Assembly (NCBI RefSeq): GCF_001646785.1
Contig: NZ_LRRH01000051.1
Location: forward strand, 1-64,000
From: Rhodococcus phenolicus
GTDB taxonomy: Bacteria; Actinomycetota; Actinomycetes; Mycobacteriales; Mycobacteriaceae
Length of the DNA: 64,000 bases
Direction: 5' to 3'
Numbering within the stretch: position 1 is the stretch's first letter; the number at the start of each line of letters is the position of its first letter. The position numbers and the translations under genes are program-made. Positions 1-64,000 of the stretch are shown here, one piece after another. The notes beneath the pieces were generated by a model. It saw only the letters and a list, made by a program, of their open reading frames with translations, searched no databases and was not told the DNA's origin.

Positions 1-121
1 CCCGTCGAGGAAGCACCGCCCGTCGAGGAAGCACCGCCGGTCGAGGAAGTGCCGCCGGTCGAGGAGGCGCTGCCGGAAGCGCCGCCGGTCGAGGAGGCGC
101 CCCCGGTCGAGGAGGCACCGG
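1..121 (+). repeat. In-frame PVEEAP tandem repeats in ftsY
   Basis: Imperfect 18-bp units encoding Pro-Val-Glu-Glu-Ala-Pro run from the window edge to about base 120, with one spacer (LPEAP). Because the unit is a multiple of three, copy-number change would lengthen or shorten the acidic linker of FtsY without breaking the frame. Confidence 0.85.
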
Positions 122-1158
122 CCGAGGAAGAAGCTCCGGAGGTACCCGCCCCGGCGCCCGAGGCCGAGACCGCCCCGGCTCCGGAGGTGACGCCCGAACC
201 CGAACCGGCACCGGTCGTGCCCGCGATCGAGGAGATCGCCCCCACCGCCGGACGCCTCGACCGACTGCGCGGCCGTCTCGCCCGATCCCAGTCGGCGATG
301 GGCAAGAGCCTGCTCGGCCTGCTCGGCGGCGGCGACCTCGACGAGGACTCCTGGGAGGAGATCGAGGACACCCTCCTCATCGCCGACCTCGGTGCCGCGA
401 CCACCACCAAGATCGTCGAGCGGCTGCGGCAGGAGATGGCAGCGCGCAACGTTCGCACCGAAGCAGAGGCGCGCGCGGTCCTGCGTGACGTGCTCGTCGC
501 CGAACTGCATCCGGAACTGGACCGATCCATCCGGGCTCTCCCGCACGACGACCACCCGTCCATCCTGTTGGTGGTGGGGGTCAACGGCACCGGTAAGACC
601 ACGACGACCGGCAAATTGGCGCGCGTGCTCGTCGCGGACGGACGCCGGGTGCTGCTCGGTGCCGCCGACACGTTCCGTGCCGCCGCCGCAGATCAACTCC
701 AGACCTGGGCCGAGCGGGTCGGCGCGGAGGTCGTGCGAGGCAAGGAAGCCGGCGATCCCGCCGCTGTCGCGTTCGATTCCGTCTCTCGGGGCATCGAGAA
801 CGGTGTCGACGCCGTCCTCATCGACACCGCGGGCCGCCTCCACACCAAGACCGGCCTGATGGACGAGCTCGGCAAGGTCAAGCGGGTCGTCGAGAAGAAG
901 GCCGCCGTCGACGAGGTGCTGCTCGTCCTCGACGCGACGATCGGTCAGAACGGGCTCACCCAGGCCCGGGTGTTCGCCGAGGTGGTCGACATCACCGGTG
1001 TCGTCCTGACGAAGCTCGACGGGACCGCCAAGGGCGGCATCGTTTTCCAGGTCCAGCACGAACTGGGTGTGCCCGTGAAGCTGGTGGGTCTCGGTGAGGG
1101 TGCCGACGACCTGGCTCCGTTCGAGCCGGGCGCGTTCGTGGACGCTCTGCTCGGCTGA
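1..1158 (+). CDS. ftsY: Signal recognition particle receptor FtsY (5' end outside window)
   Basis: FtsY is the membrane-associated GTPase that receives SRP-ribosome complexes through its NG domain. The frame is open from base 1, so the gene starts upstream of the window; the GTG at 49 is just a Val codon inside a repeat. The visible N-terminus is an acidic Pro/Glu/Ala region of PVEEAP repeats (the A domain). The NG domain follows, with the P-loop GVNGTGKTTTTGKLA near visible residue 193, then DTFRAAA, DTAGR near 275 and TKLDGTAKGG near 337. The chain ends in the usual FtsY C-terminus. A hairpin terminator follows and separates it from amt. Identity is very secure. Confidence 0.97.
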   Translation, partial: PVEEAPPVEEAPPVEEVPPVEEALPEAPPVEEAPPVEEAPAEEEAPEVPAPAPEAETAPAPEVTPEPEPAPVVPAIEEIAPTAGRLDRLRGRLARSQSAMGKSLLGLLGGGDLDEDSWEEIEDTLLIADLGAATTTKIVERLRQEMAARNVRTEAEARAVLRDVLVAELHPELDRSIRALPHDDHPSILLVVGVNGTGKTTTTGKLARVLVADGRRVLLGAADTFRAAAADQLQTWAERVGAEVVRGKEAGDPAAVAFDSVSRGIENGVDAVLIDTAGRLHTKTGLMDELGKVKRVVEKKAAVDEVLLVLDATIGQNGLTQARVFAEVVDITGVVLTKLDGTAKGGIVFQVQHELGVPVKLVGLGEGADDLAPFEPGAFVDALLG

Positions 1159-1171
1159 GCCGGCTTCCCGG

Positions 1172-1240
1172 AAAGCCGCGTGACGACACGCGTCGCATCC
1201 CCGGTCGGGGTGTGCGATGCACGTGCCGCACGCGGCTTTT
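1172..1240 (+). terminator. Rho-independent-type terminator after ftsY
   Basis: An 11-bp arm, AAAGCCGCGTG (1172-1182), pairs with CACGCGGCTTT, which is followed by a further T. A second hairpin is nested inside (TCGCA...TGCGA around CCCC/GGGG). The short T run after a GC-rich stem fits transcription termination of ftsY. Confidence 0.75.
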
Positions 1241-1279
1241 CCCATGTTCCGGACGCGGCGGACGAAGACCGCAAAGAGT

Positions 1280-1327
1280 GAAACAGAGACGAAACACGGT
1301 GTGGGTTCCCGTTCACTTCAACGAAAC
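1280..1327 (+). promoter_or_regulatory. GlnR-type boxes upstream of amt
   Basis: Two pairs of GAAAC-like half sites occur: GAAAC-n6-GAAAC (1280-1295) and TTCAC-n6-GAAAC (1312-1327). The arrangement resembles the actinobacterial GlnR pattern gTnAC-n6-GaAAC, with half sites 11, 21 and 11 bp apart. It lies about 85 bp before the amt start. GlnR is known to activate amt-glnK-glnD in related actinomycetes; use here is inferred. Confidence 0.55.
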
Positions 1328-1411
1328 AGCACGGCGCTTCCACGGAAACATCTCGGCAGCAAGCTTTCCTCAACCACGCGCTGACAGGTGCGGAATCTAG
1401 GGAGGTTGCAA

Positions 1412-2719
1412 GTGGAGGAAGTGGTGAACACCGGCGACGCGGCATGGATGCTCATGGCGGCATCGCTGGTACTGCTGATGACACCGGGCTTGGCGTTCTT
1501 CTACGGCGGCATGTCGCGCGCCAAATCGGTGCTGAACATGATGATGATGTCGTTCGGCGCGATGGCGGTGATCGGCGTGATCTACGTGCTGTGGGGCTGG
1601 TCGATGTCCTACGGCACCGAGAGTGTCGGCGGCATCTTCGCGAACCCGTTCGAGTTCTTCGGTCTCCAGGGCGCCATCTACGACGCCGAGGGCGGCTTCC
1701 TCCCGGGCCTGGGCGACTACCCGCAGATCATCGACATCGGATTCCAGGTCACGTTCGCGATCATCACGACCGCGCTGATCTCCGGTGCCCTCGCCGAGCG
1801 CGTGAAGTTCGGCACCTGGATGGTGTTCGCGGGCCTCTGGGTCACCTTCGCCTACTTCCCCCTCGCCCACATGGTGTGGGGTGGCGGCCTTCTGTCCGGC
1901 TCCGCGGACAGCATCGCTGCGAAGCTGTTCGGCACCGTCGACGACGGTGAAGGCGGCCTGACCGCGGCGGTCCACCCGATCGACTTCGCCGGTGGCACGG
2001 TCGTGCACATCAACGCCGGTATCGCCGCGCTTGTCCTCGCCCTGATCATCGGCAAGCGCGCCGGCTTCGGGCAGGTCGCGATGCGTCCGCACAACCTCCC
2101 GTTCGTGATGCTCGGTGCCGCGCTCCTGTGGTTCGGCTGGTTCGGCTTCAACGCCGGTTCCGCGTTCGCCGCCGACGGTGTCGCCGGCCTGGCGTGGGTC
2201 AACACCACCACCGCGACGGCTTCCGCGATCCTCGGCTGGCTCCTGACCGAGCGCATCCGCGACGGCAAGGCCACCAGCCTCGGTGCCGCGTCCGGTGCCG
2301 TTGCAGGCCTCGTCGCCATCACCCCGGCGGCCGGTGCGCTCAGCCCCGTCGGTTCGATCGCTCTCGGTGTCGTCGCCGGTGTGCTGTCGGCGCTCGCGGT
2401 GGGCCTGAAGTTCAAGTTCGGCTACGACGACTCGCTCGACGTCGTGGGTGTCCATCTGGTCTCCGGCCTCTGGGGCACCATCGCGATCGGTTTCCTCGCC
2501 ACCGACACCGGTCTGTTCTACGGGGGCGACTACAAGCAGCTGGTCGTCCAGATCGTGATCGCCCTGGTCGCCCTGGTGTTCACCGCGATCGTCACCACCG
2601 TGATCGCATTCGCGCTCAAGCCGCTCGGCTGGCGGATTTCGCCCGAGGAAGAGGCGCGCGGAATCGACGAGTCGGAGCACGCGGAGTCCGCATACGACTT
2701 CGTGTCGGCGCTCAGGTGA
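1412..2719 (+). CDS. amt: Ammonium transporter Amt
   Basis: This Amt/Rh-family channel imports ammonium across the cytoplasmic membrane. The 435-residue chain is strongly hydrophobic with about eleven membrane segments, beginning WMLMAASLVLLMTPGLAF. The Amt motifs DFAGGTVVHINAG and DVVGVHLVSGLWGT carry the twin pore histidines. The GTG at 1412 is chosen because AGGGAGG lies about 7 nt upstream; an in-frame GTG at 1388 lacks such a site. It is followed 47 bp later by glnK and then glnD, the usual PII-gated uptake operon, and GlnR-like boxes precede it. Confidence 0.96.
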   Translation: MEEVVNTGDAAWMLMAASLVLLMTPGLAFFYGGMSRAKSVLNMMMMSFGAMAVIGVIYVLWGWSMSYGTESVGGIFANPFEFFGLQGAIYDAEGGFLPGLGDYPQIIDIGFQVTFAIITTALISGALAERVKFGTWMVFAGLWVTFAYFPLAHMVWGGGLLSGSADSIAAKLFGTVDDGEGGLTAAVHPIDFAGGTVVHINAGIAALVLALIIGKRAGFGQVAMRPHNLPFVMLGAALLWFGWFGFNAGSAFAADGVAGLAWVNTTTATASAILGWLLTERIRDGKATSLGAASGAVAGLVAITPAAGALSPVGSIALGVVAGVLSALAVGLKFKFGYDDSLDVVGVHLVSGLWGTIAIGFLATDTGLFYGGDYKQLVVQIVIALVALVFTAIVTTVIAFALKPLGWRISPEEEARGIDESEHAESAYDFVSALR

Positions 2720-2736
2720 TAAGAAGACGAACGTAG

Positions 2737-3105
<369 letters not shown>

Positions 3106-3125
3106 CCCACACGGGTCCGGAACTC

Positions 3126-3167
3126 GCGGCCCCGATCCTGCTGCTCGTGCAGCGGGATCGGGGCCGC
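3126..3167 (+). terminator. Strong hairpin between glnK and glnD
   Basis: A perfect 13-bp stem, GCGGCCCCGATCC / GGATCGGGGCCGC, encloses a 16-nt loop that can itself pair (CTGC/GCAG). There is no T run. It could terminate or attenuate transcription after glnK, or stabilise the 3' end of amt-glnK mRNA, so that glnD is made at a lower level. Confidence 0.6.
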
Positions 3168-3187
3168 CCGCATCCTCCGGGCCGGAC

Positions 3188-5617
3188 ATGTCCCTCACCA
3201 CCGCGGGCGGCGCCGCCGACCTGGCCACCGCCCGCGACCAACTGCTTGCCGGCGGTGTCCGCAACCGCCGCCTCGATTCGGCGGCGTTGCGACACGCCCT
3301 GGTGGACCTGCACGAATTCTGGCTGACCACGAAGGGCTCCGAGGTCGGGATCGTCCCGGACTGCGGGTTCGCGATCGTCGCCGTCGGCGGCCTGGGCCGC
3401 CGTGAGATGCTGCCGTACTCCGATCTCGATCTGATCCTGCTGCACGACGACATGGAACCGGCCGTGGTGTCCGGCATCGCCGACCGGCTCTGGTATCCGC
3501 TGTGGGACGCGCACATCAAGCTGGACCACAGCGTCCGGACCGTCCCGCAGGCTCTGCAGGTCGCGGCGTCCGACGTCACCGCGGCGCTGGGCATGCTCGA
3601 GGCCCGGCACATCGCCGGGGACGTCGAACTGAGCAACCTGCTGATCGGCGGGGTGCGCAGGCAGTGGCGGACCGGGATACGAGGCCGATTCGACGAACTC
3701 ATCGAACTCACCGAGACCCGCTGGCAGCGCAGTGGGCAGATCGCACACCGCGCCGAACCGGATCTGAAGAGCGGCCGAGGAGGGTTGCGGGACGTGCAGT
3801 TGCTCAATGCCCTGTCCGTCGCGCAGCTCACCGACGGCATGCCGGGACTGGGACCGGACGTGCCCGGTGGCGGCCTCGCCGCCGCGCACCGGCGGCTGCT
3901 CGACGTGCGCACCGAGCTGCACCGCGTCGCAGGCCGCGCCCGCGACCAGCTGCGTGCGCAGGACGCCGACGAGATCGGTGCCGCGCTGCGTATCGGTGAT
4001 CGGTTCGACCTGGCCCGGATGCTCACCGAATCGGCGCGAACCGTCAGCTACTCCGTCGACGTCGGGATCCGGACCGCGGGCAACGCGCTGCCGCGCCGCG
4101 GGCTCTCGCGGCTGCGCCGCGTTCCGGTCCGGCGTCCACTCGACGAGGGCGTCGTCGAACACACGGGGGAGGTCGCGCTGGCCCGGGACGCACATCCCCG
4201 CAAGGACCCGGGGCTGATCACCCGCGTCGCGGCGGCAGCCGCGCAGGCCGGACTGCCGATCTCCGCCTCGACGCTGAACAGGCTCGCCGACAACGCGCCC
4301 GAACTGCGCGAACCGTGGCCGCGGTCGGCGTTCAACGACCTGCTGGTTCTGCTGGGCTCCGGCCGGCGGGCCGTCGATGTCATCGAAGCCCTCGACCGCA
4401 CGGGGCTGTGGGGCCGGCTGCTGCCGGAATGGGGTGCGGTGCGCGACCTGCCTCCGCGCGACGCCGTGCACACCTGGACCGTGGACCGGCACCTGGTGGA
4501 GACCGCGGTGTACGCGGGGGGACTGACGACCCGCGTCGCACGACCCGACCTGCTGGTCCTCGGCGCGCTGCTGCACGACATCGGCAAGGGCCGCGGCGGT
4601 GACCACAGCGTCGTCGGCGCCGAACTCGCCACCCAGATCGGGCGGCGGATGGGACTGTGGCCGTCGGATCTCGCACTCCTCACCGCGATGGTGCGGCACC
4701 ACCTGCTGCTGCCGCACACCGCGACGCGCCGCGACCTGGAGGACCCGGCGACCGTGCAGTCCGTCGTCGACACCCTCGACGGCGATCCGGTGCTGCTGGA
4801 ACTGCTCCACGCACTCGCCGAGGCCGATTCGCTGGCCACCGGCCCAGGGGTGTGGGGTGACTGGAAGGCGTCTCTGATCCGGGAACTGGTCCGGCGCTGC
4901 CGGATGGTGATGGCGGGGGAGGACCTGCCCACCCCCGACCCGATCGATCCGGAACTGGCACAACTGGCCGCCGACGGAGGCGTCCACGTGGCACTGCAGC
5001 CCGGCGAGGGACCGCACTCGTACACGGTCTCGGTGGTGGCGCCGGACGAACCGGGGCTGCTCGCCGACGCGGCGGGCGTGCTGGCCCTGCACGGCCTGCG
5101 GGTGCTGTCCGCCTCCCTGGGCAGCCATGCCGGCAGCGCCGTCAACAGTTTCGTGGTGGCGCCGCGATTCGGGACACCACCCGAGGCCGGTCTGCTCCGG
5201 CAGGAACTGATCCGTGCGCGCGGCGGCGACCTGGATCTGCCGGCCGCACTGGACGCGAAGGAACAGGCCGCCCGGGACGCGCAGCTGCCGGCGCAGCCGG
5301 AACGGGCCGTGCCGGTCGTGTACGCGCAGGCACCGCCACGCGTGATCTGGTTCGACGCCCCCGATCCCGGGCAGGTGATCCTCGAACTGCGCGCCGAGGA
5401 CCGGCTCGGATTGCTGTGCCGGCTCGCCGAAGCGTTCGAGTGCGTCGGGGCGGACGTGCGGTGGGCGCGGGTCTCGACCCTCGGCACGTCGGTCGTCGAC
5501 GCGTTCTGCATCGATCTCACCGGAACCGACACGCGGGCCACGCGTGAGCACCTCGAGCAGGCTGTGCTCGCGGTGGTCCCGGGTGTCGAACCGAAGAAAC
5601 CCGAGACGACCGGGTGA
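3188..5617 (+). CDS. glnD: PII nucleotidylyltransferase GlnD
   Basis: GlnD modifies and demodifies PII according to glutamine status. The nucleotidyltransferase motif [16 protein letters not shown] lies near residues 66-82, the HD phosphohydrolase motif [14 protein letters not shown] near 460-474, and two ACT domains form the last ~190 residues. The frame is open back to an ATG at 3095 inside glnK, but that start would translate the strong intergenic hairpin. The ATG at 3188 gives 809 residues, the usual mycobacterial size, so I prefer it even though no good Shine-Dalgarno is visible. Confidence 0.93.
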
Positions 5618-5713
5618 CCCGGGTGCCGCCCGCCGTGACGTGACGGTCGCGGCGAGCGGCTACCCTGGATCGCAGCACTGTCCGTCTTTCGCCAGAACCC
5701 AGGAGCGCATTCG

Positions 5714-7300
5714 GTGTTCGAATCCCTTTCCGACAGGTTGACCGGGGTCCTGAAGGACCTGCGCGGCAAGGGGCGACTCTCCGATGCCGACATCGACGCC
5801 ACGTGCCGCGAGATCCGGCTGGCCCTGCTCGAGGCCGACGTCGCCCTGCCCGTGGTCCGCGCATTCATCGCGAAGATCAAGGAACGCGCCAAGGGCGCGG
5901 AGGTGCACGGCGCGCTGAACCCGGCGCAGCAGGTCGTCAAGATCGTCAACGAGGAACTCGTCGGGATCCTCGGCGGTGAGACCCGCCGCCTGCGGCTCGC
6001 GAAGAACCCGCCCACCGTGATCATGCTCGCCGGTCTGCAGGGTGCCGGTAAGACCACTCTCGCCGGCAAGCTCGCGGCCTGGCTCAAGGACCAGGGACAC
6101 ACCCCGATGCTGGTGGCGTGCGACCTGCAGCGTCCCGGCGCGGTCAGCCAGCTCCAGATCGTCGGTGAACGCGCCGGCGTCGCGGTGTTCGCGCCGCACC
6201 CGGGCACGTCGATCGGCGGCGGCGACAACGAACTCGGTGTGTCGGCCGCCGACCCGGTCGCCGTCGCACAGTCCGGTATCGAGGAAGCACGCGCGAAGCA
6301 GTACGACGTGGTCATCGTCGACACCGCGGGCCGCCTCGGTATCGACGAGGAGCTGATGGCGCAGGCCGCGGGTATCCGCGACGCCGTGCAGCCGGACGAG
6401 ACGCTGTTCGTGCTCGACGCGATGATCGGCCAGGACGCGGTGAGCACCGCCGAGGCGTTCCGGGCCGGTGTCGGCTTCACCGGTGTCGTGCTCACCAAGC
6501 TCGACGGCGACGCCCGCGGTGGTGCGGCGCTGAGCGTGCGCGAGCTGACCGGGCAGCCGATCCTGTTCGCGTCCACCGGCGAGAAGCTCGAGGACTTCGA
6601 CGTCTTCCACCCCGAGCGCATGGCCAGCCGGATCCTCGGCATGGGCGACGTGCTCACCCTCATCGAGCAGGCCGAGCAGGTCTTCGACGCCGAGCAGGCC
6701 GAGCTCACCGCCTCCAAGATCGGCTCGGGCGAGCTCACCCTCGAGGACTTCCTCGAGCAGATGATGGCCGTGCGCAAGATGGGCCCGATCGCGAACCTGC
6801 TCGGCATGCTGCCCGGCGCCGGTCAGATGAAGGACGCGCTCGCCAACGTCGACGAGAAACAGCTCGACCGCATCCAGGCGATCATCCGCGGTATGACCCC
6901 GGCCGAACGTGCCGATCCGAAGATCATCAACGCGTCCCGGCGGCTGCGCATCGCGAACGGCTCGGGTGTGAAGGTCTCCGACGTCAACCAGCTCGTCGAC
7001 CGGTTCTTCGAAGCCCGCAAGATGATGGCGGCGATGGCCGGTCGCATGGGCATGCCGGGCGCCCGCAAGAACCAGCGCAGCAACAAGAAGGGCAAGAAGG
7101 GCAAGAAGGGCGGTCGCGGACCGACCCCGCCGAAGATCAAGGGCGGATTCCCCGGCGGCATGCCGGGCGGATTCCCCGGCATGGGCGGTGGCATGCCCGC
7201 CGGTTTCCCCGATCTGTCCAACATGCCGAAGGGGCTCGACGAGCTGCCTCCGGGTCTCGAGGGCTTCGACCTGTCGAAATTGAAGCTGCCGAAGAACTAG
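5714..7300 (+). CDS. ffh: Signal recognition particle protein Ffh
   Basis: Ffh is the SRP54-type GTPase that binds 4.5S RNA and signal sequences. It has an N domain, then a G domain with [15 protein letters not shown] near residues 107-121, DTAGRLGID near 202 and [10 protein letters not shown] near 261. A Met-rich M domain follows, and the tail is unusual: a Lys/Gly block ([11 protein letters not shown]) then Gly/Met/Phe/Pro-rich repeats. The length is 528 aa. It starts at GTG with AGGAG 8-12 nt upstream. Its receptor FtsY is encoded 4.5 kb upstream. Confidence 0.97.
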
Positions 7301-7324
7301 CACCACCGCGGAACCGCGGCTGCC

Positions 7325-7364
7325 GATCCCCCCGATGCCGGATTCGTCCGGCGGCGGGGGGATC
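7325..7364 (+). terminator. Hairpin terminator after ffh
   Basis: GATCCCCCCG pairs with CGGGGGGATC, and inside it GCCGGA-ttcg-TCCGGC forms a second perfect stem-loop. The structure sits 25 bp after the ffh stop. Its 3' arm abuts the rpsP promoter element. Confidence 0.7.
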
Positions 7365-7373
7365 TGGCAGAAT
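7365..7373 (+). promoter_or_regulatory. Extended -10 element upstream of rpsP
   Basis: TGGCAGAAT resembles an extended -10 (TGn with CAGAAT). It would give a transcript start near 7380 and a leader of about 130 nt before rpsP. The same form, TGGCACAAT, occurs before rplS at 14030. Confidence 0.4.
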
Positions 7374-7508
7374 GGTTCGCTGTCGTCGCATCCGGTTCCG
7401 TACCGCGCGGCGGTCACAGGTTGGAGGCAAAACCGGGCGCGCCAGAAGGGTGCGTCGTCCGAATTGCACGTGACATGCGCGTTCGCGCGCTCGAAGGGAA
7501 ACACAGCA

Positions 7509-7958
7509 GTGGCTGTCAAGATCAAGCTCACCCGTCTCGGCAAGATCCGCAACCCCCAGTACCGCATCGTGGTCGCGGACTCGCGTACCCGCCGCAACGG
7601 CCGGGCCATCGAGACCATCGGCAAGTACCACCCGAAGGAAGAGCCCTCGTTGATCGAGGTCGACTCGGAGCGCGCGCAGTACTGGCTGGGTGTCGGCGCG
7701 CAGCCGACCGAGCCCGTCCTGAACCTCCTCAAGATCACCGGTGACTGGCAGAAGTTCAAGGGCCTGCCGGGCGCCGAGGGCACTCTCCGCGTCAAGGAGG
7801 CCAAGCCGTCCAAGCTGGAGCTGTTCCAGGCTGCGCTCGCGCAGGCCGAGAACGAGCCCGCCGCCGAGGCCATCACGCCCAAGAAGAAGAAGGCCGCCAA
7901 GGAAGATGCCGCCGAGGCTTCCGCCGACGCTGCCGAGTCCACCGAGGCTGCCGAGTAA
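7509..7958 (+). CDS. rpsP: 30S ribosomal protein S16
   Basis: S16 is a small-subunit assembly protein. The GTG at 7509 gives [20 protein letters not shown], the canonical N-terminus, after a GAAGGGAA ribosome-binding site. The S16 fold covers residues 1-85; residues 86-149 form a long Ala/Glu/Lys-rich tail including KKKKAAKED, as in other actinobacteria. The stop overlaps the ATG of the next gene by one base (TAATG), so rpsP, khpA, rimM and trmD are probably one operon. Confidence 0.97.
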
Positions 7959-8200
7959 TGAGTGCCGTTGTCGCCGATGCCGTCGAGCATCTCGTTCGTG
8001 GGATCGTCGCCAACCCCGACGACGTGCGGGTCGAGCTGATCACCGGCCGTCGGGGGCGCACCGTCGAGGTGCATGTGCACCCCGACGATCTCGGCAAGGT
8101 GATCGGTCGCGGTGGACGTACCGCGACCGCGCTGCGGACCCTCGTCACCGGCATCGGTGGTCGCGGGATCCGCGTCGACGTCGTCGACACCGACCAGTAG
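7958..8200 (+). CDS. khpA: KH-domain RNA-binding protein
   Basis: This 80-residue protein is a single KH domain with the GxxG loop in [15 protein letters not shown]. In other bacteria KhpA (YlqC family) binds RNA together with KhpB and influences cell division and mRNA stability. Its position between rpsP and rimM is conserved across actinobacteria and firmicutes. The start overlaps the rpsP stop by one base, so translation is probably coupled. Confidence 0.92.
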
Positions 8201-8210
8201 GCGAGCGGCA

Positions 8211-8795
8211 GTGGAGCTCGTCGTGGGCCGTGTGGTCAAGTCACACGGCATCAAGGGTGAAGTGGTTGTCGAGGTTCGCACCGACGAACCCGAGGAGCGC
8301 TTCGCCGTCGGCGCCGAGCTGCGTGGCCGCAAGCCGCGCGAGCAGACCCTGCACACGTACACGGTGGAAGCCGCCCGGGAACACTCCGGGCGGCTTCTGC
8401 TGCGTCTGCATCAGGTCGCCGACCGCACCGCCGCCGACGCCCTGCGCGGCACATTGTTCGTCGTCGACAGCTCCGAGCTGACGCCGAGCGACGATCCCGA
8501 CGAGTTCTACGACCACGAACTCGAAGGTCTCAGCGTCCGCATCGTCGAAGGACGGCCCGACGCAGGCACCGAGGTCGGTACCGTCCGCGAGGTACTGCAC
8601 ACCGCCGCCGGCGAACTGCTCGCGATCCGGCCCGCCGGTTCGGATCGAGGAGAGCTGCTGATCCCGTTCGTGACGGCGATCGTTCCGACCGTGTCGATCT
8701 CCACCGGGATCATCGAGATCGATCCGCCCGACGGACTGCTCGACCCCGATTTCGGCGAACCGCCCTCTCGTGGAAAAGACAAGGGAGACAAGTAG
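8211..8795 (+). CDS. rimM: 16S rRNA processing protein RimM
   Basis: RimM helps mature the 30S head and binds S19. The GTG at 8211 gives [20 protein letters not shown], matching the family N-terminus (GRVxxxHGIKGEV). The N-terminal RimM barrel is followed by a PRC-like barrel from about residue 100 ([12 protein letters not shown]) and a charged tail, GKDKGDK. The length is 194 aa. It lies 10 bp after khpA and 4 bp before trmD. Confidence 0.95.
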
Positions 8796-8799
8796 TTCC

Positions 8800-9531
8800 G
8801 TGCGACTCGACGTCGTCACCATCTTCCCCGAGTATCTCGAGCCGCTGCGCGCGGCACTGCTCGGCAAGGCCATCGACAAGGGCTTGATCTCCGTCGGTGT
8901 CCACAATCTGCGCGACTGGACGCACGATGTCCACAAAGCCGTCGATGATTCCCCGTACGGCGGCGGGCCCGGCATGGTGATGAAACCGACCGTGTGGGGA
9001 CCGGCCCTCGACGACGTCCTGGCCGGACCCGGTGACGTACCGGGAACCGGCGGCGAACCCGACCCCGACGTGCTGCTCGTCGTTCCCACACCTGCCGGGG
9101 TGCCGTTCACACAGCAAACCGCGCACCGCTGGTCCGGTGAGAAGCGGATCGTGTTCGCGTGCGGTCGCTACGAGGGAATCGACCAGCGGGTGTTCGACGA
9201 CGCCGCGCGGCGCGTTCGCGTCGAAGAGGTCAGTATCGGGGACTACGTGCTCATCGGCGGAGAGGTCGCCGTTCTCGTCATGGTCGAGGCGGTCGTGCGG
9301 CTGCTACCGGGTGTGCTCGGCAATCAGCAGTCGCACCAAGAGGATTCGTTCTCCGACGGGCTTCTCGAAGGACCCAGCTACACGCGTCCGGCGAGTTGGC
9401 GCGGGCTGGACGTACCGCCTGTGCTGATGTCCGGCGACCACGCGAAGGTCGCGCAATGGCGGCGGGAACAGTCCCTGATTCGCACCCGGGAGCGTCGCCC
9501 CGATCTGCTGCCGGACACCCCGGCCGACTGA
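8800..9531 (+). CDS. trmD: tRNA (guanine-N1-)-methyltransferase
   Basis: TrmD makes m1G37 in tRNA to prevent frameshifting. The 243-residue product begins [13 protein letters not shown] and contains the trefoil-knot SAM site ([16 protein letters not shown]) together with [15 protein letters not shown] and the C-terminal [14 protein letters not shown]. It starts at GTG, a few bases after the rimM stop, with AAGGGAG upstream. It is the last gene of the rpsP operon; the next gene is on the opposite strand. Confidence 0.97.
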
Positions 9532-9607
9532 GCCACCTCACTGTCGCCGACCGCGGCGCCGCCTGCCTTTTCCGGTCGTGCGCAGCGACGCACCGTGGAG
9601 CGCAGGC

Positions 9608-10591
9608 TCAGTGCACGGGCCCCACGAAAGCGTCCCGGACCACCTCGGTCACGGTTTCCCGTGCGTGCTCGGCGCTGGCATCCCCGGTGACGTCGACCAG
9701 CGCGGTATCCGGCCACGGAGCCCACTCGTTCCGGGCCGGATCGTCGTAGTGCACCTGCTCGCGAGAGAGTACGGCGACGACGTACCGATGGCCGTCCCCG
9801 AAGAACCCGGTCGACAGGTGGATCCAGCTGCCGTCCACGCAACACATCCAACCCTGCTTGACGCCGAGTTCGATCGCGTCGGGAAGAGCATCGGGCAGCC
9901 CGAAACGCTGATCGTAACCGTCTGCGCCCAGCGGTTCGAAATCGAGCAGGTGTCCGACGATCGTCGCGGTGCCGCGCTCGTCCAGCCCCGAGGTGCCGCC
10001 GAGCACCGAGTCGTACCAGGTCAGCAGATCGGAGGCCGTGGTGACGGTGTTCCACCAGTTCCCGTCGTAAGGGGGACTGGTAGCGGTGAGACCGTGCCGT
10101 TCGACGACACGATCGACGATCGCGGTGTCGCCGTAACGCGACCACAGATCACTCGCCGCGGAATCATCCGAGCGGGAGAGCATCGCTGCGATCTCGTCGT
10201 ATTCGCCCTCGCCGAGCCCGATCTCGCCTGTCCCGACGCGGAACAGCAGATCGTCGGCGATGAACAGTTTGACCACCGATGCCGTCTCGATCGGGTCGTC
10301 CGCCCCCGCCACTGTGCGCGACCCGGTTTCGCGATCGAGCAACGCGATCGTCACCCGCGCACCGCGCTCGGATTCCGCAAGCGCGGAGGCAGCGACGATC
10401 CGTTCGGTCAGCGCCTGGATCTGCGCCGCCTCCGACACCGGGGCTGCCTCCACTGCGGGCTCGGAATCGGTGACGCCGGCCATGAGAACACCGGGATCGG
10501 AAGAGACCGATGAACTGCACGCCACCGCGGTCGCTGCCGCGAACAGCAACGAAGCGATCGATCGGCGGCGCGCGCCCCCAGAACCGGACAT
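9608..10591 (-). CDS. lppW: Beta-lactamase-like serine hydrolase lipoprotein (LppW type)
   Basis: This is a 327-residue lipoprotein. Arg-rich residues and a hydrophobic stretch end at the lipobox TAVAC, with Cys25 as the lipidation site. The mature part resembles class A beta-lactamase/DD-peptidase folds: SVVK (Ser105-Lys108) is the likely nucleophile motif and SDD (141-143) stands where SDN would be. The KTG motif is degenerate (KQG), so true beta-lactamase activity is doubtful. A gene of this kind, lppW, sits between trmD and rplS in mycobacteria. AGGAG precedes the ATG. Confidence 0.75.
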   Translation of the reverse strand: MSGSGGARRRSIASLLFAAATAVACSSSVSSDPGVLMAGVTDSEPAVEAAPVSEAAQIQALTERIVAASALAESERGARVTIALLDRETGSRTVAGADDPIETASVVKLFIADDLLFRVGTGEIGLGEGEYDEIAAMLSRSDDSAASDLWSRYGDTAIVDRVVERHGLTATSPPYDGNWWNTVTTASDLLTWYDSVLGGTSGLDERGTATIVGHLLDFEPLGADGYDQRFGLPDALPDAIELGVKQGWMCCVDGSWIHLSTGFFGDGHRYVVAVLSREQVHYDDPARNEWAPWPDTALVDVTGDASAEHARETVTEVVRDAFVGPVH

Positions 10592-10685
10592 CAGGTGCTC
10601 CTGCTCTCCATTCTGCGGCGACGCAGAGGTCCCCGTATCCAGAATCCTCGCGCGTCGCACGAAGATGACGCGATGAGGATAGCGG

Positions 10686-10691
10686 TAGGGT
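10686..10691 (+). promoter_or_regulatory. -10 element for leaderless tex
   Basis: TAGGGT ends 8 nt before the GTG at 10700. This spacing places the transcript start at or next to the start codon. Confidence 0.5.
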
Positions 10692-10699
10692 TCGACGGC

Positions 10700-13078
10700 G
10701 TGACGACTGCTCTCAAGACCGTTAATCAGCGCCTCGCCGAGGAACTCGACGTCCGGGAGAATCAGGTGGCCGCAGCGGTCGACCTGCTCGACGGCGGAGC
10801 GACGGTGCCGTTCATCGCGCGGTACCGCAAAGAAGTGACCGGCGGCCTCGACGACGCCCAGCTGCGACAGCTCGACGAGCGGCTGCGTTATCTGCGCGAA
10901 CTCGACGAGCGCCGCGCCGCGATCCTCGAATCGATCGACGGACAGGGCAAGCTCGACGACACCCTGCGTGGGCAGATCATGCTCGCCGACACCAAGGCGC
11001 GGCTCGAGGACATCTACCTTCCGTTCAAGCCCAAGCGGCGCACCAAGGCCCAGATCGCGCGGGAAGCCGGGCACGAACCGGTCGCCGACGCACTCTTCGG
11101 GAACCCGAGCACCGACCCTGCCGGATACACCGCCGAGCAGCTCGACGGGGCCCGCGCGATCCTCGTCGAACGGTTCGCCGAGGACGCCGATCTCGTCGGG
11201 GAACTGCGTGAGGCCATGTGGTCGCGTGGCCGGCTGGTCTCGGCCGTGCGCCCGGGCAAGGAGACCGACGGGGCGAAGTTCGCCGATTACTTCGAATTCT
11301 CCGAGCCGTTCGCGGACCTGCCGTCGCACCGCATCCTGGCGGTACTGCGCGGCGAGAAGGAAGAAGTGCTGAGCCTGACCCTCGAACCGGACAGCGACGA
11401 ACCGCAGCCGGGGGAACGCACGTACTTCGAGGGTCGCATCGCCGCCCGCTTCGGCATCGCCGACCAGGGCCGCCCCGCCGACAAGTGGCTGCTCGACACC
11501 GTGCGCTGGGCGTGGCGTACCAAACTGCTCGTCTCGCTCGGCCTCGACACCCGGATGCGGCTGCGGCAGTCCGCCGAGCAGGACGCCGTCGACGTGTTCG
11601 CCGCGAACCTGCGCGATCTGCTGCTCGCCGCACCCGCCGGCACCCGCCCGACGATGGGCCTGGACCCCGGATTCCGGACCGGCACGAAGGTCGCGGTCGT
11701 CGACGCCACCGGGAAGGTCGTCGACCACACCACGATCTATCCGCACCAGCCGCACAACAAGTGGGATCAGGCGCTCGCCACGATCGCCGGGCTGATCGCG
11801 AAGCACGGCGTCGAACTCGTCGCGATCGGCAACGGCACCGCGTCACGCGAGACGGACGCGCTCGCCACCGAGCTGATCGCCCGGTCCGGCACGGCGAACC
11901 TGACGAAGATCGTGGTGTCCGAAGCCGGTGCCTCCGTGTACTCGGCGTCCGCGTACGCCTCGCAGGAACTGCCCGACCTGGACGTGTCGATCCGCGGCGC
12001 GGTGTCCATCGCCCGGCGCCTGCAGGATCCGCTCGCCGAACTCGTCAAGATCGACCCGAAGTCGATCGGTGTCGGCCAGTACCAGCACGATGTGTCCGAG
12101 ACCCTGCTGGCCCGGTCGCTCGGAGCCGTCGTCGAGGACGCGGTGAACGCGGTCGGCGTGGACGTGAACACCGCGTCCGTGCCGCTTCTCGCGCGCGTCT
12201 CGGGCATCGCCGGTTCGCTCGCCGAGAGCATCGTCGCGCATCGTGATCAGAACGGCCCGTTCCGCACCCGGGCGGCGCTCAAGGACGTCGCGCGGCTCGG
12301 CCCGAAGGCGTTCGAACAGTGCGCGGGCTTCCTGCGCATCCCCAACGGCGACGATCCGCTCGACAGTTCCGCGGTACACCCGGAGGCCTACCCGGTGGTG
12401 CGGCGCATCGTCGACCGCACCGGCAGCACCGTCCGGGACCTGATCGGCAACACCACCGTGCTGCGGGCGGTGCGTCCCGCCGAGTTCGTCGACGACCGGT
12501 TCGGCCTGCCGACGGTCACCGACATCATCGCCGAACTCGAGAAACCGGGCCGCGACCCGCGGCCGGAGTTCAAGACCGCGACGTTCGCGGCCGGCGTCGA
12601 AAAGGTCGCCGATCTGAAGCCGGGCATGGTGCTCGAGGGTGTGGTCACCAACGTCGCCGCGTTCGGTGCGTTCGTCGACGTGGGCGTCCATCAGGACGGT
12701 CTGGTGCACGTGTCGGCGATGTCGCGCAGCTTCGTCAAGGACCCGCACGACGTCGTCAAGTCCGGTGAGGTCGTCAAGGTCAAGGTGCTCGACGTGGACG
12801 TACCGCGTCAGCGCATCAGCCTCACGCTGCGTCTGGACGACGAGATCGCCGCCGGCGACGGCAACGGTGGCTCGGCGCCGTCCGCGCGCGGGGGAGCCCG
12901 GCCCGGTGGGCAGCAGCGCCGCAACTCGCGGCAGGGCGGTGCACCTCAGGGCGGTGCACCTCAGGGCGGTGCGACTCGGGGCGGTGGCCGGCAGGGGTCG
13001 CGGGATCGCCGCTCGGATTCGGCACCGGCGTCGGGATCGATGGCCGACGCACTGCGCCGCGCCGGATTCGGGAAGTGA
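10700..13078 (+). CDS. tex: Transcription accessory protein Tex
   Basis: Tex is a nucleic-acid-binding protein of the RNA polymerase/ribosome interface. The order is an N-terminal helical Tex domain, a YqgF/RNase H-like domain from about residue 317 (TMGLDPGFRTGTKVAVVD), helix-hairpin-helix motifs, an S1 domain at about 640-712 (MVLEGVVTNVAAFGAFVDVG), then a Gly/Gln/Ala-rich tail. Upstream in-frame ATGs exist (10595, 10673), but the GTG at 10700 follows a good -10 and gives the family N-terminus, so a leaderless start is preferred. The length is 792 aa. It is divergent from the lppW-type gene. Confidence 0.93.
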   Translation: MTTALKTVNQRLAEELDVRENQVAAAVDLLDGGATVPFIARYRKEVTGGLDDAQLRQLDERLRYLRELDERRAAILESIDGQGKLDDTLRGQIMLADTKARLEDIYLPFKPKRRTKAQIAREAGHEPVADALFGNPSTDPAGYTAEQLDGARAILVERFAEDADLVGELREAMWSRGRLVSAVRPGKETDGAKFADYFEFSEPFADLPSHRILAVLRGEKEEVLSLTLEPDSDEPQPGERTYFEGRIAARFGIADQGRPADKWLLDTVRWAWRTKLLVSLGLDTRMRLRQSAEQDAVDVFAANLRDLLLAAPAGTRPTMGLDPGFRTGTKVAVVDATGKVVDHTTIYPHQPHNKWDQALATIAGLIAKHGVELVAIGNGTASRETDALATELIARSGTANLTKIVVSEAGASVYSASAYASQELPDLDVSIRGAVSIARRLQDPLAELVKIDPKSIGVGQYQHDVSETLLARSLGAVVEDAVNAVGVDVNTASVPLLARVSGIAGSLAESIVAHRDQNGPFRTRAALKDVARLGPKAFEQCAGFLRIPNGDDPLDSSAVHPEAYPVVRRIVDRTGSTVRDLIGNTTVLRAVRPAEFVDDRFGLPTVTDIIAELEKPGRDPRPEFKTATFAAGVEKVADLKPGMVLEGVVTNVAAFGAFVDVGVHQDGLVHVSAMSRSFVKDPHDVVKSGEVVKVKVLDVDVPRQRISLTLRLDDEIAAGDGNGGSAPSARGGARPGGQQRRNSRQGGAPQGGAPQGGATRGGGRQGSRDRRSDSAPASGSMADALRRAGFGK
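12932..12976 (+). repeat. 15-bp tandem repeat in the tex tail
   Basis: Three copies of CAGGGCGGTGCACCT (the third diverged) encode QGGAP repeats in the disordered C-terminal tail. The unit keeps the frame. Confidence 0.8.
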
Positions 13079-13166
13079 CCGGACGATCCGCGGACCGGGG
13101 TTCGCGTCGGGTCTCCGGCGCGGCCCCGGCCTGACATGCTGGGGGCATGCGGTCGACGGTGACGCC

Positions 13167-14072
13167 ATGAGCGAGTGGCTCCGGCACGAGATCATCGACA
13201 GGGGACGGCTGCCGCTGCTGTTCTTCCTGCTGGGGTTTCTCGCTGCGTTCCTGTTCATCCGGTTCAGCGTGCGGCTCATCCGCGCTCAGGTGCGATGGTG
13301 GCCCGGAAACGTCACGCCGGGCGGGCAGCACGTGCACCACGTCGTGTTCGGTGTGGTCACCATGGTGATCTCCGGTGGTGCGCTCATCGCTGTCTACGAG
13401 AACGGCGGTCAGATCACCGGTGCCGTGCTGGCAACGTTGTTCGGGATCGGTGCCGCCCTGACCCTCGACGAGTTCGCGCTGATCTTCTACCTGAACGACG
13501 TGTACTGGGAGGAGGAGGGCCGGGTCTCGGTCGACGCGGTCTTCGTCGCCCTGGCCGTCACCGGTCTGGTGCTGCTGGGCCTGCAGCCGCTCGAGCTGGC
13601 CGACGTGACCGATTTCCACGAGAGCACTTCGTGGGGTGTGCGCGCGGGCATCGTCGCAACGTCGCTGGTCAACCTGGTGATGGCAGCGATCGTGCTGCTC
13701 AAGGGGAAGATCTGGACGGGTCTGATCGGCCTGTTCTTCCTGCCGCTGCTGCTCGTCGGCGCGATCCGCCTGTCACGCCCGGGAGCCCCGTGGGCCCGGT
13801 GGCGCTACCAGGGCAGACCTCGCAAGATGCGCCGGTCCGTCGCACGTGAACGACGCTATCGGCGGCCGATGATCCGGGCGAAGATCTTCGTGCAGGACCT
13901 CGTCGCCGGGCAGCCGACGCTCGACACCGTGCGCGACAGCATGGAGCATTCGCGAGTCGCCGCGGAGGCCGAACTCGATCGCACCGTGCATCCGGCACCC
14001 CCGCCGATTTCATCGACCGGGGTTGCGTCTGGCACAATTGACGGGCTGCCCGGATCGGGCACGCCTACCTGA
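13167..14072 (+). CDS. Conserved actinobacterial membrane protein of unknown function
   Basis: This 301-residue protein has about six predicted membrane segments. The first ([17 protein letters not shown]) starts near residue 16. Then come a conserved-looking polar/His motif QHVHHVVFG, a segment [16 protein letters not shown] with a Glu-rich loop, and an Arg-rich cytoplasmic tail ([13 protein letters not shown]). I do not recognise a function. The His-His motif next to the membrane could bind metal or a cofactor, but that is only a guess. It is 94 bp after tex and its 3' end contains the rplS promoter element. Confidence 0.7.
14030..14038 (+). promoter_or_regulatory. Extended -10 element upstream of rplS
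   Basis: TGGCACAAT lies inside the 3' end of the upstream membrane-protein gene and about 120 nt before rplS, implying a long 5' leader. No convincing -35 is visible. Confidence 0.4.
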
Positions 14073-14157
14073 CCTGGGTACGAACCAGTCGAGCCCCGCC
14101 CGTACGGCGGCCGCCGCTCGGTTCCTCTGCTCGAGCGAACAAGAGGATGAACTACCG

Positions 14158-14499
14158 ATGAACACCCTGGACTTTCTGGACGCCAAGTCCCTGCGCGACG
14201 ACATCCCGGAGTTCCGCGCCGGTGACACGCTGAACGTGCACGTCAAGGTTATCGAGGGCTCGAAGGAGCGCGTGCAGGTCTTCAAGGGCGTCGTGATCCG
14301 GCGTCAGGGCGGCGGTGTCCGCGAGACCTTCACCGTGCGCAAGGTGTCGTTCGGCGTCGGCGTCGAGCGGACCTTCCCGGTTCACAGCCCCAACCTCGCC
14401 AAGATCGAGGTCGTCACCCGCGGTGACGTGCGTCGCGCCAAGCTGTACTACCTGCGCGACCTGCGCGGCAAGGCCGCCAAGATCAAGGAAAAGCGCTGA
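14158..14499 (+). CDS. rplS: 50S ribosomal protein L19
   Basis: L19 lies at the 30S-50S interface. The 113-residue product begins [19 protein letters not shown] and has the family core [20 protein letters not shown] and [24 protein letters not shown] is the ribosome-binding region. The gene has its own candidate promoter and is followed by a strong terminator, so it is probably transcribed alone. Confidence 0.97.
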
Positions 14500-14529
14500 G
14501 CGCTCACGCCTGATCTCCACAGGTTCACG

Positions 14530-14565
14530 CGAAGCCCGGTCCGGACGTTCCCGGACCGGGCTTCG
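14530..14565 (+). terminator. Terminator after rplS
   Basis: A perfect 15-bp stem, CGAAGCCCGGTCCGG / CCGGACCGGGCTTCG, with a 6-nt loop lies 30 bp after the rplS stop. There is no T run, as is common in actinobacteria. Confidence 0.8.
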
Positions 14566-14624
14566 TGCCCTCTGTGACGCCCGTACATCAGTGGTGTCCG
14601 CGCAGCCGAGCGGATCCCAGAGGC

Positions 14625-14630
14625 TAATCT
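14625..14630 (+). promoter_or_regulatory. -10 element for leaderless lepB
   Basis: TAATCT ends 6 nt before the GTG start of lepB at 14637. The transcript should begin at the start codon. Confidence 0.55.
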
Positions 14631-14636
14631 GGGTCG

Positions 14637-15461
14637 GTGGCAGAAACACCGCAGGATCCGGCCGTGCCGGAGTCGCAGGCCGTCCCCGCCGAGCGGGGGC
14701 CCCGGCACCGAGGGAACACCGGTTCCCACGAGCGGAAGGAATCGGGGGACACCAAGAAGCAGAAGTCGTTCTGGCGCGAACTGCCACTGCTCATCGTCGT
14801 CGCGCTCGTTCTGAGCTTCCTCCTCCAGACGTTCATCGCAAGGGTCTACCTGATCCCGTCGGAATCGATGGAACCGACACTGCACGGATGCCCGGGGTGT
14901 ACCGGCGACCGCATCGTCGTGGAGAAGCTCAGCTACCGGTTCCAGGAACCGCGGCCCGGTGATGTCATCGTCTTCAAGGGGCCGGATTCCTGGTCCACCG
15001 GATACGTGTCGACCCGCTCGGACAATGTCGTGATCCGCGGCATCCAGGAGGTCGGATCGCTGGTGGGCCTGGTCCCGCCGGACGAGAACGATCTCGTCAA
15101 GCGGGTCATCGCCGTCGGCGGGCAGACCGTCGAATGCTGCGACGACCAGGGCCGCGTCCTCGTCGACGGGAAACCGCTCGACGAGCCGTACATCAAGATG
15201 GACTTCCCGTTCACCCCGGGCGTGCTCACGTGCGAGACCGAGATGAAGTCCGGCCGGTGCTTCGGCCCGGTCACCGTGCCCGAGGGTCACGTGTGGGTGA
15301 TGGGTGACAACCGCAGCAACTCCGCGGATTCGCGCTATCACGTCGGCGATGAGAACCAGGGCACCATTCCGTTGGACAATGTGATCGGAAAGGCCCGCAT
15401 GATCGTGCTGCCGCCCGGTCGCTGGGGCATGATCGACTCGCCGGAGATCCAGACATCGTGA
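14637..15461 (+). CDS. lepB: Signal peptidase I
   Basis: LepB removes signal peptides from exported proteins. The first ~45 residues are polar and cytoplasmic, followed by one membrane anchor ([20 protein letters not shown], 49-68). The catalytic Ser77 lies in PSESMEPTL and the general base Lys155 in [11 protein letters not shown]; box E is [18 protein letters not shown] motif at 85-88 just after the serine is notable, and a second Cys pair occurs at the CCDDQG loop. The length is 274 aa. The stop overlaps the rnhB start by 4 nt. Confidence 0.96.
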
Positions 15462-16156
15462 ACCGTTGGCCACCCCGTCCCGTCGTCCGCAGGTCCTCGG
15501 GCCTGTGGACGATGGAAACGACGCTGACCCGCTGCGGGCTCGGGCCCGTCGCCGGTGTCGACGAGGCCGGCCGCGGTGCCTGCGCCGGGCCGTTGGTCAT
15601 CGCGGCATGTGTCCTCGGGCCGAAACCGCATCCCTCCCTGGCGCGGCTCGACGACTCGAAGAAGCTCACCGAGAAGGCACGCGAGGAGCTGTACCCGATC
15701 ATCCGGCGCCGCGCGGTCGCGTCGAGCGTCGTCGTGGTTCCCGCCGCGGAGGTCGACGCGATCGGTGTGCACGTGGCGAACATCGAAGGCATGCGGCGCG
15801 CGGTCGCGGGACTGGCTACTCCGCTCGGATACGTCCTCACCGACGGTTTCCGGGTCCCGGGCCTGCCGGCGGCGTCGCTGCCGGTGATCGGTGGGGACGC
15901 CGCTGCCGCCTGTATCGCCGCCGCGAGTGTGCTCGCGAAGGTCACTCGTGACCGGATGATGATCGAACTCGACGACGAACTGCCCGGCTACGGGTTCGCC
16001 GTGCACAAGGGCTACAGCACCGCCGTTCACATGGCTGCGTTGCACGAGCTGGGGCCGAGTCACGAGCACCGGCGGTCCTGGGCGAACGTCGAGTCGGTTG
16101 TCGTCGCGCGGTCGAAGGCACGACGATTCGATTCCGACGAGGCCGATGCGGGATGA
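15458..16156 (+). CDS. rnhB: Ribonuclease HII
   Basis: RNase HII cleaves RNA in RNA-DNA hybrids, including misincorporated ribonucleotides. Catalytic acids are visible in [19 protein letters not shown] (Asp35, Glu36), and the family block [15 protein letters not shown] follows. An in-frame GTG at 15458 overlaps the lepB stop (GTGA), giving 232 aa. An internal ATG (METTLTRCG, residue 19) would remove a poorly conserved N-terminus and is an alternative start. Confidence 0.95.
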
Positions 16157-16193
16157 TGGCAGCACAAACCAGAACGGGAGGACACCGAGACCG

Positions 16194-16508
16194 ATGAGTG
16201 CCGAGGATCTCGAGAAGTACGAAACCGAGATGGAACTCTCGCTTTACCGGGAGTACCGGGACATCGTCGGTCAGTTCGCGTACGTGGTGGAGACCGAGCG
16301 CCGCTTCTACCTGGCGAACGCCGTCGAGCTGATCCCGCAGAACGTGGGCGGTGAGGTGTATTTCGAGGTGCGCATGTCGGACGCATGGGTGTGGGACATG
16401 TACCGTCCCGCCCGCTTCGTCAAGCACGTCCGGGTCATCACGTTCAAGGACGTCAACATCGAAGAACTGGACAAGCCGGAACTGCGGCTACCCGACAAGC
16501 TGGGCTGA
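16194..16508 (+). CDS. DUF2469 family protein
   Basis: This small acidic protein (104 aa) begins MSAEDLEKYETEMELSLYRE and ends LPDKLG. It is a highly conserved actinobacterial family always found just after rnhB and has no established function. ACGGGAGGAC precedes the ATG by about 8 nt. There is no membrane segment or signal peptide. It closes the lepB-rnhB transcription unit. Confidence 0.9.
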   Translation: MSAEDLEKYETEMELSLYREYRDIVGQFAYVVETERRFYLANAVELIPQNVGGEVYFEVRMSDAWVWDMYRPARFVKHVRVITFKDVNIEELDKPELRLPDKLG

Positions 16509-16528
16509 GGTCCGCGCGCTGGTCCCGC

Positions 16529-16621
16529 GGGATCCGCCTGGTGCCGCGGAACCCCGGAGAGTCCGCGGTGCCGCGACCCGTGGCCGGGGGCGTGCCCGGC
16601 AGTGGCGCACCAGCGGATCCC
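16529..16621. other. Long-range inverted repeat between convergent genes
   Basis: GGGATCCGCCTGGTGC (16529-16544) pairs with GCACCAGCGGATCCC (16607-16621) with a single bulge. Further pairing occurs inside (CGCGGA/TCCGCG). It lies between the DUF2469 gene and the oppositely oriented dehydrogenase gene and may be a bidirectional terminator or the remnant of a structured element. Confidence 0.55.
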
Positions 16622-16641
16622 GGCGTTCACGGAGGCGTCGA

Positions 16642-17709
16642 TCACCGGTGCGAGCCGGGCATGACGCCGCGCGGCAGTACGAGCTGCAGGTCGTTGTAGG
16701 TGACGATGCCCGGAGCGGCAGCGACGACGGCGGGGATGGCGTTGATCGCCGGCATCGCGGTCATGATGTGGCCGAGCACCATGAATTCCTCGAGCGTGGT
16801 CGCCTCGAAGTCCGGTGGGGGCAGGAACCCCACCTTCATCGTGACGGTCGGCCGCCCGGCGACCTCGATGACCCATCCGTCCTGGTCGACGACCCAGTCC
16901 GGCTCCAGCGTCCGGCCCTTTCGCCAGCGTACCGTCAGTTCGACGCGGGTCGTGCCGTCGAGGATGCCCTTCCAGCTCACGTACACGCCGGCCACGCAGC
17001 CCGCGGGAATGGTCCACGAGCCGAGATCGAGATCCTCGGTGGTCTGTGCGTACTCGGCGTCGCAGCGCACCTCGTCGAACTCCACGCCCAGCGCGTCGCC
17101 GATCATCCGGACCGCCTCGCCGAACACGCCGGTGCCGTGCGCGGTCATCGCGGGTAGATCGGGGTTGTCGATCGGCTGACCGAATCCGACCGGTTTCTCG
17201 GTGTCCGGCGAATCGTAGAACGTCGTGTCGGCCGCCTCGTTGACCGTGATCCTGTCGACCCGGTCGCAGATTCCCGCGGCCACCACAGCCAGCTGATCGA
17301 CGAACCCGGGGCTGATCCCCGAACCGAACATCGTCGACCCGCCCCGGATACAGGCGGCCATGAGGCGGTCGCGGCCCTCGCCCTGGTTGTGCCCCGTGAT
17401 GAAGCATGCCGTGGACACCACGTTCACGCCTGCGGACAGGATGCGCTCCAGTTCCCCGACGTCGATCCACATCGGGTTGTACACCACGACATCGGGTTTC
17501 AGTGCCAGCAACTCGTCGACAGAATCCGTGGCCCGGATGCCGAGCGGGGCAGTGCCGGCGAGCTCGCCGGCGTCACGGCCGACCTTGTCCGGTGACCAGG
17601 CAAAACAGCCGACCAGTTCGTAGGCCGGATTTGCGGCGATGGCGGCCACCGAGCTCTTGCCGACATTGCCGGTGGTCCACTGGACCACCCGAAAGGGTGT
17701 CTGCGCCAT
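16642..17709 (-). CDS. NAD(P)-dependent dehydrogenase, dihydrodipicolinate reductase-like
   Basis: This 355-residue protein has an N-terminal Rossmann fold (FRVVQWTTGNVGKSS) and a DapB-like C-terminal half. Related proteins are numerous in mycobacteria and rhodococci and are annotated as dihydrodipicolinate-reductase-like or amine (2,4-diaminopentanoate) dehydrogenase-like. The true DapB signature is absent, so lysine synthesis is unlikely and the substrate is unknown. It is divergent from a TetR gene, with an 18-bp palindrome in the 103-bp gap, so control by that TetR is likely. Confidence 0.75.
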   Translation of the reverse strand: MAQTPFRVVQWTTGNVGKSSVAAIAANPAYELVGCFAWSPDKVGRDAGELAGTAPLGIRATDSVDELLALKPDVVVYNPMWIDVGELERILSAGVNVVSTACFITGHNQGEGRDRLMAACIRGGSTMFGSGISPGFVDQLAVVAAGICDRVDRITVNEAADTTFYDSPDTEKPVGFGQPIDNPDLPAMTAHGTGVFGEAVRMIGDALGVEFDEVRCDAEYAQTTEDLDLGSWTIPAGCVAGVYVSWKGILDGTTRVELTVRWRKGRTLEPDWVVDQDGWVIEVAGRPTVTMKVGFLPPPDFEATTLEEFMVLGHIMTAMPAINAIPAVVAAAPGIVTYNDLQLVLPRGVMPGSHR

Positions 17710-17733
17710 AGATTCTCCCCGATGTGAACGAGA

Positions 17734-17751
17734 TTCTCACGAGCGTGAGAA
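17734..17751. promoter_or_regulatory. Palindromic operator between dehydrogenase and TetR genes
   Basis: TTCTCACG-AG-CGTGAGAA is a perfect 8+8 inverted repeat 25 bp upstream of the dehydrogenase ATG. Its position in the divergent gap fits a TetR-family operator that controls both genes. Confidence 0.65.
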
Positions 17752-17799
17752 ATGTAACACGGCAGGTGCGGCCAGGCCAGGCTCGATGCGGGCGGCTAC

Positions 17800-17805
17800 T
17801 ACACT
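17800..17805 (+). promoter_or_regulatory. -10 element for leaderless tetR-family gene
   Basis: TACACT ends 7 nt before the GTG at 17813, implying a leaderless transcript. Confidence 0.5.
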
Positions 17806-17812
17806 GCAACCC

Positions 17813-18499
17813 GTGGCTGACAGGACCGGTACCGTAGGCGACCGGGCGCGTACCGGTGGGCGCCGTCGCGGGCGGCCTCCCCGGCTCAGCCGCGACCGGA
17901 TCGTGGCGGCGGCACGAAGCCTGCCTCCGCAGGAACTGACGATGCAGGCGGTCGCCGATGTGCTGGGCGTCGACAGGTCGGCGGTCAACTACTACGTGGG
18001 AGACCGCGACGGCCTGCTCGAGATCGTCGTCGCCGACCTGTTCGAGGAGCGGCTACGGCAGGTGACCCTGCCCGATGACGAGGACTGGCGCGAACTGTTG
18101 TGCGCCTACGGAAACGCGATCCTGGACGGGGCGCTACGGCTCGGTGTCGCCGCCACGTACTTCCGGCTCGACGGGGCCGGTGGCGCAGCGGGGCTCGCGT
18201 TGGCCGAACGGGTACTGGGAACGCTCGCGCAGGCCGGATTCACCGCCGCCGACGCCGGCCGGATCCTGGCGCTGATCGCGGGCCTCGCGTTCTCGGCTGC
18301 GCGCACCGCCGCGACGATGCCGGGGACACGCGTCCATCCGCAGACACCCATCGCCGCGGAAGCCCTGAAGGACCGCGGCGGCGACTACCCCTTGCTGTGT
18401 CGCGTTGTCGCCGAACGGGAATCGGAGGACGCGGTCCAGCGAGACTTCGAGTTCGGCCTGCGGGTCGTCGTCGCCGGACTCGACCGCATGCTCGGCTGA
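17813..18499 (+). CDS. TetR-family transcriptional regulator
   Basis: This 228-residue regulator has an N-terminal TetR helix-turn-helix: LSRDRIVAAARSL, then MQAVADVLGVDRSAVNYYVG. The ligand-binding domain is all-helical. A basic GGRRRGRPPR stretch precedes the HTH. An ATG at 17786 is in frame, but the GTG at 17813 sits 7 nt after a -10, so it is preferred. The gene faces away from the DapB-like dehydrogenase, and the palindrome between them is the likely operator. Confidence 0.85.
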   Translation: MADRTGTVGDRARTGGRRRGRPPRLSRDRIVAAARSLPPQELTMQAVADVLGVDRSAVNYYVGDRDGLLEIVVADLFEERLRQVTLPDDEDWRELLCAYGNAILDGALRLGVAATYFRLDGAGGAAGLALAERVLGTLAQAGFTAADAGRILALIAGLAFSAARTAATMPGTRVHPQTPIAAEALKDRGGDYPLLCRVVAERESEDAVQRDFEFGLRVVVAGLDRMLG

Positions 18500-18800
18500 C
18501 GCCCGTCGCGACCACACGGCACTCACCCACCTGGGGGCCGCCGGCCAGGTGGGCGCCGCATCCGGTGCCGCGTGCGATCCGCGGACCGGGACGCCGCGCA
18601 GTTGTACAACTGCACGTGAGATCGGAGGAACCGACGGCCGTACCAGATCCCTCCGACGCGGCACCCGCCACCGGACGGCCGGGCCGCGAGTCTGTCCACA
18701 GCCGGACGATTCATCCACAGATTCGGCCGATTCCCGCGTCGCGCCTTCCGCATCGCCCACCGGGGGCCGCAGAGTGGGGGCACGTAGGGGAGGAGCGCGG
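18500..18800. other. 301-bp non-coding gap before yraN
   Basis: No convincing gene is seen. The gap holds a perfect 16-bp palindrome (18598-18613), two TGTCCACA/CATCCACA elements resembling DnaA boxes (18692-18700, 18711-18719), and the yraN ribosome-binding site GGGGAGGAG. Confidence 0.6.
18598..18613. promoter_or_regulatory. 16-bp perfect palindrome upstream of yraN
   Basis: GCAGTTGTACAACTGC is self-complementary over its full length. It lies 188 bp before yraN and 98 bp after the TetR stop and resembles a dimeric regulator site; the regulator is unknown. Confidence 0.5.
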
Positions 18801-19157
18801 ATGGGACGCAATCAACAGTTGGGGGCGCTCGGGGAGGACCTGGCCGCCGAATTTCTCGAATCCATCGGAATGACGGTGCTCGAACGCAATTGGCGATGCC
18901 GCTACGGTGAGCTCGATCTCATCGCGCGAGACGGCGCGGTGCTGGTGTTCGTCGAGGTCAAGACTCGCACCGGCTTCGGATACGGCAGCCCCGCCGAAGC
19001 GGTGACGCCGGCGAAGGCCGATCGGATCCGCCGTCTCGCCGGTCTGTGGCTGACCGAACAGCAGACACGATGGCGCCGTATCCGCGTCGACGTCGTGACC
19101 GTGCTGGTCGTCGACGGAAACGCACCCATGATCACGCATCTGAAGCAGGTGCTGTGA
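18801..19157 (+). CDS. yraN: YraN/UPF0102 family endonuclease-like protein
   Basis: This 118-residue protein has the PD-(D/E)XK nuclease-like core GELDLIARDGAVLVFVEVKTR preceded by GALGEDLAAEFL. The family is found in nearly all bacteria, often beside comM and dprA as here. Its biological role is not settled, though DNA processing is likely. The start is well supported by GGGGAGGAG. The stop overlaps the comM ATG by one base. Confidence 0.92.
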   Translation: MGRNQQLGALGEDLAAEFLESIGMTVLERNWRCRYGELDLIARDGAVLVFVEVKTRTGFGYGSPAEAVTPAKADRIRRLAGLWLTEQQTRWRRIRVDVVTVLVVDGNAPMITHLKQVL

Positions 19158-20665
19158 TGGCGCTGGGGAGAGCGTTCTCGGTCGCGGTCACCGGTGTCGA
19201 CGGACAGGTCGTGGAGATCGAAGCCGACATCGGCCGGGGGCTGCCCGGCGTGAAGATGGTCGGATTGCCGGACACGGCGCTGCAGGAATCGCGCGATCGA
19301 GTGCGGGCGGCGGTGACGAATTCCGGTGGGGAATGGCCGGATTCGAAGGTGGTACTGGCGTTGTCACCGGCGACGCTGCCGAAAGTCGGCAGCGTGTACG
19401 ACGTTGCCCTCGCGTGCAGCGTGCTCAACGCCGCGAAAGCGCTTCCGCTGGAAGCGTTGACGAAGACGATCCTGATCGGGGAACTTGCACTCGACGGACG
19501 GATCCGCCCGGTTCGTGGGGTGCTGCCGGCGGTGCTCGCGGCGGCCCGTGCGGGATGGGCACGCATCGTCGTGCCCACGGCGACGATGGCGGAAGCGGGT
19601 CTGGTCGACGGCATCGACGTGTTCGGCGCCGACACCCTCGCCGAGGTCGTGTTGTGGCTGCGCGGAGACGGGCCCCTGCACCGGCCGGACTCCAGGCCCG
19701 TGCTGCAACGCCCGGTGCGGGCGGATCTGAGTGAGGTCGTCGGACAGCTCGAGGCGCGGCGCGCCATCGAGGTCGCCGCGGCCGGAGCCCATCACCTCAT
19801 GCTCACGGGGCCACCGGGAATCGGGAAAACGATGTTGGCGCAACGTCTTCCGGGGATCCTCCCGATCCTCTCCGAAGAGCACGCACTCGAGGTCACCGCG
19901 ATCCACTCGGTTGCGGGTACGCTCAGCGCCGATCGGCCACTGGTCCTGGATCCGCCGTTCATCGCCCCGCACCACACGGCGTCGGTCAGTTCCCTCATCG
20001 GCGGGGGCACCGGCATGGCGAAACCCGGCGCGGTGAGCCGGGCGCATCGCGGAGTGCTGTTCCTCGACGAGGTCGCAGAGATGGGCATCAAGGCTCTCGA
20101 AGCGCTCCGCACCCCGCTCGAGGACGGGGAAGTACGGATCGCGCGTCGCGACGGAGTCGCCCGCTACCCGGCGAGATTTCAGCTGATCCTCGCTGCCAAC
20201 CCGTGCCCGTGCGCGCCGCCGCGTGATGCGGATTGCGTGTGTGCCCCGACGGCACGCCGTCGCTACCTGGGCAGGCTGTCGGGACCGCTGCTCGACCGCG
20301 TCGATCTCCGGGTACGGATGGAATCGGTCGCGACGAGCGCGCTGATGGGCGACACGGGGGAGAGCACCGAGGACGTCCGCGCCCGCGTCGCCCGGGCGCG
20401 CGCAGCCGCTGCCGAGAGATGGGCGGAGTTCGGCTGGTCCACCAACGCGGAGGTTCCGGGCCCGGCGCTGCGCCAGCGGTTCCGCCTGTCGCCGGCCGCG
20501 CTCAAGCCGGTCGAATGGGCGCTACGGAAGGGCGCGATCACCGCGCGCGGGGCGGACAGGGCGATCAGAGTCGCCTGGACCGTCGCAGATCTCGCCGGGC
20601 TCGACCGGCCCGGGGAGACGGAGGTCGCGGCGGCACTGGACTTCCGGGATCGGGGTGTCGCGTGA
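19157..20665 (+). CDS. comM: ComM/YifB-family AAA+ ATPase
   Basis: This 502-residue Mg-chelatase-like AAA+ protein has an N-terminal Lon-like fold (GLPGVKMVGLPDTALQES), the Walker A GPPGIGKT near residues 217-224, the Walker B VLFLDE and a conserved Cys-rich loop NPCPCAPPRDADCVC. ComM of naturally competent bacteria is a helicase promoting branch migration during recombination. It starts in a TGATG overlap with yraN and overlaps dprA by 4 nt, forming a three-gene unit. Confidence 0.94.
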   Translation: MALGRAFSVAVTGVDGQVVEIEADIGRGLPGVKMVGLPDTALQESRDRVRAAVTNSGGEWPDSKVVLALSPATLPKVGSVYDVALACSVLNAAKALPLEALTKTILIGELALDGRIRPVRGVLPAVLAAARAGWARIVVPTATMAEAGLVDGIDVFGADTLAEVVLWLRGDGPLHRPDSRPVLQRPVRADLSEVVGQLEARRAIEVAAAGAHHLMLTGPPGIGKTMLAQRLPGILPILSEEHALEVTAIHSVAGTLSADRPLVLDPPFIAPHHTASVSSLIGGGTGMAKPGAVSRAHRGVLFLDEVAEMGIKALEALRTPLEDGEVRIARRDGVARYPARFQLILAANPCPCAPPRDADCVCAPTARRRYLGRLSGPLLDRVDLRVRMESVATSALMGDTGESTEDVRARVARARAAAAERWAEFGWSTNAEVPGPALRQRFRLSPAALKPVEWALRKGAITARGADRAIRVAWTVADLAGLDRPGETEVAAALDFRDRGVA

Positions 20666-21813
20666 ACGCGCCGGACACACGCCGGCTTGCGTGGGCGTAT
20701 CTGTCGACAGTGGCGCAGGGACCGTCGCGGCGGCTGGCAGATGCCGTCGCACAGCACGGACCCGAAGCGATCGCCGACGCGGTGCGCGAAGGAACGCCGG
20801 GATCCGAGATCTCCCGGCGCACCCGCGGGCGGGCCCATCTGGACAGCGCGGCCGCGGATCTCGAGATGGTCGCTCGGCTCGGCGGACGCTTGGTCACACC
20901 GGACGACGCCGAGTGGCCCGCATGGCAGTTGCTGCCGTTCGGTTCGCTCACCACCGGTACCGATTCCGACACCGGCCCGTTGGCATTGTGGGTGCTGGGA
21001 CGCCGACCGCTCGACGAACTGTTCGAGCGTGCGGTCGCGGTCGTCGGCACGCGCGCCGCGAGCGGATACGGCGAACACGTCACTTCCGAGATCGCCGGTG
21101 ATCTCGCGGTCGACGGCTGGACGGTGGTGTCGGGTGCGGCGTTCGGGGTCGACGCCGCAGCGCACCGCGCGGCGCTGGGGGTCGGCGGCACAACCGTCGC
21201 GGTGCTCGCGTGCGGAATCGACCGGGCGTATCCGTCGGCGCACACGGTGATGCTGCGCAGGATTGCCGAGCAAGGGGCGGTGATCAGCGAGTATCCGCCG
21301 GGCACGACGCCCGCCCGCTACCGGTTCCTGGCGCGCAACAGGTTGGTCGCCGCGTCGAGCAGCGCGGTCGTGGTCGTCGAGGCCGGGTGGCGCAGCGGTG
21401 CCCGTAACACCGCGTCGTGGGCGCGGCGACTGGGGCGTCCGGTCCTCGCGGTGCCGGGCCCGGTCACGTCGGCCGCCTCGCAGGGGTGCCACCGGATGAT
21501 CCGGGAAGGGGAGGCGACACTGGTGGGGAACGCCCGCGAGGTGGTAGAGGCGGCAGGAGCGGTCGCGGTCGCCGACGACGGGGATGGGTCGTGGCGCCGT
21601 TCGCTCGACGGAATGTCCGGTGACATGGAGATGGTGTACGAGGCGTTCCCCGCGGTCGGGGCCTGCGGCGTCCCCGAACTGTCCGAATCGGCGGGACTGG
21701 ACGTCGACCGGGTGCGCGCGGCGTTGCCGTTGCTCGAACTCGCCGGACTGGTCTCGCGCGACGACACAGGTTGGTCGCGGCGCGGCGGGCAGAACGGCGT
21801 GGTCGGCATGTAA
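20662..21813 (+). CDS. dprA: DNA-processing protein DprA
   Basis: DprA loads RecA on incoming single-stranded DNA. The Rossmann-like core shows AVVGTRAASGYGEH near residue 127, SGAAFGVDAAAHRAAL near 160 and ACGIDRAYPSAH. A C-terminal winged-helix region (VYEAFPAVGACGVPELSESAG) completes the 383-residue protein. The GTG at 20662 overlaps the comM stop (GTGA). The yraN-comM-dprA block is conserved in actinobacteria whether or not they are known to be competent. Confidence 0.95.
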   Translation: MNAPDTRRLAWAYLSTVAQGPSRRLADAVAQHGPEAIADAVREGTPGSEISRRTRGRAHLDSAAADLEMVARLGGRLVTPDDAEWPAWQLLPFGSLTTGTDSDTGPLALWVLGRRPLDELFERAVAVVGTRAASGYGEHVTSEIAGDLAVDGWTVVSGAAFGVDAAAHRAALGVGGTTVAVLACGIDRAYPSAHTVMLRRIAEQGAVISEYPPGTTPARYRFLARNRLVAASSSAVVVVEAGWRSGARNTASWARRLGRPVLAVPGPVTSAASQGCHRMIREGEATLVGNAREVVEAAGAVAVADDGDGSWRRSLDGMSGDMEMVYEAFPAVGACGVPELSESAGLDVDRVRAALPLLELAGLVSRDDTGWSRRGGQNGVVGM

Positions 21814-21824
21814 TGTCGATCAAG

Positions 21825-21843
21825 TTAGGTAACCCTGATAAAT
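21825..21843 (+). promoter_or_regulatory. IdeR/DtxR-like iron box upstream of viuB
   Basis: TTAGGTAACCCTGATAA starts with a perfect TTAGGT half site of the IdeR consensus; the second half is weaker (about 11 of 19 positions match). It overlaps the region just before the Shine-Dalgarno, so iron-loaded IdeR could block initiation. Confidence 0.5.
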
Positions 21844-21855
21844 GGAGGTGACCAG

Positions 21856-22638
21856 GTGGCCCGACAGGCACCGAAATCGGCGGAGCTGACCGTCGTGCGG
21901 ACCGAACGACTTTCCGACCATCTGACGCGCGTGTACTTCGGCGGCCCGGGATTCGCGCAGTTCGAACCCAGCGTCTTCACCGACTCCTACGTGAAGATCG
22001 AACTCGAATCCGCGGGTGAGACCGTCGTGCGGACCTACACGGTACGGTCCGTCGACGCCGAGCGCCGCGAGATCGCGATCGACTTCGTCGTCCACGGGGA
22101 TCAGGGTGTCGCGGGTCCCTGGGCCGTGTCGGCCCGCCCGGGAGACACGGTGGTCGTGCGAGGACCGGGTGGTGCCTACCGTCCCGACCCGGAGGCCGAC
22201 TGGCATCTCCTCGCCGGCGACGAGACCGCGATCCCAGCGATCGCCGCCGCACTCGAATCCCTCGCACCCGACGCGACCGGCCGGGTGTTCATCGAGGTCG
22301 CCGGAGCGGACGACGAGATCTCGTTGACCGCACCGGCGGGTGTCGAGATCACCTGGCTGCACCGTGGAACCGACGCGGGATCCGTCGACGCAGACCGTGC
22401 GGCCGCGAACGCGCCGCTGGTTGCAGCGGTGACCGGCGCGGAATGGCTGCCCGGCGCCGTGCACGCGTTCGTGCACGGCGAGGCCGAGACCGTGATGCAC
22501 CACCTGCGCCCGTACATCCGCAAGGTACGCGGTGTGCCTGCGGCGCGAGCCTCGATCTCCGGCTACTGGAAGCGCGGTCGTACCGAGGAGACGTTCCGCG
22601 AGTGGAAGCGCGAACTGGCTGCGAGCGAAGTGGGCTGA
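21856..22638 (+). CDS. viuB: Siderophore-interacting FAD-binding reductase (ViuB type)
   Basis: This 260-residue flavoprotein of the SIP family reduces ferric siderophores in the cytoplasm. The N-terminal FAD barrel carries RTYTVRS (59-65), followed by a flavodoxin-reductase-like NAD(P)H domain, and ends with the family block RGVPAARASISGYWKRGRTEE. GGAGGTGA gives a strong ribosome-binding site for the GTG start. An IdeR-like box lies upstream. It is convergent with an exporter that also has an iron-type half box. Confidence 0.88.
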   Translation: MARQAPKSAELTVVRTERLSDHLTRVYFGGPGFAQFEPSVFTDSYVKIELESAGETVVRTYTVRSVDAERREIAIDFVVHGDQGVAGPWAVSARPGDTVVVRGPGGAYRPDPEADWHLLAGDETAIPAIAAALESLAPDATGRVFIEVAGADDEISLTAPAGVEITWLHRGTDAGSVDADRAAANAPLVAAVTGAEWLPGAVHAFVHGEAETVMHHLRPYIRKVRGVPAARASISGYWKRGRTEETFREWKRELAASEVG

Positions 22639-22642
22639 GTTC

Positions 22643-23845
22643 TCATTCCCCGGCGGTGTGGTCGCGGGGCTCGCGCGTCAGCGTCAGCAGTGCAATGAGC
22701 GCGAGCCCCCCGCACACCACGATCGCGAGAGCCATCGGCACCGCGGTGCCCTCGCCACCCAACCCGACGAGTGGGGACACGAGTGCCGCGAGCCCGAACT
22801 GGGATGCGCCCATGACGGCCGAGCCGGTGCCCGCGGCCGAGGGGACCTGGGCCTGACCGAGAGCGGTCGCGTTGCCCATGATGAACCCGATGCTCGCGAC
22901 GCACACCCACAGCAGCGGCAGGATTACCCAGCGTTCGGTCCCCGCGGCGATCGTCGCGATCAGCAGCAGGATCCCGGCCCCGAAGAGCAGGGCCGCGCCG
23001 AACCGCAGCAGGCTGCGCACCTCGATGCGGCCGATCAGTCGTGTATTGACGATGTTGGCGCCGACCAGTCCGATCGAGTTGACCGCGAAGACCAGCGAGA
23101 ACTGGCCGGGCGACAGACCCAGGAGATCCTGCGTGACGAACGACGACGCCGAGATGTAGGCGAACATCGCGCCGAAACCGAGCGCGAACGTCGCGGCGTA
23201 GCCGACGAACCGGCGGTTGCGTGCGACATAGCCGAAATTGCGGGCGAGCGCGCTCAATCCGCCACCGTGGCGCTTTTCCGGCGGTAGCGATTCGGGAACG
23301 AAGGAGAGCACGCCGATCGTCATCACCACGGCCACGGCCGCCAGTACCCAGAAGATGCCGCGCCACCCGATCGGTCCGAGCAGGACACCACCGAGCAGCG
23401 GTGCGACGATCGGCGCGACACCGCCGATGATCATCATGACTCCGAACAACTTCGCGGCGGAGTTGCCCCGCGCCCGGTCGGCGATCACCGCACGCGCGAG
23501 AACGATGCCGGTGCCACCGCTGAAACCCTGGATCAATCGGGCCGCCACCAGCACCTCGATCGTCGGTGCCGTCGCGCACAGGACGCTGCTCAGCGCGAGC
23601 ACGACGGTGCCGGCCAGCAACAGCCGTCGGCGTCCCCAGCTGTCGGACAACGGCCCGACGATCAGCTGTCCCGCACCGAGCCCGGCCATGAACGTCGTGA
23701 GGGTGAGCTGCACTCCGACGGTCGTGGTGCCCAGGCTCTCCGACATGACCGGGAGGCCGGGCAGATACATGTCCGTGGCCAGTGGCGCTGTCGCCGACAA
23801 CAGTGCCAGCGCAAACAGCATCTGCAGAGGAATTGTTTTACTCAC
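22643..23845 (-). CDS. MFS transporter, Bcr/CflA drug-resistance type
   Basis: This 400-residue protein has twelve predicted membrane segments. The family motif GPLSDSWGRRRLLLAG lies in the first cytoplasmic loop and LATDMYLPGLPVMSESL in the first periplasmic loop, as in Bcr/CflA exporters. The start GTG (MSKTIPLQ) lies 6 nt after TAAGGT, so it is probably leaderless. That -10 overlaps an IdeR-like half site, suggesting iron control and a role in siderophore or drug export rather than only multidrug efflux. It ends 4 bp from the viuB stop. Confidence 0.85.
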   Translation of the reverse strand: MSKTIPLQMLFALALLSATAPLATDMYLPGLPVMSESLGTTTVGVQLTLTTFMAGLGAGQLIVGPLSDSWGRRRLLLAGTVVLALSSVLCATAPTIEVLVAARLIQGFSGGTGIVLARAVIADRARGNSAAKLFGVMMIIGGVAPIVAPLLGGVLLGPIGWRGIFWVLAAVAVVMTIGVLSFVPESLPPEKRHGGGLSALARNFGYVARNRRFVGYAATFALGFGAMFAYISASSFVTQDLLGLSPGQFSLVFAVNSIGLVGANIVNTRLIGRIEVRSLLRFGAALLFGAGILLLIATIAAGTERWVILPLLWVCVASIGFIMGNATALGQAQVPSAAGTGSAVMGASQFGLAALVSPLVGLGGEGTAVPMALAIVVCGGLALIALLTLTREPRDHTAGE

Positions 23846-23848
23846 GAA

Positions 23849-23857
23849 CTAACCTTA
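23849..23857 (-). promoter_or_regulatory. IdeR-like half box over the MFS promoter
   Basis: On the minus strand TAAGGTTAG matches the left half of the IdeR consensus (TWAGGTTAG). TAAGGT within it also fits a -10 element 6 nt before the GTG. The right half is not conserved. Confidence 0.45.
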
Positions 23858-23939
23858 GTGGTCGACCGCGCGTGCCCCGTGGCACCCTTCCACGGCGCGG
23901 GAACTTGCGCGTATCCGCTCCGCCGAGCACCGTGACGAC

Positions 23940-24863
23940 ATGACCGACCTCCCGGCCCCGCTCGCGGTGCATCTCGAGGAATTCGCCGAGCACCTCGAAT
24001 TGCAGGGCGGGCGCTCCGCGCACACGGTCCGCGCATACACCGCGGACGTCCGCTTCCTGCTGGAGCACCTCGAGACCGCACACCCCGGTGCCAGGATCAC
24101 GGATCTGTCCCTCGACGTACTGCGATCGTGGCTCGCGACGCAGGTCGCAGGGGGTGCCGCCCGCACGACCCTCGCCCGGCGTACCTCGACCGCCCGGACG
24201 TTCACGGCGTGGCTCGTGCGGACGTCGCGACTCGATCACGACCCTGCGGCGCGGCTCGTCTCGCCGCGCGCGTATCGCACCCTGCCTGCGGTGCTGCGGT
24301 CCGACCAGGCACTCGAACTCATGGATGCCGCGGAATCCGGCGCCGCCGAACAGGATCCCGTGGCGATCCGCGACCGTCTGATCGTCGAGTTGTTGTACGC
24401 GACGGGGATCCGGGTCGGCGAGCTCTGCGGGCTCGACCTGGACGACGTCGACGCGGACCGGCGCGTGCTACGGGTGCTCGGCAAGGGCAACAAGGAACGG
24501 GTCGTGCCCTACGGAGCGCCGGCGGCAGCCGCGATCGAGGAGTGGCTGGGTCACGGACGGCCCGCCCTCGTGCGTGCGCCCTCCGGTCCGGCGCTCCTGC
24601 TGGGCAAGCGCGGAGGACGCATCGATCAGCGTCAGGTGCGCACCGTGGTGCACGACGCCGTGGCCGCGGTACCGGGCGCCCCGGATCTGGCGCCGCACGG
24701 GTTGCGGCACAGCGCGGCGACGCATCTGCTCGAGGGCGGTGCCGATCTGCGCGTCGTCCAGGAAGTCCTCGGGCACTCGAGTCTGGCGACGACGCAGCTC
24801 TACACACACGTCTCGGTCGCGCGCTTGCGTGCCGCCCACGAACAGGCCCATCCACGCGCCTGA
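23940..24863 (+). CDS. xerC: Tyrosine recombinase XerC
   Basis: XerC resolves chromosome dimers at dif with XerD. All catalytic residues are present in the 307-residue chain: Arg158 (TGIRVGEL), Lys182 (GKGNKER), His253 and Arg256 ([16 protein letters not shown]), His279 (LGHSS) and Tyr288 (LYTHVS). An N-terminal SAM-like core-binding domain covers residues 1-100. Its position near dprA and rpsB matches mycobacteria and argues for the housekeeping XerC rather than a phage integrase. Confidence 0.94.
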
Positions 24864-24870
24864 TCCGGCC

Positions 24871-24898
24871 TGACGGCGTCGGACGGATTTGGTAGCGT
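24871..24898 (+). promoter_or_regulatory. Promoter of the ParA-like gene
   Basis: A -35-like TGACGG (24871-24876) and -10 TAGCGT (24893-24898) are 16 bp apart. They give a short leader containing a G-run ribosome-binding site before the GTG at 24929. Confidence 0.5.
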
Positions 24899-24928
24899 CC
24901 CCGCGTATTCGATCCGGGGGGGGAATCT

Positions 24929-26497
24929 GTGAACAGCGACGAGTCGCCGCATGCTCTTCCGGCCTGGCTCCGGGAGGAGCCGACGCCGGAGCCGGTGTCC
25001 ACACCTGCCCGCCGTGGCTTCCTGCGCTCTGGCCGGTCCGCGCACGACGAGCCGCCGGAGCGGTCGGATCCACAGCCGGTACCGCCCCAACCGCTCCCGC
25101 CCCAGCCGCTCCCGTCCGTCGAGGCCGTGACGCAGGCGGCTGCCGCGAGCCCGGCTGCGGGAGTACCACCGGTCGTTCCGTCGAACCCGATCGCGTCGGT
25201 GCCGTTCGGCGTGCCGCTGGTGATGCCGGCAACCACACCTGTTCCCACCGGCGGACCCGCGGTTCCGGAGCCGGACCGGCCATCCGGGCCGGTCCCGCAG
25301 TCGCCCGCCGCCGTGCCGGCACCGCCGGCGGTGCCGGTACCGACTGCACCACCTGTCGAGCCTCGAATGTCGGTTCCGGTGGAGCCGAGGGTGACGCCGC
25401 AGGTGGTCGCCCAGCCCGTCCCGGAACCGGTCCGGTCGTGGTCGGCGCCGTCTCCGCTGCCACCTGCCGAGCAGCAGCTGTCACCGCCGGGGACCGGCAC
25501 GTTGTCACCGCCGGGGACCGGCACGATGTCACCCGCTGCGCCGGATCATCAACCGTCGAGTCTCGATCTCGAATCCGGGGTGCTCGTCAAACGATCCCGC
25601 CGGTCGCCGTCGGGTGGGTGGCGACGAAGCGTGCATAGGCTGACCGGTGGCATGCTCGGTCCGGGTGAATCCGGCGACGAGTCCCGTCGGCAGGACATGG
25701 TCGACCGGATCCGTCAGCCCATCGGGGGTGACTACCGGATCGCGGTGTTGTCGCTGAAGGGCGGGGTCGGCAAGACCACGACGACCGTCGGTCTCGGATC
25801 GACGTTCGCGTCGCTGCGCGGGGACTGTGTGATTGCCGTCGATGCGAACCCCGATTTCGGGACGCTGGCTCAGCGGGTTCCCCAGCAGACGCATTCGACG
25901 GTTCGGGATCTGCTCGCGGCGGCGCCGCGCATCGAGCGGTATTCGGATGTGCGGGCTCACACGTCGCAGGCGTCGAGTCGTCTCGAGGTGCTGGCCAGCG
26001 AACGCGATCCGGCGGTGTCGGAGGCGTTCAGCGAGTCCGATTACCGGCAGGTCATCGAGATCCTGCAGGTGTACTACAACATCATCCTCACGGACTGCGG
26101 CACGGGCATCATGCATTCGGCGATGCGCGGGGTCCTCGATCTGGCGAACGCATTGGTGCTGGTCAGCTCGCCGGCGATCGACGGTGCCCGCAGTGCGGCC
26201 GCGACGCTGGACTGGCTGGAGCATCACGGTTTCGACGAGCTCGTCGCGCGTACGGTCGTCGTGATCAGTTCGGCGCGTCCGGGCGCGTCGAACATCGACA
26301 TGGACGCGCTGACCGGTCATTTTCTGGCGCGGTGCCGCGCGGTGCAGGTGGTGCCGTTCGACGAGCATCTCGCCGAGGGCGCCGAACTGGACCTCGAGGC
26401 GATGCGTCCGGCGACGCGCCGAGCGTTCGTGGAACTCGCGGCAATGGTCGCCGACGACTTTCCGCCGGTGTCGGGGCGTCACGCCGTGCGGTGGTGA
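24929..26497 (+). CDS. MinD/ParA-like ATPase with long proline-rich N-terminus
   Basis: This 522-residue protein has two parts. Residues 1 to about 200 are low-complexity and rich in Pro, Val, Ala and Thr (PQPLPPQPLP repeats). The C-terminal half is a deviant-Walker ATPase with KGGVGKTTTTVGLGSTFA near 277-294 and VIAVDANPDFGTLAQ. The layout resembles EspI-type proteins of type VII secretion loci and other actinobacterial SIMIBI ATPases, but no ESX gene is nearby. The Pro-rich region could dock to a membrane or secretion partner. The role is unknown. Confidence 0.72.
   Translation: MNSDESPHALPAWLREEPTPEPVSTPARRGFLRSGRSAHDEPPERSDPQPVPPQPLPPQPLPSVEAVTQAAAASPAAGVPPVVPSNPIASVPFGVPLVMPATTPVPTGGPAVPEPDRPSGPVPQSPAAVPAPPAVPVPTAPPVEPRMSVPVEPRVTPQVVAQPVPEPVRSWSAPSPLPPAEQQLSPPGTGTLSPPGTGTMSPAAPDHQPSSLDLESGVLVKRSRRSPSGGWRRSVHRLTGGMLGPGESGDESRRQDMVDRIRQPIGGDYRIAVLSLKGGVGKTTTTVGLGSTFASLRGDCVIAVDANPDFGTLAQRVPQQTHSTVRDLLAAAPRIERYSDVRAHTSQASSRLEVLASERDPAVSEAFSESDYRQVIEILQVYYNIILTDCGTGIMHSAMRGVLDLANALVLVSSPAIDGARSAAATLDWLEHHGFDELVARTVVVISSARPGASNIDMDALTGHFLARCRAVQVVPFDEHLAEGAELDLEAMRPATRRAFVELAAMVADDFPPVSGRHAVRW
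25481..25528 (+). repeat. 24-bp tandem duplication in the Pro-rich region
   Basis: Two copies of a 24-bp unit beginning TCACCGCCGGGGACCGGCAC differ at one base and encode SPPGTGTL/SPPGTGTM. This is a recent in-frame duplication in a disordered segment. Confidence 0.85.
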
Positions 26498-26509
26498 GCG
26501 CACCGCGGC

Positions 26510-26995
26510 TCAGACCGGTTCGAGTCGGATGACGGTCGGCCGGACCAGCGGTAGCGGATCGAGGTAGTCGTCCCGATCGCGGCGCAGACCCCAGTGCAGG
26601 CATGCCGGGACCGGACATCCTTCGTGTCCCGCCTCGAGGGTGCCGAGCCGGTCGCCGCGCGCGACCCGACGACCGGGGGTCACGCTCGCGGTCACCGGTT
26701 CGTAGGTGGTGCGCAGACCGCCCTCGTGGTCGACCGACACGACCGGTTTGCCGCCGACGACCCCGGCGAACACGACCGTGCCGTCCGCGGCGGATCGCAC
26801 CACCTGCCCGGCGGATCCGGTCAGGTCGACGCCGCGATGTCCGGGCAGCCAGTCGTGTTCGGGAGGATCGAACGGTCGGGCGACCGCGGGCCGGGGTTGC
26901 AGCGGCCAGTCGTAGCCGGCCGGCGCGGCGTGCGCGGGCGGGCCGCACGCCAGCGTTGCCGTGACCGAGACGACGACCGTCCGGAAGATTCTCAT
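26510..26995 (-). CDS. Secreted M23-family peptidase-like protein
   Basis: This 161-residue protein begins MRIFRTVVVSVTATLACGPPAHA, a Sec signal peptide with probable cleavage after AHA. The mature part is a LytM-like fold: HRGVDLTG gives the zinc ligands His53 and Asp57, but the usual H-x-H is C-L-H (Cys132, His134). The gene faces away from rpsB as in mycobacteria. The Cys-for-His change is probably a family trait and may mean altered catalysis or peptidoglycan binding only. A longer TTG-started form would bury the signal peptide. Confidence 0.8.
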   Translation of the reverse strand: MRIFRTVVVSVTATLACGPPAHAAPAGYDWPLQPRPAVARPFDPPEHDWLPGHRGVDLTGSAGQVVRSAADGTVVFAGVVGGKPVVSVDHEGGLRTTYEPVTASVTPGRRVARGDRLGTLEAGHEGCPVPACLHWGLRRDRDDYLDPLPLVRPTVIRLEPV

Positions 26996-27310
26996 CTGCC
27001 CAGAATTTCCCGTCGGGGGAGAGTCGGCCAGACCGCTGTCCGCGATTGTGGACAACTTGCCCGTGATGCACAGGCAGGACGCTCACGGCCGTTCACCGGC
27101 CGGTTTACGGTCGGGCGGGTACAGGCCGTACACTAGTCGGGCGGTCTGCGTTCGCAGATCGACTTCGCGCGTCCGCGCGCCGATCGTGCTGCGAGTTCCC
27201 GGGCACATCGGACATGGCCACCGGCTGGTCCCGCAAGGGTTCGGTGGGCATGCGGGCGCCAGGGCGGGCATCGTGCCCGCAGCAACCGAAACGAAAGGCA
27301 GAACACAGCT
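26996..27310. other. 315-bp divergent gap between M23 gene and rpsB
   Basis: It holds the rpsB promoter and a ~170-nt rpsB leader. A 9-bp sequence equal to the actinobacterial DnaA-box consensus (TTGTCCACA, minus strand, 27047-27055) is also present. No gene is seen. Confidence 0.6.
27104..27134 (+). promoter_or_regulatory. Candidate rpsB promoter
   Basis: TTACGG/TTTACG near 27104-27110 and TACACT at 27129-27134 with 18-19 bp between them form a plausible promoter about 175 bp before rpsB. The long leader may allow feedback control by S2. Confidence 0.45.
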
Positions 27311-28138
27311 ATGGCTGTCGTTACCATGAAGCAGCTGCTCGACAGCGGCGCGCACTTCGGCCACCAGACCCGTCGCTGGAACCCGAAGATGAAGCGGTTC
27401 ATCTTCACCGACCGCAACGGCATCTACATCATCGATCTGCAGCAGACGCTGACCTACATCGACAAGGCCTACGAGTTCGTCAAGGAGACCGTTGCCCACG
27501 GCGGCACGGTCCTGTTCGTCGGCACCAAGAAGCAGGCCCAGGAGTCCATCGCGGAAGAGGCGACCCGTGTCGGGATGCCCTACGTGAACCAGCGCTGGCT
27601 CGGCGGCATGCTCACCAACTTCTCCACCGTCCACAAGCGCCTGCAGCGCCTGAAGGAGCTGGAGTCGATGGAGCAGACCGGTGGCTTCGAGGGTCGCACC
27701 AAGAAGGAAATCCTCATGCTCACGCGTGAGAAGACCAAGCTGGAGCGCACGCTCGGCGGCATCCGGGACATGGCCAAGGTTCCGTCGGCCATCTGGGTTG
27801 TCGACACGAACAAGGAGCACATCGCCGTCGGTGAGGCTCGCAAGCTGAACATCCCGGTCATCGCGATCCTCGACACCAACTGCGACCCGGACCTCGTCGA
27901 CTACCCGATCCCGGGCAACGACGACGCGATCCGTTCCGCGGCGCTGCTGACCAAGGTCGTCGCGTCCGCCGTCGCCGAGGGCGTGCAGGCCCGTGCCGGC
28001 CAGAGCGCCGACAAGGACGCCAAGCCCGAGGCCGGCGCCGGTGAGCCGCTCGCCGAGTGGGAGCAGGAGCTGCTCGCGCAGGCCACCCCGGCCGCCGATG
28101 CAGAGGCTCCCGCCGCGGACGCAGCCCCCGAGGCCTGA
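27311..28138 (+). CDS. rpsB: 30S ribosomal protein S2
   Basis: S2 binds late to the 30S subunit and is needed for S1-type and leader-containing mRNA binding. The 275-residue product begins [20 protein letters not shown] and contains the family blocks [18 protein letters not shown] and [14 protein letters not shown] long acidic Ala/Glu tail (residues 235-275) is typical of actinobacteria. A hairpin separates it from tsf, so tsf may be expressed partly by read-through. Confidence 0.97.
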
Positions 28139-28146
28139 TCCGTTGC

Positions 28147-28188
28147 ACGGCCCCGACCGCTCGATCGCGAGATCATGGTCGGGGCCGT
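28147..28188 (+). terminator. Hairpin between rpsB and tsf
   Basis: ACGGCCCCGACC pairs perfectly with GGTCGGGGCCGT around an 18-nt loop. With no T run, it may be a partial terminator that sets the S2 to EF-Ts ratio. Confidence 0.65.
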
Positions 28189-28267
28189 TGCACTGCGGGC
28201 AGTCCCGCGCCGGTGCCGCCCGCACCCGATGAACTTTTCCTTCACAGACACAGGAGGCTCGCTCACC

Positions 28268-29092
28268 ATGGCGAACTACACCGCCGCCGACGTCAAGCGT
28301 CTCCGTGAGCTCACCGGCTCCGGAATGCTGGACTGCAAGAACGCCCTCGCAGACAACGACGGCGACTTCGACAAGGCCGTCGAGCAGCTGCGCATCAAGG
28401 GCGCCAAGGACGTGGGCAAGCGCGCCGAGCGCTCCACGGCCGAGGGCCTGGTCGTCGCCAAGGACGGCGTTCTGATCGAGCTCAACTCGGAGACCGACTT
28501 CGTCGCCAAGAACGACGAGTTCCAGGCTCTCGCGGACAAGATCGTCACCGCGGCTGCTGCGGCTCGCCCGGCCGACCTCGAGGCCCTCAAGGCTGTCGAC
28601 GTCGACGGCAAGACCGTCGGTGCCCTGGTCGAGGAGCTTTCGGCCAAGATCGGCGAGAAGCTCGAGCTGCGCCGCGTCGCCGTCGTCGACGGCCCGGTCG
28701 CCGTCTACCTGCACAAGCGCGCCACCGACCTGCCGCCGGCCGTCGGCGTGCTCGTCGCGTACTCCGGTGAGGGCGACGCCGCTGCCGAGGCCGCTCGCGC
28801 TGCTGCCATGCAGGTCGCGGCCCTCAAGGCCAAGTACACGACCCGTGACGAGGTTCCCGAGGACATCGTCGCCAACGAGCGTCGTATCGCCGAGGAGACC
28901 GCCAAGGCCGAGGGCAAGCCCGAGGCTGCTCTGCCGAAGATCGTCGAAGGCCGCGTCAACGGCTTCTTCAAGGACGTCGTGCTGCTCGAGCAGTCGTCGG
29001 TGACGGACTCGAAGAAGACCGTCAAGGCGATCCTCGACGAGGCCGGCGCCACGGTGTCCAGCTTCGTTCGTTTCGAGGTCGGCGCCAGCTAG
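28268..29092 (+). CDS. tsf: Translation elongation factor Ts
   Basis: EF-Ts recycles EF-Tu-GDP. The 274-residue protein starts [20 protein letters not shown], has the UBA-like N-terminal domain with the family signature [19 protein letters not shown] and the core [26 protein letters not shown] precedes the ATG at good spacing. It follows rpsB, as almost everywhere in bacteria, and ends at a strong terminator. Confidence 0.97.
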
Positions 29093-29103
29093 TCCGATCT
29101 GTT

Positions 29104-29141
29104 CCTCGACCCCGCCGGCCTCGCGCCGAGCGGGGTCGAGG
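29104..29141 (+). terminator. Terminator after tsf
   Basis: CCTCGACCCCGC pairs with GCGGGGTCGAGG around a 14-nt loop, starting 11 bp after the tsf stop. Confidence 0.75.
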
Positions 29142-29268
29142 CGCGTCACGGCCCCGCTCGGCCAGGTCGTGACCCTCACGCCCCGGTCTCGGCCCTACGG
29201 TGGTGATGAGGCAGGATGATAGGGCCGATCCTGCGCGATCCGCGATCCGTCCCAACCAGAGGAGAGCC

Positions 29269-29997
29269 ATGTCCGACCACGCCCACGAACGGCCCGGCTT
29301 CCGCCGGGTGCTCCTCAAGCTCGGTGGCGAGATGTTCGGCGGTGGGAAGGTCGGACTCGACCCCGACGTCGTGACGACGGTCGCGCAGCAGATCGCCGAG
29401 GTCGTGCGCAGTGGCGTCGAGGTCGCGGTCGTGATCGGTGGCGGCAACTTCTTCCGCGGTGCGGAACTGCAGCAGCGCGGCCTCGAGCGCGCCCGCTCGG
29501 ACTACATGGGCATGCTCGGCACGGTCATGAATTCCCTTGCGCTGCAGGACTTCCTGGAGAAGGAAGGCATCGACACGCGCGTGCAGACGGCGATCACGAT
29601 GGGGCAGGTCGCCGAACCGTACCTGCCGCTGCGTGCCCGTCGCCACCTCGAGAAGGGCCGCGTCGTGATCTTCGGTGCAGGCATGGGCATGCCGTACTTC
29701 TCCACCGACACCACCGCTGCGCAGCGCGCCCTCGAGATCGGTGCCGAGGTCGTGCTCATGGCCAAGGCCGTCGACGGTGTCTACTCCGCCGACCCGCGGG
29801 TCGACGCCGACGCGACGATGTTCACCGAGATCACCCATCGCGAGGTCATCGAGAAGGACCTCAGGGTCGCCGACGCCACGGCCTTCAGCCTGTGCATGGA
29901 CAACGACATGCCGATCATGGTCTTCAACCTGCTGACCAAGGGCAATATCGCCCGGGCCGTCGCCGGTGAGAAGATCGGAACACTCGTACGGTCATGA
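29269..29997 (+). CDS. pyrH: UMP kinase
   Basis: PyrH phosphorylates UMP in pyrimidine synthesis. The 242-residue amino-acid-kinase fold shows [24 protein letters not shown], the UMP-binding [15 protein letters not shown] and the ATP-binding [25 protein letters not shown] is the ribosome-binding region for the ATG. Frr follows 28 bp later; the pair is conserved. Confidence 0.97.
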
Positions 29998-30025
29998 TTG
30001 GACAACGGAACATGGAGGAACTGCC

Positions 30026-30583
30026 GTGATCGATGAAGCCCTCTTCGAGGCCGAGGAGAAGATGGAGAAGGCCGTCACGGTGGCCAAGGACGACCTCGGC
30101 GGCATCCGTACCGGTCGGGCCAACCCCGGCATGTTCAACCGCATCGTCGTCGACTACTACGGTTCGCCGACGCCGGTCACCCAGATCGCCAGCATCAACG
30201 TGCCCGAGGCCCGCATGGTGATCGTCAAGCCCTACGAGGCGTCGCAGCTCGGTGCGATCGAGACCGCGATCCGCAACTCGGACCTCGGCGTGAACCCCAC
30301 CAACGACGGCAACATCATCCGCATCTCGGTTCCGCAGCTCACCGAGGAGCGGCGCCGCGAACTGGTCAAGCAGGCCAAGTCCAAGGGTGAGGACGCGAAG
30401 GTCTCGGTGCGCAACGTCCGCCGCAAGGCGATGGACGAGCTGAACCGCATCCAGAAGGACGGCGAGGCCGGCGAGGACGAGGTCACCCGCGCCGAGAAGG
30501 ACCTCGACAAGACCACCGCCAAGTACGTGGCGCAGATCGACGATCTGGTCAAGCACAAGGAAGCCGAGTTGATGGAGGTCTGA
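30026..30583 (+). CDS. frr: Ribosome recycling factor
   Basis: RRF splits post-termination ribosomes together with EF-G. The 185-residue product begins [17 protein letters not shown] and contains [13 protein letters not shown] and the hinge region [25 protein letters not shown] lies 7 nt before the GTG. The cdsA start follows 2 bp after the stop. Confidence 0.97.
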
Positions 30584-30585
30584 CA

Positions 30586-31515
30586 GTGGGTCGAGCCGAC
30601 GGGCCGTCCGGCCCGCAGCTTCCACTCGATTCCGGTGACAGCGCCGGAATCACACCCGCTGCTCCGGCCGCGGAACACGCACCCGCACCGGAGAAGGCAT
30701 CCAAGGCCGGCCGGAATCTGCCGGCCGCGATCGGCGTGGGCGTCGCCCTCGGCGCACTCGTCATCGGCATCCTGTTGTTCGCGCCGACCGCGTGGCTGGC
30801 GGTCGTCGCGATCGCGATCGCGATCGCGACGTGGGAGGTCACCAAGCGACTGCGCGAGGCGGACGTCCGCGTCCCGCCGATCCCGCTGCTGGCCGGCGGG
30901 CAGGCGATGATCTGGCTCGGCTGGCCCTACGGCCCGACCGGGGTTCTGGCCGCATTCGCGGGCACAGTCGTGGTCTCCATGCTCTGGCGGCTGTTCGAGC
31001 GCGGCCTCACCGCACAGCCGCACAACTACCTGCGCGACACGGCGGTGACCGTCTTCACCGCCGCGTGGCTGCCGCTGCTCGCGTCGTTCGCGACACTGAT
31101 GGTGCTCGAGGATCAGGGCGCGCAACGCGTGTTCTGCCTCATGATCGTGTGCGTCTCGTCGGACGTGGGTGGCTACGCCGCCGGGGTGCTGTTCGGCAAG
31201 CATCCGATGGCCCCCGCGATCAGCCCGAAGAAGTCCTGGGAGGGCTTCGCCGGTTCGCTGATCGCGTGCGTCGTCGCGGGCGTGCTCACCGTGACGTTGA
31301 TGCTCGACGCCGCGTGGTGGGTCGGGGTGCTGCTCGGTCTGCTGCTGGTGCTGTGCGCGACCGCCGGTGACCTCATCGAATCGCAGGTCAAACGCGACCT
31401 CGGAATCAAGGACATGGGCACTCTGCTGCCCGGCCACGGCGGCATCATGGACCGGCTGGACTCGATCCTGCCGTCCGCGTTCGTCACCTGGCTGGTCCTC
31501 GCAGCGTTCGTGTAG
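30586..31515 (+). CDS. cdsA: Phosphatidate cytidylyltransferase
   Basis: CdsA makes CDP-diacylglycerol for phospholipid synthesis in the cytoplasmic membrane. After a ~40-residue polar N-terminus rich in Pro/Ala, the 309-residue chain has about eight membrane segments and the C-terminal CDS signature SQVKRDLGIKDMGTLLPGHG followed by GIMDRLDS. The pyrH-frr-cdsA order is conserved. The TAG stop shares one base with the GTG of the next gene. Confidence 0.96.
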   Translation: MGRADGPSGPQLPLDSGDSAGITPAAPAAEHAPAPEKASKAGRNLPAAIGVGVALGALVIGILLFAPTAWLAVVAIAIAIATWEVTKRLREADVRVPPIPLLAGGQAMIWLGWPYGPTGVLAAFAGTVVVSMLWRLFERGLTAQPHNYLRDTAVTVFTAAWLPLLASFATLMVLEDQGAQRVFCLMIVCVSSDVGGYAAGVLFGKHPMAPAISPKKSWEGFAGSLIACVVAGVLTVTLMLDAAWWVGVLLGLLLVLCATAGDLIESQVKRDLGIKDMGTLLPGHGGIMDRLDSILPSAFVTWLVLAAFV

Positions 31516-32237
31516 TGGCCGTGCGACGCGCCGATCGAGGGGTGATCGCCAGCCCCAACATCTGGCACTGGCCCGCGGTCTACGAGGAGGAGAACCGCGC
31601 CCAGGACACCCGTGGCGCCGTGTACGCGGCGCTGCGGGAGGCCGCGGACTGGGCGGGTGCCGACGTCCTCGACATCGGCTGCGGCAGCGGATTCCACCTG
31701 CCGATGTTCGCGCGGGACGCGGGCACCGTCATCGGTGTCGAACCGCATCCGCCGCTCGTCGACCTCGCCCGCCGGCGCACCGTGGCCGACGAGACGATCA
31801 CCGTCGTCCCGGGCGACGCCGAGAAACTGCCGCTGCCGGACAGTAGCGTCGACCTGGTGCATGCGCGCACCGCCTACTTCTTCGGGCCCGGCTGCGGGGC
31901 GGGGATCGCCGAGGCCCTGCGTGTCCTGCGCCCCGGCGGGGCACTGGCCGTCGTGGACCTCGACGCGACCGCGCACCCCTACGGGCGATGGATGCGCGAG
32001 GACCTCCCGCACTACGACCCGCCCGCTGTCGAGGCGTTCTTCGCGGCTCAGGGCTTCGATCTGCGACGTATCGACACCGAGTGGGCGTTCCCCGACCGGG
32101 CGGGCCTCGAACGTGTCCTGGGCATCGAGTTCTCGCCGCGCATCGCGGATCGGGCGGTGCGCGAGACATCCGGCACCACCCTGACCGTCCGGTACCGGCT
32201 GCACATCCGCCGGAAACCACGGGGCCTGGAACTGTGA
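31515..32237 (+). CDS. Class I SAM-dependent methyltransferase
   Basis: This 240-residue protein of the Methyltransf_11 type has motif I VLDIGCGSGFHLPMF, the acidic VEPHPPL at the end of strand 2, PGDAEKLPLPDSSVDLVHAR and RVLRPGGALAVVDLD. The substrate cannot be predicted. It begins in a one-base overlap with cdsA and overlaps the DUF1990 gene by 4 nt, so it is read in the pyrH-frr-cdsA transcript, perhaps linked to lipid or envelope metabolism. Confidence 0.85.
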   Translation: MAVRRADRGVIASPNIWHWPAVYEEENRAQDTRGAVYAALREAADWAGADVLDIGCGSGFHLPMFARDAGTVIGVEPHPPLVDLARRRTVADETITVVPGDAEKLPLPDSSVDLVHARTAYFFGPGCGAGIAEALRVLRPGGALAVVDLDATAHPYGRWMREDLPHYDPPAVEAFFAAQGFDLRRIDTEWAFPDRAGLERVLGIEFSPRIADRAVRETSGTTLTVRYRLHIRRKPRGLEL

Positions 32238-32734
32238 CGCGACCGGGCGGGCTCACCTATCCGGAGGTCGGGGCGACCGCCGGCCCGCTTCCGACCGGCT
32301 ACGACCACACCGTCCGGTCCCGCATCATCGGCACCGGGGACCGCACCTTCCGCCGCGCCGCCGAATCGATCGCCGGGTGGCAGCTGCACCGACGCGCCGG
32401 TGTCGCGGTGACCGCGGACTCGCCCGTCGCCACGCGCGGTGCGCACGTGTCCCTCCGGTTGCGGTGGGGACCGTTCGTCATCACCGCGCCGTGCCGGGTC
32501 GTGTACGTCGTCGACGAACCGCGACGTCGCGGATTCGCGTACGGCACCCTGCACGGCCATCCCGAGCGGGGGGAGGAGTACTTCGGCGTCGAATGGTGTG
32601 GCGACGACACCGTGGTCCTCACGATCCGGGCGTTCTCTCGGCCCGCCACCTGGTGGTCACGTGCGGGCGCACCGGTCGCCCGGGCGGTCCAGCGGCGAAT
32701 CACCGACCGCTACCTGCGTTCCCTCGACGAGTGA
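32234..32734 (+). CDS. DUF1990 family protein
   Basis: This 166-residue protein starts MTRPGGLTYPEVGATAGPLP and carries the DUF1990 features: GYDHTVRSRIIGTG near the N-terminus, a central beta-rich segment and HPERGEEYFGVEW. The function is unknown; the family is widespread in actinobacteria and plants. The GTG overlaps the methyltransferase stop (GTGA). Its last 35 bases overlap the 3' end of the convergent aldolase-type gene. Confidence 0.83.
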   Translation: MTRPGGLTYPEVGATAGPLPTGYDHTVRSRIIGTGDRTFRRAAESIAGWQLHRRAGVAVTADSPVATRGAHVSLRLRWGPFVITAPCRVVYVVDEPRRRGFAYGTLHGHPERGEEYFGVEWCGDDTVVLTIRAFSRPATWWSRAGAPVARAVQRRITDRYLRSLDE

Positions 32735-33554
32735 CGGCGACACCGAACGCCCGGGCCAGGGTGGTGATCTTCTTCGCCTTCGCCAGTTTCGGCAGGTCGC
32801 TGCCGTCCCGGACGCCGCTCCCATCCTCGCCGAGCCGGTCGATCACGTCGTGTGCCCAGATCACGTCCTCGGTGCTCGGGCTGAGCGCCGCATTCGCGTA
32901 GGGCGCTCGCTCCGGGGTCATGCACAGTTTCCCGGTCATCCCCATCGAGCGGGTCAGCTGCGCTTCCTGCTCGAGCGAGGCGGGGTCGTCGGTCAGGGAC
33001 GGCCCGTCGATCGGTCCGGGCAGCCGCGCGGCCCGGCTCGCGATCACCAGCCGCGAACGCGGGTAGGCGAGCGCGAGCGGTGTGTCCCCGACCCCGGTGT
33101 CGCGGCGGAAGTCGCCGCTCCCGAACACGAGCCGGAACGTGCTGTCGGCCCGGGCGATCTCCGGGGCGGCTTCGAGTCCCGTCGCGGACTCGATCAGGAC
33201 CAGGATCCGGGTGCCGTCCGGCAGTCGGTCGGCGGTCGCGTCGACCTGCTGGCCGCTCTCGGTCTTCGCGAGCATCACGCCTTCGAGTCCGGGCGTTGCG
33301 CGGAGCGCGTCCAGGTCGTCGGCCCAGAAGGCGGTGGTGGCGTCGTTGATCCGCACCCACGCGGTGCCACCGCCGCGCAACCAGTCCACGACCCCGGCTC
33401 GCGCGTCCGGCTTGTCGGCGGCCGGCACGGCGTCCTCGAGATCGAGAACGACCGCATCGGCACGGGACGCCGCGGCCGGGTCGAAACGGTCCGCTGCGTG
33501 GCCGGGGACGAGCAGCCATGACCGGGCGAGTTCGGGTCGGATCCGAGTGGACAT
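32700..33554 (-). CDS. HpcH/HpaI aldolase / citrate lyase beta-like protein
   Basis: This 284-residue TIM-barrel protein of the CitE/malyl-CoA-lyase type has SWLLVPGHAADRFDPAA, the acidic VVLDLEDAVP (Mg2+ site), AWVRINDATTAF, LIESATGLEAAPEIA and GMTGKLCMTPERAPYAN. Family members cleave or condense CoA thioesters such as citramalyl- or malyl-CoA; the substrate here is unknown. The ATG at 33554 fits the family start. It is convergent with, and overlaps by 35 bp, the DUF1990 gene. Confidence 0.85.
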   Translation of the reverse strand: MSTRIRPELARSWLLVPGHAADRFDPAAASRADAVVLDLEDAVPAADKPDARAGVVDWLRGGGTAWVRINDATTAFWADDLDALRATPGLEGVMLAKTESGQQVDATADRLPDGTRILVLIESATGLEAAPEIARADSTFRLVFGSGDFRRDTGVGDTPLALAYPRSRLVIASRAARLPGPIDGPSLTDDPASLEQEAQLTRSMGMTGKLCMTPERAPYANAALSPSTEDVIWAHDVIDRLGEDGSGVRDGSDLPKLAKAKKITTLARAFGVAVTRRGNAGSGR

Positions 33555-33646
33555 ACTTCGATGGTCCCGCGCTTTCGGGCACCGCGGGGCGAACCGGGCG
33601 CAATCACCGTTACCCATCGCACACCGGGGCACCACTCGCATCATGG

Positions 33647-33652
33647 GATAAT
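33647..33652 (+). promoter_or_regulatory. -10 element for leaderless rlmN
   Basis: GATAAT ends 8 nt before the ATG at 33661. The transcript probably begins at or just before this ATG, which also argues against the GTG at 33655 as start. Confidence 0.5.
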
Positions 33653-33660
33653 CGGTGATT

Positions 33661-34770
33661 ATGGCCTCTTCACTGCCCCTGGTTTTCGACGCACCCAAGC
33701 GCGGTATGCCTCCGCGTCACCTCGCCGACCTCGACTCCGAGCAGCGGCGTGAGGCGGTGCGGGACCTCGGGCTGCCCGCGTTCCGCGCCGATCAGCTCGC
33801 CCGCCAGTACTACGGGCGGCTCGAGGCGGATCCGGAGAAGATGACGGATCTGCCCGCGGCGATGCGGGACAAGGTCGGCGAGGCGTTGTTCCCGACACTC
33901 CTGACCCCGGTCAAGCACATCGCGTGCGACGGCGGGGAGACCCGCAAGACGTTGTGGCGGGCCGGAGACGGCACGCTGCTCGAGAGCGTGCTCATGCGTT
34001 ACCCGGACCGGGCGACGCTGTGCATCTCCAGCCAGGCCGGGTGCGGCATGGCCTGCCCGTTCTGCGCGACCGGTCAGGGAGGCCTGAACCGCAACCTGTC
34101 CACGGCGGAGATCGTCGATCAGGTCAGAGCCGCCGCTGCCGCATTGCGTGACGGCGACGTCGCCGGTGGACCGGGCCGGCTGTCCAACGTGGTGTTCATG
34201 GGTATGGGGGAGCCGCTCGCGAACTACAAGCGGGTCGTCGCCGCGGTGCGTCGGATCACGTCTCCGGCACCGGAGGGCCTCGGGTTGTCCCAGCGGTCGG
34301 TGACCGTGTCGACGGTCGGGCTGGCCCCGGCGATCCGCCGGCTGGCGGACGAGGATCTGCACGTCACACTCGCCGTGTCGCTCCACACTCCCGACGACGA
34401 ACTGCGCGACACGTTGGTCCCCGTCAACAACCGCTGGCCGGTCGCGGAGGTGCTCGACGCGGCCCGCTACTACGCGGACAAGACCGGTCGCCGCGTCTCG
34501 ATCGAGTACGCGCTGATCCGCGACGTCAACGACCAGCCGTGGCGTGCCGACATGCTCGGCAAGAAGCTGCACAAGGCGCTCGGCCCGCTCGTGCACGTGA
34601 ACCTGATCCCGCTCAACCCGACTCCGGGCAGCAAATGGGACGCCAGCCCCAAGGATGTCGAACGCGAATTCGTGCGTCGTGTCCAGGCACAGGGCGTTTC
34701 GTGCACCGTGCGCGACACCCGCGGCCAGGAGATCGCGGCGGCCTGCGGACAGCTCGCCGCTGAGGGCTGA
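33661..34770 (+). CDS. rlmN: 23S rRNA (adenine-C2-)-methyltransferase RlmN
   Basis: This radical-SAM enzyme makes m2A2503 in 23S rRNA and m2A37 in some tRNAs. The [4Fe-4S] motif CGMACPFC gives Cys128, Cys132 and Cys135 of the 369-residue chain. Other blocks are [31 protein letters not shown] and the C-terminal [19 protein letters not shown], which carries the catalytic Cys. Start choice rests on the -10 spacing. A double hairpin follows. Confidence 0.95.
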
Positions 34771-34772
34771 GG

Positions 34773-34803
34773 GCCTGTCCGGACAGGCACCGCTCGTGCG
34801 GTG
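34773..34803. terminator. Double hairpin between rlmN and the SRPBCC gene
   Basis: The palindrome GCCTGTCCGGACAGGC is followed at once by CACCGC-tcgt-GCGGTG. It lies between convergent genes and probably terminates both. Confidence 0.65.
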
Positions 34804-34821
34804 ACGCGCCCGGGTGCTGCG

Positions 34822-35267
34822 TCAGTCTTCTGCGGTGAGCAGGTCGGCGAGGTTGTCCAGGCTGGCGCGCACGACACGCGAGTACGCCGCACTGACGATG
34901 GGGTCGGCCAGCTTTCCGAAGATTCCTCCGAGCCCGCTCTCGGTCTCGAGGCGATAGGTGAACCGCGTGCCACCGTCGGTCTCTTCGAGTTTCGATGTGT
35001 TGGTGAAATCCACCTTGCCGTCCACGGATTTGCCCGAGATCAGCTTCTGCGGTTCGTATTCGGTGAACTCGGTCACCCAGTCGACGCGCTTGCCCAGGAG
35101 GCGGTTGACCCCGCGCCATCGGGTGCCACTCCGATCTCGCCGTCGGTGATCTGTTCGCATTCGAGGATCGACGTTTCCCAGGACGGCCAATTGCGCGCCT
35201 CGGTGAGGAAGTCCCACACTTCCGAGACGGGGCGGGAGATGACGACGGATTCTTCGGTAACCGGCAT
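34822..35267 (-). pseudogene. SRPBCC/polyketide-cyclase-like protein, frameshifted
   Basis: Two frames together make one SRPBCC (START-like) protein of about 147 aa. The first 47 residues (MPVTEESVVISRPVSEVWDF to ITDGEIGV) read from the ATG at 35267. The rest (GTRWRGVNRLLGKRVDWVTE to LADLLTAED) lies in another frame down to 34822. Restoring one G in the GG near 35126-35127 would join them as EIGVGTRW. The fold binds lipids or hydrophobic ligands. The break could be a true mutation or a sequencing error. Confidence 0.75.
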
Positions 35268-35602
35268 GATGATCACTTCCCGAGTGATGAAACGTTGACA
35301 CGGCGTTGCTGTTCCCCCGGCGTGGCTGTTCCCCCGGATGTCCCGATCGTGCGGGACCCTGAATCGGACCCGCCCCACGGCATCGATCGCAGAGCGGTCT
35401 GCTCGAAATCGTACGCTGATGTCCATCGGTTGTCCCCGATGGTTAGCCGGTGAAAGTGACTGGGTGCGGCGGAGTTCGGGAATGTGCCTGTCCGAGAACG
35501 GACATCGGCCCGGGATCCGTCGGCCGCCCGCACCATACGAAGAATCCGTTGGTGCAGTTGAGTTTTGCGTCCTTTGCGCGGAATGTGTTTCGGTGATGTG
35601 GT
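35268..35602. other. 335-bp gap with no convincing gene
   Basis: Both neighbours lie on the minus strand. I see only the inverted repeat CCATCGG...CCGATGG (35423-35442) and AT-richer patches that could be the promoter of the SRPBCC gene. Short open frames here look random. Confidence 0.5.
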
Positions 35603-36424
35603 TTACGGATGGGCGGCGGCCGGCACGGGTGTCCGCGGACCACGGCGTGCGCGTGCGGCCCACCGTCCGTCGGTCCGGGCCACCTCGATCGGGTGCTCGA
35701 ACGCCGTGCTGATCGTCTCGGTGGTCAGTACCTCCTGGACCGGTCCGGCACGGAGGATTCGGCCGTGTGCGACGACAACGACGTGATCGGTCGTCGAGGG
35801 GAGTTCTTCGAGGTGGTGGGTGACGAGGATCGACGCCAGGTCGGGCGCGGTCCGGCGGAGCGCGTCGATGCTCTCGAGCAGCTGTTCGCGTGCTGCGACG
35901 TCGAGGCCGGTGGTCGCCTCGTCCAGAAGGAGGAGCCGGGGATCGGAGGCGAGGGCCCGGGCGATCAGCGTTCTGCCTCGCTCGCCCTGGGACAGTGTCG
36001 GCCACACGGCGTCGTCGCGCGGGCCGAGCCCGACCTCGTCGACGAGAGCCGCCGCCCGCTCCCGCTCCGCCGCGGTCGGCGACCACCTCGGCGGTAGATC
36101 GACGGTCCCGGTGAATCCGGTGAGGACGACATCCGTGACCGTCAGCGGCGAGCGCAGCGGATGACGCGGATCGACGTGGCCGATGTCGCGACGCAGCTCC
36201 TGCATGTCGACGCGTCCCAGCCTGCGTCCGAGGACCTCGACGGTGCCGGATGTGGGGTGTGTGCGAGCGCCGCAGAACCCGAGGAGCGTGCTCTTGCCGG
36301 CCCCGTTCGGCCCGAGCATCGCCCAGTGCTCGCCTCGATGGACCGTGAGATCCACCCCGTGGAGGATCTGCGTGCCGTTGCGCCGGAACGTCACGTCCCG
36401 CAGCGCGAGGACCGGGCTCGTCAC
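35603..36424 (-). CDS. ABC transporter ATP-binding protein
   Basis: This 273-residue ATPase has Walker A LGPNGAGKSTLL, a Q-loop region, the signature LSQGERGRTLIARAL, Walker B RLLLLDEATTGLD and the switch His in VTHHLEELP. The type resembles stand-alone ModF/YlmA-like ATPases found without an obvious permease, and none is adjacent. The GTG overlaps the stop of the GntR gene by 4 nt, so the two are translationally coupled and the regulator probably controls the pair. Confidence 0.85.
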   Translation of the reverse strand: MTSPVLALRDVTFRRNGTQILHGVDLTVHRGEHWAMLGPNGAGKSTLLGFCGARTHPTSGTVEVLGRRLGRVDMQELRRDIGHVDPRHPLRSPLTVTDVVLTGFTGTVDLPPRWSPTAAERERAAALVDEVGLGPRDDAVWPTLSQGERGRTLIARALASDPRLLLLDEATTGLDVAAREQLLESIDALRRTAPDLASILVTHHLEELPSTTDHVVVVAHGRILRAGPVQEVLTTETISTAFEHPIEVARTDGRWAARARRGPRTPVPAAAHP

Positions 36425-37089
36425 GCCAGTGCCTCCTTCAGGAACAGCAGGTGCGCCCGGCTCGACGCCGTTGCGGCGCGATCGTCGCGGTCGGCGATCG
36501 CGTCGGCGAGGAGGGCATGCGCGTCGTGGTCGGGGCCCGATCCCCATTCCCCGTGGAGCCGGAGCATCTCGATCATGGCCTGCCGCACCCGTGGCGTGAA
36601 GCCGTCGAACAACTCGATCAGGATCGGATTGTGCGATGCCGCAACGACACTGCGATGGAAGGCGGTGTCGGCATCGACGTGTTCCTCGATGGACCCGCGG
36701 CGCTGCGCTCGGGCGGCGAGGGTTCGCCTGATCGCGCGCAGATCGGCCGGGGTCCGGCGCGCAGCGGCGAGGGCGGCGGCTTCGGTCTCGATGGCGATGC
36801 GTGCTTCCAGGACGGTGACGATATCGGTGCGGCGCAGCACTGTGTCCCAGTCCTCGCGGACGTCGAGTGCGGTCACGAAGACCCCCGAACCCTGCCGTGT
36901 GGTGAGCACACCGTGTCCCGCGAGTTGCCGGATGGCTTCCCGGACGGTGGAGCGCCCGACGCCTAGTTGCGGGGCGAGGGTCGTCTCTCCGGGCAGGCGC
37001 TCGCCGAGTTCCCATTCGCCGGAACGAATCCGGGCCAGCAACAGTTCGGCGGCCTGGTCCGCCAAGGAATGTCTCCGGACCTGCGCCAC
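36421..37089 (-). CDS. GntR-family (FadR subgroup) transcriptional regulator
   Basis: This 222-residue regulator has a winged HTH at residues 5-75 (LPGETTLAPQLGVGRSTVREAIRQL, wing GHGVLTTRQGSGVFV). The all-helical FCD ligand domain follows, with likely metal-binding residues in DTAFHRSVVAASHN and a later AHLLFLK. The GTG start follows GAGAGGGT. Upstream, GTCTGGGTACGATTCCTCAGAC contains imperfect dyad symmetry. Its first 127 bases overlap the 3' part of the long LysR reading frame. Confidence 0.88.
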   Translation of the reverse strand: MAQVRRHSLADQAAELLLARIRSGEWELGERLPGETTLAPQLGVGRSTVREAIRQLAGHGVLTTRQGSGVFVTALDVREDWDTVLRRTDIVTVLEARIAIETEAAALAAARRTPADLRAIRRTLAARAQRRGSIEEHVDADTAFHRSVVAASHNPILIELFDGFTPRVRQAMIEMLRLHGEWGSGPDHDAHALLADAIADRDDRAATASSRAHLLFLKEALA

Positions 37090-38111
37090 GGTCGCACCCT
37101 CTCTGCTTGTCTGAGGAATCGTACCCAGACTACCCGTCGGCGCGTCGGCGGCCGCCGGCGGTGTGCGACCCGCCCGTCGGCGACGGCCGATCCGTGTGGC
37201 CGGCCGGTGGCGGAGCCGGGTTGCGGAAACGCCGCCGCTGCCCGGTGCAATTCGGCGGCCACGGCGGTGAGAATCGGCTGGGACCTGCTTCCGGCGCGGT
37301 ACGCGATGCGGGTGCGGCGGCCGATCGGCAGGGCGGTGAGCACGACGCCGTCGGGCACGTCGGTGAGCCCGAGCTGGGGCACGAGCGCGACTCCGGCACC
37401 CGCGGCGACCAGTTGCAGCACGGTGGCGAAGTCGTCCACTCGATGGGCCACCTGCGGGTCGAATCCTTGATTGAGACAGCTGCGCACCGCCATCGTGTGG
37501 CACAGCGTCCCGGAATTGCCGACGATCCATCGGCTGTTGGCGTGGCTGCCGATCACGGCCTCGGCCGGGACGCCCGGGACGGTCGTCGAGGCCAGGTGCA
37601 CCGCTTCGTCGAGCAGAGGTTCGAGTTCGATGCCGGCGCCCATGGTCGACGGCACGTTGTCGTATTCGTGCACGAGCGCGATGTCCAGGTGATCGCCGCG
37701 CAGCAGGTCCGGGACGTCCGCCGGATCGACCTCCGTGACCGTCGGTTCGAGACCCGGTTCGGTGCGGCCGAGTTCGATCAGCGCCGGCAACACGATCGTC
37801 CGCAACGCGGTCGGAAACGCCCCGAGCCGCACCGTTCCGGTCAATCCGGTCTCACTCGCGGCGAGCGCGGCCAATGCTCGTTCCAGATCGGCGAGGATCA
37901 CCTCGGTGTGCTCGACCAGCACCGTCCCGGCCGCGGTCAGGCGAACGCGTCGACCGGTGCGGATCAGCAGCGGCCGCCCGGCTTCCCGTTCGAGAGCCGA
38001 CAGCTGCTGGGACACGGCCGAGGGCGTGTAGGACAGCGCCGCCGCGACCGCCGCGATGGTGCCGCGATGGGCGAGTTCGCGCAGCAGACGGAGTTTGCGG
38101 AGATCGAGCAT
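36963..38111 (-). CDS. LysR-family transcriptional regulator with over-long C-terminus
   Basis: Residues 1-60 form the LysR HTH (MLDLRKLRLLRELAHRGTIA, then SYTPSAVSQQLSALE); the two-lobed effector domain continues to about residue 300 (AAELHRAAAAFPQPG). The frame then runs a further ~80 residues of Arg/Pro-rich sequence and overlaps the GntR gene by 127 bp, giving 382 aa against the usual ~300. The tail probably reflects a lost stop codon. It is divergent from the DapA-like gene, which it most likely regulates. Confidence 0.8.
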   Translation of the reverse strand: MLDLRKLRLLRELAHRGTIAAVAAALSYTPSAVSQQLSALEREAGRPLLIRTGRRVRLTAAGTVLVEHTEVILADLERALAALAASETGLTGTVRLGAFPTALRTIVLPALIELGRTEPGLEPTVTEVDPADVPDLLRGDHLDIALVHEYDNVPSTMGAGIELEPLLDEAVHLASTTVPGVPAEAVIGSHANSRWIVGNSGTLCHTMAVRSCLNQGFDPQVAHRVDDFATVLQLVAAGAGVALVPQLGLTDVPDGVVLTALPIGRRTRIAYRAGSRSQPILTAVAAELHRAAAAFPQPGSATGRPHGSAVADGRVAHRRRPPTRRRVVWVRFLRQAERVRPWRRSGDIPWRTRPPNCCWPGFVPANGNSASACPERRPSPRN

Positions 38112-38182
38112 CAGTTCAGCTTACGTATCGCATCACGAAGGGTAACTGGACCTGCAGGCTTTGTGGGATAAGGCTCGGGGGT

Positions 38183-39118
38183 ATGACTTTTCACCCCTCG
38201 GGAATCCTCGTCCCGCTCGTGACCCCGTTCACCGCCACCGGCGACCTTTCCGGCACCGACCTGGAACGGCTCGCGCACACCGTGATCGACGACGGCGCCG
38301 CCGGCCTCGTGGCCTTGGGTACCACCGCCGAGGCGGCCACGTTGACCGCGCAGGAGCGCCGCGACGTCGTCCGGGTCTGCGCCGCGGTGTGCCGCGACCG
38401 CGGGGTTCCCCTGATCGTCGGCGCCGGAACGAACGACACCGCCGGGACCGGGCGCGCCCTCGACGATCTCGGCGCCGACACCGATGCCGCGGCGGCGCTC
38501 GTGGTGGTTCCGTACTACACCCGCCCGTCCGAGGCCGGTGTCGTCGCCCACTTCGAGTACCTCGCCGATCACAGCCCTGTGCCGCTCGTCCTGTACAACG
38601 TGCCGGACCGCACCGGGCAGCGGCTCGGGTGGGAAGCGATCGCGCGCCTGTCCGAGCATCCGCGGATCGTCGGACTCAAGCAGGCAGTCGGTGCCGTCGA
38701 TCCGGACACCGCCCGGCTGTTCACCGAGTGCGCGGACGGGTTCTCGGTGCTCGCGGGGGAGGACACGCTGATCTCGCCGTTGCTCGCGATGGGAGCGGCG
38801 GGGGCCGTCGCGGCGACCGCGAACGTGTGCACGGCCGAACTCGCCGAATTGTTCGGGCTCTGGCGTGCGGGGCAGGTCGAGCAGGCGCGGGAATTGGGCA
38901 ATCGGCTCGCCGGCCCGGCGAGCGCGCTGATGGGTCCGCCCAATCCGGTCGGGATCAAGGCAGTGCTGCACGCGCACGGCCGGATCTCCACACCGAACGT
39001 CAGACTCCCGCTGCTGCCGGTCGACGACGGCGAGTCGATCGTCGCCGCCGTCGACCGGCTACGGGTGCGGCCGGCGCGCCGGGACTCCGAGGAGACAGTG
39101 CGCTACTTGTCTGAGTAG
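38183..39118 (+). CDS. DapA-family aldolase (dihydrodipicolinate synthase-like)
   Basis: This 311-residue TIM barrel has the Schiff-base Lys166 (GLKQAVG), Tyr138 (LYNVP), the carboxylate-binding Arg143 (PDRTG) and the GTTAEAATL loop (DapA usually has GTTGE). These residues fit 4-hydroxy-tetrahydrodipicolinate synthase, but the gene is away from other lysine genes and next to a LysR regulator, so a related keto-acid aldolase or lyase role is equally possible. TAAGGC before the ATG may be a -10. Confidence 0.82.
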   Translation: MTFHPSGILVPLVTPFTATGDLSGTDLERLAHTVIDDGAAGLVALGTTAEAATLTAQERRDVVRVCAAVCRDRGVPLIVGAGTNDTAGTGRALDDLGADTDAAAALVVVPYYTRPSEAGVVAHFEYLADHSPVPLVLYNVPDRTGQRLGWEAIARLSEHPRIVGLKQAVGAVDPDTARLFTECADGFSVLAGEDTLISPLLAMGAAGAVAATANVCTAELAELFGLWRAGQVEQARELGNRLAGPASALMGPPNPVGIKAVLHAHGRISTPNVRLPLLPVDDGESIVAAVDRLRVRPARRDSEETVRYLSE

Positions 39119-39123
39119 TTTGC

Positions 39124-39129
39124 TACAGT
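39124..39129 (+). promoter_or_regulatory. -10 element of the leuA leader
   Basis: TACAGT ends 6 nt before the ATG of the 14-codon leader peptide, so the leader peptide is probably translated from a leaderless transcript. Confidence 0.5.
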
Positions 39130-39135
39130 CGGATC

Positions 39136-39180
39136 ATGCTCGTGCGCGGACGACTCCTTCTTCGCCACGACGGGGTGTAG
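39136..39180 (+). CDS. Leucine-rich leader peptide of leuA
   Basis: The short frame encodes MLVRGRLLLRHDGV. Four of 14 codons are Leu, including three in a row (CTC CTT CTT). It lies between the DapA-like gene and leuA and its stop falls inside the loop of a following hairpin. This is the layout of a ribosome-mediated leucine attenuator, described for leuA in other actinobacteria. I infer that leucine shortage stalls the ribosome at LLL and changes the downstream folding. Confidence 0.7.
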   Translation: MLVRGRLLLRHDGV

Positions 39181-39227
39181 CCGGACCGGCTCCCGTCGTG
39201 GAGCTCACCCCTGCGCCGGTCACCCCG
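39165..39227 (+). promoter_or_regulatory. Attenuator hairpins before leuA
   Basis: CCACGACGGG (39165-39174) pairs with CCCGTCGTGG (39192-39201). Competing pairs are GACCGGC (39184-39190) with GCCGGTC (39215-39221), and CGGGGTG (39171-39177) with CACCCCG (39221-39227). These mutually exclusive stems follow the leader peptide and precede the leuA ATG by 20 bp. Confidence 0.6.
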
Positions 39228-39246
39228 TCTTCTGTGAGGAAAACCC

Positions 39247-40896
39247 ATGACCGGCAGCACCTTTCCCAATATCCGTACCCCCGAGGGGCCCGTTCCGCCG
39301 AATGCCCCGGCGTGGAATCGGCAACGCGGCTCGCAGATGCCGTCCCACCGCTACCGGGACGTCCACTCCCGAGTCGACGTCCCGGTGAGCGAACGTCACT
39401 GGCCGACCCAGCGTCTCACGCACGCACCGCTGTGGGTTCCCGTCGATCTGCGCGACGGGAACCAGGCTCTCGCAGAACCGATGGACCCCGCGCGCAAACG
39501 GCGCTTCTTCGAGCTGATGATCGCGATGGGGTACAAGGAAATCGAGGTCGGCTACCCGTCGGCATCCCAGACCGACTTCGATTTCGTGCGACTGCTCGCC
39601 GACACCGCCATCGCGCCCGCCGACGTCACGATCGCAGTGTTCACACCCGCACGCCGCGACCTGATCGCCCGTACCGTCGACTCTGTGCGGGGAATCGCCA
39701 ACCCTGTGGTGATCCACATGTACACCGCGACCGCCCCGATATGGCGGGATGTCGTCCTCGGGCACGGTCGCGAGGACCTGACGGAACTCGTGCTGGCCGG
39801 TGCGCGTGACGTCCTCGCGTTCGCCGGCAACATGCCGAACGTGCGCTTCGAGTTCTCCCCGGAGGTCTTCAACCTCACCGAGCCCGACTACGTCCTCGAA
39901 CTGTGCGACACCCTGACGGAACTGTGGGATGCGTGCCCCGACCGTCCCGTGATCGTGAACCTGCCCGCGACCGTCGAGATCGCGAGTCCCAACGTGTACG
40001 CCGACCAGATCGAATACATGCACAGGAACATCGCGCGTCGGGACAGCGTGATCCTGTCCGTCCACCCGCACAACGATCGCGGCACCGGCATCGCGTGCGC
40101 GGAACTCGCGGTCCTCGCCGGTGCGCAACGAGTCGAGGGCTGCATCTTCGGCAACGGCGAACGTACCGGAAACGTCGACATCGCCACGCTCGCACTGAAT
40201 CTCCACGCTCAGGGTATCGACCCGATGATCGACTTCTCCGACATCGACGAGATCCGCCGGACCGTCGAGTACTGCAACCGCATCGACGTGCATTCGCGCC
40301 ACCCGTACGTCGGAGACCTGGTGCACACGGCCTTCAGCGGCACCCATCAGGACGCCATCCGGAAAGGCTTCGCCGAGCATCGTGCCCGGGCCGCTGTGGA
40401 GGGCCGGCCCGAGCGTGAGATCGAGTGGAGGGTCCCTTATCTGCCGATCGATCCGGCCGATATCGGCCGGACGTACGAGGCGGTGATCCGGGTCAACTCC
40501 CAGTCCGGCAAGGGCGGCATCGCGTACCTGCTGGAAACCGAGTTCGGCACAGTCCTGCCGCGACGCCTGCAGATCGATCTGGCCCGGCACGTGCAACGAC
40601 ACACCGACGCGTCCGGCGGTGAGGTCACGGCACGGCAGGTGTGGGAGATCTTCGACCGTGCCTACTTGGGCGCGCCGGATTCCGATCCGGAGTTCGGCAC
40701 GATCGCGCTGCACGAACACCTTATCGAGGTCCTCGCCGTGCACGACACCGTCGTCGGGACCGACACGCTCACCCTGGTCGAGTTCCGCCACGGGGGAGGT
40801 ACCGAGTGGGCGGCCGGCAGATCCGATACCGTCGAGCGGGCACGCGCGGCAGCGATCGCCGCCGCGGTGTCGAAGTCGGGTGCGTGCGTCTCGTGA
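39247..40896 (+). CDS. leuA: 2-isopropylmalate synthase (short form)
   Basis: LeuA condenses 2-oxoisovalerate with acetyl-CoA, the first step of leucine synthesis. The 549-residue protein has [10 protein letters not shown] (metal Asp), [14 protein letters not shown], the [13 protein letters not shown] metal histidines, [11 protein letters not shown] and [12 protein letters not shown]. The catalytic barrel and linker are complete to about residue 465. The C-terminal regulatory domain is only ~80 residues, roughly half the usual length, so leucine feedback may be weak or absent. It is followed by convergent catabolic genes. Confidence 0.9.
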
Positions 40897-40906
40897 ACGC
40901 GTTCGG

Positions 40907-41506
40907 TCAGTGTGGCATCACCGTCTTGCCGGCGGCGGGAAGGTGGGGGACGAGCTCGTCCTCGGGTTCGATCCCGAACGAGCGCAATGCCATCGCCAGC
41001 ATCGAGTACGCGCCGACGGTGAACACCAGATCCATCAGCTGTTGATCGTCGAGCTCCGTGGACAGTGCCGTCCACGTCTGCGCGCCGATCGTGCCGTCGT
41101 CGAGCAGTTCGTCGACCGCCGCGAGCATCGACCGTTCGGAAGGTGAGAACTGTTCGGCACCGGGATCGTCTGCGACGAGCGCGATCTCGGTGTCGGTGAG
41201 TCCGGCCCTGCGGGCCAGCAGCACGTGCTGAGCCCACTCGTAGTCCGAACCGCGGTGGGCGGCGACGCGCAGCACCAGCAGCTCCCGTTGTCGGGGGGAC
41301 AGCGATGTTCCGCGCAGCAAGTGCGAATTGAACGTCAGGAACGACTGCGTCAGCTCCGGATAGCGGGCCAGGGTGCCGAGCAGGTTCGACCCGGACGCGC
41401 GGCCCTGCTCGGGTCCTGCGCTCGCAACGGACGAGCGGTACCCCGAGACGAACGCGGCCATCTCGGGGGACCACTGTTCCACGGGCAGGGGCGGTATCCG
41501 GGTCAT
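40907..41506 (-). CDS. Carboxymuconolactone decarboxylase / AhpD-like family protein
   Basis: This 199-residue all-helical protein matches the CMD family in SPRQRELLVLRVAAHRGSDYEWAQHVLLARRAGLTDTEI. The redox CxxC of AhpD is absent, so it is more like decarboxylase/hydrolase-type members used in aromatic or steroid breakdown. The ATG at 41506 follows GAGGAG; an upstream in-frame start would add a non-family N-terminus. It is the last gene of the left catabolic arm, 37 bp after an SDR. Confidence 0.8.
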   Translation of the reverse strand: MTRIPPLPVEQWSPEMAAFVSGYRSSVASAGPEQGRASGSNLLGTLARYPELTQSFLTFNSHLLRGTSLSPRQRELLVLRVAAHRGSDYEWAQHVLLARRAGLTDTEIALVADDPGAEQFSPSERSMLAAVDELLDDGTIGAQTWTALSTELDDQQLMDLVFTVGAYSMLAMALRSFGIEPEDELVPHLPAAGKTVMPH

Positions 41507-41543
41507 CTCGTCGGCTCCTCGCTTCCGTTCCGTGCCGGCCTGC

Positions 41544-42287
41544 TCATGTGTTGCGGCCACCGTTGACCCCGAACACCTGGCCGGTGATGTATCCGGCTTC
41601 CTCCCGTGCCAGGAACGCGCAGGCCGCCGCGACATCCGAGGGATGGCCGATCCGGCCGACCGGCGTCCGGGCGGTCTGCGCGTCCAGGTCGACGAAACCC
41701 TTCTCGACGGTGCGGCGCAGCATCGGGGTGTCGATGAACCCGGGCGGAATCGTGTTGACGGTGATGCCGTGCCTGCCGAATTCGAGCGCCAGAACCTTCG
41801 TCAGCCCCACCACCCCCGATTTTGCCGACACGTAACCCGCCAGTCCCGGGGAGCCGCTGTGCACGCTCGACGACGAGATGTTCACGATCCGGCCCCATCC
41901 CTCGGCGATCATGTCCGGCAGCACCACCTGACAGCAGTCGAAGGTGCCGGTGAGGTTGATCGCGATCGAACGCGCCCACAGTTCCGGCGTGACGTCGAGG
42001 AACGGCGAATCCAGGGTGAGCCCGGCATTGTTGACGAGGATCGTGGGCCGGCCGAGCCGAGCGCGTACCTCGTCGACACCCGACTCGATCTCGTGGCGAT
42101 CGGTGACATCGACGCGCAGTCCCAGTGCCTTGCCGCCGTTGTCCTCGATGCCGGCCGCCACCGCCTCGGCGGACGCGGCATCGACGTCGAGGACCGCGAC
42201 GGTGTTGCCCTCGTCGGCGAGCCGCTGCGCGATGGCCTCGCCGATGCCCGACCCCCCGCCCGTGACGATCGCAGTGCGCCCGCTCAA
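41544..42287 (-). CDS. Short-chain dehydrogenase/reductase (arm gene 9)
   Basis: This is a 247-residue classical SDR. The cofactor loop is TGGGSGIG, the NNAG motif is in LVNNAGLTL, the catalytic Ser is in VNISSSSVHSG, and Tyr/Lys are in YVSAK. The Asp in VLDVDAAS after strand 2 points to NAD(H). A TTG start is chosen because GGAGG lies 7 nt upstream and the TTG overlaps the dioxygenase stop as TTGA. It probably oxidises an alcohol or hydroxyacyl intermediate. Confidence 0.85.
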   Translation of the reverse strand: MSGRTAIVTGGGSGIGEAIAQRLADEGNTVAVLDVDAASAEAVAAGIEDNGGKALGLRVDVTDRHEIESGVDEVRARLGRPTILVNNAGLTLDSPFLDVTPELWARSIAINLTGTFDCCQVVLPDMIAEGWGRIVNISSSSVHSGSPGLAGYVSAKSGVVGLTKVLALEFGRHGITVNTIPPGFIDTPMLRRTVEKGFVDLDAQTARTPVGRIGHPSDVAAACAFLAREEAGYITGQVFGVNGGRNT

Positions 42288-43111
42288 CTGATCGCCTCCG
42301 TACCCAGCAGTGTCGATCGGTGCATCCGGCGCGGCTTGTCCCGGTCGAACGGGCACGCCCGATGCACGAGGCCGGTGTTGTCCCAGATGACCATGTCGCC
42401 TTCGGACCATTCGTGCCGGTACACCAGATCGGGTGCGGTGGCGCGTGCTTCGAGGTCGTCGAGAAGGGCGCGGCCGTCCTCGACGTCGAGTCCGACGATG
42501 TGCGAGGTGGTTGCTCCGAACACCAGTGAACGCCGCCCCGAATCGTGCTCCCAGACCAGCGGCAGCTCCCGCACCGCGCGTGACGCCCACTCCTCGATCT
42601 GCTCGGGGGTCGGATCCGGGTACGTGAGGCGCTGGATCGCCTCGAACGTGTGCACCACGCGCAGCGTCGAGAAGTACTCCTTCTCCTCATCGGTCAACGC
42701 GTCGTACGCCGCGTAGGTGCTCGCGAACTCGGTTTCGCCGCCCTCGGCAGCGGTGACCCGGGCGGTGAGGACCGACGCCTTGGCGGGGATCTCGTCGAGC
42801 GCTCCGTCGATGTGCCAGTAGTCGTTGCTCGCGAAGTACTCCTTGTTCGGGTTGTCCGGCTCGAAGCTGATCTCCATGATCTCGGGGATCCGGTACTTCG
42901 GGAACAGCGCGAGTTCGCCGAGACGGCGGCAGAACTTCACCTGCGCGTCATCGTCGATGTGCAGTTCCCGGAACAGGATGACGCTGTGCTCCTCGAGTAG
43001 GTCGAGAAGCGCACCGGGCACGGTGTCGTCGGTGAGCAGACGCTCGACGCCGACGTCGAGGATCTCGACGCCGATGTCGTCGGTGAGCTTCTTGGTGGCA
43101 AGAGTGGGCAT
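42284..43111 (-). CDS. TauD/TfdA-family Fe(II)/2-oxoglutarate dioxygenase
   Basis: The 275-residue protein has the facial triad His100-x-Asp102 (WHIDG) and His250 (GLVHRACPF), and Arg261/Arg265 (DKPRRMHRST) for 2-oxoglutarate. Members hydroxylate next to a heteroatom or carboxylate (taurine, 2,4-D, alkyl sulfates, carnitine precursors). Here it sits beside a ThDP enzyme and an aldehyde dehydrogenase, which suggests alpha-hydroxylation followed by C-C cleavage. The ATG at 43111 has GTGAGGAC upstream. Confidence 0.88.
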   Translation of the reverse strand: MPTLATKKLTDDIGVEILDVGVERLLTDDTVPGALLDLLEEHSVILFRELHIDDDAQVKFCRRLGELALFPKYRIPEIMEISFEPDNPNKEYFASNDYWHIDGALDEIPAKASVLTARVTAAEGGETEFASTYAAYDALTDEEKEYFSTLRVVHTFEAIQRLTYPDPTPEQIEEWASRAVRELPLVWEHDSGRRSLVFGATTSHIVGLDVEDGRALLDDLEARATAPDLVYRHEWSEGDMVIWDNTGLVHRACPFDRDKPRRMHRSTLLGTEAIS

Positions 43112-43159
43112 GGATGTCCTCACTGTCGGCGGCCGGGTATGCCGTGCCCGGCGGCGGTG

Positions 43160-44590
43160 TCAGTCCTGCTGGGGCTCGTAGCCGAGGATCGCCTTGACCT
43201 CGAGATAGTCGTGGAAGCCGAATTCGCCCCACTCGCGCCCGTTGCCGCTCTTGCGGTAACCGCCGAACGGCGCATGGAAGTCGAACGCGTCGTTGATCGC
43301 GACGTTCCCGGCCCGGATGCGTCGCGCGACGGCACGGGCCCGGTCGGGGTCGGTACCGGCGACGAACCCGGCGAGTCCGTACTCGGTGTCGTTGGCGATC
43401 TCGACGGCGTGGTCGATGCTGTCGTACCCGATGATCGTCAGGACCGGACCGAAGATCTCTTCACGGGCGATCGTCATGTCGTTCTTCACGTCCGCGAAGA
43501 CGGTCGGCTTGACGTAGAAGCCGGTGCCGAGTCCGGCGGGCCGGCCCGGACCGCCGGTCACGAGGGTGGCGCCTTCGTCGATGCCCTTCCGGATCAGGCC
43601 TTGAACCTTGTCGAACTGTGCCTTCGAGACGACCGGGCCGATCACGAAGTCTCCGTTCGGATCTCCCACGGTGACCTGTTCGGTGGCGGCCCGGGCGGCC
43701 TCGGCGGCCTCGGCCATGCGCGCGGCGGGGACGAGCATGCGCGACGGTGCGCTGCACGTCTGCCCGGAGTTCATCATCATCGTGGCGACACCCTTGGCGA
43801 CGTTCCCGGCGAGGTCGGTGTCGTCGAGAACGATGTTCGGGCTCTTGCCGCCGAGTTCCTGGGTGACTCGTTTGACTCCGGGTGCGGCGTTGGTTGCGAT
43901 GTCGATGCCAGCCCGGGTGGACCCGGTGAAGGAGACCATGTCGACATCGGGGTGACCCGACAGCACGCGACCGACACCGGGGCCGTCCCCCTGCACGAGA
44001 TTGAACACCCCCGGAGGCACGCCGGCCTCGTCGAGGATCTCGGCGAAGATCTGTCCGTTGAACGGTGACTGTTCCGAGGGCTTGAGCACCATCGTGCAGC
44101 CGGTGGCCAGCGCCGGAAACACCTTGACAGCGATCAGGCTGATCGGCCAGTTCCAGGGTGTGATCAAGCCGCACACCCCGATCGGTTCCTTGACGATCAG
44201 GCTGGCGCCGCGCTGCTCCTCGAAAACGAAGGCCCGAAGCGCCTCGATCGCCGTGGTCAGGTGGCCGAGACCCAGATTGACCTGGAATCCGTTGGCGAGT
44301 GCGGCGGGGGCGCCGATTTCTTCGGTCAGTGCCGCACCGAGGTCTCCCATACGCCGCTGGTACACGTCGAGGATCTTCTCGAGCAGTTCGAGTCGTTCCT
44401 CGCGGCTCGATGCCGACCACGCCGGGAAGGCGCGCCGGGCGGCGGCGACTGCCTTGTCGACGTCGGCCGGCGATCCGAGCGCCACCGTGCCGGCGACCTG
44501 TTCGGTCGCCGGGTTGACGACCTCGAACGTCTGCGGCCGTGCCGCGTCGGTCCACCGGCCGTCGATGTAGAACTTCAGATATTCGCGCAT
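43160..44590 (-). CDS. NAD(P)-dependent aldehyde dehydrogenase
   Basis: This 476-residue ALDH-superfamily enzyme has the general base Glu in TQELGGKSPNIV, the catalytic Cys near residue 280 in NSGQTCSAPSR, the cofactor motif SFTGSTRAG and EEIFGPVLTII. It would oxidise an aldehyde made by the neighbouring enzymes to an acid. It lies between the ThDP enzyme (37 bp upstream) and the dioxygenase. Chain length and motifs are normal. Confidence 0.93.
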   Translation of the reverse strand: MREYLKFYIDGRWTDAARPQTFEVVNPATEQVAGTVALGSPADVDKAVAAARRAFPAWSASSREERLELLEKILDVYQRRMGDLGAALTEEIGAPAALANGFQVNLGLGHLTTAIEALRAFVFEEQRGASLIVKEPIGVCGLITPWNWPISLIAVKVFPALATGCTMVLKPSEQSPFNGQIFAEILDEAGVPPGVFNLVQGDGPGVGRVLSGHPDVDMVSFTGSTRAGIDIATNAAPGVKRVTQELGGKSPNIVLDDTDLAGNVAKGVATMMMNSGQTCSAPSRMLVPAARMAEAAEAARAATEQVTVGDPNGDFVIGPVVSKAQFDKVQGLIRKGIDEGATLVTGGPGRPAGLGTGFYVKPTVFADVKNDMTIAREEIFGPVLTIIGYDSIDHAVEIANDTEYGLAGFVAGTDPDRARAVARRIRAGNVAINDAFDFHAPFGGYRKSGNGREWGEFGFHDYLEVKAILGYEPQQD

Positions 44591-44627
44591 GGCAACCCGG
44601 TTCTCTCGTTCGGATTCTGTTCGAATT

Positions 44628-46334
44628 TCACTGCTGGCCTTCGGCATACCACGTGCGGAACTCGTCGTAGCTCGGCATTTCCTCGGAGTTGGCCTTGGGG
44701 TCGACCGCGACGTGGATGACACCGGGCTTGCCGCTCGCGTACGCACGCTTGATCGCGGGCGCGATGTCCGTGTCCTTCTCGACGTATTCGCCGTAGCAGC
44801 CGAAGCCTTCGGCGATCTTGTCGAAGCGCGTCTCGGTGCTCCAATGCACGCCGGTCTCGAGCGACCCGTGCCCGAAGGTGCGCTTGTACACACCCACTTC
44901 CAGGCCCCACGCGTAGTCGACGGCGACGACGCAGACCAATGGAAGGTTCAGCCGCGCAGCGGTTTCCAGTTCGGCGATGTGGAACTGGAACGACGAGTCG
45001 CCGGTGATGAGCATCATCGGCCGCTGACCGCCGTCGGCGACACCGGCACCCACCGCGTACGGCAAGCCGGTGCCCAGGTGCCCGAAATTCTGGTTCCACA
45101 TCACGTCGTGCGGTTTGGCCTGCGAGTACGTCCAGCCGAAGATGGTGGTGGCGCCGCCGTCACGCACCATGATGCCGCCGGCCGGGAAGTCCTTGGTGGC
45201 CTCGACGATCAGACGCGCGGGATGTACCGGGCTCTGCCCGGAAGGTGCCGTCTCCGCGAGTTCGGCGAGACGCTCTGCGTCCTGCTCGATCCATCGGGCC
45301 AGCTCCGGCGTCGCGCTGCGCGGAGTGTCCTTCAATGCGTCGACGAGCTGCGGGACGACCGCGCGCAGGTCGCCGACGAGGGGGACGTCGATCGGCCGGT
45401 TCACGCCGATCGCGGACGGATCCTGTTCGATGTAGAGCCACTTGCGGTTCGCTTCGTTCGCGATCCAGTGACGGCCGCGGCCGAAGTGGACGGGCTCGCC
45501 CAGTTCGGTGCCGAGGGCCAGGCACAGGTCGGATTCGACCACGGCTTCGATCGCGGACGGGGAGAAGCCGTACGGGAAGGTGCGGTCCTCGAGGCCCTCG
45601 ATGTACGACGTTCCGCCCGAGGTCTGGACGACCGGGCACGCCATCAGCTCGGCGAGTTCGCGCACCGATCTTCCGGCACGCGAGGTGTGCACGCCGTGCC
45701 CGACGAGCAGCACCGGCTGCTTCGCGGCCCTGATGAGCTCGGCGGCCTCGGCGACACGGTCCGCCCCGGCCGTCTGCCCGACCAGGCGGTACCGCTCGGG
45801 CGGCAACACCGCGGGAAGATCGAGTTCTTCCTGGATGACGTGCTGCGGGTATTCGATGTACACCGGGCCGGGTGTGCCCGACAGTGCCTTGCGCAGACCT
45901 TCCCGGATGATCTCGTCCGTCTGCTCGGCGTACTCGATGCTCGCGTGGTACTTCACCGAGTTCTCGATCAGCGCCATCTGCTGGACGAACTGGATCCGTC
46001 CGCGACGCACACGCTGTTCGGTGATGCGCGCACGCTGGCCGCCGAGGAAGATGACCGGCGAGTTCTCGACCTTGGCGCACATGATGGCGCCGGCCAGATT
46101 GGCGAGCCCGGGACCGAGCGTGCCGATGCACACGGCGGCCTTGCCCGTCATCCGCGAGACCGCTTCGGCCATGAAGCCCGCGGACTCCTCGTGGTGCGGA
46201 GCGACGACGTTCCAGCCGCGTTCCTCGGCGGCGTGGAACAGGTGAACGAAGTTCGGATCCGGAATGCCGAAGATGGTGTTGATACCTTCGGCCTCGAACA
46301 GGTCCAGGATGCGTTCGTAGACCTTAACCGACAT
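44628..46334 (-). CDS. Thiamine-diphosphate-dependent enzyme (ALS / 2-hydroxyacyl lyase superfamily)
   Basis: This 568-residue protein has three ThDP domains. The activating Glu49 is in PHHEESAGFMAEA and the central domain follows from ~190. The C-terminal Mg-ThDP motif starts GDSSFQFHIAEL near residue 443, but the usual NN is VD, so the metal-ligand Asn is Asp. Acetolactate synthase is unlikely: no regulatory subunit gene is present and the context is catabolic. A 2-keto-acid decarboxylase or 2-hydroxyacyl-CoA lyase fits the neighbours better. AGAAGGGAAG precedes the ATG. Confidence 0.87.
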   Translation of the reverse strand: MSVKVYERILDLFEAEGINTIFGIPDPNFVHLFHAAEERGWNVVAPHHEESAGFMAEAVSRMTGKAAVCIGTLGPGLANLAGAIMCAKVENSPVIFLGGQRARITEQRVRRGRIQFVQQMALIENSVKYHASIEYAEQTDEIIREGLRKALSGTPGPVYIEYPQHVIQEELDLPAVLPPERYRLVGQTAGADRVAEAAELIRAAKQPVLLVGHGVHTSRAGRSVRELAELMACPVVQTSGGTSYIEGLEDRTFPYGFSPSAIEAVVESDLCLALGTELGEPVHFGRGRHWIANEANRKWLYIEQDPSAIGVNRPIDVPLVGDLRAVVPQLVDALKDTPRSATPELARWIEQDAERLAELAETAPSGQSPVHPARLIVEATKDFPAGGIMVRDGGATTIFGWTYSQAKPHDVMWNQNFGHLGTGLPYAVGAGVADGGQRPMMLITGDSSFQFHIAELETAARLNLPLVCVVAVDYAWGLEVGVYKRTFGHGSLETGVHWSTETRFDKIAEGFGCYGEYVEKDTDIAPAIKRAYASGKPGVIHVAVDPKANSEEMPSYDEFRTWYAEGQQ

Positions 46335-47289
46335 GCGTGCTTCCCTTCTGTGCGGCTGCGCCGGCATCGACGCCGGTGGCTGTCGCAAAGCTTCTGATGA
46401 TGTGGTCGACGTGACCCGATACGGTCGGCAGGATCCACGGATCGTCCGTGTCGCGGATCGAGTCGATCTGTTCGCCGACCTCCGCGATCGTCCAGGACGG
46501 CCGATACACGCCGGGTGTCTCGGCGATGAACGCGCGCGCGATCCGGCCCGCGATCGTCACCAGCATTTCTCCGGTGATGGAACAGGATTCGTGTGCAAGC
46601 CAGCCGACGGCAGGGGCTGCCAGTTCCGGATCCATCGGCGGATACTTCGACGTGTCCAGTCCTTCGGCCAGCCGGGTCAGCGCCGCCGGCACGATGACGT
46701 TGGAGGTGACGCCGTGCTCGGCGCCTTCGATCGCGGCAACGTTGGACAACCCGATGATGCCGCCCTTGGCCGCCGCGTAGTTGGCGACCCGGTGGTTGCC
46801 GTAGAGGCCGCCGATCGACGATGTGAGCACGATCCGCCCGTAACCGGCCTCGCACATCAGCGGAAACGCCGGGCGCACCACGTTGAACGCACCGCGCAGA
46901 TGGACGTCGAGCACGGCGTCGAAGTCCTCGTACGTCATCTCCGCCAGCGGCGAGTACCGGTTGTTGCCCGCGTTGTGGATCAGGACGTCGATGCGGCCGA
47001 ACCGGTCGACGGCCGCCTCGACGATCGCCCTGCCGCCCTCGGCCGTCGCGACCGACTCCGTGCTGGCCACCGCTTCGCCGCCGGCCTCCACGATCTCGCG
47101 GACGACCTCGTCGGCGGGACTGATGTCGGCGGGATCTCTGCCTGCGCTCTCGCCGCTGATCGTGGCACCGGTGTCGTTGACGACCACCTTCGCGCCCAGG
47201 GACGCGAGCAGCAGCGCGTAGGCGCGCCCCAGCCCGCGTCCCGCGCCGGTGATCACCGCGACGCGTCCGTCGAATCGCAGATCAGACAC
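46324..47289 (-). CDS. Short-chain dehydrogenase of the MFE-2 type (arm gene 5)
   Basis: This 321-residue SDR is longer than classical ones. It has TGAGRGLGRAYALLLASLGA, the MFE-like VVNDTGATISGE, NAGNNRYSPLAEM and the catalytic YAAAKGG. Homologous domains in multifunctional enzyme 2 oxidise 3-hydroxyacyl-CoAs, so a beta-oxidation-type or steroid/alicyclic alcohol dehydrogenase role is plausible. An extra C-terminal ~60 residues have no motif I recognise. The 3' end overlaps the ThDP gene start by 11 bp. Confidence 0.87.
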   Translation of the reverse strand: MSDLRFDGRVAVITGAGRGLGRAYALLLASLGAKVVVNDTGATISGESAGRDPADISPADEVVREIVEAGGEAVASTESVATAEGGRAIVEAAVDRFGRIDVLIHNAGNNRYSPLAEMTYEDFDAVLDVHLRGAFNVVRPAFPLMCEAGYGRIVLTSSIGGLYGNHRVANYAAAKGGIIGLSNVAAIEGAEHGVTSNVIVPAALTRLAEGLDTSKYPPMDPELAAPAVGWLAHESCSITGEMLVTIAGRIARAFIAETPGVYRPSWTIAEVGEQIDSIRDTDDPWILPTVSGHVDHIIRSFATATGVDAGAAAQKGSTHVG

Positions 47290-47328
47290 GGGGAACTCCT
47301 CTCGTGCCGGACATGTCGGATCGGCCGA

Positions 47329-49155
47329 TCACTGCTCGAGTACCAGGCCTTCCAGTTCGCCTGTGCTGCGCCAGTTCTCGAGCAGTTCGGTGAGCTCGTA
47401 GAAGCCGCCCCAGAACGGATCGCCGAGGAACGACCGCCCGTTCGGCTCACCCTCGCTGTTGTAGTAGCCGGGGGTGCACTCGGTCGTGAATTTGCTGTTG
47501 TCGAATGCGTATTGGCGGATGGTCTGGACCCAGCCCTCCTCGGCTTCCGCGGTCGGCTCGACGTGGGAGATACCGCGGCTCTGCGCCTCTGTGATGATGT
47601 ACGCGATGTGGTCGGCCTGCTGCTCGAACATGAGCGTGGTGGCTGCGGTGACGCCGCCCTGGACGAATCCGGTCGCGAAGTGGTTCGGGAAGCCGTGCGC
47701 CATGATTCCGTGCAGGGTGCGGAATCCCTTGCCCCAGTGGTCGTAGAGCGATGTTCCCTCGCGTCCGGTGAAGGGCGCGATGTCGAACTGGCGCTCGAGG
47801 GCAGTGGTGATCTCGAAGCCGCTGGCGAAGACGATGCAGTCGAATTCGTGCTCGACGCCGTTCGCGATGATGCCCTTCTCGGTGATCCGCTCGACACCCT
47901 TGGTGTCGGAGACGTCGATCAGGGTCACGTTCGGCCGGTTGAACGTCGGCAGGTACTCGTCGTTGAAGACCGGCCGCTTGCACATATTGCGGTAGTACGG
48001 CTTCAGCGTCTCCGCGGTCTGCGGGTCCTCGACGATCGACTCGACCCGCTGACGCAGCCGCTCCATGGCCTTGTAGTCCTCGATCTCCTTGAGCTCGAGG
48101 AACTTTGCCGGATCGGCGAGGGCGGCCCAGCCGTTGGTCTCGTTGAGCTTCGCGGCCAGATTGCGCGCGACCTCGGTCCAGCCGTCGCAGATCAGGTCGG
48201 GCTCGCCCGGGTTGTAGAACGCGAACGCCGCGTTGTGGAAGTTGCGCTGTCGCTCCGCCCGCCAGCCCGGCTGCAGGCTCTTCACCCATTCCGGATCGGT
48301 CGGGTAGTTGGCGCGTTCGAAGATGTACGACGGGGTCCGCTGGAAGACCGTCAGCTGCTTCGCGCCCCGGGCCAGGTGCGGGATCGCCTGGACCGCGCTC
48401 GAACCCGTGCCGATGACGGCGATCCTCTTGTCGCCGATCCTGTCGAGTCCACCGTGCAGGTCGCCACCGGTGTAGTCGTAGTCCCAGCGTGCGGTGTGGA
48501 AGGTGTGACCCTTGAAATCCTTGATGCCGGGGATGCCGGGGAGCTTCGGGCGGTTGTACGGGCCCTGGCACATCACGACGAAGCGGGCGAGGATCTCGTC
48601 GCCGCGATTGGTGCCGATCCGCCAGCGCCTGATCCCCTCGTCCCACTCCAGCGACCGGATCAGCGTGTGGAAGATCGCGTGTTCGTAGAACCCGAAGTGC
48701 TTTCCGATGCGCTGGGCGTGCTCGAAGCACTCGTCGCCCTTGGAGAACTTCTCCTTCGGCATGTAGCCGGTTTCCTCGAGCAGCGGGAGGTAACAGTACG
48801 CGTCGGAGTCGATCTGGATTCCGGGGTACCGGTTCCAGTACCAGACACCTCCGAAATCGCCACCGAGCTCGATGATCCTGAAGTCCTTCACACCGGCCTG
48901 CTGGAGCCGGTGGGCGGTGATGAGACCGCTGAATCCACCGCCGAGGATCACCACGTCGATCTCGCCGACGATCGGCTCGCGTGGCTCCACCGGCAGGTGC
49001 GGGTCTCCCGTGTAGAACTCCTCGAACTCGTCGTCGGCCTCGAGATATTGTTGCTGGCCGTCGGAGCGAAGGCGCTTGTCACGCTCGAGGAGATACTTCC
49101 GGTGCAGGGCTTCCTGATCGACCTCGGGTGTCTGCGTAGCGGCGCAGGGTTCCAT
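47329..49155 (-). CDS. Baeyer-Villiger flavin monooxygenase
   Basis: This 608-residue type I BVMO converts a ketone to an ester or lactone with NADPH and O2. The FAD site is GGGFSG (72-77), the NADPH site GTGSSA (249-254), and the fingerprint FxGxxxHxxxW is intact (Phe214, Gly216, His220, Trp224). The ~65-residue N-terminal extension (HRKYLLERDKRLRSDGQQQY) is typical of the BVMO group acting on larger cyclic or branched ketones. GAGGACATTC precedes the ATG. The lactone could be opened by the upstream propeller protein. Confidence 0.92.
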   Translation of the reverse strand: MEPCAATQTPEVDQEALHRKYLLERDKRLRSDGQQQYLEADDEFEEFYTGDPHLPVEPREPIVGEIDVVILGGGFSGLITAHRLQQAGVKDFRIIELGGDFGGVWYWNRYPGIQIDSDAYCYLPLLEETGYMPKEKFSKGDECFEHAQRIGKHFGFYEHAIFHTLIRSLEWDEGIRRWRIGTNRGDEILARFVVMCQGPYNRPKLPGIPGIKDFKGHTFHTARWDYDYTGGDLHGGLDRIGDKRIAVIGTGSSAVQAIPHLARGAKQLTVFQRTPSYIFERANYPTDPEWVKSLQPGWRAERQRNFHNAAFAFYNPGEPDLICDGWTEVARNLAAKLNETNGWAALADPAKFLELKEIEDYKAMERLRQRVESIVEDPQTAETLKPYYRNMCKRPVFNDEYLPTFNRPNVTLIDVSDTKGVERITEKGIIANGVEHEFDCIVFASGFEITTALERQFDIAPFTGREGTSLYDHWGKGFRTLHGIMAHGFPNHFATGFVQGGVTAATTLMFEQQADHIAYIITEAQSRGISHVEPTAEAEEGWVQTIRQYAFDNSKFTTECTPGYYNSEGEPNGRSFLGDPFWGGFYELTELLENWRSTGELEGLVLEQ

Positions 49156-49187
49156 GTGAATGTCCTCGGTTGGTGGGGATTCGAAAG

Positions 49188-50567
49188 TCAGGCGAGGTCG
49201 CGTGGTGCGCCGGTGCCCATGTAGGTGGCGAGATTGTGGTGCAGGTTGACGACGCTGCGTTCGCGGTACGGATTCGGTTTGGGTCCGGAGAAGCCGCGGG
49301 TCTTCATGCCCTGCTGGACCGCGGCCATGTTCGAGAAGTCCTGCGGCAGCACCGTGCGCCAGCCGGGATCGTCGGCAGGGGTGTACTCCCACTCGGTCTT
49401 CGGTTCCTCACCGGCCGGGAACAGTTCGTACACGGCGGCTTCGAAGATGCACTTGTCCGGGTCGTAGCCGTACGGCCGGGCGCTGTAGCAGAGCATGTTG
49501 TTGACCGCGTGCCCGATCTGGAAGTTGGGGAAGATCTGCCACGCTGTTCCGCTCTTCGCGACGATCTGCGGGTCGACGGTCGGCCAGATCACTCCCCGTG
49601 CCTCGTCGTCACGCCGCGCCGAATCGAGCCAGTGCCGCAGCACCTGGTCGGGGGGAGTGCCCTCGGGCAGCTCCTCGAGGAGTCGCTGCGCGGCGTCGAC
49701 GAGGGTGCGGGTCGTGTTGGTGTTCGCGTTCTCCCACGTGAAGTTCTGCAGCTCGATCGTGGCCTTGCGCGCGTCGGGGCCGTTGCCGACGCGCAGCTTC
49801 GCCTGCTGCTCGTCCATGCCCTTGGGGGCGTCGTAGCCGATGTTGCTGTGTTTGCCCTGCGCCCGTGACCATCCGAGGAAGTTCCCGAAGTTCATGAACT
49901 CGGGGTGGGTGTAGGGCACGTGGTAGGTCTCCATGAAGGCTTCGAGCGCGACCTTCCAGTTGCAGTCGAACACAAGCCATTTGCGCCACCGGTAGCGCAT
50001 GTTCTGAAGCTGGAACGGGTCGAGGAGAGAGGCGGCGGGTTCGAGGTAGTCCCGCAGCGGTTCGCAGTCCGGATCCATGTTGATCCAGATCCAGCCGCCC
50101 CACGTGTCGACCTTCACGTCGACCAGCCGGGAGCGCTCGTCGGTGAGCGTGCCGTTCCAGTCGTCGCGTTCGGCGGCGAACGTGTTGTTCCCGTCGAGGT
50201 CGTAACGCCAGCCGTGGAATCCGCACACGAACTGCTTGGCGCAGCCGCGCGCCTCGCGGGCACCGTCGGGTGTGTCGACGAGCTTGCGCCCGCGGTGCGA
50301 GCACACGTTGTGGTAGGCGCGGATCGTGTCCGGTCCGGTGCGCACGACGATGATCGAGTCGTCGAGGATGTCGTAGGTGAGGAAGTCACCCACCTTGACG
50401 AGTTCCTCGACGCGGCCCACCTGCTGCCACACCTTCGCCCACAGTTTGTCGCCCTCGGCGCGGGCGTAGTCCTCGGACAGGTACGCCTCGACACCGATCG
50501 TGAGAGGCGTCGAGAGTGGTTCGGCTGCTGAGGCGGTTTCCTGGATGTTGTCGACTGTGTCGGTCAT
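49188..50567 (-). CDS. Rieske non-heme iron oxygenase, alpha subunit
   Basis: This 459-residue ring-hydroxylating oxygenase has the Rieske centre Cys89-x-His91 (CSHRG) and Cys115-x2-His118 (CGFHGW). The mononuclear iron ligands His216 and His221 lie in METYHVPYTHPE. The length and domain order are those of an alpha subunit. No beta subunit, ferredoxin or reductase gene is nearby, so electrons must come from elsewhere. It lies 33 bp upstream of the BVMO gene, with an SDR before it. Confidence 0.92.
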   Translation of the reverse strand: MTDTVDNIQETASAAEPLSTPLTIGVEAYLSEDYARAEGDKLWAKVWQQVGRVEELVKVGDFLTYDILDDSIIVVRTGPDTIRAYHNVCSHRGRKLVDTPDGAREARGCAKQFVCGFHGWRYDLDGNNTFAAERDDWNGTLTDERSRLVDVKVDTWGGWIWINMDPDCEPLRDYLEPAASLLDPFQLQNMRYRWRKWLVFDCNWKVALEAFMETYHVPYTHPEFMNFGNFLGWSRAQGKHSNIGYDAPKGMDEQQAKLRVGNGPDARKATIELQNFTWENANTNTTRTLVDAAQRLLEELPEGTPPDQVLRHWLDSARRDDEARGVIWPTVDPQIVAKSGTAWQIFPNFQIGHAVNNMLCYSARPYGYDPDKCIFEAAVYELFPAGEEPKTEWEYTPADDPGWRTVLPQDFSNMAAVQQGMKTRGFSGPKPNPYRERSVVNLHHNLATYMGTGAPRDLA

Positions 50568-50594
50568 CTGGGACTCTCCTGGTGAACGTGTGTG

Positions 50595-51449
50595 TCAGCG
50601 GGTGATGGCGGCGCGGAACGATTCGTCCTTGAGGAAGAGCGACGTGTGGTCGGCTCCCATGTGCGTCCATTTGAGATTCAGGCCGCCGTCGACGAGGAGT
50701 GTCTGCCCGGTGATGTAGCTCGACAGCTCCGAGAGGAGGAACAGGATCGCCCCGGCCTGTTCCTCGGGCCGGCCGCGGCGGCCCATGGCGATCGCGCGAC
50801 GGTCGCGTTCGGGGTCCTCGTCGACGTAGGTGCCCGACGCCGGTGTCGCGGTCACGCCGGGAGCGACGGCGTTGACGCGGATACCGTCGACGGCCAGCTC
50901 GACGGCCATCGTGCGGGTCGCGGCCACCAGAGCGGCCTTCGCGGTGCCGTAGCCGATGTGGAACGGCGCGGTGTTCATGCCGCTGATCGACGAGATCGAG
51001 ACTATCGAGCCGGGGTTGCCCTGTGACTTGATCTCGGCGGCCACGGCCTGGCTCATGAAGAACATCGTCTCGAGGTTCTGGGTGAACAGCGCCCGCCAGT
51101 CCTCGCGGGTGACCCGGGTGGCCGGCATCCACGTCGCCGGTGCCGCACCCCCGGCGACATTGACGAGTCCGTACAGGTCGCCGTCCGTCCGCCGTGCCGT
51201 CTCGATCACGGCGGCGATGCCCTCGTCGGTGGATGCGTCGGCCGCCAGCGGAACCACCCGAAGGCCCTCGGCGACAAGAGGTTCGATGTGCTTGTTCAGA
51301 TTGTCCTCGGAGCGGCTGACCGCGATCACGGTGGCGCCTGCCTCTGCAACGGTCCGGGTGACCGATGTTCCGATGCCACCGCCCGCGGCACCGGAGACGA
51401 CGACGATGCGGCCGTCGAGACCGAGAAGTTCGCTGCTCACCGCGCTCAC
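50595..51449 (-). CDS. Short-chain dehydrogenase/reductase (arm gene 2)
   Basis: This 284-residue SDR has an unusual cofactor loop, SGAAGGGIG, then VNVAGGAAP (NNAG variant), VSISSISGMN and the catalytic YGTAK. Residues after the usual SDR end (DGGLNLKWTHMGADHTSLFL) form an extra tail. The GTG at 51449 overlaps the upstream stop as GTGA; a second GTG three codons later is possible. It may dehydrogenate an alcohol to the ketone used by the BVMO. Confidence 0.86.
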   Translation of the reverse strand: MSAVSSELLGLDGRIVVVSGAAGGGIGTSVTRTVAEAGATVIAVSRSEDNLNKHIEPLVAEGLRVVPLAADASTDEGIAAVIETARRTDGDLYGLVNVAGGAAPATWMPATRVTREDWRALFTQNLETMFFMSQAVAAEIKSQGNPGSIVSISSISGMNTAPFHIGYGTAKAALVAATRTMAVELAVDGIRVNAVAPGVTATPASGTYVDEDPERDRRAIAMGRRGRPEEQAGAILFLLSELSSYITGQTLLVDGGLNLKWTHMGADHTSLFLKDESFRAAITR

Positions 51450-53035
51450 CGGACCTTGCGGATCGCCAGGACGCTGCCCTCGGCGTCCGCGGAGACGTAG
51501 AGGGTGCCGTCCGGCCCTGCGGCGATACCCGCGAACGGGCCCTGGGGGCCGGAGAACGGCGGCAGGCCGAGCAGCGGTTTCGGGGTTACGCCCTCGGGTG
51601 CACCGACCGGTAGGTTGCGCGCGATGATCTGCTGGGCCTTGGTGTCGAGGTCGACCCCGATGAGGGTTTTCGCGTCGACGTCGACGATGAACAGCGTGCC
51701 GTCGTGGACGACGATGCCCTCCGGTCGCTCGAGCCCGTCGATCAGTGTGTCCACGCCGGAGCCGGTGATCGAGAGGATGCGTCCGGCGCCGGCTTCGGAG
51801 ACCAGGGCCGTGCCGTTCGAGGCGAACGTGACGCCGATCGGCTCGTTCAGGCCGTCGGCGACGACCTGGGCAGCGCCGGACGTGACGGCGTAGACCTTGC
51901 CGGCACCCAGGTCGGCGGTGACGACGGTTCCGCTGTGGGACACCGCGACTCCGTAGAGTGCGTCGAGTCCGTCGACGAGGACCTCGCTCTCGGCGGCCGC
52001 CGGGTTGTACCGGGAGACGATGCCGTCGCCGGTGACGATGAACTCGCCGTCGCCCACAGCGGTGACCCCGCGGATGTAGCCGGGCCAGCCGGGGCTGAAC
52101 AGCATTCCGAGAGTGCGGGTTCCGCCGCCGGGTTCGAGCGCGAGCAGGAACGTGCCGTCCGCGATGTAGAGGGTGCCGTCCGGCCCGACGGTCAGATCCA
52201 GAGGCCAGGTCAACCCGTCGGGCAGAGCTTCGCGGGTCTCGCCGCCGGCGAGGATCTCGGTGACCTTGCCGGTGAAGCTCGACACGAACAGGCGGTCGCC
52301 GAGGAAGGTGAGGTTGTCGAGGCCGGGGTTCAGCTGGGCCAGGACCGTGCGGTCGCCGTTGCGCGGGTCGATCCGCAGGACCTGTCCGGAGGCGACCTGG
52401 GTGGAGACGATGAAGCCTTCGGAGTCGAACTTCACGGCATCGGGGACGCCGAGGTCGCCGGCGACCCGTTCGGGTTCGCCGCCGTCGGGGTCGATGCGCC
52501 AGATGTCGTTCGTGCCGAGCAGGGGATAGTAGAGCTTGCCGTCCGGTCCGACCTCCATGCCGTTGGGCATCGGCAGTTCGTCGAGCAGCACCTTGGGGGC
52601 GCCGCCGGTGGGGTTCAGTTCCATGAGGCGGCCCCCGACGCGGCATTCGTTGACGAAGAGCCGGTCCCGGTGGACGGTGATGCCGTTCGCGCCGGGCAGG
52701 TCGTCGCGCAGCAGGCGGGTGCTGCCGTCGGCGCCGCGGATGCTGACCCGTCCGTCGTAGTACTCGGTGATGTACATGTCGCCGTGGCTGTCGAATGCGA
52801 CGTCGTCGGGGGCGACGATGTCGCTGCCCTTGGCGCTGATCGTCTCGAGTGCGCCGCTGTCCGGGTCGAACGCGCTGATCTGGCTGCCCGCGACCTGCGC
52901 GACGTAGATGCGCCCGTCCGGGCCGGTGCGGAGACCGTTCGCGCCGAACAGTCGGCTCGGCGGTGTGAGTCGTTCCATTCCCCATCCGTCGATGAGGCTT
53001 GTCGATGTTCCGGTGTAGCGCGCCCCTCGTGTCAA
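51446..53035 (-). CDS. NHL/SMP-30-type beta-propeller protein
   Basis: This 529-residue protein is built of repeated blades (GPDGRIYVAQ, GPDGKLYYPL, GPDGTLYIAD, GPDGTLYVSAD). The length suggests two six-bladed propellers or one propeller with extensions. SMP-30/gluconolactonase relatives are Ca2+-dependent lactonases, so lactone hydrolysis after the BVMO is a reasonable guess. No signal peptide is seen. A TTG start (53035) is chosen because GGGAGGGG lies upstream. It is the first gene of the left arm, with promoter and operators before it. Confidence 0.75.
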   Translation of the reverse strand: MTRGARYTGTSTSLIDGWGMERLTPPSRLFGANGLRTGPDGRIYVAQVAGSQISAFDPDSGALETISAKGSDIVAPDDVAFDSHGDMYITEYYDGRVSIRGADGSTRLLRDDLPGANGITVHRDRLFVNECRVGGRLMELNPTGGAPKVLLDELPMPNGMEVGPDGKLYYPLLGTNDIWRIDPDGGEPERVAGDLGVPDAVKFDSEGFIVSTQVASGQVLRIDPRNGDRTVLAQLNPGLDNLTFLGDRLFVSSFTGKVTEILAGGETREALPDGLTWPLDLTVGPDGTLYIADGTFLLALEPGGGTRTLGMLFSPGWPGYIRGVTAVGDGEFIVTGDGIVSRYNPAAAESEVLVDGLDALYGVAVSHSGTVVTADLGAGKVYAVTSGAAQVVADGLNEPIGVTFASNGTALVSEAGAGRILSITGSGVDTLIDGLERPEGIVVHDGTLFIVDVDAKTLIGVDLDTKAQQIIARNLPVGAPEGVTPKPLLGLPPFSGPQGPFAGIAAGPDGTLYVSADAEGSVLAIRKVR

Positions 53036-53055
53036 GGTGGGGTCCCCTCCCGTGA

Positions 53056-53072
53056 TGAGAATCGGATTCTCA
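53056..53072. promoter_or_regulatory. 17-bp palindrome in the 5' leader of the left arm
   Basis: TGAGAAT-CGG-ATTCTCA is a perfect 7+7 dyad located 21 bp before the TTG start of the propeller gene. It differs from the ATCCTTAT element, so a second regulator, perhaps of the TetR type, may act here. Confidence 0.6.
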
Positions 53073-53170
53073 GAAGTGTGGAACTCGGTTGTGCTTCATG
53101 TGTGAGTGTTGTCGCGACAGGGCGCTGCGTATCCACCGCGAGTGACGCAGGCCACTTTCTTCGATGAGGG

Positions 53171-53200
53171 AGTGTAAACATGAAACGGTGAGCTTTACAA
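53171..53200 (-). promoter_or_regulatory. Promoter of the left catabolic arm
   Basis: On the minus strand TTGTAA (53200-53195) and TACACT (53176-53171) are 18 bp apart. The transcript would start near 53164 and run into the propeller gene after a leader of ~130 nt. Confidence 0.55.
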
Positions 53201-53226
53201 GTATTACTATCCTTATAAGGATAGAC
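53198..53226. promoter_or_regulatory. Candidate GntR operator, copy 1
   Basis: CAAGTATT followed by the perfect 16-bp palindrome TATCCTTATAAGGATA and GAC matches copy 2 (54235-54263) at 26 of 29 positions. It abuts and overlaps the -35 of the left-arm promoter. Confidence 0.7.
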
Positions 53227-53359
53227 CGGGCACAAGGATGCGCAGCTATGGAGCCGGCGCGGCGCACGCTGCGATTGCGTTGGGGGAGTGAGGGATCGGT
53301 AAGGAAGGCTCACGAAAATCCGGATGCGGAATCCGCAACCGGAGGGTGTCGGCCCGGAG

Positions 53360-54154
53360 CTAGATCCGGGGGCGCTGGCCGGCTTGGCGCGCCATCGCGG
53401 ACGACGCGTTCACCACGCCGTCGTCGAAGCGGTCGAGGAGCAGCGCCTGTGTCGCGGCCAGGTGTGCGCGGGCGATGCGTTCGGCTTCGCTGTCGCGGCC
53501 GGCGGCGATCTCGTCGACGATGCGGCGATGGATGCGCACCGCCTCCTGCGCCTCTTTCTCGGACGGGTACTCGCCGCGGCGGGTGAGCACTTCTGCCCAC
53601 GCGACCTCCTGTGCCGACCACAGCGCAACCAGGCTGCTCACGACGTACCGCACGGTGACGTTCGGTGTGAAGGAGACGACGAGATCGTGGAATTCACGCG
53701 CGACCCGGGTGAAGGCGACGCCGTCGTCGACCACTTCGGCGCACGCGTTCACATTGGCTTCGAGGGTCGGAACGATCACCTCGGCGCGGTCCGGGCACCG
53801 CGCCAGTTCGGCTGCGCACATCGGTTCGAGCTTCTGCAGGCCTGCGGCGAGATCGCCGAGGGTGACGCGGGCGCCCTGCAGGGCCAGGCCCAGGTGGTAT
53901 GCGGCGGAGAACTCGTCCGGCCGGTGCACCTCGGCTCCGCCGACATTGCCGCGCCGCACGGTCACCAGGCCCTCGGTCTCGAGGATGCGCAGAGCCTCCC
54001 GGATCGAGGGATAACTGACGCCGAAATCCTTGACGAGCTGGTCCTGAGTGGGGAGTCGATAGTCGTCGTTCGAGAGGATGTGGTCGCGAAGCTCGGCTGC
54101 GACCGTTTCCGCGATGCGCCGCTGGGGAACTCGGCCGCGCCGCGGGGTCGTCAC
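53360..54154 (-). CDS. GntR-family (FadR/FCD) regulator of the catabolic island
   Basis: This 264-residue regulator has an N-terminal winged HTH (LPTQDQLVKDFGVSYPSIRE, wing VTVRRGNVGGAEV). The FCD-type helical effector domain includes FTRVAREFHDLVV and a late HRRIVDEIAAG, positions that often bind metal or an acid ligand. It sits between two oppositely directed catabolic arms, each with the same 29-bp element at its promoter, so it is the likely repressor of both and of itself. The GTG start has AAAGGCG upstream. Confidence 0.88.
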   Translation of the reverse strand: MTTPRRGRVPQRRIAETVAAELRDHILSNDDYRLPTQDQLVKDFGVSYPSIREALRILETEGLVTVRRGNVGGAEVHRPDEFSAAYHLGLALQGARVTLGDLAAGLQKLEPMCAAELARCPDRAEVIVPTLEANVNACAEVVDDGVAFTRVAREFHDLVVSFTPNVTVRYVVSSLVALWSAQEVAWAEVLTRRGEYPSEKEAQEAVRIHRRIVDEIAAGRDSEAERIARAHLAATQALLLDRFDDGVVNASSAMARQAGQRPRI

Positions 54155-54215
54155 GAAGTGCGCCTTTCGTCCATGAGCGCCAGTCTAGACAGAGCTCTCA
54201 CCATTCCTCCAATTA

Positions 54216-54244
54216 TTGACAGCCTTGATAGGAGCAAGTATTGC
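54216..54244 (+). promoter_or_regulatory. Promoter of the acyl-CoA dehydrogenase operon
   Basis: A perfect -35 TTGACA (54216-54221) and a -10 TATTGC (54239-54244) are 17 bp apart. The operator copy 2 starts within the spacer and covers the -10 and the expected start site, an ideal position for repression. Confidence 0.65.
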
Positions 54245-54263
54245 AATCCTTATTAGGATAGAC
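54235..54263. promoter_or_regulatory. Candidate GntR operator, copy 2
   Basis: CAAGTATTGCAATCC then TTATTAGGATAGAC repeats copy 1 with three substitutions. It overlaps the -10 of the right-arm promoter and lies 81 bp upstream of the gntR start. A related CCTTGATAGG occurs just upstream at about 54223. Confidence 0.7.
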
Positions 54264-54276
54264 GTAGGGTCCGGGC

Positions 54277-55449
54277 ATGGACTTCACGATGGGTGGGTCG
54301 GCTCCGGAGCTCAGGACCGAGCTTCGCAGGCTGGTGCAGGAACACGTGCCCGAGCACTTCCTCGGAGCATTCACCGACGATCCGGCCGATCTCGAAGCGG
54401 CGCAGTCCTTCTGCCGCCTGCTCGCCGAGCGCGGGCTGCTGTGCGCGGCCTGGCCGGAAGAGTTCGGCGGGCGCGGCGCCTCGATCTGGGAACAGACCGT
54501 CGTCCGCGAGGAGATGTGGGCGCACCACGAACCACGGGGCGCCCAGTACATGGGCGTGAACTGGGTCGGGCCCACCATCATGCGTCACGGGACCCCCCGT
54601 CAGCAGGATGTGCACCTGCCGCCCATCGCGCGCGGCGAGGTGATCTGGTGCCAGGGTTTCAGCGAACCCGAGGCGGGTTCGGACCTCGCGTCGTTGCGGA
54701 CCACCGCGCGCCGCGACGCCGACGGCTGGCTGATCTCCGGCCAGAAGATCTGGACGTCCTACGCCACCATGGCGCAGTGGTGCTTCCTGCTGGCCCGTAC
54801 CTCGACCGGCGCGCGGAAACAGCAGGGCCTCACGGTCTTTCTCGTTCCCATGTCCGCCCCGGGAATCGAGGTGCGGCCCATCCGGGCGATGCTCGGACCG
54901 CACCACCTCAACGAGGTCTTCTTCGACGACGTGCGCGTCACCGAGGCGGACGTGCTCGGCGAGGTCGACAACGGCTGGTCCGTCGTGCAGGAAGTCCTGT
55001 CCTACGAGCGCGTGGGCATCGCCCGGTACGCCCGCTGCGAGCGGTTGCTGCAGGCCGCACCTTCGGTTCTCGGTGACCGCTGGGACGACGTGCCCGACGA
55101 ACTCGTGGCCCGCTGGGCGCGAATGCTCACCCATTGCCGCCGAGCCCGCCTGCTCGCCTACCGCGTGGTGTCGCTGCAGGGCGCGGGCACGGTCCAGCCC
55201 GGCGACGCCGCGGCGTACCGGATCGCAGTCACCACCCTCGACCAGGGAAGCGCCGAAGTGCTCACCGAGATCGCCGTGTACGCCACGCCCCCCGACGGCA
55301 ACGCGGATGAATTCGACAATGCGACGGCCCTGTGGTTCCGCCGGGCGGTGGAGGACCACTGGCGGTACTCCCAGGCGGCCACGGTCGCGTCCGGCAGCAT
55401 CGAGATGCAACGCATTCTTCTCGCACGATCCCTCCTGGCGGCATCATGA
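54277..55449 (+). CDS. Acyl-CoA dehydrogenase, catalytic-type subunit (pair 1)
   Basis: This 390-residue FadE-type flavoprotein has the signatures WCQGFSEPEAGSDLASLRT and GQKIWTSYA and the C-terminal ASGSIEMQRILLARSLL. The full FAD and acyl-CoA fold is present. It is paired with the shorter partner gene through an ATGA overlap, as in heteromeric acyl-CoA dehydrogenases of mycobacterial steroid degradation. It probably desaturates a side-chain or ring-derived CoA thioester. Confidence 0.92.
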   Translation: MDFTMGGSAPELRTELRRLVQEHVPEHFLGAFTDDPADLEAAQSFCRLLAERGLLCAAWPEEFGGRGASIWEQTVVREEMWAHHEPRGAQYMGVNWVGPTIMRHGTPRQQDVHLPPIARGEVIWCQGFSEPEAGSDLASLRTTARRDADGWLISGQKIWTSYATMAQWCFLLARTSTGARKQQGLTVFLVPMSAPGIEVRPIRAMLGPHHLNEVFFDDVRVTEADVLGEVDNGWSVVQEVLSYERVGIARYARCERLLQAAPSVLGDRWDDVPDELVARWARMLTHCRRARLLAYRVVSLQGAGTVQPGDAAAYRIAVTTLDQGSAEVLTEIAVYATPPDGNADEFDNATALWFRRAVEDHWRYSQAATVASGSIEMQRILLARSLLAAS

Positions 55450-56399
55450 ACATCGAATTGAGCACGGAAGCAACCGACTACGGCCGCGAAGCGTTGCGGG
55501 CACTCGAGGCGGCGGGTGGTGACGACCTCGTCAGGCGTGTCGAGCACGATCCGTCGCTGCGGCAGGACATCGTCGCACCGATCCTCGCCGGCCTCGGTGC
55601 GTGGGATCTCGATCCGCGCCGGGACTCCGACGAACTCGAGGCGGCGGCCGCGCTGTGCCGCAGCGTCGGCTACTGGACGGTGCCGTACCCGGTCGCCGAG
55701 CGCCTCGCCCGCCCCTCCGATCTCGACGTCGACGGCCTGGTGGTGGTTGCCGATTCCGACCCCAAGGCGCCCATCGCGAACCTCGATCTGCGGTGGGTGG
55801 CCGTCTCACTGGACGGCCGGCGTAGTCACGCAGTCGCGCGGACGCCCAGCACGCCGCCGCGCATGTCCGCGTTCGCCGCGCAACTCGTCCTGGAACCGAT
55901 CGACGACAACGGCGCCGGCGACCTCGCTCTCGCGCTGGTCCTCCCGTGCTGGACCCTGCTGGGAATGCTCGACCGCGCAATGGATCTCACGCGGTCCCAC
56001 GTCCTGCTCCGCGAGCAGTTCGGTGCGCCGCTCGCCCGTCTGCAGAGCGTCCAGTTCCAGCTCACCGAAGCCGAAGTCGAACGCAGCGGACTCGACGTGC
56101 TCGCCAAGTACACGCTGTGGAGCATCCAGGCCGGCAACCCCGAGGCACTCGACGATGCGCTCGCTCTGAGGCTCGCGGCCGTGGAGGCGGCGCAGATCGT
56201 GTTCCGCATCGCCCACCAGCTTCACGGAGCCAGCGGGTTCTGCGACGAGACGACGGTGTCCTGGATCTCCCGCTACAGCATCCCGCTGAGACGCATCCCG
56301 TGGGGGCCGTCCGGCACGCTCGACGCGCTGACCCGCACAATCGGCCGACGCGGCCTGACCGGCCTGTTCACCCCCACCATCGAGAGGGCGCTGCTGTGA
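55446..56399 (+). CDS. Acyl-CoA dehydrogenase-like partner subunit (pair 1)
   Basis: This 317-residue protein is shorter than a full enzyme. The middle beta domain is reduced, but the C-terminal helices keep DRAMDLTRSHVLLREQFGAPLARLQSVQF and IAHQLHGASGFCDET. This fits the small, often non-catalytic partner in alpha2beta2 FadE complexes. The start ATG overlaps the upstream stop by 4 nt, as does its own stop with the hydratase. Confidence 0.88.
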   Translation: MNIELSTEATDYGREALRALEAAGGDDLVRRVEHDPSLRQDIVAPILAGLGAWDLDPRRDSDELEAAAALCRSVGYWTVPYPVAERLARPSDLDVDGLVVVADSDPKAPIANLDLRWVAVSLDGRRSHAVARTPSTPPRMSAFAAQLVLEPIDDNGAGDLALALVLPCWTLLGMLDRAMDLTRSHVLLREQFGAPLARLQSVQFQLTEAEVERSGLDVLAKYTLWSIQAGNPEALDDALALRLAAVEAAQIVFRIAHQLHGASGFCDETTVSWISRYSIPLRRIPWGPSGTLDALTRTIGRRGLTGLFTPTIERALL

Positions 56400-57193
56400 C
56401 CTACGACCTTCCCGATGTGCTCACCGTCGAATCCGACGGGCCCGTCCGGATCGTGACCGTCAACCGCCCCGACGAACTCAACGCCGTGAACGCGGATCTG
56501 CACCGGGCGCTGGCACTCGTGTGGCGGCAGCTCTCGGCCGACCGCGACGCCGCCGTCGTCGTGCTCACCGGTGCCGGCCGCGCCTTCAGCGCCGGCGGCG
56601 ACCTCGACTGGATCACCTCGTTCCTCGACGACCCGGTCGCGCGTGACGAGAGCATCCGCGAGGGCGCCGAGATCATCGAGGAGCTGCTCCGGTTCCCGCT
56701 GCCGGTGATCGCCGCGGTGAACGGGCCCGCGGTCGGGCTCGGCGCCAGCATCGCCGTGCTGTGCGACATCGTGCTCATGTCCGAGCGTGCGTATCTCGCC
56801 GATCCGCACGTCGCAGTCGGCCTGGTCGCCGGCGACGGGGGAGCAGCCTTCTGGCCGCTCCTCACCCCGATCCTGCGTTCACGCGAATACCTGTTCACCG
56901 GCGACCGCATCCCGGCCTCGACCGCCGTCGAGCTCGGTCTCGCCAGCCGCATCACCGCACCCGACGATCTGCTGCCCGAGGCCCGGCTCCTCGCGGCGCG
57001 GCTCGCCGCCCAGCCGGCGCAGGCACTGCGGGGTACCAAACGCGTCGTCAACATGTACCTGTCACAGGCGCTGGCCGGACCGATGCAGGCCGGCTTCGCC
57101 GCCGAGGTCGGCACGATGCAGACGCCCGAGCATCGGGACCGCCTTCTCGCGCTGCGCGCGAACACCGACCGGCGGAAGGAGCCCGCGAGATGA
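56396..57193 (+). CDS. Enoyl-CoA hydratase/isomerase family protein
   Basis: This 265-residue crotonase-fold protein has the oxyanion-hole segments GRAFSAGGDLDWI and VNGPAVGLGASIAVLCD, and RITAPDDLLPEA. The first catalytic Glu of classical hydratases is not obvious (YLADPHVAVGLVAGDG), so isomerase, hydratase or ring-opening hydrolase activity is open. It lies in the middle of the acyl-CoA dehydrogenase operon with 4-nt overlaps on both sides. Confidence 0.9.
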   Translation: MTYDLPDVLTVESDGPVRIVTVNRPDELNAVNADLHRALALVWRQLSADRDAAVVVLTGAGRAFSAGGDLDWITSFLDDPVARDESIREGAEIIEELLRFPLPVIAAVNGPAVGLGASIAVLCDIVLMSERAYLADPHVAVGLVAGDGGAAFWPLLTPILRSREYLFTGDRIPASTAVELGLASRITAPDDLLPEARLLAARLAAQPAQALRGTKRVVNMYLSQALAGPMQAGFAAEVGTMQTPEHRDRLLALRANTDRRKEPAR

Positions 57194-58386
57194 GTCCGGC
57201 GCCACCCGCACTCGACGAGTTCCGCGCCGAGATACGCGCTTGGTGCCGCGACCACGTCCCCGCGGGGTGGCGTGCGGCGCAGACCGGTGCCACCGACGAC
57301 GAATTCGTCGCCTTCCAGAAGCAGTGGTTCCAGGAACTGCGCAGTGCCGGATACGCCGTGCCGCACTGGCCGAAGCAGTGGGGTGGCGGCATGTCCGTCC
57401 CCGAGCAGGTCGTCCTTTACCAGGAACTGGCGGCCCACGACGCCCCACGGCTCGTCCTGCCGTTCGTCTCCATCCACCACGCGGCCTCCACGCTGCTCGC
57501 CGCCGGAACCGACGAACAACGCCGACGCCACCTGCCCGCGATCCTCGACGGCGAGATCTGGTGCCAGGGCTTCTCCGAACCCGGCGCCGGATCCGACATG
57601 GCGGCGCTCGCCACGACGGCCCGCAGGAACGGTGACCACTACATCGTCGACGGTCAGAAGCTGTGGGCGAGCGGCGCGGTGCACGCGGACCGGTGTCTGC
57701 TGCTCGCCCGCACCGATCCCGGCGCACCGAAGCGTCGTGGCATCTCGTACTTCCTGATGGACATGAGCAGCCCGGGCATCGAGGTCCGGCCGATCCGGCA
57801 GGCCACAGGCGAATCGCATTTCTGCGAGATCTTCCTCGAAGGCGTGGTGGTTCCCGAAGCCGACCGCGTCGGAGCGGAGAACGACGGGTGGAAGATCGCG
57901 CAGGAAACCCTCGGTGCGGAACGCGGTATGACCATGCTCGAACTCGCGGAACGACTCGGTACCGGCGGATTCGGCCGGCTCGTCGCGCTGTGCGCGCGGC
58001 CCGGACCCGACGGCACGGTTCCGCTCGACGATCCGGTGGTCGCGGACCGGCTCGCGGCGCTGGAAACGGAGATCGCGGGCCTGCGTGCCCTGTGTGCCGA
58101 TTTCGTCGCCGACGACCGGCCCGGCCCCGCGGACGCGTCGATCGTCAAGCTGTACTACAGCGAGTTGTTGCAACGCACAACCGATTTCGGTGCCGAGGTC
58201 GCCGGACTCGCGGCCCACACCGAATTGCGCAAGCCGCTGTCGAGCGGCTGGGAATCGGGAATGTGGGTGCTCGATTTCATCGGCTCCTGGGAATGGACGA
58301 TCCCCGGCGGCACCAGCGAGATCCAGCGCACCATCATCGGCGAACGCGGACTCGGCCTGCCCCACGAACCCCGGAGCGCGACGTGA
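57190..58386 (+). CDS. Acyl-CoA dehydrogenase, catalytic-type subunit (pair 2)
   Basis: This 398-residue FadE protein has VPHWPKQWGGGMSVPEQVVL, WCQGFSEPGAGSDMAAL, GQKLWASGAVHADR and the C-terminal TIPGGTSEIQRTIIGERGLG. It is a complete acyl-CoA dehydrogenase and forms a second pair with the next gene. The ATG overlaps the hydratase stop by 4 nt. Two pairs suggest two desaturation steps or two chain lengths in the pathway. Confidence 0.92.
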   Translation: MSPAPPALDEFRAEIRAWCRDHVPAGWRAAQTGATDDEFVAFQKQWFQELRSAGYAVPHWPKQWGGGMSVPEQVVLYQELAAHDAPRLVLPFVSIHHAASTLLAAGTDEQRRRHLPAILDGEIWCQGFSEPGAGSDMAALATTARRNGDHYIVDGQKLWASGAVHADRCLLLARTDPGAPKRRGISYFLMDMSSPGIEVRPIRQATGESHFCEIFLEGVVVPEADRVGAENDGWKIAQETLGAERGMTMLELAERLGTGGFGRLVALCARPGPDGTVPLDDPVVADRLAALETEIAGLRALCADFVADDRPGPADASIVKLYYSELLQRTTDFGAEVAGLAAHTELRKPLSSGWESGMWVLDFIGSWEWTIPGGTSEIQRTIIGERGLGLPHEPRSAT

Positions 58387-59486
58387 CCGGCACTCTCGAT
58401 CTGACCGAGTTCCACGACGAACTGCGCGCCGTCGCGCGAAGTATGCTCGCAGCCGCGGGTGCCGGCGCCGCACCGTCCTGGGATCTCGTCGCCGGGTCCG
58501 GATGGATCGGACTCGAAGCCCCCGAGCAATTCGACGGTGCCGGGGGAGGATTCGCGGAGGTTTCGATCGTCCTCGACGAATACGGACGGGCAGCGGCAGC
58601 GGGACCGCTTCCATCTGTTGCCGTTCTGGCCGTGCCGGTACTCGGCCTGGTCGAGCCAGGTCCGGCCCGGGACGGTTTGCTGAGTGAGTCCGTCGCCGGC
58701 GCGACCGTTCCGGTCCTGGTGCTGGGCGGCGGGGGGCTCGCGGCGCCACCGTTCCGCCTCGACTCCACCACGGGCGGGCATGTGCTGCGGGGAGAGGCCG
58801 GCTTCGTGCTCGACGCGCCCGTTGCCGACCGGCTGCTGGTGCCCGCGGCAGGACCGGACGGAACCGTCGTCCTCGTCGACGTCGACCCGGGTTCCGTGGG
58901 CATCGACGTGACGAATCAGCCCGTGCTCGATGCGACGAGATCCTTCGGGACGGTCGTCGCGAACGGGGCCGTGATCGCGGACGATGCAGTCCACTCGTTC
59001 CGGGGCGACCCCGCGCGTACGCTGCAGCACCTGTACGACCGCGCCGCGACCGCGGTCGCATGCGACAGTCTCGGGCTGGCCGAAGCGATGCTCGACACCA
59101 CCGTCGCCTACGTCGGCGTGCGCGAGCAGTTCGGGCGGAGGATCGGCTCTTTCCAGGCCGTCAAACATGCGTGTGCCGACATGCTCGTGGCGATCACGGT
59201 GTCCCGCCGGCTCGTCGCCGGTGCCGTGCGCGCACTCGTCGACGACGCGCCGGATGCCGCGGTCGCGGTATCGATGGCGAAGTCGCACGTGTGTGCCGCC
59301 GCCGTGGACGTCGCGGGCAAGGCCGTGCAACTCCACGGCGGCATGGGCTACACGTGGGAGAGCGGAATCCACGTGTATCTCAAACGCGCCACTCTGAACC
59401 GGTCGTTGTTCGGGTCCCCGGGGCAACACCGCAGACGACTCGCGGAGCGGTATGTGATTGCGGGGCAGGGACGGCCGGGTTCCTGA
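58383..59486 (+). CDS. Acyl-CoA dehydrogenase partner subunit (pair 2)
   Basis: This 367-residue protein has an acyl-CoA dehydrogenase fold with weak FAD motifs in the middle domain and a C-terminal domain with YVGVREQFGRRIGSFQAVKH and KAVQLHGGMGYTWES. It is probably the beta partner of the previous gene product. It starts in a GTGA overlap and ends the five-gene right arm. Confidence 0.9.
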   Translation: MTGTLDLTEFHDELRAVARSMLAAAGAGAAPSWDLVAGSGWIGLEAPEQFDGAGGGFAEVSIVLDEYGRAAAAGPLPSVAVLAVPVLGLVEPGPARDGLLSESVAGATVPVLVLGGGGLAAPPFRLDSTTGGHVLRGEAGFVLDAPVADRLLVPAAGPDGTVVLVDVDPGSVGIDVTNQPVLDATRSFGTVVANGAVIADDAVHSFRGDPARTLQHLYDRAATAVACDSLGLAEAMLDTTVAYVGVREQFGRRIGSFQAVKHACADMLVAITVSRRLVAGAVRALVDDAPDAAVAVSMAKSHVCAAAVDVAGKAVQLHGGMGYTWESGIHVYLKRATLNRSLFGSPGQHRRRLAERYVIAGQGRPGS

Positions 59487-59513
59487 GGTCATGCGTCGGT
59501 CGGGTGCCACTCG

Positions 59514-60203
59514 TCATGCCGGTGCCGGCGCGGAGCTGTGGGTCAGCACCCCGCTGTGCATCTCGTACAGCTCGTCGACGAGGTCGAGCCGGGCGAGGTC
59601 GTGGGTGACCATCACGATCGCGAGGTCCCGCTCGTGGGCGAGCCCGGCCAGCAACCCGACGATCTCCCGGCTGCGGGCCTCGTCGAGCGCCGATGTGGGC
59701 TCGTCGACCAGCAGCACCGACGGGTCGTTCATCAGGCTGCGGGCGATCGCGACGCGCTGCCTCTGTCCGCCGGACAACTGGTGGGGTCGCTTGTCGAGAT
59801 GACCGTCCAATCCGAGCGAGGTCAGCAGGTCGCGGGCCCGATCGCGATGGTCGCGAACCCGGCCGCCACGCAGATGCGCCGTCATCAGCAGCTGGTCCAC
59901 GGCAGTGAGCGACGCGAGCAGATTGGACTGCTGGAACACGAAACCGAGTTGCTCGCGGCGGAGCGCGGTGCGCTGGGACCGACTCAGTCCGGTGGTGTCG
60001 GTCCCGTTGACGGTGACGGTGCCGAAGTCGGGGGCGGTCAGCAGGCCCGCCACTGCGAGCAGACTCGACTTGCCCGATCCGGACGGGCCCGTGACCGCGG
60101 CCAGTTCACCGCGGCGGACGGCGAGGCTCACGTGGTCGAGCACGCGGAGCACGCCGTCGCCGTCGGGGTAGGTCAGGACTGTGTCGTGGAGAGTGATGCT
60201 CAC
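59514..60203 (-). CDS. ABC transporter ATP-binding protein, LolD/MacB type
   Basis: This 229-residue ATPase has Walker A GPSGSGKSSLL, Q-loop FVFQQSNLL, signature LSGGQRQRVAIARSL, Walker B SVLLVDEPTSALD and switch His in VTHDLARLD. This class works with FtsX-type permeases such as the one encoded just upstream, in lipoprotein release or antimicrobial-peptide efflux. The GTG start is 50 bp after the permease stop; the gap contains a heptamer repeat. Confidence 0.93.
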   Translation of the reverse strand: MSITLHDTVLTYPDGDGVLRVLDHVSLAVRRGELAAVTGPSGSGKSSLLAVAGLLTAPDFGTVTVNGTDTTGLSRSQRTALRREQLGFVFQQSNLLASLTAVDQLLMTAHLRGGRVRDHRDRARDLLTSLGLDGHLDKRPHQLSGGQRQRVAIARSLMNDPSVLLVDEPTSALDEARSREIVGLLAGLAHERDLAIVMVTHDLARLDLVDELYEMHSGVLTHSSAPAPA

Positions 60204-60217
60204 GGTCGTCTCATCTC

Positions 60218-60245
60218 TGTCGGGTGTCGGGTGTCGGGTGTCGGG
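60218..60245. repeat. Heptamer tandem repeat between ABC genes
   Basis: TGTCGGG is repeated four times between the permease stop and the ATPase start codon. The region should be prone to slippage, which would change spacing or leader structure rather than a protein. Confidence 0.85.
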
Positions 60246-60253
60246 TGCCCGTG

Positions 60254-61321
60254 TCAGCGGGCCGCACCGAGCGCCTCGAGAGGGTCCACGGTGGCGACGC
60301 GGATCACTGCGGCGGTTGCTCCGAGCATGCCCAGCACGACGAACGCGACGAACGGCACCGACGTGCCCGCCGCCGTGAGCGTGAACGGGACCACCTGGGC
60401 AGCAAGATTTCCCAGTCCGACCGCGGTCAGCGTGCCGAGACCCGCCCCGGTCACGAGCACCAGCAGTCCCTGACCGAGCGCGTCGCACAGCAGGTAACCG
60501 GGGGATGCGCCGATGGCCCCCAGCACGGCGAGGTCCTGGGTGCGCTGGACGGTCCACACGGTGAAGAATGCGCCTGCCACCAACGCGCCGACCACGAGCA
60601 GCATGCCCTGCATCAGGAGCAGCGAACCGCGCTCGGAACTGTAGCCTCCGATCGCGTTCACGGCTTCCGGAACATCGGCGATCGCCGTACCGGTGGCCGC
60701 GCCCACGGCGGAGGCGTCGAATGCGGCGGTCGTGCGCAGCGCGACGATGGTGCCCTCGCTGCCGCCCGACGTCGGTAACGCCAGCCAGTCGGCTCGGTCG
60801 AACCAGACCACCGGTTGGTGGCTGTAGTACGAGTCGTCGAGCAGCGCCCGCACCGTGAACGACCGCCCACCGGCCTCGACGCGCTGCCCGAGGTCCCAGC
60901 CGTTGTCGTCGGCGAGTGTCCGCTCGACCGCGACGTCGCCCGGCCGGAGCGGTACCGGCGCCGCGAACGATGAGCCGTCGACCCCGAATGCGGCCGCTCC
61001 GACGTCACCGCCTGCGCCCGTCACCCGTGTCGTCGCCACCCCGACGATCGCGGCGTCGTCGACGCCCGGTTGTGCGGCGAGGCCGCTGCGCTGCGCCTCG
61101 CCGATCCGGGAGTCGGCGAACGAGAGTTCCCGGTCCGGCGCGGGCGCGTCGAAGGCGAAGTGGTCGGCGCCGATGCCCTGCACCGCGGCGATCGACCGGT
61201 TTCCCAGTCCCGCGGTCAGCCCCGACAGCATCACCACCATCAGCGAGAGGAGGAACAGGACCGCGGTCGTCAATGCGAAGCGGCCCTTGGCGAACGCGAG
61301 GTCACGAATACCGAGGAACAT
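60254..61321 (-). CDS. FtsX-like ABC transporter permease
   Basis: This 355-residue permease has an N-terminal membrane segment (FALTTAVLFLLSLMVVMLSGL), a large extracytoplasmic MacB-like domain (residues ~45-240), then three C-terminal membrane segments in the FtsX domain (LLLMQGMLLVVGALVAGAFF onwards). It pairs with the adjacent ATPase. The ATG at 61321 gives the family N-terminus MFLGIRDLAFAKGRF. A two-component system starts divergently 128 bp away and probably controls it. Confidence 0.9.
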   Translation of the reverse strand: MFLGIRDLAFAKGRFALTTAVLFLLSLMVVMLSGLTAGLGNRSIAAVQGIGADHFAFDAPAPDRELSFADSRIGEAQRSGLAAQPGVDDAAIVGVATTRVTGAGGDVGAAAFGVDGSSFAAPVPLRPGDVAVERTLADDNGWDLGQRVEAGGRSFTVRALLDDSYYSHQPVVWFDRADWLALPTSGGSEGTIVALRTTAAFDASAVGAATGTAIADVPEAVNAIGGYSSERGSLLLMQGMLLVVGALVAGAFFTVWTVQRTQDLAVLGAIGASPGYLLCDALGQGLLVLVTGAGLGTLTAVGLGNLAAQVVPFTLTAAGTSVPFVAFVVLGMLGATAAVIRVATVDPLEALGAAR

Positions 61322-61436
61322 GGGTTCCAGCGTTGCCTGCGGCGGGGGCCGGTCGCATCGCACGAGGGTTGGGTTCTCCGGTCAATCGAAAGTTGGATTC
61401 CTGCGATCGGGGCAGGTCGGCGCCCTGCGGCGGTGT

Positions 61437-61442
61437 TAGCGT
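61437..61442 (+). promoter_or_regulatory. -10 element for leaderless histidine kinase gene
   Basis: TAGCGT ends 7 nt before the ATG at 61450; a leaderless transcript is likely. Confidence 0.45.
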
Positions 61443-61449
61443 GGACGAA

Positions 61450-62682
61450 ATGCAACTCCCAGCGCACCCTGATCGAGGTCCCGCCTCGACCTCTGCCGAT
61501 CGCGGTCCGGCCTCCGTGCTGCGTGCCATGACGCTCGGCGCGCACGGCCTGTTCGTCCTGCTGCTCGCTGTCGGAGCCGCTCGCAGTGTCGCCGACGAGC
61601 CGAATCCCGCGCCCGCGCTGGTCCTCGCGTTGCTGGTGCTCGTGTGGTATCTCGCAGGGGTCCGGTTCGCCCGTCGGTCCGCTGTCACCGGCCGGCCGAG
61701 TTACGGACGATGGTGGCTCGCGGTGCTGGTCGCGGGATGGCTCGGTCTCGCGGCGTTGAGCGGGAACTACGTGTGGGTGGCGTTCCCCCTGTTCTTTCTG
61801 TGCTTCCACCTGCTTCCGACCGCGGGCGCACTGGCGTCGACGGCCGCCGTCACCGCGGTGGCCGTCGCGGCCGCACTGTGGCACGGCGAGGGGAATGCGG
61901 TGGCGTCGATCATCGGGCCGATCTTCGGTGCCGCTGCCGCCGCCGGAATGGCGGTGGTGTACCAGCAGTTGGTTCGCGACGGCCGGCAACGCCGGCAACT
62001 GTACGACGAGCTGGCCCGCGCGCACCGCGACCTGCTCGGGGCTCAGGACGAACTCGCAACGCTCCAACGTGAGGCGGGAGCCGTCGCCGAGCGGGCCCGG
62101 CTCGCTCGCGACATCCACGACACTCTCGCCCAGGGCTTCTCGTCGATCCTGCTGCTCGCCCGGGCGGGGCAGCGCGACCCCGAACCGGTCGCGGTGCTGG
62201 CCCGGATCGCCGACACCGCGCAGGACAACCTCGCCGAGGCGCGACGGGTCGTCGGGGCGCTGACACCGTCCGCTCTGGAAGAGGCTTCTCTCGGGCCGGC
62301 CCTCGGCAGGCTGGTGGCGCAGTTGCGTGAGCACACAGGTGTCACCGCCGAACTCGTCGTCGACGGTCACGCCGTGGCATTGCCGATGGAGTTCGACGTC
62401 GCGTTGCTGCGGGTCGCACAGAGCGCACTCGCGAACGTGCGATCGCACTCGCGAGCGGCGCACGTCCGGGTCACTCTCACGTACACCCCGGACGAGGTGC
62501 GGCTCGACGTCGTGGACGACGGTGCCGGATTCGATCCGGGTGCCGCAGCCGGGCCGCACTCGTACGGTCTGCGCGCGATGCGCGACCGGCTGGATTCTCT
62601 CGGAGGTTCACTCGTCGTCGAGTCCGCTCCGGGTGACGGCACCGCCTTGGCCGCAACGCTTCCGGTTCCGGTTCCGTCATGA
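61450..62682 (+). CDS. Sensor histidine kinase, NarL/DesK type
   Basis: This 410-residue kinase has about five membrane segments between residues 30 and 175 and no large extracellular domain, so it probably senses within the membrane. HisKA_3 phosphoacceptor His223 is in ARDIHDTLAQGF, and the HATPase part has VVDDGAGFDP and SYGLRAMRDR. The stop overlaps the response-regulator start by 4 nt. Its divergent position suggests control of the ABC exporter. Confidence 0.92.
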   Translation: MQLPAHPDRGPASTSADRGPASVLRAMTLGAHGLFVLLLAVGAARSVADEPNPAPALVLALLVLVWYLAGVRFARRSAVTGRPSYGRWWLAVLVAGWLGLAALSGNYVWVAFPLFFLCFHLLPTAGALASTAAVTAVAVAAALWHGEGNAVASIIGPIFGAAAAAGMAVVYQQLVRDGRQRRQLYDELARAHRDLLGAQDELATLQREAGAVAERARLARDIHDTLAQGFSSILLLARAGQRDPEPVAVLARIADTAQDNLAEARRVVGALTPSALEEASLGPALGRLVAQLREHTGVTAELVVDGHAVALPMEFDVALLRVAQSALANVRSHSRAAHVRVTLTYTPDEVRLDVVDDGAGFDPGAAAGPHSYGLRAMRDRLDSLGGSLVVESAPGDGTALAATLPVPVPS

Positions 62683-63302
62683 CACTGCGGATCCTGCTGG
62701 TCGACGACCATCCGGTGGTGCGGGCCGGGCTGCGGGCCCTGTTGTCGTCGCACGACGGACTCGAGGTGGTCGGGGAAGCGGCGACGGGAGAGCAGGCGCT
62801 CGAACTGGTGGCGGCAGTGCGTCCCGACGTCGTGCTGATGGACCTGCGGCTCGGGGAGGGCATGGACGGCGCGACGGCCACCGCGCAGATGGTGGCGCGT
62901 GCCGACCCGCCCCGCGTCGTCGTGCTCACCACCTACGACACCGACGGCGATATCCTGCGGGCCGTCGAGGCGGGCGCGTCCGGCTACCTCCTCAAGGACA
63001 GTGAAACGCAGATTCTCGTCGACGCGGTGTGGGCCGCGGCCCGCGGAGAAACCGTGCTCGATCCCGATGTGGCGCAGCGCCTGTACCAGCGGATCCGTAC
63101 ACCCGGGGTCGAGCTCAGCGCCCGCGAGGCGGAGATCGTCGCTCTCGTCGCGCGCGGGTTGTCCAACCGAGCCGTCGCGAAGGAACTGTTCGTCACGGAG
63201 GCGACCGTGAAATCACACCTGGTGCATGTCTTCTCGAAGCTCGGCGTGGACAGCCGGACGGCCGCCGTCGCAGTCGCGCGGGATCGCGGCCTGATCGACT
63301 GA
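62679..63302 (+). CDS. Response regulator, NarL/FixJ family
   Basis: This 207-residue regulator has a receiver domain with acidic Asp9-Asp10, phosphoacceptor Asp55 (VVLMDLRLGEG) and Lys in YLLKDSE. A LuxR-type HTH follows at ~140-200 (LSAREAEIVALVARGLSNRA, TVKSHLVHVFSKLGV). It is co-translated with the kinase. Its target is probably the divergent ABC exporter. Confidence 0.94.
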   Translation: MTLRILLVDDHPVVRAGLRALLSSHDGLEVVGEAATGEQALELVAAVRPDVVLMDLRLGEGMDGATATAQMVARADPPRVVVLTTYDTDGDILRAVEAGASGYLLKDSETQILVDAVWAAARGETVLDPDVAQRLYQRIRTPGVELSAREAEIVALVARGLSNRAVAKELFVTEATVKSHLVHVFSKLGVDSRTAAVAVARDRGLID

Positions 63303-63326
63303 GCCGAGCCCGGAGGCCGGTCGCGC

Positions 63327-63348
63327 CCGGGAACCTAGGGGTTCCGGA
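63327..63348. terminator. Hairpin between convergent response-regulator and ligase genes
   Basis: GGAACC-tagg-GGTTCC, extended by flanking CCG/CGG, spans the TAG stop of the ligase gene and lies 25 bp after the regulator stop. It may terminate both genes. Confidence 0.5.
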
Positions 63349-64000
63349 GGCGTTCCGTTGCGAGCGTGCGGACCTCGTCGGTCTTGATCTTGGCGCTGCC
63401 GGTCAGTGTGATCTCGTCCTCGCCGAAGAACAGCACGTGACGGGGAACCTTGTAGCTGGCGAGCTGTTCCCGCAGGTGCGCTCGGATCGTGTCCGCCTCG
63501 AGATTCGTACCGTCGTGCGGCACGATGCACGCGACCACGACCTCGCCGAGGGTGTCGTGCGGCACCCCGACCGTGCGGGCGACCTTGACGCCCGGCAATC
63601 CGATCAGCGCCTCGTCCACTTCGAGCGGGGAGACGTTCGCGCCGCCGGTCTTGATGATGTCGTTGAGCCGGCCCTCCCAGAACAGCCGGCCGTCCGCGTC
63701 GAGGTGACCACCGTCGCCGGTGTGGAAGAAGCCCTCGGCGTCGAGCGTCTCGGACAACGGCACGCCGAGATACCCGAGCATCAATGTCGGTCCCTTGACG
63801 CAGATTTCGCCGCTGTCGCCGATCGGGACGGGAGTTCCCGAGAGGGGCTCGACGACCTTGACGGTGACGCCGGGCAGCGGCACCCCGCTGCTGCCTGCGG
63901 TCACGTCGTCGGGGGTGTTCGCGGGATACGCCGTCGAGATCGTGAACGTCTCGGTGTTGCCGTATGCGTGACCGGGCTCGCGGTAGTCCACGGAGACCGA
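63335..64000 (-). CDS. Acyl-CoA synthetase / AMP-dependent ligase (C-terminal part, cut by window)
   Basis: The frame is open to the window edge, so the N-terminus is missing. The visible 221 residues hold the C-terminal ANL motifs: YGNTETF (A5), FFHTGDGGHLD (A7), GRLNDIIKTGGANVSPLEVD (A8 hinge) and the catalytic Lys region GSAKIKTDEV (A10). It would activate a carboxylic acid to the CoA thioester. It could supply CoA esters to the nearby acyl-CoA dehydrogenase operon, but a link is only inferred. Confidence 0.9.
   Translation of the reverse strand, partial: SVSVDYREPGHAYGNTETFTISTAYPANTPDDVTAGSSGVPLPGVTVKVVEPLSGTPVPIGDSGEICVKGPTLMLGYLGVPLSETLDAEGFFHTGDGGHLDADGRLFWEGRLNDIIKTGGANVSPLEVDEALIGLPGVKVARTVGVPHDTLGEVVVACIVPHDGTNLEADTIRAHLREQLASYKVPRHVLFFGEDEITLTGSAKIKTDEVRTLATERLRNP

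Follow-up and report, generated by a model that had tools for sequence, protein, structure and literature searches.

Two nearly identical 29-bp elements flank a regulator gene between the divergent arms of a catabolic gene cluster in Rhodococcus phenolicus, and the locus raises the question of which protein reads these elements and which genes it controls. The best explanation, to which we assign a probability of roughly 0.82 from sequence comparison, is that the GntR/FCD protein whose gene they flank binds both copies. In the window, meaning the whole 64-kb stretch of DNA that was analysed, the 29-bp pattern has exactly two matches (53198-53226 and 54235-54263), each with no mismatch in a search that allowed up to three, and it has none in 100 dinucleotide shuffles of the window. 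The copies differ at 3 of 29 bases, bearing out the 26/29 identity given by the first-pass annotation, and the GntR gene that it placed between them, the ten-gene left arm and the five-gene right arm are likewise as it described. The conserved unit is an 18-bp palindrome together with a CAAGTATT[GA] box. No Rfam element reaches its gathering score in the window. The operator copies, the regulator gene and the genes of both arms are as follows.

53198-53226, plus strand: operator copy 1, 29 bp, upstream of the left arm
53207-53224, unstranded: core of copy 1, a perfect 18-bp palindrome CTATCCTTATAAGGATAG, by the core definition from 142 sites
53360-54154, minus strand: gntR, GTG start, GntR winged HTH and FCD regulator of 264 aa, from Pfam and AlphaFold fold matches
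54235-54263, plus strand: operator copy 2, 29 bp, in the gntR/ACAD1 intergenic region
54244-54261, unstranded: core of copy 2, an imperfect 18-bp palindrome CAATCCTTATTAGGATAG
51446-52978, minus strand: left gene 1, SMP-30/NHL-like beta-propeller, start approximate
50595-51401, minus strand: left gene 2, SDR, start approximate
49188-50567, minus strand: left gene 3, Rieske ring-hydroxylating oxygenase alpha
47329-49314, minus strand: left gene 4, flavin monooxygenase of Baeyer-Villiger type, start approximate
46324-47289, minus strand: left gene 5, SDR
44628-46331, minus strand: left gene 6, thiamine-pyrophosphate enzyme, start approximate
43160-44593, minus strand: left gene 7, aldehyde dehydrogenase, start approximate
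42284-43123, minus strand: left gene 8, TauD/TfdA dioxygenase
41544-42311, minus strand: left gene 9, SDR, start approximate
40907-41635, minus strand: left gene 10, CMD family
54277-55449, plus strand: right gene 1, acyl-CoA dehydrogenase (ACAD1)
55446-56399, plus strand: right gene 2, acyl-CoA dehydrogenase-like (ACAD2)
56396-57193, plus strand: right gene 3, enoyl-CoA hydratase
57184-58386, plus strand: right gene 4, acyl-CoA dehydrogenase (ACAD3)
58380-59486, plus strand: right gene 5, acyl-CoA dehydrogenase (ACAD4)

The gntR product contains both domains by which the FadR (FCD) subfamily of the GntR family is recognized, a GntR winged HTH (Pfam PF00392, 48.2 bits, cut-off 27) and a C-terminal FCD domain (PF07729, 47.5 bits, cut-off 24.3). 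The C-terminal acyl-CoA domain model that marks FadR proper has no match among the Pfam hits at E 0.001, and the NCBIfam NanR model scores 64.8 bits, below its cut-off of 260. The AlphaFold model (mean pLDDT 81.4, pTM 0.65, residues 69-73 below 50) matches the structures of NanR, Atu1419, CGL2915 and FadR, with TM values of about 0.3 to 0.7 among the matches listed. E. coli NanR (6on4) is the top match by sequence and by fold and the closest solved relative among these searches, and it is likewise a FadR-subfamily exception to the consensus; NanR binds direct GGTATA repeats with a 32-residue N-terminal extension (PMC8012715), whereas the operator here is an inverted repeat and the N-terminus is shorter, with profile position 5 aligning to NanR residue 23. 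Atu1419 (6z74/6za3) resembles the protein in its FCD fold and palindromic DNA and differs in sequence, with about 22% identity in the fold match. This VanR-type protein is a palindrome-binding GntR repressor of Agrobacterium fabrum. The residues D101, H156, H209 and H231 are invariant in the GntR/FCD orthologs, and we take them to fit the FCD metal-binding set.

Close orthologs of the regulator (at least 62% identity) are present in 14 of 151 family genomes. For the 13 such loci besides the window, the 14-mer core, sought within 1.5 kb of gntR with at most two mismatches, lies on both sides of the gene in five, on one side in one and on neither in seven, some of the last having degenerate gntR-upstream sites in wider stretches or sites farther off. 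Standard sites precede the MDR gene in, e.g., L038, L044, L045, L046 and L048. A wider sample consists of the best 80 of 94 relatives from 12 genera, obtained in a scan of genome contigs and scored within 260 bp upstream of gntR with a symmetric 18-bp matrix seeded from 13 sites. A dyad at or above threshold is found upstream of gntR at 71 of these 80 loci, compared with 7 of 1600 first-order Markov-randomised regions, although the loci are not independent because many of the Nocardia are close relatives. Six of the 80 share a genome with the seeds, all six having sites, and leaving them out gives 65 of 74. The expectation of the first-pass annotation that the element would be kept beside orthologous clusters is thereby supported, and the palindrome in its own promoter or divergon is a further trait that the regulator shares with the FadR subfamily. 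Parts of PMC4494728 describe local regulators of this subfamily with the same combination of winged HTH and FCD domain, palindromic operator, autoregulatory position and divergent operon.

The 71 positive loci span all 12 genera of the sample, with above-threshold sites in Rhodococcus (5/5), Nocardia (41/49), Williamsia (5/5), Actinomadura (6/6), Mycobacterium (4/4), Mycolicibacterium (3/3), Parafrankia (2/2), Frankia, Gordonia, Aldersonia and Actinocorallia (1/1 each) and Amycolatopsis (1/2); the nine loci with no above-threshold site upstream of gntR are eight Nocardia and one Amycolatopsis. Some accepted Nocardia sites, e.g., L075, L081 and L125, are degenerate, and some are off-register. 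In all, 142 sites were placed, comprising 67 between ACAD1 and gntR (64 loci), 7 more before gntR, 37 before SMP-30, 13 before MDR, 13 between AMP-ligase and CaiB and 5 others, and none of the 142 lies inside homologs of the window's cluster genes. Five Mycobacterium/Mycolicibacterium loci carry the perfect 18-bp palindrome CAATCCTTATAAGGATTG, by which the core is defined. Parts of the cluster are present in Rhodococcus, Nocardia, Williamsia, Gordonia, Actinomadura, Mycolicibacterium and Frankia. A group of Nocardia loci (L075, L078, L081, L082, L086 and similar ones) has a changed or half site upstream of gntR, AAAGATTGCAATCTTT-like or CAAATATTGCAATCATTG, and no ACAD1 adjoining gntR; in G022 and G096, which belong to this group, the ACAD1 operon elsewhere retains a standard site.

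The position of the palindrome relative to the predicted promoters differs between the operons, and the promoter elements in the window are the following.

54241-54246, plus strand: predicted -35 of the right arm, TTGCAA, from the TTG found here in ACAD1 sites and a match in the own genome
54265-54270, plus strand: predicted -10 of the right arm, TAGGGT, from the TANNNT register of ACAD1 sites
53195-53200, minus strand: predicted -35 of the left arm, TTGTAA, overlapping the CAAGTATT box, from related leaders
53171-53176, minus strand: predicted -10 of the left arm, TACACT, 18 bp from the -35, from the sequence
54182-54187, minus strand: predicted -10 of gntR, TAGACT

A TANNNT motif stands exactly 3 nt past the palindrome toward ACAD1 in 53 of 67 ACAD1 sites, whereas none of the other offsets tried gives more than 7; TTG occupies the matching -35 in 51 of 67, and both occur together in 41 of 67; the same register of TTG and TANNNT is found in 11 of 13 MDR sites and 22 of 37 SMP-30 sites. 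The right arm accordingly reads TTGCAA-18-TAGGGT with the palindrome in the spacer, followed by six bases and then the ATG (54277). This arrangement is better than the promoter proposed by the first-pass annotation, in which a perfect TTGACA was the -35 and the copy covered the -10: TTGACA is present at 54216-54221, but as a right-arm -35 it recurs in only 1 of 67 ACAD1/gntR sites (64 loci), that of the nearest relative. The right-arm mRNA is probably leaderless, a prediction that likens it to mycobacterial leaderless transcripts, whose start codon immediately follows the promoter in the account given in parts of PMC4633059. For the left arm of the window, the palindrome lies 6 bp upstream of the predicted TTGTAA-18-TACACT, with its centre near -51, and for gntR it also lies just upstream of the -35. 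On the gntR side the box gives TTG in 56 of 74 sites, with TANNNT 17 or 18 bp further on in 42 of these 56. Outside the window, 51 of 74 gntR-side sites have TANNNT at +29/+30 relative to the dyad, a shorter distance than the one seen in the window.

Two short elements lie in the leaders of these promoters. Before gntR, a seven-codon ATG ORF (54151-54174, minus strand) starts 7 nt past the predicted -10, and its TGA overlaps the gntR GTG. An ATG ORF ending on the gntR start in this way occurs at 57 of 72 testable loci, compared with 19.3 expected in randomised upstream regions, and is mostly 7 codons (21 loci) or 11 codons (16 loci) long. This short ORF suggests a leaderless, translationally coupled start; the overlap itself exists largely because residue 2 is Thr. 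In the long SMP-30 leader, AGTGGCCTGCGTCACT (53141-53156, minus strand) resembles a CRP/GlxR site, and GTG-N8-CAC is present in 31 of 37 related SMP-30 leaders (12 of 37 in a stricter form), both being raw counts uncorrected for chance occurrence.

On each strand a -35 element overlaps the CAAGTATTG box, which for this reason need not be part of the operator; it may consist of overlapping -35 elements, a third half-site, or both. That it is a third half-site recruiting a second dimer is possible but rather doubtful. The Aldersonia box CAAGGATTG is a perfect half-site, and parts of Suvorova 2015 (PMC4494728) report weaker extra boxes 7-12 nt from the centres of GntR sites, a feature that FadR-subfamily regulators would then share with the present one. 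Pointing the other way, the TTG of the box stands at the gntR -35, L059, L061 and L063 have a CAATACTTG copy farther from the palindrome and beside a shifted gntR promoter (by eye), and Mycolicibacterium does not retain the box in that form.

The sign of control is best read from the place of the palindrome. Where it fills the promoter spacer, bound protein should block RNA polymerase, and the register points to repression at ACAD1 and MDR. Repression is likely at the left arm of the window as well, but there and at gntR the sign of control is less certain, since a palindrome upstream of the -35 is also a suitable position for an activator. That the protein activates the left arm and its own gene, or regulates them in both directions, and represses only where the palindrome is in the spacer is an unlikely reading of these data, though the distance of the left-arm palindrome from its -35 and the gntR-side register would suit it. 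FadR itself can both repress and activate. The palindrome lies inside the spacer in 22 of 37 SMP-30 sites, which suits repression. The proposal in the first-pass annotation that the GntR protein represses both arms and itself holds in so far as the element is best explained as an operator of this protein, but repression of every target is no more than a proposal.

The identity of the binding protein is addressed by its co-occurrence with the site. A longer promoter-operator pattern, allowing at most two mismatches, was compared with the presence of a close ortholog across the 151 genomes, and it is found in 13 of 14 genomes with an ortholog and 0 of 137 without (Fisher p 7e-18), the exception being G109, in which the ortholog is present and the pattern absent. 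A reversed control pattern has no match in the 151 genomes. Within genera, the counts with and without the ortholog are 4/4 and 0/6 (g1), 4/4 and 0/5 (g11) and 2/3 and 0/6 (g23), a comparison in which common descent plays a much smaller part. As predicted for a trans-acting regulator, the site also precedes operons remote from gntR: ACAD1 operons in G022 and G096, either on a different contig or at a distance of about 96 kb, and in G119 an SMP-30 operon with its closest gntR about 29 kb away. Two of the 24 pattern matches (G022:C5:50914 and G098:C6:114847) have no clear cluster-gene ortholog adjoining. Taken together, the conservation, the co-occurrence and the sites before orthologous operons far from gntR indicate that the GntR/FCD protein is very probably the binder of the palindrome.

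A palindrome by itself names no protein, and further cluster genes also co-occur with the site; because the loci were searched only for the window's own genes, a regulator common to them but lacking in the window would have escaped notice. Even so, it is improbable that another transcription factor encoded elsewhere binds the palindrome and that gntR is merely a target, as gntR adjoins the site at 71 of the best 80 of 94 loci, and Mycolicibacterium and Frankia include loci at which only ACAD genes of the window set lie beside gntR. That the 29-bp similarity is shared promoter sequence (-35 box and spacer) rather than an operator is highly improbable, for despite the overlap of the CAAGTATTG box with -35 elements in both orientations, the spacer forms a palindrome that is itself conserved, Mycolicibacterium keeps this palindrome without the box in CAAGTATTG form, and no plus-strand gene start adjoins copy 1.

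The set of sites attributed to the GntR/FCD protein extends beyond the window. A scan of the organism's own 6.28-Mb genome with the 14-bp core, allowing two mismatches, gives 19 strand-hits, compared with 6 for the reversed pattern used as control, and the matches with at most one mismatch fall in four places on the contig of the window and one elsewhere (C40:28957). Copies 3 and 4 are near-perfect palindromes that lie past the end of the window, at positions 67365 and 71594 of its contig. Copy 3, which retains the CAAGTATTG box, is flanked by the MDR-MaoC-AMP-ligase operon and a solute-binding-protein gene; copy 4 has no box and is flanked by an AMP-ligase/SDR pair on one side and, on the other, by an operon for a CaiB-type CoA-transferase and an enoyl-CoA hydratase. 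The label of CoA-transferase for a further gene between these last two comes only from inspection by eye. With up to three mismatches, the promoter-operator pattern finds only copies 2 and 3 in this genome and its control finds none. The match at C40:28957 (G000, L003), ATGCTTATCAGGAT, is not palindromic, has no box and is away from the cluster; its mismatches number one or two depending on the strand, and it does not fit the explanation given here. The remaining 14-mer matches have two mismatches each and are scattered. The operator set is thus larger than two because of the two additional copies on the same contig, and a compact regulon of both arms and gntR, as the first-pass annotation defined it, is right as to the sites of both arms but too narrow, there being at least four operators in the genome. 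As to its point about unrelated copies genome-wide, the best matches lie on this contig apart from C40:28957, and the two-mismatch matches are dispersed.

The operator itself is unusual for the subfamily. The first-pass annotation had remarked that the core differs from the classical TGGT-ACCA sites, and indeed the 142 sites give AATCCTTATAAGGATT, without the GT..AC core of the TKGT/ACMA boxes, which parts of PMC4494728 present as typical of the FadR subfamily with exceptions such as NanR and BioR. According to Table 1 of that paper, FadR Arg35 and Arg45 (HTH positions 28 and 38) contact G, and HMMER alignments to PdhR and NanR place Asp38 and Tyr48 of the present protein at these two arginines. 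Arginine at positions 28 and 38, common but not obligatory in the FadR subfamily, is absent from the 15 orthologs, in which position 28 is Asp (9/15) or Glu (6/15) and position 38 is Tyr (14/15) or His (1/15), and the half-box here is CCTT/AAGG. Arg-G and Asp-C contacts are inferred in parts of PMC4494728 at site positions 6/14, which by our placement, on an even-spaced site and counting outward from its centre, would correspond to the fourth base; C is found at this base in 117 of 142 sites and G opposite in 120 of 142. Reading of this C by the Asp/Glu at position 28 is suggestive only. An acidic residue at position 28 was also considered as sufficient for the CCTT core and rejected: six paralogs of 47-49% identity (L021-L026) have Glu and no such palindrome in 200 bp upstream nor within 1.5 kb, and therefore at least one further change is needed for CCTT reading.

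From the sites, their conservation, their co-occurrence with gntR and the promoter register, all of which are computed, we infer a mechanism in which a dimer of the GntR/FCD protein would bind the 18-bp palindrome. At the ACAD1 and MDR promoters, and at SMP-30 in many Nocardia, the palindrome would form the 18-bp spacer between TTGNNA and TANNNT, so that at least ACAD1 and MDR would be repressed, and at the gntR promoter and the window SMP-30 promoter it would sit just upstream of the -35. Binding of a pathway intermediate in the FCD pocket, probably an acid or an acyl-CoA, would free the DNA of the regulator and so jointly induce both arms along with the MDR-MaoC-AMP-ligase and AMP-ligase/CaiB operons. 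The substrate would pass through a cyclic ketone. The nearest match of the Baeyer-Villiger-type enzyme is 5mq6, followed by phenylacetone and steroid monooxygenases, and the PtlE model scores 649.6 bits, below its cut-off of 1100; these matches suggest a cyclic ketone without settling its identity. At the edges of the two arms, a 2-isopropylmalate synthase gene (39247-40896, plus strand; NF002991, 702.7 bits, cut-off 455) converges on the end of the left arm, and a pair of ABC ATPase and FtsX-like permease genes with a response regulator (59514-63302) separates the right arm from the operon of the regulon that follows it. An ORF near this pair is histidine kinase-like by eye only, and no 14-mer match precedes these genes.

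Topic and sequence searches of the open-access literature yielded no description of the operator or cluster, and six 14-18-mers of the site have no occurrence there. The reading given by the first-pass annotation is partly supported, its probable operator and likely protein being right, the regulon wider and one promoter misassigned. The regulator is of an ordinary kind, if well supported, and it is the operator that is unusual. A broader proposal, which we advance tentatively and at somewhat less than even odds, is that an acidic residue at HTH position 28 with Tyr at 38 marks an unrecorded DNA-specificity class of FCD regulators reading CCTT/AAGG, and that the operator-promoter is a movable cassette for an undescribed actinobacterial pathway whose cyclic or polycyclic substrate forms a ketone. 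If this is true, the -35 box, the palindrome as spacer and the -10 would be fused into a single such cassette. For the FadR subfamily, the finding provides a clear exception to the operator rule and a residue-to-base prediction open to testing, in which Asp/Glu would read the C four bases out from the centre. It also links a regulator and its probable operator with about 24 genes of an oxidative and CoA-dependent pathway that is uncharacterised, and the ACAD1 promoter would serve as a ready reporter for discovery of the substrate.
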